Shown: piece by piece, positions 1 to 32,876 of the stretch
How the letters are laid out: every line of letters begins with the position of its first letter
Numbering within the stretch: the first letter of the stretch is position 1
From: Prosthecobacter sp.
GTDB lineage: Bacteria; Verrucomicrobiota; Verrucomicrobiia; Verrucomicrobiales; Verrucomicrobiaceae
Direction of reading: 5' to 3'
Assembly (NCBI GenBank): GCA_021733925.1
Contig: JAIPJY010000022.1
Location: 1 to 32,876, forward strand
DNA length: 32,876 nt
Notes under the pieces: model-generated
What the model was told of the DNA's origin: nothing
The model's database searches: none
The model's input: the letters and a program-made list of their open reading frames with translations, nothing else
Position numbers and translations under genes: made by a program

Positions 1-1
1 A

Positions 2-112
2 GAAATTAAAGACGCTGAGAATCGGCTGTACGATTCTCGATTCATCACGACACATCTGGAATTGAGACTGGGGCCGAATTTGGAGGCTCTTATTGAGATT
101 CATGAGGTATGA
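2..112 (+). CDS. C-terminal end of an unknown protein (partial)
   Basis: A reading frame is open from the window edge to a TGA at 110-112 and gives about 36 residues ending in LEALIEIHEV. The other two forward frames hit a stop early (TAA at 7-9 in one, TGA at about 63-65 in the other), so this frame is the only forward candidate for the tail of a gene that starts outside the window. The tail is charged with alternating hydrophobics and shows no recognisable motif. It is too short to assign a family, and the call rests on frame openness alone. Confidence 0.35.
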   Translation, partial: EIKDAENRLYDSRFITTHLELRLGPNLEALIEIHEV

Positions 113-303
113 CACTCTAAGTCCGACAGGCTGCTAGTCATTCGGATTTACTCATTCGTCATTCATTCCAACCGCACCTGAGCCTCGCAGCACTGCGGCT
201 CTCAAATGCTCTGATGGCATTGCCTTCCCCCGCCCGCAAAGCGATAGACAAGCCCGGGCCTGCACGTTAAACCTCGCCCGATCGAATCTCACCCAACCCA
301 TTC
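113..303. other. Intergenic region with a repeat copy and a hairpin
   Basis: This gap separates the partial gene from the DUF1080 gene. It contains one copy of a 27-nt sequence (137-163, core ATTCGGATTTACTCATTCGT) that recurs at 3310-3336. It also holds an imperfect hairpin at 180-201 (GAGC..CGCAG-CA-CTGCG-GCTC) that could fold in the transcript of the upstream gene but has no T-run after it. No convincing promoter was identified. Confidence 0.5.
137..163 (+). repeat. Copy 1 of a 27-nt dispersed repeat
   Basis: The 27 bases at 137-163 are identical to those at 3310-3336. A 22-nt part of the same sequence occurs inverted at 3116-3137. The sequence has an internal near-repetition of ATTCG. All copies lie between genes. 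Its origin is unknown; it could be a fragment of a small non-coding element. Confidence 0.75.
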
Positions 304-1023
304 ATGAAACTGCACCTCGCCCTCGCCACCTTCCTTGCCTCCCTCTCCTTCGCCAGCGCGGCGGAAAAAGAAATCTTCAACGGCAAGGACCTCAGCGGCT
401 GGGAAGGCAACAAGGAGCTCTGGAGCGTGCAGGACGGCACCATCACAGGCAAGACCCCGGCGGATCCCGCCAACCCGGCCAAGAGCATCCTCAAGCACAA
501 CACCTTCCTCGTCTGGAAGGGCGGCACCGTGGGTGACTTCGAGCTGACGTTTCAATACCGCATCGAAAAAGGCAATTCGGGCGTGCAGTACCGCAGCAAG
601 GAACTGCCTGCAGGCGAGTTCGGCCCCATCATCAGCGGCTACCAGGCTGACTTCGAAGCTGGCAAGACCTACAGCGGCATTCTGTATGAAGAGCGCGGTC
701 GTGGCATCCTGGCCAAGCGTGGAGAGAAAACCGTGATCAAGCCCGCCGCCGACGGCGGCAAAAAGGCCGTGGTGGAAGTGACCGGCAGCGTGGGAGACAG
801 CGCCGCCATTCAGGCCGCCATCAAGGACGAAGACTGGAACGAGTACCGCATCGTCGCCAAGGGCAACCATGTGCAGCACTTCATCAACGGCCAGCAGACC
901 ATCGACGTGACCGACGAAGACGCCGCCAACGCGCCGAAGGAAGGCCTCCTGGCCCTGCAGATCCACGCCGGCCCGCCGATGGTCGTGCAGTTCAAAAACT
1001 TCAAGCTCGTCGAAACCAAGTAG
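304..1023 (+). CDS. Secreted DUF1080 (3-keto-disaccharide hydrolase family) protein
   Basis: A 239-residue protein with a Sec signal peptide (residues 1 to about 19, ending FASA) followed by one DUF1080 domain that fills the rest. The domain opens with the typical 'IFNGKDLSGWEG' and contains 'GDFELTFQYRIEKGNSGVQYRS' type strands (split here: GDFELTFQYRI, GNSGVQYRS). It ends with the usual concanavalin-like last strand, VVQFKNFKLVE. The family is now described as 3-keto-disaccharide hydrolase and is greatly expanded in Planctomycetota and Verrucomicrobiota, where members act outside the cytoplasm on oxidised glycosides. The next gene starts 21 bp downstream on the same strand, so co-transcription is likely. 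The exact substrate cannot be told from the sequence. Confidence 0.9.
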   Translation: MKLHLALATFLASLSFASAAEKEIFNGKDLSGWEGNKELWSVQDGTITGKTPADPANPAKSILKHNTFLVWKGGTVGDFELTFQYRIEKGNSGVQYRSKELPAGEFGPIISGYQADFEAGKTYSGILYEERGRGILAKRGEKTVIKPAADGGKKAVVEVTGSVGDSAAIQAAIKDEDWNEYRIVAKGNHVQHFINGQQTIDVTDEDAANAPKEGLLALQIHAGPPMVVQFKNFKLVETK

Positions 1024-1044
1024 TCGTGCTTTGTTAGCCCCATC

Positions 1045-1764
1045 ATGACCCGCACGCTTTTCTCCGCGCTTCTTCTGTTCACCTGCGGCCTTGTCACCAA
1101 GGCCGCCGCAGACACCGAATACCTCGTCGTCAGCGGCGGGCCTGCGTCACGGAGTTTTGAGGATCTGCGCCGTCCCGGAGAGCAGCATGATCGCTGGTGG
1201 GGCAATTTCATCCGAACCGCCCGTGTGCGCATGCAGGAGATCCACCACGACATGCCAGCGGGCACCCGCATCACCTGGCTGGTGTATCGGGACGCCTACG
1301 TGCGCCGCGCTGCTGCGGAGCACCAGCCGCTGACGCAGAATGTGGAGTCCGTGACCCAGGCCTACCCGTACATCAACCTCGTCTGGTTTCGCACCACGGA
1401 CGAGCTGATCCGCTACATCAACAACGGCGCCTCCGGGCGCGGCAGCTTGAAGATTTCCGGCTTCGAGTACTTCGGCCACTCGAACAAGTTCAGCTTCATG
1501 TTTGACTACAGCTCGGACACCTATGGCACCTCCACCGCGTGGCTGCATGAGCACGACCTGCACAAGCTCAGCCGCTGGGCCTTCAGCTCCAAGGCCTACT
1601 GCCAGAGCTGGGGCTGCCACACCGCCGAGAGCTTCAGCAAAGCCTGGAAACGCGCCACCGGCACCTTCATGGTCGGCGCCCAGGGCAAGACCGACTACTC
1701 CGACATGCACCTGCGCAACTGGCACGTGGGCCTTTCCAGCGGAGCGCGTTGGGTGAAGCGGTAG
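1045..1764 (+). CDS. Unknown secreted protein with a possible clan CD (caspase-like) His/Cys dyad
   Basis: A 239-residue protein with a signal peptide (hydrophobic residues 5-20, cleavage near KAAA-D). I do not recognise a named family. The central part has 'ISGFEYFGHSNKF', with a strand leading to His145. About 45 residues later comes 'AYCQSWGCHTAES', with a strand leading to Cys191, and then 'WKRATGTFMVGAQGKTDY'. A strand ending in GH, then a strand ending in xC, is how caspase-like clan CD peptidases (CHAT, C80, gingipain types) place their dyad. A catalytic role is therefore a reasonable inference but not shown. There are no transmembrane segments after the signal. It probably shares a transcript with the DUF1080 gene 21 bp upstream. 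A REP-like element follows its stop. Confidence 0.75.
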   Translation: MTRTLFSALLLFTCGLVTKAAADTEYLVVSGGPASRSFEDLRRPGEQHDRWWGNFIRTARVRMQEIHHDMPAGTRITWLVYRDAYVRRAAAEHQPLTQNVESVTQAYPYINLVWFRTTDELIRYINNGASGRGSLKISGFEYFGHSNKFSFMFDYSSDTYGTSTAWLHEHDLHKLSRWAFSSKAYCQSWGCHTAESFSKAWKRATGTFMVGAQGKTDYSDMHLRNWHVGLSSGARWVKR

Positions 1765-1856
1765 GAAAAGCAGCGCGCGCCTTTCGGCTATGTAACAAGG
1801 AATCCCCCCTGCTCCCCAGGAATAGGGCTGGTTTTCGTTTCCACGTTACCCCCCTC

Positions 1857-1915
1857 GTAGCCCAAGCCTCAGGCTTGGTCAGCACACGGCACGGCAAGCG
1901 GGACGCTTGCACTAC
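1857..1915. repeat. REP-like pair: GTAG-hairpin and inverted hairpin-CTAC
   Basis: The element begins with GTAG (1857-1860), followed by a hairpin CCAAGCC-TCA-GGCTTGG (1862-1878). It ends with a second hairpin GCAAGCG-GGA-CGCTTGC (1894-1910) and CTAC (1912-1915). On the minus strand the second half also reads GTAG, then a stem, then a TCC loop, so the two units face each other. This matches the layout of bacterial interspersed mosaic elements built from REP units, in which GTAG precedes a hairpin recognised by RAYT (TnpA-REP) proteins. It lies between two convergent genes, 7 bp from the osmC-like stop. Confidence 0.7.
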
Positions 1916-1921
1916 GCCCCC

Positions 1922-2338
1922 CTACTTCCCGCTCCACACAAACGTCACCGGCTTGTCGATGTCCGGGTGCACGCTGTGGTGCACGGGGCAGCCGAGGGCG
2001 GTGGCTTCGAGGAGCTTGCGGTCGGGGTGGTCTTCCGGCAGCGGAATCTCGATGGTGATGGGCAGGGCCACGATGCGGCGCGGGCTGTCCGCGCTCATGT
2101 GCTTTTCCACGCCGACCTTCATGCCGACGATGTCGTAGCCCTTCTGCTGCGCCTTGATGCCGATGACCGTGGCCATGCAGGTGGCCAGCGCCGTGGCCAC
2201 AAGGTCGGTGGGGCTGAAGGACTCGCCCTTCCCGTTGTTGTCCACCGGCGCATCGGTGATGCTCTGATTCTGCGACGGGCCATGCGTGGCCCGGCAGCGC
2301 AGGCCGCCTTCGTATTCGACGCTGATGGAGATGGCCAT
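1922..2338 (-). CDS. OsmC/Ohr family peroxide-detoxifying protein
   Basis: A 138-residue cytoplasmic protein of the usual OsmC-family length. It has the N-terminal strand pattern 'VEYEGGLRCRATHG' and the helix 'FSPTDLVATALATCMATV', which carries the first conserved cysteine (Cys54). The second cysteine is in 'GCPVHHSVHP' (Cys117). These two cysteines form the peroxidatic/resolving pair that reduces organic hydroperoxides. It belongs to the YhfA/OsmC branch rather than clearly to Ohr. The gene lies 21 bp downstream of the cupredoxin gene on the same strand, so the two are probably co-transcribed, with a shared oxidative-stress or electron-transfer theme. The family call is firm; the substrate is not known. 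Confidence 0.9.
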   Translation of the reverse strand: MAISISVEYEGGLRCRATHGPSQNQSITDAPVDNNGKGESFSPTDLVATALATCMATVIGIKAQQKGYDIVGMKVGVEKHMSADSPRRIVALPITIEIPLPEDHPDRKLLEATALGCPVHHSVHPDIDKPVTFVWSGK

Positions 2339-2359
2339 GGTCGGCGAAAGGTGGAAAAC

Positions 2360-2992
2360 TTACTGCACGGTGATGGTGCCGTTCATGAGCATGAAGTGCC
2401 CTGGGAACGTGCAGAAGTAGGGATACTCACCGGCAGCGGGCAGGCTGAACTCAATGGTCTCGCTGGTGCCAGTCTGAAGCAGCTTGGTGTGGGTGAGGAT
2501 GTTCGGGGAGTCAGGGATGAAGCCTTTGTCCGGCAGCGTCATGCCGGCGGTGGCGATTTCCGACATCTTGTCCTTGGTGCCCAGCTTGCCGACCACCACA
2601 TTGTGAGGCAGCGGCAGGGGGTGGGTGTTGTTGAAAGTCAGCTTGATCTTCTGTCCCACTTTGGCGCTGATGACCTTGACGTCATAGGCCATCCCTGTGG
2701 GGCCGTCTGGCTTGAGGGTGACTTCTAGCACGGGCAGATCTGAGGCAGGGGCTGCTGCAGTCGTCGCAGCGGCAGCAGGGGCTGCGGCGGCGGGTGCAGC
2801 AGCAGCAGGGGTTGCGGCTTCCCCGGCTGGAGGAGCATCGGCAACCGGCTTCGGACGCAGGGAGCCCAGACCGTCAAAGACAAAGGCCAGCACCCACAGC
2901 AGAACGATCCCGCCGATGGCAGATCCGATGATCACATTGAGGACAGACCAGATGGAGGAGGATTTTTCCGAAGAAGAGGAGGGCGCGGACAT
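2360..2992 (-). CDS. Membrane-anchored type I copper protein (azurin/auracyanin-like cupredoxin)
   Basis: The chosen start (MSAPSSSSEK) gives 210 residues; an upstream ATG at 3070 would add 26 residues with no signal features. Residues 1-15 are Ser-rich. Residues 17-39 form one transmembrane helix, followed by an Ala/Pro-rich flexible linker (about 50-84) and a cupredoxin domain (about 88-210). The copper ligands can be read: His130 in 'LPLPHNVVV', then Cys194 and His199 in 'CTFPGHFMLM', with Met203 at the azurin axial position. This predicts a mononuclear blue-copper electron carrier tethered to the membrane and facing the periplasm, close to auracyanin or azurin. The osmC-like gene follows by 21 bp. 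Confidence 0.9.
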   Translation of the reverse strand: MSAPSSSSEKSSSIWSVLNVIIGSAIGGIVLLWVLAFVFDGLGSLRPKPVADAPPAGEAATPAAAAPAAAAPAAAATTAAAPASDLPVLEVTLKPDGPTGMAYDVKVISAKVGQKIKLTFNNTHPLPLPHNVVVGKLGTKDKMSEIATAGMTLPDKGFIPDSPNILTHTKLLQTGTSETIEFSLPAAGEYPYFCTFPGHFMLMNGTITVQ

Positions 2993-3363
2993 GGGCTTGG
3001 GGGTGGGGATTGAACGCCCATCAGAGCACAGCAGCGCCTGAAAGCAACCACCGTGTACCGAGGGAAGCACCGGTCAAAGCAGGTTTGAGCGGCCAGGGCG
3101 TGAAGGGAGCCCGAAAATGACGAATGAGTAAATCCGAGCCGAGCAGAGCGAGACAGACGACCGAAGGGAGCCCGGAGGGTGAGCGAAGCGAATCAATCAC
3201 TAAAAAATGACGAAGTTCGCGGCTCGGTGTGTTGCATCGGCCATTGCCTGAATGAGGGTGTGACAAGCAGTGCGGCTGGCCTCCGCCCTTCGGATTTCGG
3301 CATTATCTCGTCATTCGGATTTACTCATTCGTCATTTGATCAATGCCAGCAAAATCAGCGTCG
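2993..3363. other. Gene-free region of about 370 bp with repeats
   Basis: No credible gene is present; short open frames here have no signal, motif or codon pattern. The stretch contains an inverted pair of the dispersed repeat (3116-3137 and 3315-3336) enclosing about 177 bp. It also has a direct repeat GAAGGGAGCCC at 3102-3112 and 3163-3173. The cupredoxin promoter should lie at the left end, reading leftwards. The base composition is patchier than in the flanking genes. Confidence 0.55.
3116..3336. repeat. MITE-like region bounded by inverted copies of a dispersed repeat
   Basis: The left arm at 3116-3137 is the exact reverse complement of 3315-3336 (22 nt). The right copy extends to the full 27-nt unit at 3310-3336, which matches 137-163. 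The roughly 220-bp size, inverted ends and lack of an ORF resemble a miniature inverted-repeat element. I see no target-site duplication, so mobility is only a suggestion. Confidence 0.5.
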
Positions 3364-4212
3364 TTACCGAGCCACTCCCGCCACCTCCGCCATCGCCTGC
3401 CCGATCTGCGGTGAAATCAGGTCCAAAAGGTCATTGTGATGCCCGCCCGGCACGGCATGAAATTTCACCACCTGCGGGTGGGCCGCCGCCAGTTCACGCC
3501 CCATGCTCACGGGGATCACCTCATCCTCCGCGCCATGGAAAATCACGAAGCGGGCTCCCGTGCGTGTTGTGACGTGGCCCAGTGTTTTGCGATTGTCGTA
3601 CCGGTGCAGGTTCAGGTAGCACAGCGGCCAGCCGAGCACGATGCGGCCCATGTCCGTCATGGTGGTGAAGGGGGACAGCAGCACCCCGCGCCGGATGTCG
3701 AGATCCTCCGCCGCCATCAAAGACGCCGCAGCGCCCAGCGAATGGCCCAGCACCGCCAGATGAGGCAGCATCTCCGCCTGGGACGTGTGCAGGTGCTTTG
3801 CCAGCGCCTCCACCGCCGCCTTGCCGCTCTCACGAATCCGCCCCGGTGTGGGTTTGCCCGCGCACTCGCCATAGCTCGGGTAATCGACCAGCAGATACGC
3901 AAAGCGGTCGTCCCACTCGTCAGTGAACTGCAGCCAGTCGAGCGCCAGCGAGCCATTCCCGGCGAAGCAGAGCCAGACCGTCTGCGGCAGCCCGGTGGCA
4001 GGTGTGCGTGGGGGGATGTAGAACGCCGTCTGGAGCCCCTGGGAGGTCTCAAAAAGCAGGCGCTCACCTTTGGCCGCTTGCAGCATGTTCTCATACTCCG
4101 CCCGGTAAGGATTCGGGTGGTAGATGAGACTGGACTGGCAGCTGAGGAGAAAGATCAAAGGCGTGAGAACGAGGATGGCGGTGAGGCGCAGCAGGCGTTT
4201 CCGGAGCGTCAT
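3364..4212 (-). CDS. Alpha/beta hydrolase, predicted lipoprotein
   Basis: A 282-residue protein. The N-terminus has a basic start, a hydrophobic stretch and a lipobox-like 'FLLSC' with Cys25, pointing to lipid anchoring after signal peptidase II cleavage. The hydrolase core has 'CFAGNGSLALDWL' (an oxyanion-loop-like segment) and the nucleophile elbow 'VLGHSLGAA' (Ser158). 'FHGAEDEVIPVS' supplies Asp230, and 'VPGGHHND' supplies the His (258 or 259), so the catalytic triad is complete. The fold resembles the BAAT/YfhR-like serine hydrolases often annotated as peptidases or esterases; the substrate is unknown. The gene follows the small BamE-like membrane protein by 5 bp and is likely translated from the same mRNA. 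Confidence 0.87.
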   Translation of the reverse strand: MTLRKRLLRLTAILVLTPLIFLLSCQSSLIYHPNPYRAEYENMLQAAKGERLLFETSQGLQTAFYIPPRTPATGLPQTVWLCFAGNGSLALDWLQFTDEWDDRFAYLLVDYPSYGECAGKPTPGRIRESGKAAVEALAKHLHTSQAEMLPHLAVLGHSLGAAASLMAAEDLDIRRGVLLSPFTTMTDMGRIVLGWPLCYLNLHRYDNRKTLGHVTTRTGARFVIFHGAEDEVIPVSMGRELAAAHPQVVKFHAVPGGHHNDLLDLISPQIGQAMAEVAGVAR

Positions 4213-4217
4213 GGGGT

Positions 4218-4658
4218 TCAGTCGGGGGAATAGGTTTTGGCGACCACTTTGCCCTCCTTGAGAGTCAGGAGGATGGCCTCGCAGTTCAGGGAGCTTTTGG
4301 GGTCCTCGGGGTCCATGAAAAAGGTCAGTACATCGGCTTCCTCCATGAAAATGTGCGGGGCCCGCCGGGGACCTTCGGCAGGGTAAATCTGCGCCTGCAG
4401 GGCCATCACCTCATCACGCGTCATGCCGATCTGGATGCCCTCATAAAAATCTTTGTAGCTGCGAATGCGCGCATCCACCCACTCAGGATTCACCGTCACG
4501 AGCACCAGCCCGGTCGGTGCCAGCGCCAGTAGGGCGATCAGCACCAGCAGCACCCTCAAGACCCAACTGCGCACCCGAAATACAGTGATCAGCATGATCA
4601 CCGTAACCACAGAGCCAAGCACAGCCAGCACAAAGATAGGATGGGGCGAGGAGCTCAT
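4218..4658 (-). CDS. Small membrane protein with a BamE/SmpA-like domain
   Basis: The start at 4658 (MSSSPHPIF) is preferred over the ATG at 4688, because the first helix begins right after it; this gives 146 residues. Residues 7-25 and about 30-52 are two transmembrane helices. The remaining part, about 95 residues, holds 'YEGIQIGMTRDEVMAL', which resembles the first helix of SmpA/OmlA (BamE)-type domains, and a strand 'VLTFFMDPED'. The two-helix anchor is unlike true BamE, which is a lipoprotein, so the resemblance may be structural only. It forms an apparent operon with the lipoprotein hydrolase 5 bp downstream. The function is unknown. Confidence 0.7.
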   Translation of the reverse strand: MSSSPHPIFVLAVLGSVVTVIMLITVFRVRSWVLRVLLVLIALLALAPTGLVLVTVNPEWVDARIRSYKDFYEGIQIGMTRDEVMALQAQIYPAEGPRRAPHIFMEEADVLTFFMDPEDPKSSLNCEAILLTLKEGKVVAKTYSPD

Positions 4659-4778
4659 TTTTGTGATGCTGAGCGATGCCGCCTGCAAAGGCGATCTAAA
4701 AAAGCCGTGCCCAAGTGCCCCCGAGGGATGGGCGGCAAAAAGACTCAGCCGGAGGAGATCGAAAAACGTAATGAATCA

Positions 4779-4814
4779 CAGGGGGTGCCTCAAGGCGCAA
4801 CAACCCACCCCCTG
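4779..4814. promoter_or_regulatory. Inverted repeat just upstream of the universal stress protein start
   Basis: CAGGGGGTG at 4779-4787 is matched by CACCCCCTG at 4806-4814, with an 18-nt spacer. The right arm ends 9 nt before the chosen ATG (4824), over the place where a ribosome binding site would sit. It could be an operator or an mRNA hairpin controlling translation. No transcription factor can be named. Confidence 0.4.
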
Positions 4815-4823
4815 CTTCAAGCT

Positions 4824-5345
4824 ATGAAAACCATACTTGCACTCATCGATTTTTCCGACGTCAGCGCGAAAATCCTCGATCACGCTGAAGAGCACGCCAA
4901 GGCCTTCGGCGGTGATGTCGTTCTCATCCATGTCGTGCCACCGGAACCGCTGGTGGTGGATTTTGAGCCGCCCGCCGTCCCTCCAGACGTGTTCAAGACA
5001 CGGCAGAAGGAGTTGTTCGTCATGCGTGACACTTTGATCGAGCATGGAGTCCAGGCCACGGCGCAATTGTATGGCGGCCTGCTGCTGGAGACCGTGCTGG
5101 ACCAGATCGCCAGCCTCGACCCGGATGTCATCATCATGGGCTCCCATGGTCACGGCGCGCTGTACCATCTGATCGTCGGCAGTGTCACGGAAGGCGTCAT
5201 CAAGCACGCCAGCCGTCCCGTTCTCGTCATCCCGAGCGTGCCAGTACCAAAGACCCATCTGGTGAAGGCGGCCGTCAAGAAAGCCCGCCGAGGAGCAATG
5301 GGTGAAGCGATCGGCGTGCTCGGCGGGATGCCCCTCCCGCCTTGA
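4824..5345 (+). CDS. Universal stress protein (UspA family)
   Basis: The start at 4824 (MKTILALIDFSDVS) is the canonical Usp beginning; the open frame extends further upstream but that part is not protein-like. It gives 173 residues with one Usp domain (1-145), including 'ILALIDFSD' and the nucleotide-binding glycine motif 'GSHGHGALYHLIVGS', which fits G-2x-G-9x-G-S. This suggests an ATP-binding Usp. A basic tail of about 25 residues follows the domain. Usp proteins are cytoplasmic and help cells survive starvation, oxidants or stasis. The gene is convergent with fumC, with 16 bp between the stops, and a short inverted repeat lies just upstream. Confidence 0.9.
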   Translation: MKTILALIDFSDVSAKILDHAEEHAKAFGGDVVLIHVVPPEPLVVDFEPPAVPPDVFKTRQKELFVMRDTLIEHGVQATAQLYGGLLLETVLDQIASLDPDVIIMGSHGHGALYHLIVGSVTEGVIKHASRPVLVIPSVPVPKTHLVKAAVKKARRGAMGEAIGVLGGMPLPP

Positions 5346-5361
5346 GGTGGCTGCGCGGGGG

Positions 5362-6786
5362 TCACCCCCCTCCCCCGCCCACCAGGCCCGCATCCGGCCG
5401 GGTCATCCGGACAGGATCAAGCGCCTCATTCAGTTCGGCTTCGGTGAGGCCGAGCTCGCCGAGCCTCTCCATGCAAAGCTGTCGAACCGGGGTGCCCGTC
5501 TTGGCGCTGAGCTTGGCAATCTCAGCCGCCTTGTCATAACCGATCCTGGAATTCAAACCGGTGACCATGGCGAGGCTGTGCTCGATGAAACTTGTGCAGC
5601 GCCCCTGGTTCGCCACGATGCTGTCCACACAGCGCACGCTGAGGAGCGTGGTGGCATTCGTCAGCAGTTCGATGCTTTCCAGCAGCGCGGCGGCGAGCGC
5701 GGGCATCATGACGTTCAGTTCCAGATTCCCATTAGCAGCGCACCAGGTGACGGTGGTGTCATTACCCATGACCCGCGCACAGACCTGCATGAGGCTCTCG
5801 CACATCACGGGATTGACCTTGCCGGGCATGATGGAACTGCCGGGCTGCGTGGCAGGCAGGCTGATCTCACCGATCGCGCACTGCGGGCCCGAACTCAGCC
5901 AGCGAAGGTCGTTGGCGATCTTGAAGAGGCTGGTGGCGATGGTCTTGATCTGGCCGCTGACCTCCACAAGGCCGTCCTTCGCAGACTGCGCTTCAAAGTG
6001 GTCCTCGGCCTCGCAGAAAGGCAGGCCCGTCTTCTCAGCCAGCAGGGCGATGGCGCGGCGCGACATCTCCGGGTGGCCGTTCAAACCGGTGCCCACCGCC
6101 GTGCCACCGAGCGGCAGTTCCATGATGGCATCCAGCGCCTTGTGAACCCGCTCATAGGCGAGCTCCAGCTGCCGCGTGTAACCTTTGAATTCCTGCCCGA
6201 GGCGCACAGGCGTGGCATCCATGAGATGCGTGCGGCCGATTTTAAGCACGTCCCAAAACTCCATGCTTTTCTTGAGCAGCGCGCTTTGCAGACGTTCCAG
6301 CGCTGGCAGCAGCTTCCGGTTCAACTCCTGCGCCACACCGATGTGCACCGCCGTGGGAAAGGTGTCGTTGCTCGACTGCCCCATGTTCACATGGTCATTT
6401 GGATGCACGGGATTCTTGGCACCCAGCGGCTTCCCTGCGATCTGGCACGCACGGTTTGAGATGACCTCGTTCACATTCATGTTCGTGCTCGTGCCAGAAC
6501 CAGTCTGATAAATGTCGATCACGAACTGCGCATCATGCCTGCCCTCGGCCACCTCCAATGCAGCCTGCTCGATGAGCACCGCCTTGTCCTGCGGCAGCAG
6601 TCCCAGCTCCTGATGCGCATGCGCGGCAGCCCACTTGATGAGGCCGTAGGCATGGATGACGGGCAGCGGCACACACCGCCCGCTGACGGGGAAGTTCAAC
6701 ACCGCACGCTGCGTGCTGGCGCCGTAGAGCGCCTCCGCCGGCACGGACATCTCCCCCATGCTGTCTCTTTCAGTGCGCGTGTTCAT
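5362..6786 (-). CDS. fumC: Fumarate hydratase class II
   Basis: The start at 6786 (MNTRTERDSMGEM) gives 474 residues, the normal class II size; the open frame upstream lacks family sequence. The fumarase/aspartase superfamily signature 'GSSIMPGKVNP' is present, along with 'GQSSNDTFPTAVHI', 'GRTHLMDATPVRLGQE' and 'TGLNGHPEMS'. These place it as FumC, an iron-independent homotetramer converting fumarate to L-malate in the TCA cycle, rather than aspartase or argininosuccinate lyase. The C-terminus ends in a run of glycines coded by a G-rich stretch beside the stop codon, an odd but probably harmless extension. The gene converges with the Usp gene. Confidence 0.96.
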   Translation of the reverse strand: MNTRTERDSMGEMSVPAEALYGASTQRAVLNFPVSGRCVPLPVIHAYGLIKWAAAHAHQELGLLPQDKAVLIEQAALEVAEGRHDAQFVIDIYQTGSGTSTNMNVNEVISNRACQIAGKPLGAKNPVHPNDHVNMGQSSNDTFPTAVHIGVAQELNRKLLPALERLQSALLKKSMEFWDVLKIGRTHLMDATPVRLGQEFKGYTRQLELAYERVHKALDAIMELPLGGTAVGTGLNGHPEMSRRAIALLAEKTGLPFCEAEDHFEAQSAKDGLVEVSGQIKTIATSLFKIANDLRWLSSGPQCAIGEISLPATQPGSSIMPGKVNPVMCESLMQVCARVMGNDTTVTWCAANGNLELNVMMPALAAALLESIELLTNATTLLSVRCVDSIVANQGRCTSFIEHSLAMVTGLNSRIGYDKAAEIAKLSAKTGTPVRQLCMERLGELGLTEAELNEALDPVRMTRPDAGLVGGGGG

Positions 6787-6851
6787 GGCAGTAGATACGT
6801 TCGCAATCAAGTGAGCGCACCAAAGTCCCAAAAGCAAATAGCGGGGGCATT

Positions 6852-8420
6852 TTACCGCACTGGCGTCCAGCGCAGTCGGTAGAAATAACGGCTGGCGGGC
6901 TGGGAGGTCTGCCAGGTGTGGGTGAAGGCTGGCGTGGTGTCTGCCGTGCGGAAGGTCTGCTCGGCGGTCCATGGACTGAGCAGATCGGGGGAGCTTTCGA
7001 GGGTGTAGCTAAGCTGCGGATCGAGACTGGCGGCGTCTATTTGCACCTGACCGCCAAGGTTCTGCAGGGTCAGCGCAGGTCCGTTGCCAAGCTGGGCATC
7101 CCAGGCCAGGCCGTAGTTGCGGTTGTTCGTGCTGGTCGTGACCACGAGCATGTACTGGCCGGGTGGCAGGTTGTAGCAAAACAGGTGCTCCACATTGTCC
7201 ACGGTGCTGGTGGAGGAGTAGAGCGCGGAGGAGCCGGGCGTGAAGCTGGCGGCGGCGTAGAGCTTCAGGTTGAGGTCGGACAGAGTGCTGCTGTAAAATC
7301 CTGTAAATCCGTTAATCGTGCGATGCCAGGTGAGAGCTGCGGAGAATGTGGTGGCGTAGCGCCCGGCCGGGATGCTGAAGAAGTAGCGTCGGCCCGAGGC
7401 ATTGTTGGTGGTGGCGGCAAAATCCCAGCCCCGCGAGGGCGACTCCGCAGTATTGGAGTAGGTGTGCTGTCCCGCCTGCTGGATGTAGTAGGCGTTGCGG
7501 ATGTTCAGCTCGCCAGCACCAAAGACGGCATCATACGGGGCGGTATCGGCGAGGCGCACCCATTGCGGCAGATTCTGCTTCGAAGCTCCTGCCAGCATCT
7601 GCGCCTTGATGACCTGGGGTTTTTCCGCGTTCGTGTTGCCCAGCGCCACGGCGGATTGCAGCAGCGCCGCGCCCGTGCCAGCGATGGCCGGTGAGGCATA
7701 GCTGGTCTCCCCCACATTGACCACCAGATCGGGCTTCATGCGCCCGTTGCCATCCGTGTTGGTGCCGCCCTGGCTGTGAGCCCCGGAGCGTACGCCTGCG
7801 GTGAGGGCGTGGTAGTTGTTTCCCAGCAACGGCGGAAACTTGTCGGTTTGGTTGTTCAGCGGCACGGCTGCGATAACGCCGTCACGATTGATGAGGAAGT
7901 CCAGGCACCGCAACAGCTGCGGATCCGTGGTGGCATCCGTGGTGCCAATCCAGCTGTGATTCTGCACGCGGCCGGGGAAGACTGGCGGGGCGGAGCCAGT
8001 GTAGATCTGCGTGAGGAAATCATTCGCAGTGTAGTTATGAATTTCCGTGGCCCCCTGCGCGATCCCGCTGCCGTTGGCATAAAAAAAGGCGGCCACCGTC
8101 TGCGCGTGGCTCAGCACCACCCCCGCCTCAGACTCAGCGTAAAATGTTTTGCCGGTGTACAAACCGGTCCCTGCAAACGAGCCGGGGCCGCCTTCCTGCG
8201 GTAGATAATTGGGCGGCGAGGTGGCGTCATTGGCCTCGGACTGCAGCAGCACAATGCCCGCACCCGTCGGCACCGCAGAGCCAAGCTCGGCGGCCAGCTG
8301 CGTGTAGCCGATGTCATCCCGCCAGTCGGCACGCAGCTCCTCCCCTGCGGCGAACAGCAGCGCGACAGTCAGGCCAAGGCATGACAGAGCGGAAGTTCGG
8401 AGAACATGAGGAATGAACAT
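6852..8420 (-). CDS. Secreted subtilase-like (S8) protein with an altered Asp motif
   Basis: The start at 8420 (MFIPHVLRTS) puts a signal peptide at residues 1-25; an upstream in-frame ATG at 8540 would run across the terminator hairpin. It is 522 residues long. S8 landmarks are 'SHAQTVAAFFYANGSGIAQGA' type sequence with His105 (HAQTVAAFF), 'GRMKPDLVV' (227-234) and the Ser loop 'ETSYASPAIAG' with Ser240. The strand that should carry the first catalytic Asp reads 'GAGIVLLQSEAN', with Gln60 where Asp is expected and Glu62 nearby. The C-terminal half looks like a pre-peptidase beta domain (about 330-460) and then a 'YTLESSPDLLSPW' module seen at the ends of many verrucomicrobial secreted proteins. 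Activity is uncertain. Confidence 0.8.
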   Translation of the reverse strand: MFIPHVLRTSALSCLGLTVALLFAAGEELRADWRDDIGYTQLAAELGSAVPTGAGIVLLQSEANDATSPPNYLPQEGGPGSFAGTGLYTGKTFYAESEAGVVLSHAQTVAAFFYANGSGIAQGATEIHNYTANDFLTQIYTGSAPPVFPGRVQNHSWIGTTDATTDPQLLRCLDFLINRDGVIAAVPLNNQTDKFPPLLGNNYHALTAGVRSGAHSQGGTNTDGNGRMKPDLVVNVGETSYASPAIAGTGAALLQSAVALGNTNAEKPQVIKAQMLAGASKQNLPQWVRLADTAPYDAVFGAGELNIRNAYYIQQAGQHTYSNTAESPSRGWDFAATTNNASGRRYFFSIPAGRYATTFSAALTWHRTINGFTGFYSSTLSDLNLKLYAAASFTPGSSALYSSTSTVDNVEHLFCYNLPPGQYMLVVTTSTNNRNYGLAWDAQLGNGPALTLQNLGGQVQIDAASLDPQLSYTLESSPDLLSPWTAEQTFRTADTTPAFTHTWQTSQPASRYFYRLRWTPVR

Positions 8421-8462
8421 GCGGGCAGGTAAAGACAGCGCTGAGAGCGCTGGCGTTAAACA

Positions 8463-8497
8463 AAAAAGACCGCCGGTTGCGCACCGGCGATCTTTTT
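8463..8497 (-). terminator. Rho-independent terminator after the peroxiredoxin gene
   Basis: A 15-bp stem (8463-8477 with 8483-8497, one mismatch) has a 5-nt loop TGCGC. It is flanked by an A-run on the left (8462-8467) and a T-run on the right (8493-8497). Read on the minus strand it ends in a T-run, as expected for a terminator of the cytochrome-peroxiredoxin operon. It is symmetrical enough to work in both directions. Confidence 0.8.
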
Positions 8498-8550
8498 CTT
8501 GAAACAACTTTGGCAGGGCCTGAGCTGGCAGGCCTGCCACACCCTGCGGA

Positions 8551-9081
8551 CTACTTCACCTCAGCCAGCACGCGCTTGATGTCAGCGGCCTGTTCTGCGG
8601 TGGCAGCCGAATAGTCCTGCCAGACGACCTTGCCGTCCTTGATGAGGAAGCAGCTGCGTGAGGCGAGTGAAAGCAGGCCTTTGAGCATTTTCTTGACCTT
8701 GAAAGCCTCGACGATCTTGCCTTCAGGATCGGCGATGAGGTCATAGGGCAGGGTGAACTTGTCCTTGAACGCCTTCTGCGCCTCCGCCTTGTCAAAACTC
8801 ACGCCGAGCACCTGCACGCCCTCTTTGGAGAGGTCGGCAAAGGCATCCCGCAGGGAGCAGGCCTGCTTGGTGCAGCCAGGAGTGTCGGCCTTGGGATAGA
8901 AGAAGACCACCGTCGGTCCTTTCTTGTACACATCGGCAAAGTTCACCGTTTTGCCATCCTGATTGATGCCGGAAACCACCGGAGCGTCGTAGCTCACCTT
9001 TTCGCCTTCGCCAGCATTGGCGGTTCCAAAGAGTGAGCTGATCATGGACATGGCGGTAAGAAGGAAGAGGCGCGTTTTCAT
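8551..9081 (-). CDS. Exported peroxiredoxin, BCP/PrxQ type
   Basis: A 176-residue protein with a Sec signal peptide (residues 1-23, ending TANA). It has a complete AhpC/TSA domain. The active site is 'FYPKADTPGCTKQACSLRD', with the peroxidatic Cys70 and a second cysteine five residues later (Cys75). That spacing is the one used by atypical two-cysteine BCP/PrxQ enzymes. It would reduce hydrogen peroxide and organic peroxides in the periplasm; most BCP proteins are cytoplasmic, so the signal peptide is notable. The gene is 22 bp downstream of the cytochrome c/LRR gene and followed by a strong terminator, so the two genes form one operon. Confidence 0.92.
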   Translation of the reverse strand: MKTRLFLLTAMSMISSLFGTANAGEGEKVSYDAPVVSGINQDGKTVNFADVYKKGPTVVFFYPKADTPGCTKQACSLRDAFADLSKEGVQVLGVSFDKAEAQKAFKDKFTLPYDLIADPEGKIVEAFKVKKMLKGLLSLASRSCFLIKDGKVVWQDYSAATAEQAADIKRVLAEVK

Positions 9082-9103
9082 GGAGGACTACGTTTGGTCG
9101 GGG

Positions 9104-10069
9104 TTATTCGATGCTGGCTTTAAGGCCGGGGATGGCAGCGTTGAGTTGATTTACGCCGGGCTTGGTGGCCTTGGACTGCCACAGATAGACATTTTTGAGG
9201 CTTTTGAGCTTCGCCAGGTGCTTCAATCCGGCATCCGTGATCTCCGTGCCGTAAAGATTGAGCGACTCGAGTTTTTTCAATCCGCTGAGGGATTCGAGGC
9301 CGGCATCGGTGATTTTCGTCTGGCGCAGGTCCAGCGCCACCAGGCGCGGCAACTGCGCAACGGTCTTCAATGCGGCGTCCGTGATGATGGTGCGCCCCAG
9401 ATCGAGCTGCACGATGTTTTCCTTAAGCGGCAGAATCGCGGCGACCTTGGCGTCATCGCACTTCGAGACGCCCGTGAGGAAGTCGACCCGCACCAGCGGG
9501 CTGTCCACCTTCACCGGAGAGACCTGGGCACCCGCCGCTTTTGCATTGGCCAGCACCTCGTCCGAGAGCGGTTTCAAGTCCTTCTCAAGGGCGGCGTAGA
9601 ACAGATCGTGCGGGCGCGGCTTGTAGGGCTTCACCGACTCCGTCATCGCACCGGCGGGCATGCCTTCCACGCTGCCGATCCAGCCGCCGAAGTTGGCACC
9701 TTCTTCAATCCAGGTCTTGAGCAGGGCGATTTCTTCCTTGGTCATATCTTCACCCTTGGAAGGCATGTGGCCGTCGTCGTCCTTCGGCAGCGTGACGGAC
9801 TCATAGATGCCGCTTTTGTCGGGGGAGCCAGGGGTGAGCACCGGACCGTCTTCACTGCCTTTCAGAATGGCCCAGGAGGCATCCAGCCGCAGGCCGGCCT
9901 TGGGCGTCTTCTTCTGGCCCTTTTCCTCATACGGAGCCTTGTGGCAGTCCATGCACTTCTTAGTAATGACAGGCAGGAGGTCCTTTTCGAAATTGACCGC
10001 TGAGTAGGCTGAGGACGAAATCAGGTAAACACTGATTATGAGTGGGAAACGAAACGCCGTGGTGGACAT
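9104..10069 (-). CDS. Planctomycete-type cytochrome c protein with leucine-rich repeats
   Basis: A 321-residue protein with a signal peptide (1 to about 23). A PSCyt1-like (planctomycete-type) cytochrome c domain follows, with the heme site 'KKCMDCHKAP' (Cys39, Cys42, His43). The later 'DDGHMPSKGEDMTKEE' and 'LLKTWIEEGA' are typical of the family; the Met there may be the sixth heme ligand. Residues about 190-310 contain leucine-rich repeats of the bacterial 'ITDAGL..L..L..L..L.L' type (KITDAGLESL, EITDAGLKHL). Such fusions are common in planctomycetes and verrucomicrobia and are thought to pair heme electron transfer with protein or sugar binding outside the cytoplasm. The gene is divergent from glgC and in an operon with the peroxiredoxin. 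Confidence 0.92.
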   Translation of the reverse strand: MSTTAFRFPLIISVYLISSSAYSAVNFEKDLLPVITKKCMDCHKAPYEEKGQKKTPKAGLRLDASWAILKGSEDGPVLTPGSPDKSGIYESVTLPKDDDGHMPSKGEDMTKEEIALLKTWIEEGANFGGWIGSVEGMPAGAMTESVKPYKPRPHDLFYAALEKDLKPLSDEVLANAKAAGAQVSPVKVDSPLVRVDFLTGVSKCDDAKVAAILPLKENIVQLDLGRTIITDAALKTVAQLPRLVALDLRQTKITDAGLESLSGLKKLESLNLYGTEITDAGLKHLAKLKSLKNVYLWQSKATKPGVNQLNAAIPGLKASIE

Positions 10070-10196
10070 GAGGTTGGATGGAGGTAATAGACTAAAAAGA
10101 TTGCGAGGCGCGTCTGCCCGCGAGATTTTGGAGGGGAGGGATAACGCTTGCTTGTTCCTCTTGTTTCAGAGAATTAATGCCAACCCACTTAGGACA

Positions 10197-11531
10197 ATGA
10201 GCACACCACCCATCGTACCCGCACCGTCATCTTCCAAAGTACCGATCGACGCAGACACGCTTCTCCGACGCAACACTTTGGCCATCGTCATGGGCGGTGG
10301 CGCAGGCACCCGGCTTTTCCCTCTGACTGAAAACCGCGCCAAGCCCGCCGTGCCGCTCGCCGGCAAGTACCGCATCGTCGACATCCCGATCAGCAACTGC
10401 ATCAATTCCGGTCTGCGTCAGGTCTATGTGCTCACCCAGTACAACAGCGCCTCGCTGAACCGCCATCTCGCCCGCACCTACCGCTTTGACCAGTTCACCC
10501 GCGGCTTTGTCGAGGTGCTCGCCGCCCAGCAAACTCCCGAAGGTGAGCGCTGGTATCAGGGCACCGCCGACGCCGTGCGGCAAAACATGCGTTACTTTCT
10601 CGAAGGCGACTACGAATACTATCTCATCCTCAGCGGTGACCAGCTCTACCGCATGGACTACCGCACGATCATGCGCCAGCACATCGCGACGAATGCGGAC
10701 ATCACCATCGCCACGATCCCTGTCGATGCCCAGGCCGCCACTTCGTTTGGCATCATGCACTCCAATGAGGACGGCCAGATCTATGAATTCGTCGAGAAGC
10801 CCAAGGATCCCAAGGTGCTCGAAAAGCTGCGCATCCCGCCGACCACGCTGAAGACGCTGGGCATTGAACCCACCGAGGCGCGCTTCCAGGCCTCCATGGG
10901 CATCTATCTCTTCCATCGTGACGTTCTCATCGACTGTCTCGACAACACGCTCAACGACTTCGGCAAGCACATCATCCCGACGGCGATTCAGAACAAACGC
11001 GTCTTCAATTTCAACTTCCAGGGCTACTGGGAGGACATCGGCACCATCCGCAATTTCTTCGACGCCAACCTCGACCTCTGCCGTCTGGTGCCGCAGTTCG
11101 ACTTCTTCGAAAGCTCCGCGCCCATCTTCACCCACGCCCGCTTCCTGCCGGCCACCAAGATCAACGGCGCCACCATCCGTGGTGCCCTGATCGCCGACGG
11201 CAGCGTCCTCACCGACGCCCACATCGAAACCGCCGTCATCGGCCTGCGCGCCAAGATTGAACCCGGCACCACCATCCGCGACTGCATTATCATGGGTGCG
11301 GACTACTATGCCGGTGCCGTCGGCACCGACCCGGACCGTCCGCCTCCCGGCATCGGCCGCAACTGCCGCATCGAGCGCGCCATCATCGACAAAAACGTCC
11401 ACATCGGCGACAACGTGGTCATCACTCCCGAAGGCAAACCGGACAACATGGACGGCGAAAACTTCTACATTCGCGACGGCATCATCTGCATTCCGAAAGA
11501 CGCCATCATCCCCTCCGGGACGTGGATCTGA
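10197..11531 (+). CDS. glgC: Glucose-1-phosphate adenylyltransferase (ADP-glucose synthase)
   Basis: The start at 10197 (MSTPPIVPAP) gives 444 residues, the normal GlgC size; the frame extends upstream without family sequence. Residues about 27-300 are the nucleotidyltransferase domain, with 'VMGGGAGTRLFPLTENRAKP' (ATP and glucose-1-phosphate binding), 'WYQGTADAVRQN', 'ILSGDQLYRMDY' and the sugar-phosphate site 'FVEKPKD'. The C-terminal part is a left-handed beta-helix of hexapeptide repeats ('ATIRGALIADGSVL', 'IERAIIDKNVHIGD'). The enzyme makes ADP-glucose for glycogen synthesis and is usually an allosteric tetramer. The gene stands alone, with a 127-bp divergent promoter region shared with the cytochrome operon. 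Confidence 0.97.
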   Translation: MSTPPIVPAPSSSKVPIDADTLLRRNTLAIVMGGGAGTRLFPLTENRAKPAVPLAGKYRIVDIPISNCINSGLRQVYVLTQYNSASLNRHLARTYRFDQFTRGFVEVLAAQQTPEGERWYQGTADAVRQNMRYFLEGDYEYYLILSGDQLYRMDYRTIMRQHIATNADITIATIPVDAQAATSFGIMHSNEDGQIYEFVEKPKDPKVLEKLRIPPTTLKTLGIEPTEARFQASMGIYLFHRDVLIDCLDNTLNDFGKHIIPTAIQNKRVFNFNFQGYWEDIGTIRNFFDANLDLCRLVPQFDFFESSAPIFTHARFLPATKINGATIRGALIADGSVLTDAHIETAVIGLRAKIEPGTTIRDCIIMGADYYAGAVGTDPDRPPPGIGRNCRIERAIIDKNVHIGDNVVITPEGKPDNMDGENFYIRDGIICIPKDAIIPSGTWI

Positions 11532-11585
11532 GACGCCTAAAATAGTACTAACACTGGCAGGGGCGGATGCGTTAAAACCACCGCC

Positions 11586-13070
11586 ATGCAGCCTGCCGCC
11601 AATGTTTTCCTAGTTCTGGGCCTGTCCCTTGCCGCCGCGTTTTCCCAGACGTCCGAATTCCGTACCTACACCAACACCCAGGGCAAGGCGGTGCAGGCCA
11701 AGCTCGTGGGCGTGGACGGCCCGAACGTGACCCTGGAGCTGGCAGGCGGGCAGAAGTACACCTTCGCCATCACCTCCCTTTCCGCAGCCGACCAGCAGTA
11801 CATCAAATCGGCGGCTGTTCCGGCTGCAGCACCCACGGCCAAGTATACTTTCAAGCCCGGCCCCAATGACAAGCTGGAGCCCGCCTCGGTGAACGAATCT
11901 GTCGGCCAGCCGCTCTTTGGCGATGCTCCTCTCTGGACCTCCTCCGCCGAGGAAATCGCCGCCAAGCTGAAAATTCCCCAGGAGTCCAAGACCAAGACCT
12001 CCAGCAGCTACCGCGCCTACACCAAGGACGACTACCAGATGTTCGGCGCCCATCCCTACTCCGTGGCGATGTATGCGGAAAACGACCAGGTGACCAACTT
12101 CTCCCTCGTCTTTGCCAACAAGGGCGACCTCTTCAGCGCCAAAGGCAGCGGCGAAATGCATTTCGACAAAGACACCCCGCCTGCAGAAGCGGCCAAGATC
12201 GTGAAAACAGCCATGGACAAGGACCTGGTCGCGATCGCAGCCGCACTCACCCAGAAGCTCGGCGAACCCAAGAAAGAGCGCTTTGGTGAGGGCTCGAATA
12301 AAATTGGTCGCATGACCGTGCAGCGCTGGGACTGGCGCGGGCATTCCATCCTTCTGGCCGAGGCTCCCGGTGAGTACGTTGGCGTCCAGATCGTCACCAC
12401 CGCCTTCGCGGATGCCGGCGGCAAAGTGGAGGACTTGACCGACAAGGTCATTCGCGCCCAGGCGCTGGCCAACCTTGAAAAGCGCCCGAACGGCGACGTC
12501 GTCATCGGTGAGATCCCCATGGTGGACCAGGGCCCCAAAGGCTACTGCGCCCCCGCCACCGCCGAGCGCGCCATGCGCTATCTCGGCGTCCCGGCGGACA
12601 TGTACATCCTTGCCAACGCCGGTGAGACGGGCTTTGGCGGCGGCACCAGCATCTCCACCCTGCTCGAAGGCATGGCCCCGCAGATCCGCAACAAGCGCCG
12701 CTCCTTTGACGCCTGGAAAGGTGAGCTCAAGATAAAGGAAATCGCCAAATACATCGACAAAGGCGTGCCGCTCATGTGGTGCCTCTTCAGCACCGACAAG
12801 TTCAACGAAACCGCCAACAAGCGCACCAAGGAGCGCAAGGACATCGCCGACTGGGCCGCCTGGAAGACCAAAGTCACCGGAGAATCCGCCGGCAACTCCC
12901 TGCCCAAGGACAAAGAATCGGGGCACGTTGTCCTCATCATCGGCTACAACAAGGACACCAATGAAATAGCCTTCAGCGACAGCTGGGGCGAACGCTACAA
13001 GGAACGCTGGATCACCCTCCCCGAAGCCGAGCAGGTCTCCCAGCAGTACTTTTACGTCGTGGGTTTCTGA
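11586..13070 (+). CDS. Secreted protein with an SHD1-like domain and a C39/papain-like peptidase domain
   Basis: A 494-residue protein with a signal peptide (1 to about 20). Residues 25-75 form an SHD1-like small beta domain ('TYTNTQGKAVQAKLVGVDG', 'KYTFAITSLSAADQQYI'), which is common in planctomycete and verrucomicrobial exported proteins. Residues about 110-275 form an alpha/beta region with no assigned family. The C-terminal part (about 308-494) is C39-like: 'MVDQGPKGYCAPATAERAM' with Gln315 and Cys321, 'SGHVVLIIGYN' with His447, and 'FSDSWGE' with Asp465. This completes a papain-type set. It would act outside the cytoplasm; the target is unknown. Its last 19 bases overlap the end of the convergent gene. 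Confidence 0.85.
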   Translation: MQPAANVFLVLGLSLAAAFSQTSEFRTYTNTQGKAVQAKLVGVDGPNVTLELAGGQKYTFAITSLSAADQQYIKSAAVPAAAPTAKYTFKPGPNDKLEPASVNESVGQPLFGDAPLWTSSAEEIAAKLKIPQESKTKTSSSYRAYTKDDYQMFGAHPYSVAMYAENDQVTNFSLVFANKGDLFSAKGSGEMHFDKDTPPAEAAKIVKTAMDKDLVAIAAALTQKLGEPKKERFGEGSNKIGRMTVQRWDWRGHSILLAEAPGEYVGVQIVTTAFADAGGKVEDLTDKVIRAQALANLEKRPNGDVVIGEIPMVDQGPKGYCAPATAERAMRYLGVPADMYILANAGETGFGGGTSISTLLEGMAPQIRNKRRSFDAWKGELKIKEIAKYIDKGVPLMWCLFSTDKFNETANKRTKERKDIADWAAWKTKVTGESAGNSLPKDKESGHVVLIIGYNKDTNEIAFSDSWGERYKERWITLPEAEQVSQQYFYVVGF

Positions 13071-13768
13071 GCGGAAAGCTGCTGCCGCCGGGCGCAATCG
13101 ACACAGAGAATCCCGCCAAAGAAGAGGGCCATGCAAACGCCCACCAGCCGGTTCAGGAAGGCAGCTTCGTCGCTCCGCAGGCTTGCCATCACATCAGCGA
13201 TCACGACCACCTCATCGTAAAAAAGCGGACTGGCCGCGTTCAAGACGGCAAGATCCGCCGACGTGAAACGACTGGCATCGCAACCCGTGCGCCGCAGGAT
13301 GTCCGGCAGGGTTTTGGCAGCTTCATGGATCATGATCAGCCCATGGATGCAGATTTCGGGTCCGTCGCGATCATTGAGCAATACCACCACCCTCTGCCCC
13401 TCCCTGAGATGACGGTAGGTTCCCCAGTCCGGCTCCAGTTGCTGATACTTGTCGTGTTCATCGCTGGTGTGAAATCTGACGCTCGTCGCGCCCGCCAGAT
13501 CCGGCATCCTGCCATACATCGCTTCGATGCGCAGAGTGCAGGTCTCTTCCAGCAGGATCTCAGCCGGAGATTGGCGGACTTGAGAGGTGGACGAAGTCAC
13601 CATTCCAATCAAAATCGCATCCGAGGACGTGAAGCGGGCATAACCGTGGGACTCCGTGTAAATCTCCACTTCCTTGGGTGAAGTACCAAGAGGTATGACC
13701 GGCGGCGGACGCGACACCTGCGCCATGCAGCAGGTCGTCCATCCAAGCAGCAGGAGCCACCTCATCAC
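13052..13768 (-). CDS. Unknown exported membrane protein
   Basis: A 238-residue protein; two adjacent ATGs (13768 and 13765) are equally plausible starts. It has a signal-like N-terminus (MRWLLLLGWTTCCMA) and a C-terminal transmembrane helix (about 210-225) followed by a short Cys-containing basic tail, so most of it should lie outside the membrane. Segments such as 'SSDAILIGMVTSSTSQ' and 'REGQRVVVLLNDRDG' suggest beta structure reminiscent of OB-like or NfeD-like folds, but I cannot assign a family. It starts one base after the aroC stop, so it is probably expressed with aroC despite having no clear link to it. Its 3' end overlaps the peptidase gene by 19 bp. Confidence 0.75.
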   Translation of the reverse strand: MMRWLLLLGWTTCCMAQVSRPPPVIPLGTSPKEVEIYTESHGYARFTSSDAILIGMVTSSTSQVRQSPAEILLEETCTLRIEAMYGRMPDLAGATSVRFHTSDEHDKYQQLEPDWGTYRHLREGQRVVVLLNDRDGPEICIHGLIMIHEAAKTLPDILRRTGCDASRFTSADLAVLNAASPLFYDEVVVIADVMASLRSDEAAFLNRLVGVCMALFFGGILCVDCARRQQLSAQKPTT

Positions 13769-13769
13769 A

Positions 13770-14855
13770 TCACCCCCTCATGGCCCGCTGGCGCAGGAAA
13801 TGGTCTGCCAGCACGAGGTGCACCATCGCCTCCACCATCGGCACGGCGCGTGGCAGCACGCAGGCATCGTGGCGACCGCGCGCGGACAAGGTCGTGTCCT
13901 CGCCGGTGTTGGTCACGGTCTTCTGCTCGCGCAGTACGGTGGCGGTGGGTTTGAAGGCGACGCGGAAGACGATCTCCTCCCCGTTGCTGATGCCGCCCTG
14001 AATACCGCCGCTGCGGTTGGTGCGGGTGCGGACAGTGCTGCCGTCCATGTAGAATTCATCATTGTGCTCCAAGCCCGTCATCTTCGAGCCTGCAAAGCCG
14101 CTGCCGATTTCAAATCCCTTGGTCGCTGGCAGGCTCATCATCGCCTTGGCCAGATCGGCCTCCAGCTTGTCAAACACCGGCTCACCCAAACCAGCGGGCA
14201 CACCGCGCACGACGCACTCAATCACTCCGCCGACGCTGTTGCCTTCACTGCGGATTTTCTCGATCAGCTCGATCATCTGCTCCGCCGCGACTGGGTCACA
14301 GGTGCGGACGATGTTGGATTCGATCACCGCCGAATTGAGCTCCGCGCCCGTCGGCACTTTCGCCTCGATGTTCTGCACCGTCTTGACGTAGGCGAGGCAT
14401 TCGTAACCGCTGAGCGAGTGCTGCAAAACCTTGCGTGCAATGGCACCCGCCGCCACGCGGCCAATCGTTTCGCGTGCGCTGGACCGGCCACCGCCTGAGA
14501 CAGCGCGGATACCGTACTTGGCATCATAAGTGTAATCCGCGTGGCTGGGCCGGTAGGCCTGCTGCATTTCGGTGTAGGCCGAAGGACGCTGGTCCGTGTT
14601 GCGCACCAGAATGCCAATCGGGGTGCCGAGCGTGAGTCCATCGAGCACGCCGGAAAGGATCTCCGCCTTGTCGTCCTCTTTGCGCGGCGTGACGATCTTG
14701 CTCTGGCCGGGGCGGCGGCGGTCAAGTTCGGCCTGGATGTCCTCCACGGTCAGGGGGATGCGTGGCGGGCAGCCGTCGATGACGACGCCAACGCCGATGC
14801 CATGGGATTCACCCCAGGTGCTGATGTGGAAAAGGGTACCGAGACTGCTGGACAT
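13770..14855 (-). CDS. aroC: Chorismate synthase
   Basis: A 361-residue protein of the full family length. It has the three chorismate synthase signatures in recognisable form: '[20 protein letters not shown]' near the N-terminus, '[19 protein letters not shown]' in the middle, and '[18 protein letters not shown]' near the end. Conserved His, Arg and Ser residues of the FMN/EPSP site are present. It converts 5-enolpyruvylshikimate-3-phosphate to chorismate, using reduced FMN without net redox change, as the last common step of aromatic amino acid synthesis. No other aro gene is nearby. The following small gene starts one base after the stop. A 79-bp near-palindrome lies 42 bp upstream of the start. 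Confidence 0.97.
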
Positions 14856-14896
14856 GTTCGGCCATCATGGGGCAATCCGTCCACGGTTCAAGAAAA

Positions 14897-14975
14897 GTAC
14901 TCATGAGCTTTAGCTCATTCTGGATTCCGGGAGAAGCGAACGCGCATTCCAGAATAAGCTAAAGCTCATGAGTAC
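14897..14975. repeat. Long imperfect palindrome (30-bp arms, 19-bp spacer)
   Basis: The arms at 14897-14926 and 14946-14975 are reverse complements with two mismatches. Both begin, from the outside, with GTACTCATGAGCTTTAGCT. Each arm also contains a smaller internal palindrome (TGAGCT-TT-AGCTCA on the left; AGCT-AA-AGCT on the right). The element lies between the divergent aroC and phosphodiester glycosidase-like genes. It may be a small mobile or REP-type element, or a structured regulatory site. Its right end supplies an ATG (14968) that is in frame with the next gene. Confidence 0.8.
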
Positions 14976-15018
14976 ATTGGATTTCCGGCTTTACCCGGTT
15001 CTAGGGTTGTGCGTTTGC

Positions 15019-15801
15019 ATGAATTCAGCATCCTCTCCCATGACCCTTCCCCGCTGGCTCCTCACGCTTTTCGGCTGCGCCACGATCACCTCGCACCTGC
15101 ATGGCGCGGAAACGGTGGATTACGAAGGCGCGCGCTACCACCTCTACCGTGTGGACAAAGCCGACTGGGCACGTCTGCAACTCGCCTGGCTGGGAGACAA
15201 CGGCCAGCCGCTGGGAGATTTCAACGGCCTGCGCCGCCAGCTGGCCTCTCGCCAAAAGCAGATCATCTTCGCCACCAACGCCGGCATCTACGAACGCGGC
15301 CCGAAACCCTGCGGGCTGACCATCTGCGCCAGCAAAGAACTGGTGCCGCTGAATCTACAGCCGGGCGAAGGCAACTTTTTCCTCAAACCCAACGGCATCT
15401 TCTACCTCGACGACACGGCTGGACCCGGCGTGATGGAAGCGGCGGAATTTGCCAAAAGCGGCCTCAAACCGCGCCTCGCCACGCAGTCCGGCCCGCTGAT
15501 GCTGCGCCAGGGCGTGATCCATCCCGCCTTCCGGGTGAACTCACCCAACAAACGCCTGCGCAATGCCGTGAGCATGCGCAAGAAAGACGGGCAGATCATC
15601 TTTGCCATGAGCGACCGCGACGACTCTGTGAAAGGGCGCGTGACCTTCCACCAGTTCACCCGCTTCTTCCAGCACCTCGGCTGCGAAGACGCCCTCTACC
15701 TCGACGGCGACATCTCCAACATGCTCATCGATCCGAAACCAGACGCCAAGTTCACCCCGAACACCTTCGCAGGCATGTTTTTTGTGGCAGAGCCACAGTA
15801 G
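15019..15801 (+). CDS. Exported phosphodiester glycosidase-like (NAGPA/DUF2233) protein
   Basis: About 260 residues. Possible starts are 15019 (chosen) and 15040; the upstream ATG at 14968 lies inside the palindrome and would add a poor leader. The signal peptide ends near HLHGA. The DUF2233 domain is clear: 'IIFATNAGIYERGPKPCGL' carries the NAG-[IM]-Y motif, with 'PNGIFYLDD', 'LATQSGPLML' and 'ALYLDGDISNML' following. The family includes the mammalian uncovering enzyme that removes N-acetylglucosamine from phosphodiesters, and bacterial enzymes acting on sugar-phosphate polymers. A second member is encoded at 26327-27142. The stop codon is part of the GTAG of the following REP-like element. 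Confidence 0.88.
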   Translation: MNSASSPMTLPRWLLTLFGCATITSHLHGAETVDYEGARYHLYRVDKADWARLQLAWLGDNGQPLGDFNGLRRQLASRQKQIIFATNAGIYERGPKPCGLTICASKELVPLNLQPGEGNFFLKPNGIFYLDDTAGPGVMEAAEFAKSGLKPRLATQSGPLMLRQGVIHPAFRVNSPNKRLRNAVSMRKKDGQIIFAMSDRDDSVKGRVTFHQFTRFFQHLGCEDALYLDGDISNMLIDPKPDAKFTPNTFAGMFFVAEPQ

Positions 15802-15909
15802 CCATCTCGCTCCGCGAGATGAGCAAAGCGTGATCGCACTCGCAGAGCGTTTGCGTACCACCTCAGCATACGAAAGCGTTGTGTACCTCTCGCGGAGCGA
15901 GAAGACTAC
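15798..15909. repeat. REP-like pair filling a convergent gene junction
   Basis: The left unit is GTAG (15798-15801) plus the hairpin CATCTCGC-TCC-GCGAGATG (15803-15821). The right unit, inverted, is TCTCGC-GGA-GCGAGA (15888-15902) plus CTAC (15906-15909). On the opposite strand it again reads GTAG, stem, TCC loop. The two units have nearly the same stem. The element fits exactly between the stop codons of two convergent genes and could also act as a terminator. Confidence 0.75.
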
Positions 15910-15910
15910 T

Positions 15911-17461
15911 TTAGGCCTCCACCGTCTTCTCCGCCATCATCACCGGCGCGGTAGCAGGAGTCGGTGCCAGCCAGGTGGTGATCTCCGCCTTGATCCAGAC
16001 CTTGATCCCCGCCCACAGCAAGCGCGCGGCGGTGGGGTCAGGCGACAGGCTCATGAACGGCATCCAGACGTGCCCGGTGTTGGCGCGTCCATAGATGCCC
16101 TTGCGCCGGCGCTCCTGCGCGAGGTGCACAAAGCGGCGGTTGTAGAAAGCCATGAATCCGCCAAAAAACGCACCCGCTTTCCCTTCGTACGGCATCTGCT
16201 TCCATTCAGTCTCCGGAGAATCATACACCCCACGCACCGGGCCGAGGAAATACGCGGAGAGGTCCAGCAGAAACGTCGCGTTCACCAGCTCCGCGTCGCC
16301 CAAGTAGGAATATTTGTCCTTGTACAGCGCATTGAACCACAGGCGATAGCTGCGCGGGTAGGCCATGTTCAGGTAGTCGGTGATCTTCTGGGTGTTTTCA
16401 CCCGCCAGGTTCCTTTCCACCATGTCGACCGCCGCAGACACCGTGTGGCCGCAGTAGTCGAGACCATGGCTGTACAAAGGGTCCATGAACCCGGCCGAGT
16501 CACCCACCATGACCCAGCGGTTGCCCGCGATGCGCTCGGAGCGGTACGCGAGGTTCTTGTAGTAGAAGGTGTCGTCCGCATCCGGCACGGCGTTTTCAAA
16601 CATGAGCCGGCCAATCGGGTGCGTCATCAAATGAGCCTGCAGCCGGGCAATGAGAGACGGCCCCTCCGGCAGCGTGAAAAAGCGCCGGTCCCAGGTGATG
16701 CCGGCACTGAAGCTGCCATCGGACAGCGGGATGATCCAGCACCACCAGCCATGCCCCATGAGATGATTCGTTGCCGTGGTGCGCAGCTGGCTCACGTTTT
16801 CCGCGAGCTTCGGGTGCATCTTGCGGCTCTTGTAGCTGTCGAGCCCGTTCACATTGCGGAAACGGCACCAGATGGACGAGGTGGGGTGCTCGCTCTCCAT
16901 GGAGCTGTGCAGGCCGAGTTTCTTCGACAGCACGGCAGCCTTGCCGGAAGCGTCGATCAGCCAGCGCGTGGTCACCGTGCGCATCTGCCCTTCCTGCGGC
17001 ATGATTTCCAGCGTGTGCGGGGCCTCATCCTCCGAGAGCGTGATGGTTTTGATCGTGGCCGGGCGCAGCAGCTCGCAGCCGAAGTCACAGGCCTCCTTGA
17101 GCAGGTGCTCGTCGAGGATGGCACGATCCAGCTGGAAGGTGGGCAGCCGGGACTGGTAGCGCGGCCCGATTTCGGTCAGGCAGCCCACATCATCGTCCGG
17201 CGTCTTGCAAAACCACATGCGCAGACCGTGCTTTTGATAGTGATGCGCACTGAGATGATGCCCCTGATGCAGTACGCGGGTGAGGAAGCAGCCCGCCACC
17301 TCGGAAGTGCTTTCCCCCACTTTGCGGTCAAACTGCACCGTTCGCTCCACGATGAGAATGCGCATGGCCGGATGTTCACGTTTGAGCATCATTCCCGCCG
17401 ATGCACCGGAAAATGCGCCTCCCATGATGACCACGTCGAAATCTGTGCTAGTTGAGGTCAT
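15911..17461 (-). CDS. FAD-dependent oxidoreductase related to flavin-dependent halogenases
   Basis: A 516-residue protein. The N-terminal dinucleotide-binding strand is 'DVVIMGGAFSGASAG' (GGAFSG at 14-19), followed by 'VERTVQFDRKVGEST', whose GES/GEA-type motif is shared with halogenases. 'HGWWCWIIPLSDG' contains WxWxIP (240-245), the signature of flavin-dependent halogenases, and 'VMVGDSAGFMDPLYSHG' (318-334) is the second FAD motif. I could not identify the Lys that tryptophan halogenases use to pass on hypochlorite, so the enzyme may be a halogenase or a monooxygenase/dehydrogenase of that superfamily. Similar proteins occur in aryl-polyene, xanthomonadin and flexirubin-type pigment loci. 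It is divergent from the acyltransferase gene, with 89 bp between starts. Confidence 0.85.
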   Translation of the reverse strand: MTSTSTDFDVVIMGGAFSGASAGMMLKREHPAMRILIVERTVQFDRKVGESTSEVAGCFLTRVLHQGHHLSAHHYQKHGLRMWFCKTPDDDVGCLTEIGPRYQSRLPTFQLDRAILDEHLLKEACDFGCELLRPATIKTITLSEDEAPHTLEIMPQEGQMRTVTTRWLIDASGKAAVLSKKLGLHSSMESEHPTSSIWCRFRNVNGLDSYKSRKMHPKLAENVSQLRTTATNHLMGHGWWCWIIPLSDGSFSAGITWDRRFFTLPEGPSLIARLQAHLMTHPIGRLMFENAVPDADDTFYYKNLAYRSERIAGNRWVMVGDSAGFMDPLYSHGLDYCGHTVSAAVDMVERNLAGENTQKITDYLNMAYPRSYRLWFNALYKDKYSYLGDAELVNATFLLDLSAYFLGPVRGVYDSPETEWKQMPYEGKAGAFFGGFMAFYNRRFVHLAQERRRKGIYGRANTGHVWMPFMSLSPDPTAARLLWAGIKVWIKAEITTWLAPTPATAPVMMAEKTVEA

Positions 17462-17550
17462 GCATGCAAGTGGTGAAAAAGTCGGTTGTCGGAAGCAGTG
17501 TGACAGTCGAAACAGAACGTCTCATTCCATCCATGCTACGCCTTTAAATA

Positions 17551-18486
17551 ATGCCGTCCGCTGATTCTGCAACCCACGAGCCGAACGCGCCGCCCCCTCC
17601 CCCGCGCATGGGTCTGCATGATGCATGCTGGACGGAGGCGATTTTGTCTCTCATGCGCTGGGTGCCCGCGCCTGTCTTCACGCTGTTCGCCTATCCCATC
17701 ACCGCCATCGCTTACATCCTGGCGGTGGAGCCGCGTGAGGCCATACGTGCCAATCTCAGCGCCCTCATTCCCGGCAAAGGCTCCAGTTGTCTGGCAGGAT
17801 TTCAGGTGTTTCTTCAGTTTTCGCTCACCTATCTCGACCGGCTCTGGTATCTGCATTTTCAGCGCAAGATCGACTGGGAGATCATCGGCGAAGGCGACTT
17901 CGAGGATTTGGAAAAACATCCGGGCGGAGCGCTGATCTTCACGGTTCATTCGGGCAACTACGACATCGGCGCCAGCCTCTTCGCACGCAAATTCACCCGG
18001 CCCGTCCACACCGTCCGCATGCAGGAGGCCTCGGACTCGCTGAAAAAGCTGCGCAAGAAGGAACTGTGTGACGAAGAGGGCCGCGAGCCGAATCTGCACG
18101 TTCATTACAACGAACCCGGCGGCCATCTCGGCATGGAGCTGTGCCGCCTGCTCCTCGCTGGAGAAGTCGTCTGCGTTCAGGGCGACCGTGTGCTGGGTGA
18201 GGTGACCCCCACTCATGCCAGCATTGATGGCGTGACTTACAAAATCCCGCGCGGGCCGCTCGTGCTCGCGGAAGTGACTGGCGTCCCCTGCTACCCCGTG
18301 TTTCTCAGCCGCAGAGGGAGGCTCGCCTACCGCATCGAAATCGGCAAACCCTTCTTTGAGGGCGGGCGCAAGCGCAAAGCCGCCGAGATCAGCGCTGCCT
18401 GGCTCCCGGTGATGCACAATTTTCTTTTGCGGCACTGGGATCAATGGTTTGTCTTTGAACCGCTCGTCACACGTGACCCGCCATGA
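17551..18486 (+). CDS. LpxL/HtrB-like lysophospholipid or lipid acyltransferase
   Basis: A 311-residue protein. The N-terminus is proline-rich and soluble (1-25), followed by a hydrophobic segment at about 38-58 that would anchor it to the inner membrane. The acyltransferase HX4D motif is intact in 'IFTVHSGNYDIGA' (His133, Asp138), and 'IPRGPLVLAEVTGVPCYPVF' is typical of the lipid A acyltransferase family. In an LPS setting it would add a fatty chain to lipid A. Within this locus a role in esterifying a polyene or alkyl product is more likely (inference). Its stop overlaps the next start as ATGA (18483-18486), so the two genes are translationally coupled. Confidence 0.88.
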   Translation: MPSADSATHEPNAPPPPPRMGLHDACWTEAILSLMRWVPAPVFTLFAYPITAIAYILAVEPREAIRANLSALIPGKGSSCLAGFQVFLQFSLTYLDRLWYLHFQRKIDWEIIGEGDFEDLEKHPGGALIFTVHSGNYDIGASLFARKFTRPVHTVRMQEASDSLKKLRKKELCDEEGREPNLHVHYNEPGGHLGMELCRLLLAGEVVCVQGDRVLGEVTPTHASIDGVTYKIPRGPLVLAEVTGVPCYPVFLSRRGRLAYRIEIGKPFFEGGRKRKAAEISAAWLPVMHNFLLRHWDQWFVFEPLVTRDPP

Positions 18487-19307
18487 AGGCTGACATTCGC
18501 GCCAGCTGCCTGAGGCGTGCGTACTTTCGCTTCGCTCTCACCCTCGCACCCATTCCCGTGGTGATCTGGCTGGCAGCTCGCGGGCAGCCCCTGGCCGCTG
18601 CGCTGCTGTTTTGCACCGTCCTGACCACCATGGTGATCGGCACACTGGTGCCGCGCTGCTCCCTGTTTGGCCGCATGATCAAACAACTGCCGCAGGCTGA
18701 AAACCAGGCGCTGCTCACCATCGATGATGGCCCCCACCCCGAGCACACCCCGGCGATTCTCGACATCCTTGACCGTCATCGCATCAAAGCGCTGTTCTTT
18801 CTGGTCGGTAAAAATGCCGCCCTGCATCCGCAGCTCGTGCGCGAGATCATCACGCGCGGCCACGAGATCGGCAACCACACGCAGACGCATCCTGCCGGCA
18901 CTTTTTGGATACTGCACCCGGGGCGGTTGTGGCGCGAGATCGCGGACTGCCAGGAGACGCTGGCCGCCCTCTGCCCCGATCAGCCCCCGCGTTTTTTCCG
19001 CCCGCCCGCAGGCCATCACAACCTCTTCACCGCGCTGATCGCCCATGCCCTGGGTCTGCGGATGATGCTGTGGAGCGCACGAGGATTTGACGGCGTGCTG
19101 ACCGACGTACCCACCATCACGCAGCGCATCGCCCGCCGGCTGAAAGCAGGCGCCATCGTGCTGATCCATGAAGGCACCCCCGTGGCCGTCGAAGTGGCGC
19201 AGGCCGTGACTTCCCTGCTGACGGCTAGCGGCCTGAAATGTGTGCCGCCCGACTCACTCGCGTTCAGCGACGACGAGGTGGTTGTTGAACGGCGTGCCGC
19301 CCCATAG
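18483..19307 (+). CDS. Membrane-anchored polysaccharide deacetylase (NodB/CE4) family protein
   Basis: A 274-residue protein. Residues about 15-32 and 37-56 are two transmembrane helices. The NodB domain follows, with the full set of carbohydrate esterase 4 motifs: 'LLTIDDGPHPEHTP' (Asp81, Asp82), 'IGNHTQTHPAG' (His132, His136), 'FFRPPAGHHN' (Arg173) and 'AGAIVLIHEG' near the end. A metal-dependent N- or O-deacetylase activity is expected. The substrate need not be a polysaccharide; in this gene set it may be a lipid-linked or pigment intermediate (inference). It is coupled by a 4-bp overlap to the acyltransferase, and its last 54 bases overlap the end of the convergent methyltransferase gene. 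Confidence 0.9.
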   Translation: MKADIRASCLRRAYFRFALTLAPIPVVIWLAARGQPLAAALLFCTVLTTMVIGTLVPRCSLFGRMIKQLPQAENQALLTIDDGPHPEHTPAILDILDRHRIKALFFLVGKNAALHPQLVREIITRGHEIGNHTQTHPAGTFWILHPGRLWREIADCQETLAALCPDQPPRFFRPPAGHHNLFTALIAHALGLRMMLWSARGFDGVLTDVPTITQRIARRLKAGAIVLIHEGTPVAVEVAQAVTSLLTASGLKCVPPDSLAFSDDEVVVERRAAP

Positions 19308-19922
19308 CGGCTGCACTTCCACCCGCAGCCCGGCAGCACCCAGCACGGACTCGAACAAAGCACGGTCCGGGTAGCACACCGGGGCGGCCTTCATCCAGTT
19401 CGTCAGCCGCGCCAGCCAGTCTCCCGCCACAGTGATGCGAAAGCGCAGGGAGTCGTTCTGCAGGCAGGTGCGAATGATCAGCTTCCCGCCCTGCGCCACG
19501 CGGGATGCAGCCGCGCTCAGCAGCGCCTCCTGCTCCTCCCGTGTGAAAAACTGCAGAATGTCCAGAATGACCACATGGCCGCTGTATTCCGGGAGTCCTG
19601 TGCGGGCGTCGCCGGTCATGAAACTGAGCCCTTCAAAGCCGCTGAGCGAGGTCATGCTTTGCGCACAGGTGATTTTTTCCTCATCGTAGTCAAATCCGGC
19701 GATGGCAGGCACACACCCTGACTCACGCAGGTAAAACGCCAGCAGGCCGATGCCGCAGCCGATGTCGAGCACCGGCAGCGGGGAGCCCAGCAGTTCCTTG
19801 GTGACGGCGGCATAAACCGGGTCTGAACGCAGCTTTGCCACCGCGTAGAATCGCTCCCGGCGCCGGGCGCAAAGCCGGGTGATGCGCTTGAGGGCTCTGG
19901 AGGGCAAACGAGTGTTCATCAT
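19254..19922 (-). CDS. Class I SAM-dependent methyltransferase
   Basis: The start at 19922 is chosen because its ATG overlaps the AMP-ligase stop as ATGA; an ATG at 19937 is possible but lies inside the upstream gene. It is 222 residues. The SAM-binding motif I is 'LPVLDIGCGIGLLAFYL' (50-66), motif II is 'AIAGFDYDEEKI', and the post-motif region includes 'GHVVILDILQFFTREEQ' and 'GGKLIIRTC'. It probably methylates an O or C position of the locus product, as methyltransferases do in aryl-polyene loci (inference). The N-terminus is unusually basic (LPSRALKRITRLCARRR) and might instead be a remnant of the AMP-ligase C-terminus in another frame. Confidence 0.87.
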   Translation of the reverse strand: MMNTRLPSRALKRITRLCARRRERFYAVAKLRSDPVYAAVTKELLGSPLPVLDIGCGIGLLAFYLRESGCVPAIAGFDYDEEKITCAQSMTSLSGFEGLSFMTGDARTGLPEYSGHVVILDILQFFTREEQEALLSAAASRVAQGGKLIIRTCLQNDSLRFRITVAGDWLARLTNWMKAAPVCYPDRALFESVLGAAGLRVEVQPLWGGTPFNNHLVVAERE

Positions 19923-21136
19923 GGTCTGCCAATCCATTTACGCGGGACTTCCCAAGGTGCGAGCAAGGAACAAGCCGTTATTTTAAACGCGGGATCGATC
20001 TCCGCCTGCGGCAGGCCGATGTCCGCCACGATGTCCTGACAGCGTTCGGGATCGCGACTCCGAGCGCCATAAATTTTCACATTTTCCAGCTTGGATGCCC
20101 GCATGATTTTTTCAGCAATCTCGATGGGGCTGAGCTTGCGGCCCGCCACGTTGATTCCTGCACCTGTACAGCGCTCAAAACGCAGGCGGTTCCCATGCGG
20201 CTCGATCAGATCGCTGGTGGTGAACACCCCGGAACCATAGTTCTCCTCCTGCAACTGCTCATCATAACCCAGGCCCACCGAGCTGCTGGTCACGACCAAT
20301 CGGCCTTCGGCGTCCGTTTGTGCCTGCACACCGGGCAGGAGGGTGCCGAGATCACGCGCATCCTCACGCAGATCGAGCGTCTCATCCCAGGACACCGCAC
20401 CGCACTCGCTCGTTCCATAGAGATTGTGAATCTTCAGCCCATGATGCTCCAGCGCCATGCGTTCCAGGTCGAGCGTGAGCGGTGATCCCGCCGAGATCGC
20501 CAGACTGATGTTGTCAAAGCGGACATCGCCCATCAGCCAGGCCTTCCACAGGGCCGGGACGCCCGGCAGATACACCCGCTCGTGGTGCTTCATCGCCTCC
20601 ATCAGCGGCTGCGCAAAGGGCTGCGGTGCAAAGCAGGTGGGCACGCCGTTGAACAACGTTTGCAGCACCGTCATCGTCAGACCAAAGGAATGCGCGCAGG
20701 AAATCGCCGCCACCCCTGTGCCATGCGATCCCAGATCCAGCGCCTCATGCAGCCGGTCCACATCAGCGGCGATTTGGTCGAACGTGAAAAACTGGCACCG
20801 GCGCACTCCCGAACCACCGACAGCCTGCTTGATCAGCGCCGTACCCGCAGGCGGTGGGCGGGTGGGCGCGCGACGGGCGCGGTCTTTTTCCACCATCTGC
20901 ACCGGCACCCCGTGCAGAAACCCGGACAGCAGCTGGCGCATGATTTGTGGCACATCCCCCTGAGCCAGCACGTAATCCCCGGCAGGCTTCATGGCACGCA
21001 CTTCGGCATCCAGCTGTTGGAACGTGGTCGCACGTCCATCAGCAAGATACACCGCTGCCTGCGCGCCGCGCTCAGCTACAATACGATCCCAGCGTTCACC
21101 AAACATTTGCAGTCCTTGCGGCGAAGCGTAAACCAT
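19919..21136 (-). CDS. Short AMP-ligase (ANL superfamily) of the pigment-like locus
   Basis: The start at 21136 (MVYASPQGLQ) gives 405 residues; the ATG at 21193 would overlap the divergent ketosynthase gene. ANL motifs seen are 'NLYGTSECGAVSWD' (A5, 238-251), a TGD-like 'TSD' (307-309) and 'GINVAGRKLSPIEIAEKI' (A8). The phosphate-binding loop is degenerate ('LIKQAVGGSGVRRC', about 101-114), without the usual Ser/Thr-Gly-rich form. The protein stops at 'WEVPRKWIGRP', just before the A10 Lys would be expected. It could activate an aryl or acyl starter acid, or bind without full catalysis. It is coupled to the methyltransferase by ATGA and divergent from the ketosynthase with about 20 bp between starts. 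Confidence 0.82.
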   Translation of the reverse strand: MVYASPQGLQMFGERWDRIVAERGAQAAVYLADGRATTFQQLDAEVRAMKPAGDYVLAQGDVPQIMRQLLSGFLHGVPVQMVEKDRARRAPTRPPPAGTALIKQAVGGSGVRRCQFFTFDQIAADVDRLHEALDLGSHGTGVAAISCAHSFGLTMTVLQTLFNGVPTCFAPQPFAQPLMEAMKHHERVYLPGVPALWKAWLMGDVRFDNISLAISAGSPLTLDLERMALEHHGLKIHNLYGTSECGAVSWDETLDLREDARDLGTLLPGVQAQTDAEGRLVVTSSSVGLGYDEQLQEENYGSGVFTTSDLIEPHGNRLRFERCTGAGINVAGRKLSPIEIAEKIMRASKLENVKIYGARSRDPERCQDIVADIGLPQAEIDPAFKITACSLLAPWEVPRKWIGRP

Positions 21137-21156
21137 AGCCCGCGCCGTGCGGTAGA

Positions 21157-22440
21157 ATGAACACTTGCGTTCGCAGTTCAACCCTCCACACAACGAATCT
21201 CATCTTGTCTTCCCTACTGCCTTCACCTTTACGCCAGAGCATCGCCATCACCGGAGCCGGGATCGTCTCGCCGTTGGGCATGGGCTGGCAGGCGAATGAA
21301 GAGTCGCTGGCGGCGGACCGAATCGCCTTCAAGCCGGTCGAAATCTTCGACACCCGCGAATTCGTCACCAAAACCGCCGGTGTGGTCGATCTGCCCACAG
21401 AAAACCTGTTCCACCGCATCCCTGCCCACAAACAGGCCTTCTTTGACCGTGGCACGCGCATGCTGCTCATAGCCATCCGGGAGGCACTCGCACAGGCTGG
21501 CCGGCAGAACATGGAGGGCATCGACGCCATGGTCATTGGCACCTCCGCCGGGGCGATGCCTCTGGGCGAGTCCTATTTCGAGCACGCCTATCACGGTACA
21601 AGCCGCGATCCGACACAGCTCTCCCGCGCAGAGAATTATCAGCCACAGCGCCAGATGAGCAGCATCGCAGCCGAGTTTGACTGGCGCGGCCCGGTCATCA
21701 TCGTTTCCAATGCCTGTGCATCCGGAGCCAATGCCATTGGCTGGGCCGCGGAAATGATCCGCTCCGGCCGGGCCAAACGTGTGCTCGCAGGCGGTTACGA
21801 TGCCATCGCGAAACTCGTGTTTGCCGGATTTGAAACCTTGCACGCCCTCGCACCCAGTGGCATTCCGCGCCCCTTTGATGCGCAGCGGGATGGGCTCGCC
21901 CTCGGTGAAGGTGCCGCCGTCATGCTGCTGGAAGCCGAAGACGTGCGCCGAACCCCCGCTCTCGGAAATGTCGCTGGCTATGCCACCGCCACCGACCTGC
22001 ATCACCTCACTCAGCCTGATCCCGCAGGCAAAGCCGCCATCCGCACCATGACCGCCGCCTGCGCCCAGGCCGGTGTTTCACCGGCTCAGATCGGCTACAT
22101 CAACTCTCACGGCACCGGTACGCCGTTCAACGACGCAGCCGAAGCCGCCGCCATCGCCACTTGGGCGGGGGATGTGGTGGCCAGCATCCCCGTCAGTTCC
22201 ACGAAGTCCGCCATGGGTCATCTGCTCGGTGGGGCTGGAGCCGTCGAAGCGGTGATCTGCCTGATGGCCCTGCAGGGTCAGTGGCTGCCCGCGAGCCTGA
22301 ACGTGCGCGAGGTCGATCCCGCAGTGCGCTTTGATCTGGTGCGTCATTTCCGGCGCTCCTCGCTCGATTATGCGCTGACCAATTCCTTCGGTTTCGGCGG
22401 CACAAACGCGACCTTGGTTCTGCAAAGGAGGTCCGCATGA
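21157..22440 (+). CDS. Beta-ketoacyl-ACP synthase (FabF-like) with an intact active site
   Basis: A 427-residue protein. The family domain begins at 'SIAITGAGIVSPLG' (28-41), so about 25 residues precede the usual start; a TTG at 21205 is an alternative. The catalytic triad is complete: Cys187 in 'VSNACASGANAIG', His318 in 'INSHGTGTPFND' and His355 in 'SSTKSAMGHLLGGAGAVEA'. It catalyses decarboxylative Claisen condensation of malonyl-ACP with an acyl or aryl starter. The pairing with a second, active-site-poor ketosynthase (4-bp ATGA overlap at 22437-22440) is the KS/chain-length-factor arrangement of type II polyketide and aryl-polyene systems, not that of a housekeeping fabF, which usually has acpP next to it. 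Confidence 0.92.
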   Translation: MNTCVRSSTLHTTNLILSSLLPSPLRQSIAITGAGIVSPLGMGWQANEESLAADRIAFKPVEIFDTREFVTKTAGVVDLPTENLFHRIPAHKQAFFDRGTRMLLIAIREALAQAGRQNMEGIDAMVIGTSAGAMPLGESYFEHAYHGTSRDPTQLSRAENYQPQRQMSSIAAEFDWRGPVIIVSNACASGANAIGWAAEMIRSGRAKRVLAGGYDAIAKLVFAGFETLHALAPSGIPRPFDAQRDGLALGEGAAVMLLEAEDVRRTPALGNVAGYATATDLHHLTQPDPAGKAAIRTMTAACAQAGVSPAQIGYINSHGTGTPFNDAAEAAAIATWAGDVVASIPVSSTKSAMGHLLGGAGAVEAVICLMALQGQWLPASLNVREVDPAVRFDLVRHFRRSSLDYALTNSFGFGGTNATLVLQRRSA

Positions 22441-23462
22441 ACGCGAGCAATATTTGCATCCGTGGAGTCGGCGCGGTGAGCTCCGCCGGCTGGAACGCCG
22501 CCGCCATGCATCAGGCCGTTCTGGCTGGAATGCCGCTGCCCTCCAGACCCTGCGCCCGCCCCGGCGATGTGCGCAACTGGCCCTGCGAATCCCGCTTTGC
22601 GCCCGCCTCTCCGCCGGAAAAGATCGCCCGTCATCCGCGCCTGCGCCGCTCCAGCGCGATCACACGCTACTCCGTGGCTGCAGCATTGGAGGCACTGGCA
22701 GATGCCGGGCACGACCCAGCGGCACCACCTCCGGGTCTGGGCATTCTGTTCGTCATGATGAACGGATGCGTGAACTACACCGGCCGCTTCTTCCATGAGG
22801 TGCTGCAAAATCCCGCGCAGGCCAGCCCGTTGATCTTTCCAGAAACCGTGTTCAACGCGCCCGCCTCGCACGTCGCCTCCTTCCTCGGAGTCGATGGAGC
22901 GGTCAGCACCCTGCTGGGCAGTCCGAACTCCATCATGGAGGCGCTCGACACCGCCGCGTTCTGGATCGGCAGCGGCATCGTGGAGGAATGCCTGCTCATC
23001 GCCGCCGAAGAATGCGACTGGCTCAGCGCCGAAGGGCTCACCTATTACCACCCCAAGCTCATCGCTTCCGAAGGTGCCGGAGCTCTCCTGCTCTCTGCCA
23101 GTGGCAGTGGCCCCCGGGTCAGCGAATTGATCGGTCCCCTCGCCTATCTCTCCTGGCAGGAACGCTGCGACCTGCTGCCCGAACTCGCGGCACAAACACT
23201 GGCGCACTTCCAGGGTCCTGCCACGCTCATCAATGATCGCACGGGGATCCACAAACTCGACCACGCGGAGATCGCTGCCTGGTCAGGTCGGCCTTGGGAC
23301 GCCGTGCTCAGTCCGAAGTACGTCCTCGGTGAAAGCATGGGTGCCAGCAGCGCCCTGCAGCTCGTGCTGGGAACTCTGGCGGCGCGTCAGACGCAGCAGC
23401 CTGTCGTCATCTCCATGCCCGGCTCCAACACCGCCGCTTATGCGTGTGTGCTGACGCCGTAG
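22437..23462 (+). CDS. Ketosynthase-like protein lacking catalytic residues (chain-length-factor-like)
   Basis: A 341-residue protein with the thiolase-fold pattern: 'ICIRGVGAVSSAGWN' at the N-terminus, 'ITRYSVAAALEALADAG', 'NAPASHVASFLGVDG', 'SEGAGALLLS' and a C-terminal 'GSNTAAYACVL'. Where a ketosynthase has its Cys, this one reads 'VSTLLGSPNSIMEAL' (156-170), with no Cys. The KS 'K..MGH' region reads 'SPKYVLGESMGASSA' (292-305), with Glu299 at the His position. It is therefore unlikely to condense on its own. It probably forms a heterodimer with the intact ketosynthase, shaping chain length as chain-length factors do. It is shorter than a typical KS (about 410 residues). It converges on the DUF4412 gene with one base between stops. 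Confidence 0.87.
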   Translation: MNASNICIRGVGAVSSAGWNAAAMHQAVLAGMPLPSRPCARPGDVRNWPCESRFAPASPPEKIARHPRLRRSSAITRYSVAAALEALADAGHDPAAPPPGLGILFVMMNGCVNYTGRFFHEVLQNPAQASPLIFPETVFNAPASHVASFLGVDGAVSTLLGSPNSIMEALDTAAFWIGSGIVEECLLIAAEECDWLSAEGLTYYHPKLIASEGAGALLLSASGSGPRVSELIGPLAYLSWQERCDLLPELAAQTLAHFQGPATLINDRTGIHKLDHAEIAAWSGRPWDAVLSPKYVLGESMGASSALQLVLGTLAARQTQQPVVISMPGSNTAAYACVLTP

Positions 23463-23463
23463 C

Positions 23464-24108
23464 TCATCTCGGCGCTCCGGGCATTTTCATTTCAGTGTAT
23501 CCGGCTGGCGGCACGAACTCCTCCGGGGGCACCGTCTCCTCCTTGGCTGAGACAAGGTGTGAGTTCACTGACTTGCCCATCATCGTCACCTCAGATTTCA
23601 CCACCATGCCCTCGAAGTCTGAAGCCTGCGGTGACAATGCCGACATGGTCCCGCCCACGATCTTGCCAAGCTTGTCGCTGAAGGCGCTGATCTCGGCGTA
23701 ATTCGGAAAATCCTTCGCCACCCAGAAGCGGCCTTTGCCCATCTGACCTTCCCAGGTGTAAATTTCGGTGTCCCATTCGCCGACTTTTTCTTTCTGTCCG
23801 GTCGACACCGGTTTGGCGGCCGGCTGGCCTGCCGCACCTTTTCCCATCTTTTCCATGGCCGCCTTGATCGTAGCCAGATCCCTTTTCATGATCATTTTCT
23901 GCGCATGCATGATCATGGTCATGCCCTCAGTTCCCACGATCACGGACATCTTTTCTCCCATGTCCACCCGCGCCTGATCGTCTTTGATCTTGGTGGTCAC
24001 TTGAGTCTCTTTGCCTTCCGTGTTGGTTTTTTGTACCAGCACCCAGTCTGCTTGGGCAAGTGTGGCGGCCAGAAACAGGACGACAAGGGAGAAGGCGGAC
24101 GATTTCAT
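23464..24108 (-). CDS. Exported DUF4412-like protein (possibly LolA-like)
   Basis: A 214-residue protein with a signal peptide (1-20, ending LAQA). The mature part starts with strands 'WVLVQKTNTEGKETQVTTKI' and 'QARVDMGEKMSVIVG', includes the Met-rich 'MTMIMHAQKMIMKRDL', and later has 'GEWDTEIYTWEGQMGKGRFW'. This pattern fits DUF4412, whose predicted fold resembles the LolA/LppX lipid-binding barrel. Aryl-polyene loci usually encode a LolA-like carrier, so it may carry the lipid product across the periplasm (inference). It could equally be an unrelated neighbour, since it has its own promoter and faces away from the permease gene. Confidence 0.75.
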   Translation of the reverse strand: MKSSAFSLVVLFLAATLAQADWVLVQKTNTEGKETQVTTKIKDDQARVDMGEKMSVIVGTEGMTMIMHAQKMIMKRDLATIKAAMEKMGKGAAGQPAAKPVSTGQKEKVGEWDTEIYTWEGQMGKGRFWVAKDFPNYAEISAFSDKLGKIVGGTMSALSPQASDFEGMVVKSEVTMMGKSVNSHLVSAKEETVPPEEFVPPAGYTEMKMPGAPR

Positions 24109-24206
24109 AGATCCTCAAGGCTACTCCAAACCGGGGCCGACGGTCAATCATGAACGTCTCCGGCCTTGAACTGCATTGTTCCGCCCCTCATCATCGTTCT
24201 TTCTGC

Positions 24207-25502
24207 ATGAGCCGCCTTTTCGTCTTCATCCGCCATCACCTCGCCGGCTCAGGCATGCTCGTCGCGCTGCTGCTGCTCTGCGCCTTTTTCAGCATCGCCA
24301 CCTGGACAACGCAATATCCGCAGAATGCCGCTGCAGCCAAAGACGTCGCCACCCAAATCGCCCCACAGGCGAAAATGCTCATCGTCGTGCGCCCAACCGC
24401 CGCAGACAGCGCCTTTGCCGAAGCTCTCAAGGCAGAACTCGGCTCGCGCGCTGAAATCGTCCAGGGCGAACCCAAAGACGCCCGCGCCGCCCTGCTGCGC
24501 GCTACGGCGGGTGGCCTCGATGTCATCGCCTGCAATCAGGCGACCGCCTCCTGGCTCGTGTTCAGCGATCTGCCCCATGACTACCCGGTGCTCAAAGACA
24601 CCCGCGTGGTGCGGCCCAGAGCTCACTCGTGGCCGGTCTTCCTCAAGACCGACAACCTGCTCAACATCGCCAATCAGATTGCCGTCATCGCCATTCTCGC
24701 CATCGGCATGACGCTGGTCATCATCACCGCCGGCATCGATCTCAGCGTCGGCAGCCTGATCGCCCTTTCCGCCGTCATCACCACGATGATTGTACGCGAT
24801 TTCTGCGGTGGCGTGAACGCCGGAGCCGCCGGCATGTTCGCCGCCGGACTCGGTGGCATCGCTGTGTGCGGCACGTGTGGGTTGATCACCGGCGCGCTCA
24901 TCACACGCCTGCGCATGCCGCCCTTCATTGTCACGCTCGCGATGATGCTCGTGGGCAGCGGCCTGGCCTACCGCCTCGCCGAAAATCAATCCGTCTACCA
25001 AGTGCCGGACTCCTTCGTCTGGCTCGGGCGCGGTTCAGACCTCCTCGGCCTGCCCAACGCCGTGGTCCTCATGCTTCTGCTCTATGCCGCCGCCCATGTG
25101 ATGATGACGCAGACACGCCTCGGTAGAAATCTCTATGCCGTCGGCGGCAACATCGAAGCCGCGCACCTTTCCGGTGTTCCTGTCCAGCGCGTCATCCTCA
25201 TCGCCTACGTCCTGTGCGGACTCCTCGCCGGTCTCGGCGGTGTCGTCACCGCCTCATTGCTCAAGAGCGGATCGCCCACCTACGGCCAGATGTATGAGCT
25301 GTATGTCATCGCCGCCGTCGTGGTGGGCGGCACCAGCCTCAGCGGAGGCAGAGGCACCATGCCCGGCACCCTCATCGGCGCCTTCATCATCGCCGTCATT
25401 CAAAACGGCATGAACCTCACCAACGTCGAGAGCAACACGCAGAAAATCGTCCTCGGCCTCGTCATTCTGGCCGCTGTTCTTATTGATCGCGTGCGTAAGT
25501 AG
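24207..25502 (+). CDS. RbsC-type ABC transporter permease with an extra periplasmic domain
   Basis: The start at 24207 (MSRLFVFIRH) places the first helix at about residues 13-31. It gives 431 residues, roughly 110 more than a standard RbsC/XylH permease. The BPD_transp_2 core starts near residue 149 ('DNLLNIANQIAVIAILAIG') and contains the family hallmark 'GIDLSVGS' (177-184), 'AVGGNIEAAHLSGVPVQ' and 'VVVGGTSLSGG.GT'. Between helix 1 and the core, residues about 35-148 form an insert with alternating strands and helices ('AKMLIVVRPTAADSAFAEAL', 'GLDVIACNQATAS'), like part of a Rossmann-type or periplasmic-binding fold. No ATPase or binding-protein gene is adjacent. Eleven bases separate it from the next gene. 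Confidence 0.9.
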   Translation: MSRLFVFIRHHLAGSGMLVALLLLCAFFSIATWTTQYPQNAAAAKDVATQIAPQAKMLIVVRPTAADSAFAEALKAELGSRAEIVQGEPKDARAALLRATAGGLDVIACNQATASWLVFSDLPHDYPVLKDTRVVRPRAHSWPVFLKTDNLLNIANQIAVIAILAIGMTLVIITAGIDLSVGSLIALSAVITTMIVRDFCGGVNAGAAGMFAAGLGGIAVCGTCGLITGALITRLRMPPFIVTLAMMLVGSGLAYRLAENQSVYQVPDSFVWLGRGSDLLGLPNAVVLMLLLYAAAHVMMTQTRLGRNLYAVGGNIEAAHLSGVPVQRVILIAYVLCGLLAGLGGVVTASLLKSGSPTYGQMYELYVIAAVVVGGTSLSGGRGTMPGTLIGAFIIAVIQNGMNLTNVESNTQKIVLGLVILAAVLIDRVRK

Positions 25503-25513
25503 AACTCAAATAC

Positions 25514-26314
25514 ATGTTCAACTCCTGGTTCCCTGAATCTCAAGATCGCCTCCCGCTGATGTGGTGGAAGCAGCGCCCTGTCTATCTGGCCACCATCATC
25601 GCACTCATCGGTGTGGTGAGCATGGTCTTCACTGCGTTGATCGGCTTCAAGTTGATGGGCGATTTTATCTTCACCTTCGACAGCGCCTTTCGTCACCTCC
25701 ATCTCTGGACACCGTTGACTTACGTCTTCGTCAATCCCCCTGGTATCTGGACGCTTGTCGGCTGCCTCCTTCTCTGGAATTTTGGCGAAGGCGTGGAGGT
25801 CCACCTGGGGCGTCGTGCCTTTGTCCGCCTGCTGCTCCTGCTGCTGCTCGTTGCACCGCTGCTCGTCACATTAATCGCTCTCGCCGGCGGTCGTGTATTC
25901 GCCTGTGTGAGCATCATGCCGCTCACTTTTGGTGTCTTCATCGCCTTCGCCACGCTCTATCCCCGTGCGAAGCTCAGCGTCATCATTCTCACCGTCGATG
26001 CCTGGGTGCTCGCCGCCGTCTTTGTGGGCATCAATGCTCTCAACTGTATTGGTGGCCGTGACTGGTCCTCCCTGCTCCTACTCTCTGCCAACGTCGGCAC
26101 CGCCTATGCCTTCATCCGCTATGAAACAGGCGCTCTGACGCTCCCCTCTCTTCCCAAACGGTCGCCGCAGACCAAGAAGCCCGCGACAAAAAGCAGCACT
26201 CCGACCGTCGATGACATCCTCGACAAGATCAGCCACCAAGGCATGCAAAGCCTCACCGCCGAAGAACGCCGCATCCTGGACAACGCGAGCGATCAGATGA
26301 AACGCAACCGTTGA
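25514..26314 (+). CDS. Rhomboid-like membrane protein, catalytic motif not evident
   Basis: A 266-residue protein with about five or six transmembrane helices in residues 22-200 and a charged cytoplasmic tail. 'LWTPLTYVFVNPPGIWTLVG' and 'LWNFGEGVEVHLGRRAFVRL' match the first part of rhomboid domains (L1 loop and helix 2). The GxSG serine motif is replaced by 'ACVSIMPLTFG' (130-140), and the helix that should carry the catalytic His reads 'LLLSANVGTAYAF' with no His. It is probably a pseudoprotease, comparable in principle to iRhoms and derlins. The tail 'VDDILDKISHQGMQSL' plus 'TAEERRILDNAS' is a small helical module seen at the C-terminus of other bacterial rhomboids. It likely shares an operon with both neighbours (11- and 12-bp gaps). 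Confidence 0.78.
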   Translation: MFNSWFPESQDRLPLMWWKQRPVYLATIIALIGVVSMVFTALIGFKLMGDFIFTFDSAFRHLHLWTPLTYVFVNPPGIWTLVGCLLLWNFGEGVEVHLGRRAFVRLLLLLLLVAPLLVTLIALAGGRVFACVSIMPLTFGVFIAFATLYPRAKLSVIILTVDAWVLAAVFVGINALNCIGGRDWSSLLLLSANVGTAYAFIRYETGALTLPSLPKRSPQTKKPATKSSTPTVDDILDKISHQGMQSLTAEERRILDNASDQMKRNR

Positions 26315-26326
26315 TGCCCACGCGTC

Positions 26327-27142
26327 ATGTCACACTTCAATGCTGTTCTCACCGCCCTGGCTTTGCTGCCTCTGGCGGCTGCGTCGGTGAATGCACAGTC
26401 TGAATCCACCTGGCGCAAGCTTGTTCCAGGCATCGACCTTGGCCTCTTCCCAGCACCCGGCAGCCAGGGGCAGATGCAAATTGTGCGAGTGGATGCGCGA
26501 AGCCATCCATTAAGCCTGTGCTCATCCTCTGCCAGTCAACCCATGCTCACCGTCGAAGAGTGGGCCGCCAAGCAGAAGCTCTGCCTCGTCATCAACGCGG
26601 GCATGTATGACAAAGACGGCAGCACCCACTGCGGCTACCTGAAAAACCACGACGTCATTCTCCCCGCCGCCTTTCGCAGCGATTACTCATCCATCTGCGT
26701 CTTCTCGCCTTTAACCAAAGAAGCGGCGCCCTTTCGCCTGCTCGACACCGACAACGCGGGCATTGAGAAAAACATTCTCTCTCAGTATGCTGTCGCGGTG
26801 CAGAACCTCCGCCTCATCAAGCACCCGGGTGAGAACCGCTGGAAGCAGCAGCCGAAAATGTGGAGCGAGGCCGCCCTGGGGGAGGACAAGGATGGCAACG
26901 CGTTGTTCATCTTCTGCCGCACGCCTTCCACCATGCATGACTTCAATGAGCACCTGCTGAAGCTGCCCATCAACCTGGTCAGCGCTCAGCATCTGGACGG
27001 CGGCCCGCCCGCTTCATTCTACCTGAGCTGCGGGGGTGTCGTCATTCGCGGCACGGGCAGCTACGAATCCGGATTCAATGAGTCCACCAGCAGCCAGAAA
27101 TTCTGGCTGCTGCCGCATGTCATCGGAGTCCAGGCTCCTTGA
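26327..27142 (+). CDS. Second exported phosphodiester glycosidase-like (NAGPA/DUF2233) protein
   Basis: A 271-residue protein with a signal peptide (1-23, ending VNA). The DUF2233/NAGPA landmarks are 'LCLVINAGMYDKDGSTHCGY' (NAGMY motif), 'AVAVQNLRLI', 'EDKDGNALFIFCR' and 'AQHLDGGPPASFYL' (the LDGG motif, stronger than in the 15019-15801 paralogue). It should act outside the cytoplasm on phosphodiester-linked sugars or a related polymer; the true substrate is unknown. It is the third gene of the apparent permease/rhomboid-like operon, and its end is 9 bp from the convergent cyclase-family gene. The two family members in this window are only distantly alike, so they are not a recent duplication. 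Confidence 0.87.
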   Translation: MSHFNAVLTALALLPLAAASVNAQSESTWRKLVPGIDLGLFPAPGSQGQMQIVRVDARSHPLSLCSSSASQPMLTVEEWAAKQKLCLVINAGMYDKDGSTHCGYLKNHDVILPAAFRSDYSSICVFSPLTKEAAPFRLLDTDNAGIEKNILSQYAVAVQNLRLIKHPGENRWKQQPKMWSEAALGEDKDGNALFIFCRTPSTMHDFNEHLLKLPINLVSAQHLDGGPPASFYLSCGGVVIRGTGSYESGFNESTSSQKFWLLPHVIGVQAP

Positions 27143-27151
27143 GATCCTGCA

Positions 27152-27784
27152 TTAACGCAGCACCACCCGGCACGGAGCGCCATCGGCACCTTCGAGTTTG
27201 AGCGGCAGGCAGATCAGCTCGTAGTAGCCGGATTTGATCTCGGCCAGATTCAGGCCTTCGATCACCCAGATACCAGCACCGAGCATGATCTGATGCGTTT
27301 CCACGCCATCCTTGTTGAAGCCGCCGATGCTCAAATAATCAACGCCCACGGTCACCACGCCTTGATCAACGAGATACTGTGCGGCGTCCGCGCGGATGGA
27401 GACGAAGTCTTTGTCGAACTCGTTCATCGCCCAGCTGCGCGTCGAGTTGCGCGTCTTGAACAGCACGCGCTGGCGCGGGGCTATTTTGAGTTTCTTCAGA
27501 TCATCCACCGTGATTTGATCCTCACAGTCGAGCAGTTCAAACACCCGGCAGCGGCCGATCACCGGCTCCAGCGGCATCTGCTCCATCGTCATGCCATCGG
27601 CAATGAAATGTCGCGGCGCATCCATGTGCGTTCCCGTGTGGGCGCTCATGCTGATGTGCGTTAGATTGCACACCGCACCGTCATCCATGCTGCTCACGCG
27701 TTTGATGTGGCACTCGGGATCACCGGGCCAGTGTATCATGCCGTCGCGCAGGGGGACGGACACGTCTTTCCAAGGTCGTTTCAT
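27152..27784 (-). CDS. Cyclase-family (kynurenine formamidase-like) metal hydrolase
   Basis: The start at 27784 (MKRPWKDVSV) gives 210 residues, right for the family; the upstream ATG at 27889 would add 35 unrelated residues. The metal-binding signature HxGTHxDxPxH is present as 'SAHTGTHMDAPRHF' (His49, His53, Asp55, His59). 'LSIGGFNKDGVETHQIML' and 'WVIEGLNLAEIKSGYYELIC' are typical of the C-terminal half. The family includes KynB formamidase, isatin hydrolase and polyketide cyclase-like enzymes; without kyn genes nearby the substrate is open. It is divergent from the Gfo/Idh/MocA gene, with 67 bp between starts. Confidence 0.9.
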   Translation of the reverse strand: MKRPWKDVSVPLRDGMIHWPGDPECHIKRVSSMDDGAVCNLTHISMSAHTGTHMDAPRHFIADGMTMEQMPLEPVIGRCRVFELLDCEDQITVDDLKKLKIAPRQRVLFKTRNSTRSWAMNEFDKDFVSIRADAAQYLVDQGVVTVGVDYLSIGGFNKDGVETHQIMLGAGIWVIEGLNLAEIKSGYYELICLPLKLEGADGAPCRVVLR

Positions 27785-27851
27785 ATGAATTAATACGAAC
27801 CCGAGTAGACACTCTACGCAAGAGCTTGTTTTTATTTTGCGTTTTCTTGGG

Positions 27852-29192
27852 ATGTCCCAGTTCCCTCGTCGCCAGTTCGTTAAATCCACCGCCGCTGCGG
27901 TTTTCGGGTTTCAGATCGTCCCGCGCCACCTCATCGGCGGCCCCGGCTTCACCCCGCCGAGTGAGAAGGTCAATCTCGGCTGCATCGGCATCGGCGGTCA
28001 GGGAGGTGGCGACATCCGCGACCTGGATGACTCGGGCCTCGCCAATATCGTCGCCCTCTGCGATGTCGATCTGGATCGCTCCGCCGCCACGATCAAAAAG
28101 TATCCCGGGGCCAAGCTCTACCGCGATTACCGCGAGCTGATCGACAAGCAGAAAGACATCGACGCCGTGCTCGTCGCCACGCCCGACCATGTGCATGCGC
28201 CTGCCAGCATCATGGCCATGCGCGCCGGACGCCACGTCTATGTCGAGAAGCCGCTCGCCCACAGCATCGCCGAGGCACGTGCCATGCGTGATGTGGCCGC
28301 AGAAACCAAACGCGTCACGCAGATGGGCAACCAGGGTCACGCCAGCGAAGGCATCCGCCTTACCCGCGAATGGATTCAAGCCGGTGCCATCGGCAAAGTC
28401 TCCGAGGTGCATGTATGGTCCGACCGCCCCGGCAAATTCTGGGACACCCAGGGCAAGGCCTACCCCACCGACACACCGCCCGTGCCCAAAAACCTCGACT
28501 GGGACCTCTGGCTCGGCCCGGCCAAAGAGCGCGCCTACCATCCTGACTTCTGCCCGCGCGTGTGGCGTGGCTGGTGGGACTTTGGCTGCGGCGCCCTCGG
28601 CGACATGGCCGTACACAATGCCGACCCTGCCTTCTACGCGCTGGATCTCGATGCCCCCGACTGGGTCGAGGCGGAGAACGGCCCGAACAACAACCAGTCC
28701 TATCCCACCTGGAGCATCATCACCTACCACTTCCCCGCCAAAGGCGACCGCCCCGCAGTGAAAATGGTCTGGTATGACGGCGGCAAGCTGCCACCCCGCC
28801 CGGAAGGTCTCGAAGAAACGCGTAACCTCGGCGACAACGGCATCTACTTCGTCGGCGACAAAGGCTGCATCCTCGCCGGCGGCTGGTCCGGCACCCCGCG
28901 CATCGTGCCTGAGACCAAGATGCAGCAGTTCGTCATTCCCGCAAAAACGATCCCTCGCTGCCTGAGCGGCCACCGCAAAGAATTCCTCGAAGCCTGCAAA
29001 ACCGGCAACCCGCAGGATGCCAAGTCCGGCTTCTGGTACTCCGCCCCCTTCACCGAATCCCTCCTCGTCGGCCTGCTCGCCGTGCGCTTCGGCAAGCGCG
29101 TGGAATGGGACACCAACGCCCTCAAATCACCCAACACCCCCGAAGCCGACGCGATCATCCACAAAGCCTATCGCGCCGGCTACGGCATCTGA
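27852..29192 (+). CDS. Tat-exported Gfo/Idh/MocA family oxidoreductase
   Basis: The start at 27852 (MSQFPRRQFVK) is chosen because it begins directly before the twin-arginine motif 'RRQFVKS'; another ATG lies 15 bases upstream. It gives 446 residues. After the Tat signal (to about residue 30) comes the NAD(P)-binding fold with 'LGCIGIGGQGGGDIRDL', 'VALCDVDLDRS', 'VLVATPDHVHAPASI' and the catalytic 'YVEKPLAHS'. The C-terminal region has the insert usual in the planctomycete/verrucomicrobial subfamily ('WDLWLGPAKERAYHPDF', 'WWDFGCGALGDMAVHN'). Such enzymes oxidise or epimerise sugars or inositols, and Tat export delivers them folded with cofactor. Context with sulfatases points to polysaccharide use. 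Confidence 0.93.
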   Translation: MSQFPRRQFVKSTAAAVFGFQIVPRHLIGGPGFTPPSEKVNLGCIGIGGQGGGDIRDLDDSGLANIVALCDVDLDRSAATIKKYPGAKLYRDYRELIDKQKDIDAVLVATPDHVHAPASIMAMRAGRHVYVEKPLAHSIAEARAMRDVAAETKRVTQMGNQGHASEGIRLTREWIQAGAIGKVSEVHVWSDRPGKFWDTQGKAYPTDTPPVPKNLDWDLWLGPAKERAYHPDFCPRVWRGWWDFGCGALGDMAVHNADPAFYALDLDAPDWVEAENGPNNNQSYPTWSIITYHFPAKGDRPAVKMVWYDGGKLPPRPEGLEETRNLGDNGIYFVGDKGCILAGGWSGTPRIVPETKMQQFVIPAKTIPRCLSGHRKEFLEACKTGNPQDAKSGFWYSAPFTESLLVGLLAVRFGKRVEWDTNALKSPNTPEADAIIHKAYRAGYGI

Positions 29193-29193
29193 C

Positions 29194-29219
29194 GTAGAAC
29201 AACCGTCCCGGTTGTTTTT
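29194..29219. terminator. REP-like GTAG hairpin, probable bidirectional terminator
   Basis: GTAG at 29194-29197 is followed at once by the hairpin AACAACCG-TCC-CGGTTGTT (29198-29216) and a T-run to 29219. It starts one base after the oxidoreductase stop and ends 3 bp before the DUF1501 stop. It has the same form (GTAG, perfect stem, TCC loop) as the elements at 1857-1915 and 15798-15909, but as a single unit. The T-run makes it a good terminator for the plus-strand gene. Confidence 0.75.
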
Positions 29220-29222
29220 CGC

Positions 29223-30650
29223 TCACGCCAGCAACTTCGGCACCAGCTCCCCCGCGACTCCCGTGAGCCGCATATCAAGCCCCTGGAACCGCTGATTCAG
29301 CTTCGTGTGCTCAAACCCGAGCAGATGCAGCAGCGTCGCGTGCAGGTCATGCACATGCACAGGGTCTTCGGTCACGTTGAACCCAAACTCGTCGCTCGCG
29401 CCGAGCGTGAGGCCGGGCTTCATGCCGCCGCCGGCAAACCACATGCTGAAGCAGTTCGGATGGTGATCGCGCCCATCGCTGCCGCCTTGGACCATCGGCG
29501 TACGCCCAAATTCTCCGCCCCAAATGACGAGCGTATCCTCCAGCAGCCCCCGCTGCTTCAGATCCCGAAGCAGCGCCGCACAAGGCTGATCCGTAAGACC
29601 GCACTGCGTCTTCAAACCATTCACCAGACCACCATGGTGATCCCAGGCCTCATGGAAGAGCTGCACAAAACGCACCCCACTCTCAACAAGCCGACGCGCG
29701 AGCAGGCAGTTGTTCGCAAACGACGCCTCACCCGGCTTCGCGCCGTACATGTCGAGGATGTGCTGCGGCTCCTTGCTGATGTCCATCAATTCAGGAGCCG
29801 TCTGCTGCATGCGATAAGCCAGCTCAAAGCTGTTGATGCGGCTGGCGATTTCAGGATCACCCACCACGTTGAGCCGCTCCTCATTGAGCTGCTTCAGGAC
29901 ATCCAGCGTGTCGCGTTGCGTCGCGTCATCGACACCCTCGGGGTTGCTCAGGAACAGCACCGGCTCACCGCTGCTGCGAAACGGCACGCCTTGATACACG
30001 GTAGGCAGGAAGCCGCAGCCGAAGTTGCTCATGCCGCCGCTGGGCCCTTTCTGGCCGCTCTGCATCACCACATAGCCCGGCAGATCCTGATTCTCCGTGC
30101 CGAGGCCGTACAGCGTCCACGCCCCAAAGCTCGGCCGCCCGAAAATCTGCGAGCCCGTGCTCATCAAAATCTGCCCCGGCGCATGATTGAAGGCGTCCGT
30201 TTTCATCGAACGCACAATCGTCAGATCATCCGCCATCTTCGCCGTGTGCGGCAGCAGCTCGCTCAGTTCCGCACCGCTCTGCCCATGCCGTGCAAACTTA
30301 AACTTCGGCCCCAGCAGCTTGCTGTTGGGATTGATGAACGCAGCGCGGTAGCCCTTGAGCAGATCCGGCGGCGGCAGCTTGCCGTCCCACTTCGACAGCT
30401 CCGGCTTGTTGTCGAACAACTCCAAATGGCTCGGCGCACCACCCATGAAAAGGTAGATCACCCGCTTCGCCTTCGCAGGATAATGCGCCTTCTTCATCGC
30501 CAGCGGACTCACCGGTGCAGCAGCACTGGCCGTGCGCGACATCAAATCCATCGCCGCGATGCTCGCCAGCCCCACGCCGCAGTCTTTGAAAAACCAGCGG
30601 CGGCTGCGGTAGCGGGCGTATTCGGCCTGAAGTTCGTGGCGGAGAGTCAT
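29223..30650 (-). CDS. DUF1501 family protein with a Tat signal
   Basis: A 475-residue protein. The N-terminus has a twin-arginine motif, '[20 protein letters not shown]', followed by a hydrophobic stretch and an Ala-rich cleavage region. DUF1501 landmarks are '[20 protein letters not shown]', '[19 protein letters not shown]', '[12 protein letters not shown]', '[19 protein letters not shown]', '[16 protein letters not shown]' and '[20 protein letters not shown]'. The fold belongs to the alkaline phosphatase/sulfatase superfamily; a biochemical role is not established. In planctomycetes and verrucomicrobia these proteins usually pair with a DUF1553/PSCyt protein or with sulfatases. Here the next gene, divergent by 141 bp, is a sulfatase. 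Confidence 0.93.
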
Positions 30651-30665
30651 GGCAGGGATTGACGC

Positions 30666-30696
30666 ATAGAAATCGCCCGCTGGCGATCATGTCTAT
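30666..30696. promoter_or_regulatory. Nested inverted repeat between divergent DUF1501 and sulfatase genes
   Basis: The inner arms ATCGCC (30672-30677) and GGCGAT (30682-30687) have a 4-nt loop. The outer arms ATAGA (30666-30670) and TCTAT (30692-30696) extend the symmetry with unequal spacers. The site begins 16 bp upstream of the DUF1501 start and lies about 100 bp from the sulfatase start. It could be an operator for both genes or a hairpin in the DUF1501 leader. The evidence is symmetry and position only. Confidence 0.35.
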
Positions 30697-30791
30697 CCGC
30701 ACAGGTTGCGCAGCACAATCCCGGCGGCTGCTTTGTCCATGCAGTCACATTGCTGAAGGATCGCAGCTCTCGCCATCGTTCCTCCCGGCCC

Positions 30792-32690
30792 ATGAAGCTC
30801 CTCAGCCTCTTCCTTGCCTCATTCGCTATTTTAACTCCCTCATTCGCCGCCGACCGGCCCAACATCCTCTGGCTCACCAGCGAGGACCACGGGCCGCACA
30901 TGGGCTGCTACGGCGACACCTATGCGGACACGCCAAACGTCGATGAGCTGGCGGCAAAGGGCATGCTCTTCAAGCACGTGTGGTCATGCGGTCCTGTGTG
31001 TGCCGCAGCACGCACCACGATCATCGCGGGCATGTATTCACCCTCCACCGGCGGTGAGCACATGCGCAGCATGGTGCCGATGCCGCAGGGCACGAAGATG
31101 TATCCGCAGTTCCTCCGCGAAGCCGGCTACTACTGCACGAACAACAGCAAGGAGGACTACAACCTCAAAAAGCCCGAGGGCGTGTGGGACGTGTCCTCCG
31201 GCAATGCCCACTGGAAAAACCGCAAGGAAGGCCAGCCCTTCTTCGCGATCTTCAACGAAACCTGCAGCCACGAAAGCCAGATCCGCAAACGCCCGCACGT
31301 GGCCATCCATGATCCCGCCAAGGCCCGCGTCCCCGCCTACCATCCCGACGTTCCCGAAGTGCGCCAGGACTGGGCTCAATATTATGATCAAGTCACACTC
31401 GCCGACGCCTCCGCAGGCAGGCGCTTAAAAGAACTCGAAGAAGCAGGTCTCGCCGCAGACACCATCGTGTTTTACTACGCCGATCACGGCAGCGGCATGG
31501 CACGCAGCAAGCGCTGGCCCTGCAACTCCGGCCTGCAGGTGCCCATGGTCGTCTATTTCCCGCCCAATTGGAAACACCTCGCGCCGAAGGAATACGGAGC
31601 CGGAGTGAAGTCTGACCGCCTCGTCAGCTTTGTCGATCTCGCCCCCACACTGCTCAGCATCATCGGCGTGCGGCCTCCGGAATGGATGCAGGGCTACGCC
31701 TTCGCCGGCAAGTTCCAATCCGAGCCGCAGCCCTTCGTCTATGGCTTCCGTGGCCGCATGGACGAGCGCTACGACTGCGTGCGCAGCGTCACCGACGGCC
31801 GCTTCGTCTATCTGCGCAACTACATGCCGCACCTCTCCCAGGGCCAGCATGTGAGCTACCAGTTTGAAACACCCAGCACCCGTGTGTGGCGGGAGCTCTA
31901 TGATGCGGGCAAGCTCACGCCTGAGCAGTCCATCTTCTGGAAGGAGCCGAAAGACCCCGAAGAGCTCTACGACCTGCAAAGCGACCCCGATGAAGTGCAC
32001 AACCTCGCCGCCCAGCCTGAGCATGCCGAGACACTCGCCAAGATGCGCACCGCACAGGAAGGCCTCTCGCTGAAAATCCGTGACGCCGGCATGATCGCCG
32101 AAGGCGAGATGCACCTCCGCTCCGAAGGCACCACGCCCTACGACATGGCGTACGATGAGAAGATGTATCCCCTCACCCGCATCCTGAAAGCCGCTGGCGA
32201 AGCCTCCTCCATGAAGCCAGCTGCGGTGGCGGATCTCAAAGCCGGATTTGCCGACAAGGACAGCGCCATCCGCTACTGGTCCGCCATGGGCATCCTCATG
32301 CGCGGTGGCGATGGCCTGAGCGCAGCCCACGATGAAATCACCCAGGCCGCCAAAGACAGCTCCACCTACGTGCAAGTCGCCGCCAACTGGGCGCTGGCCA
32401 AATACGGCAGCGATACCGAACGCGCCGCCGCACTGCCCGTCCTCGTAGGTCTTGCCAACTGGAGCCAGCATGATGTCTTCACCTCCATGAGCGCCCAGAA
32501 CGCCATCGGCGATCTCGGCGCCAAGGCCAAGCCCCTCGCCGCTCAGCTCAAAACACTGCCCGCCAAGGGCGAAGCTCCCGATGGCCGCTTCACCGGCTAC
32601 GTCTCACGTCTGCTCGCAGATCTGAACGGCACCAAGCCTGCCGCAGATGACGCCCCTGCGAAGAACAAAAAGAAGAACAAGAAAAAGTAG
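30792..32690 (+). CDS. Secreted sulfatase with C-terminal HEAT-like repeats
   Basis: The start at 30792 (MKLLSLFLAS) gives a signal peptide (1-20) and a 632-residue protein. The sulfatase domain (about 21-450) opens with 'RPNILWLTSEDHGPHMGCYG' (metal ligands Glu31/Asp32 region). The formylglycine site is most likely Cys70 in 'GPVCAAARTTIIAGMYSP', a C-x-A-x-R variant of the usual C-x-P-x-R. 'VFYYADHGSGMARSKRWPC' provides the later metal and substrate residues, as in sulfatases of the N-sulfoglucosamine sulfohydrolase type. Residues about 490-610 look like HEAT-type repeats ('YVQVAANWALAKYG'), and the end is Lys-rich (KNKKKNKKK). It should desulfate a polysaccharide outside the cytoplasm. Another sulfatase starts 41 bp downstream. 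Confidence 0.92.
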   Translation: MKLLSLFLASFAILTPSFAADRPNILWLTSEDHGPHMGCYGDTYADTPNVDELAAKGMLFKHVWSCGPVCAAARTTIIAGMYSPSTGGEHMRSMVPMPQGTKMYPQFLREAGYYCTNNSKEDYNLKKPEGVWDVSSGNAHWKNRKEGQPFFAIFNETCSHESQIRKRPHVAIHDPAKARVPAYHPDVPEVRQDWAQYYDQVTLADASAGRRLKELEEAGLAADTIVFYYADHGSGMARSKRWPCNSGLQVPMVVYFPPNWKHLAPKEYGAGVKSDRLVSFVDLAPTLLSIIGVRPPEWMQGYAFAGKFQSEPQPFVYGFRGRMDERYDCVRSVTDGRFVYLRNYMPHLSQGQHVSYQFETPSTRVWRELYDAGKLTPEQSIFWKEPKDPEELYDLQSDPDEVHNLAAQPEHAETLAKMRTAQEGLSLKIRDAGMIAEGEMHLRSEGTTPYDMAYDEKMYPLTRILKAAGEASSMKPAAVADLKAGFADKDSAIRYWSAMGILMRGGDGLSAAHDEITQAAKDSSTYVQVAANWALAKYGSDTERAAALPVLVGLANWSQHDVFTSMSAQNAIGDLGAKAKPLAAQLKTLPAKGEAPDGRFTGYVSRLLADLNGTKPAADDAPAKNKKKNKKK

Positions 32691-32731
32691 GTCCGCTTTT
32701 GGATCAATCCGACTCTTCCCATCCACACCTC

Positions 32732-32876
32732 ATGTCCTTGCCTGCTCGATTCCTTGCCTGCTTCCTGCTCTCCCTCAGCCCCCTGGCAGCAGCTCCCAAT
32801 GTCATCCTGTTCATCGCCGATGACGTGAGCTGGAATGATCTGGGCTGCTACGGCAATGCAGCGGCACGCACGCCAA
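32732..32876 (+). CDS. N-terminus of a second secreted sulfatase (partial)
   Basis: An ATG at 32732 opens a frame that runs to the window edge (48 full codons). It encodes a signal peptide (MSLPARFLACFLLSLSPLAA) and then 'PNVILFIADDVSWNDLGCYG', the hallmark start of sulfatases with the DD metal pair, followed by 'NAAARTP'. The rest, including the formylglycine site, lies beyond the window. It follows the first sulfatase by 41 bp on the same strand and probably shares its transcript. Confidence 0.88.
   Translation, partial: MSLPARFLACFLLSLSPLAAAPNVILFIADDVSWNDLGCYGNAAARTP

What the first reader, a model, noticed from the sequence alone, without database searches (positions are those of the whole stretch)
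15911..24108. Compact eight-gene locus resembling a type II polyketide/aryl-polyene pathway but without carrier protein, ketoreductase or dehydratase
The genes present are a KS plus KS-like partner, AMP-ligase, methyltransferase, LpxL-like acyltransferase, NodB-type deacetylase, WxWxIP flavoenzyme and an exported DUF4412 protein. Three ATGA overlaps and nearly zero gaps argue that they work together. Aryl-polyene and flexirubin loci normally also encode ACPs, a KR, FabZ-like dehydratases, a thioesterase and an MMPL exporter, none of which is here. Either the pathway is split across the chromosome or it makes a new lipid or pigment class with borrowed fatty-acid-synthase parts.
Basis: partly seen in the sequence, partly recalled or inferred. 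Interest (0 to 1): 0.72.

Follow-up and report, generated by a model that had tools for sequence, protein, structure and literature searches.

The report
Scattered polyene-pigment pathway with degenerate ligase
These genes look like one piece of a known type of bacterial polyene-pigment pathway whose seemingly missing parts lie elsewhere in the same genome, and the enzyme that should load its first building block has lost its catalytic motifs, so what the pigment is built from is an open question.

Summary
The eight genes are real but lie in five strand blocks, not one operon. Seven correspond to parts of xanthomonadin/arcuflavin-type aryl-polyene clusters: halogenase-like FAD enzyme, LpxL-like acyltransferase, deacetylase, methyltransferase, ligase, KS and short CLF. 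The "absent" parts are elsewhere in the genome: KR and ACP (with a flippase-like protein and a patatin) on contig C47, and a FabZ-like DH with a PlsC-like acyltransferase on C89. Relatives join the pieces: the same KR/ACP follow KS-CLF in 8 of 40 family and 17 of 40 wider neighbourhoods, and two genomes place FAD, LpxL, NodB, MT, DH, ligase, KS and CLF side by side. New here: the ligase is under purifying selection but lacks its ATP-binding P-loop and C-terminal catalytic lysine, in the window and in 24 of 32 family loci where it was seen. None of those 25 genomes has the full-length hydroxybenzoate-making chorismatase that all 8 with an intact ligase have. The starter unit is therefore unknown. 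DUF4412 is probably a LolA-like carrier fold (weak evidence). A dispersed, modified variant of a known pathway class.

The parts
15911..17461 (-). Halogenase-like FAD enzyme (arcA counterpart); keeps K77 (17222-17239), WxWxIP (16727-16744) and FxxPxxSxG (16463-16489)
   Evidence: Pfam Trp_halogenase; best PDB matches are flavin halogenases; motifs invariant in 6 of 6 aligned homologues. That these motifs mark halogenases is recalled.
17551..18486 (+). LpxL-like acyltransferase (arcD counterpart; resembles the C-terminal half of E. coli ApeJ), HSGNYD motif present
   Evidence: Pfam PF03279; motif; ApeJ residues 265-545 match at 22%, E 1e-8
18483..19307 (+). NodB-type polysaccharide deacetylase (arcN counterpart), metal-site motifs present
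   Evidence: Pfam PF01522, NCBIfam NodB below its cut-off; motifs
19254..19937 (-). SAM methyltransferase (arcM counterpart); may start at 19922
   Evidence: Pfam; homologues of 54-66% identity lie in the DH/acyltransferase/GT2 locus of other genomes, 7 of 20 DH loci
19919..21106 (-). Degenerate AMP-ligase (arcT counterpart): P-loop replaced (20798-20833), protein ends before the C-terminal lysine motif; longer start at 21193 possible
   Evidence: dN/dS 0.17-0.21 against three relatives
21157..22440 (+). Ketosynthase of the pathway (arcK counterpart); Cys-His-His motifs at 21709-21726, 22105-22119, 22204-22221
22437..23462 (+). Short KS-like chain-length-factor partner (arcJ counterpart) without catalytic Cys (22908-22934)
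   Evidence: relatives in 61 of 68 family genomes
23464..24108 (-). Exported DUF4412 protein, LolA/LolB/RseB-like half-barrel predicted; accessory, only in close relatives
   Evidence: Pfam PF14371; 7 of 40 family loci; fold comparison weak to moderate

Best explanation
The window holds the largest fragment found of a chromosomally dispersed xanthomonadin/arcuflavin-type polyene pathway of Verrucomicrobiota. Shown by sequence: KS-CLF, methyltransferase, halogenase-like flavoenzyme, LpxL-like acyltransferase, deacetylase and a ligase-like protein here; KR, ACP, a flippase-like membrane protein and a patatin on C47; a FabZ-like DH and a PlsC-like acyltransferase on C89; an MMPL exporter candidate on C80. 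Inferred: KS-CLF repeatedly extends an ACP-bound starter with malonyl-ACP, KR and DH turn each keto group into a double bond, MT and flavoenzyme decorate the head group, the acyltransferases and deacetylase build or mature a lipid or sugar anchor, and MMPL plus Lol-like carriers move it to the outer membrane. In this clade the ligase can hardly form an acyl-adenylate, and neither chorismatase nor aromatic ammonia-lyase was found, so the starter comes by an unknown route.
For: Relatives join the pieces: KR/ACP after KS-CLF in 8 of 40 family and 17 of 40 wider loci; L083 holds TM, patatin, FAD, ACP, KR, KS-CLF and ligase; L155 and L156 hold FAD, LpxL, NodB, MT, GT2, DH, ligase, KS and CLF. CLF, ACP and the divergent DH co-occur in 68 genomes, five lacking all three. 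The parts match the arc table of PMC3949708, where two unlinked loci are both needed. E. coli ApeO, ApeD, ApeE, ApeI, ApeJ halves match parts here or in relatives. KS tree separates the KS from FabF.
Against: No product is known. ApeB, ApeC, ApeH and ApeK gave no match at E 0.01. PDB ranks FabF entries well above 6qsp, which I recall as ApeO. No GT2 of the pathway kind was found in this genome (best 29-32%), no thioesterase was identified, and only one candidate DH where arc has two. Some genomes break the co-occurrence (G010, G033, G051, G066 CLF without ACP; G042, G057 ACP without CLF). Linkage of the C80 MMPL rests on 30-32% similarity only.
Confidence: 0.8

Rival explanations
1. The locus makes a new lipid with housekeeping fatty-acid-synthase ACP, KR and DH.
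For: No ACP, KR or DH in the window; the KS is FabF-like in general profile scans.
Against: Dedicated KR, ACP and DH exist and are neighbours of KS-CLF in relatives; housekeeping ACP, FabF and LpxC-FabZ-like genes are separate.
Confidence: 0.05
2. The pathway still makes an ordinary hydroxybenzoate-started aryl polyene: another, unlinked ligase and another starter enzyme (for example a UbiC-type lyase, or uptake of aromatic acids) do the lost steps.
For: MT and halogenase-like enzyme, which act on the aryl head in known systems, are kept under constraint. The genome is 93% complete and no UbiC or general ligase search was run.
Against: Chorismatase is absent from all 48 same-genus genomes at full length and aromatic lyase from 66 of them or more in the family, so loss is not an assembly gap; the ligase protein is kept although degenerate.
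Confidence: 0.4
3. The locus is decaying and makes nothing.
For: Lost ligase motifs, missing chorismatase and GT2, scattered parts.
Against: dN/dS 0.07-0.34 for seven tested genes; CLF kept in 61 of 68 family genomes; motifs of KS, DH, KR, ACP and deacetylase present.
Confidence: 0.05

Closest known systems
Arcuflavin (arc) loci of Azoarcus sp. BH72 (PMC3949708; abstract, sections 18 and 22 read)
   Same: Halogenase, acyltransferase, PS-deacetylase, methyltransferase, AMP-ligase, KS, N-terminal-KS protein, KR, ACP, DH, second acyltransferase; pathway already split into two unlinked loci, both essential there
   Different: Here at least three loci; chorismatase not found; ligase degenerate; GT of the pathway kind not found; one candidate DH instead of two; TM protein and patatin added beside KR-ACP
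Xanthomonadin-like pigment cluster of Lysobacter enzymogenes (PMC3691225; passages, sections 6 and 8 read)
   Same: KS with a short CLF-like partner; conserved neighbours halogenase and dolichyl-phosphate mannose synthase (GT2) in related clusters
   Different: Essential CLF glutamine of that study is not kept in the window (my column assignment; Gln in 14 of 119 rows); starter-making gene missing
E. coli CFT073 ape cluster (PMC8253772, passages; locus L255)
   Same: By blastp ApeO, ApeD, ApeE and ApeI match the window KS, C89 acyltransferase, C47 ACP and C89 DH; ApeJ matches GT2 of L155 and the window LpxL; ApeM weakly the C80 MMPL
   Different: ApeJ is a GT-acyltransferase fusion, here separate; ApeB, ApeC, ApeH and ApeK gave no match at E 0.01; genes contiguous in E. 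coli

Membership tests
Xanthomonadin/arcuflavin-type aryl-polyene pathway | KS with a short CLF-like partner lacking Cys, adjacent genes | tested here: met
Xanthomonadin/arcuflavin-type aryl-polyene pathway | Dedicated ACP, KR and DH | tested here: met
   On C47 and C89, linked to KS-CLF in relatives
Xanthomonadin/arcuflavin-type aryl-polyene pathway | Methyltransferase, PS-deacetylase, halogenase-like enzyme, LpxL-like and PlsC-like acyltransferases | tested here: met
Xanthomonadin/arcuflavin-type aryl-polyene pathway | XanB2-type chorismatase that makes the hydroxybenzoate starter | tested here: not met
   No match in own genome at E 0.01; the same query finds full-length matches in 14 of 68 family genomes
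Xanthomonadin/arcuflavin-type aryl-polyene pathway | Active aryl-acid AMP-ligase | tested here: not met
   P-loop and C-terminal lysine motif missing; by motif only, activity not assayed
Xanthomonadin/arcuflavin-type aryl-polyene pathway | MMPL exporter and LolA | tested here: inconclusive
   MMPL candidate on C80 at 30-32%; LolA-family gene beside FabF on C89; neither linked to the pathway in this genome
Xanthomonadin/arcuflavin-type aryl-polyene pathway | Aryl polyene product | not testable with these tools
   needs chemistry
Flexirubin (aryl polyene plus dialkylresorcinol) | DarA/DarB dialkylresorcinol genes | not tested
   A type III PKS locus on C31 is not a DarA/DarB pair by its Pfam matches; no dar search was run
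Housekeeping FabF | KS groups with FabF | tested here: not met
   Own C89 KS pairs with E. coli FabF (99/97); window KS inside the 21-row pathway clade (99/98) of a 26-row tree

The most novel reading that the evidence does not exclude
In the Prosthecobacter-like and Akkermansiaceae lineage an aryl-polyene machine has changed its starter: the hydroxybenzoate-making enzyme was lost and the loading ligase became a maintained pseudo-enzyme, so KS-CLF now begins on a different primer and makes a polyene lipid class not yet described, assembled from three or more scattered loci.
Probability: 0.35. Interest if true: 0.72.

Novelty: new variant of a known kind. Interest (0 to 1): 0.5.

Why it matters
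Cluster finders that expect contiguous genes would see only an odd KS locus, although the core is present in 61 of 68 genomes of the family. The parallel loss of starter synthase and ligase motifs poses a sharp, testable question: how is KS-CLF primed in a widespread phylum, and is the product still aryl? It also ties a patatin, a flippase-like protein and a DUF4412 protein to polyene-lipid biology.

Tried and rejected
Rejected: one eight-gene operon (five strand blocks). Rejected: loss of the CLF glutamine tracks loss of the ligase; the residue is too variable (Gln in 14 of 119 rows; some rows with the ligase lysine motif, such as L145 and L158, lack it). Rejected: contig C31 (ACP, KS, MT-like) as the missing half; it sits with a chalcone/stilbene-synthase-type PKS and a FAD monooxygenase, so I take it as a separate system. 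Rejected: weak chorismatase-like matches as starter enzyme; 14 of 68 genomes have only such matches, 8 of them among the 25 degenerate-ligase genomes; I opened 4 of the 14 and none lies beside pathway genes.

No use: CLF against plasmids found nothing and the FAD enzyme two weak records. PF22817 gave no answer, because no control rang. phmmer of the ligase against PDB found nothing at E 0.001. PDB entry 9s5h is matched by both KS (chain B) and CLF (chain C); its biology was not looked up. Paper searches: Prosthecobacter with pigment and polyene, 0 papers; xanthomonadin with Verrucomicrobia, 5 papers, listing only; aryl polyene with Verrucomicrobia, 21 papers, listing plus passages of one, Oceaniferula flavus, which reports an antiSMASH aryl polyene cluster; arylpolyene with Verrucomicrobiota and antiSMASH, 16 papers, listing only. 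So aryl polyene clusters in the phylum are already in print; I saw no description of the split layout or the degenerate ligase, in these searches only.

Limits: gene calls in relatives come from my own hexamer script, so starts and small genes are rough. Of 61 family genomes with a CLF match I opened 40 loci; of 288 wider relatives 80 were kept and 40 (L138-L177) counted, at least two of them (L169, L176) the same genomes as family loci. No genome search was left to test FAD/LpxL/NodB, UbiC or other ligases genome-wide. The absence sets behind the Fisher tests were copied by hand.
Full report
Observation. The window is positions 1-32876 of contig C19 (107,669 bases) of a 7.3 Mb genome in 127 contigs, 93% complete. 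Their strands run -, ++, --, ++, -, with three ATGA overlaps inside the three same-strand pairs. KS has its Cys-His-His motifs. The KS-like protein matches KSs mainly over its N-terminal half and has Pro at the Cys column; none of 119 aligned rows, many of them the same genome twice, has Cys there.

Where the missing parts are. The whole genome has eight carrier-protein matches and six KS C-terminal matches. One ACP, on C47, follows a KR-type SDR and precedes an LPG_synthase_TM protein and a patatin. FabA-type domains occur twice: in a 439-residue protein on C48 that I read as LpxC-FabZ, and as a free 146-residue DH on C89 beside a PlsC-like acyltransferase.

Linking the loci. CLF relatives occur in 61 of 68 genomes of the family. 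In the 40 family neighbourhoods I opened, the ligase gene is divergent to KS in 32, KS and CLF are fused in 14, KR/ACP homologues (54-59% identical to those of C47) follow CLF in 8, FAD, NodB and MT are present in 9 each, LpxL in 7 and DUF4412 in 7. In 40 wider loci (of 80 kept, 288 found) 22 have the divergent ligase and 17 KR/ACP after CLF. L083 joins TM, patatin, FAD enzyme (50%), ACP, KR, fused KS-CLF and ligase. L155 carries a PagL-like protein, chorismatase, FAD, LpxL, NodB, MT, GT2, DH (55%), ligase, KS and CLF in one run; L156 carries the same set (DH 51%) and adds a second FAD enzyme, TM and ACP; neither stretch has the KR. L157, L162 and L166 place the C89-type acyltransferase and DH near ligase-KS-CLF. 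Of 20 ACP loci opened, KR is beside ACP in 19, TM in 18 and patatin in 14; of 20 DH loci, the acyltransferase is present in 16, GT2 in 8 and the MT in 7; of 10 chorismatase loci, 6 have an MMPL gene next to it. The window's genes and those of C47 and C89 are thus pieces of one set.

Co-occurrence. CLF is missing in 7, ACP in 9 and the divergent DH (E 9e-32 or better) in 7 of 68 genomes; G044, G055, G056, G062 and G063 lack all three. Fisher tests give p 2.3e-4 (CLF-ACP), 4.0e-5 (CLF-DH) and 5.1e-6 (ACP-DH), not corrected for phylogeny or completeness. Against: G010, G033, G051 and G066 have CLF without ACP; G042 and G057 have ACP and DH without CLF; G030 and G051 have CLF without the DH.

What it is. 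The parts list agrees with the arcuflavin loci of Azoarcus (PMC3949708, section 18): halogenase, chorismatase, outer-membrane protein, acyltransferase, GT, KR, DH, N-terminal-KS protein, KS; and MT, PS-deacetylase, exporter, LolA, acyltransferase, DH, ligase, ACP. That paper says its two unlinked loci are both essential for the pigment (section 22). The Lysobacter study describes the same KS plus short CLF pair, with halogenase and dolichyl-phosphate mannose synthase as conserved neighbours in related clusters (PMC3691225, sections 6 and 8). In blastp with 12 E. coli ape proteins, ApeO matches the KS (32%), ApeD the C89 acyltransferase (33%), ApeE the C47 ACP (37%), ApeI the C89 DH (24%), ApeJ the GT2 of L155 (34%) and the window LpxL (22%), ApeM the MMPL of L138 and weakly that of C80, ApeL the LolA of L138; ApeF weakly the ACP; ApeB, ApeC, ApeH and ApeK nothing at E 0.01. 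The 26-row KS tree puts the window KS in a 21-row clade of verrucomicrobial pathway KSs (99/98), ApeO outside it (91/91, long branch), own FabF with E. coli FabF (99/97). Against: PDB ranks FabF entries (up to 233 bits) above 6qsp (145 bits), which I recall as ApeO.

Exporter and carriers. An MMPL gene of 793 residues on C80 matches those beside chorismatase in L244 and L249 at 30-32% over its length, but has unrelated neighbours. A LolA-family gene lies beside FabF on C89. GT2 of the pathway kind was not found here (best 29-32% against 41-44% in relatives).

The flavoenzyme. Its best PDB matches are flavin-dependent halogenases; K77, WxWxIP and FxxPxxSxG are invariant in 6 of 6 aligned homologues. 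That these mark halogenases is recalled, and halogenation is not shown.

The ligase and the starter. In the window the P-loop reads AVGGSG in place of TSGSTG, and the protein ends before the C-terminal lysine motif. Of 32 family loci with a ligase call, 24 share this and 8 (G009, G010, G011, G012, G060, G061, G065, G067) keep both motifs. In the wider set L142, L145, L146, L155, L156, L158 and L169 keep the lysine motif; the others lack it, several being partial gene calls. Full-length chorismatase (E below 1e-40) occurs in 14 of 68 genomes: all 8 with intact ligase, none of the 25 with degenerate ligase including this one, and G005-G008, G064 and G066, where no ligase was called or the locus was not opened. 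Eight of the 25 have only a weak, different chorismatase-like protein. Aromatic ammonia-lyase is absent here and found in 3 of 68 genomes. The degenerate ligase is under constraint: dN/dS 0.17-0.21 against three relatives, KS 0.10-0.15. In the KS tree the rows with a degenerate ligase form one supported clade (100/99) and those with the lysine motif lie outside it. The simplest reading is one loss of starter synthesis and adenylation, with the protein kept for another role. That loss of these two motifs abolishes adenylation is established knowledge of the enzyme family, recalled, not tested.

Verdict. A dispersed and modified xanthomonadin-type polyene pathway: ordinary in kind, unusual in layout, with an unsolved starter step.

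Noticed in passing
L015 (G000:C31) 12654-17410: A second small polyketide locus: chalcone/stilbene-synthase-type PKS, FAD monooxygenase, ACP, KS and a methyltransferase-like protein in a row.
   Followed up: partly
L016 (G000:C60) 2989-4224: A very divergent KS-like protein stands beside glycosyltransferase-like genes; extremely long branch in the KS tree.
   Followed up: no
L066, L068-L073, L086-L090 and others: In the other half of the genus KS and CLF are fused into one protein of about 740-850 residues; 14 of 40 family loci.
   Followed up: partly
L138 6013-12812: In one Verrucomicrobiales genome radical-SAM-like proteins flank KS, CLF and ACP of a polyene cluster that also has MMPL, LolA, LpxL-like and DH genes (radical-SAM naming is my reading).
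   Followed up: no
window 13770-15801: Chorismate synthase and a NAGPA-family gene stay beside the locus in close relatives (6 of 40 family loci each); whether this matters for an aromatic starter is unknown.
   Followed up: partly
L256 4880-6259, L257 9210-10472, L258 8647-10008, L259 9226-10356: A chorismatase-like protein of unknown role lies beside conserved sets of secreted-protein genes in several relatives.
   Followed up: no
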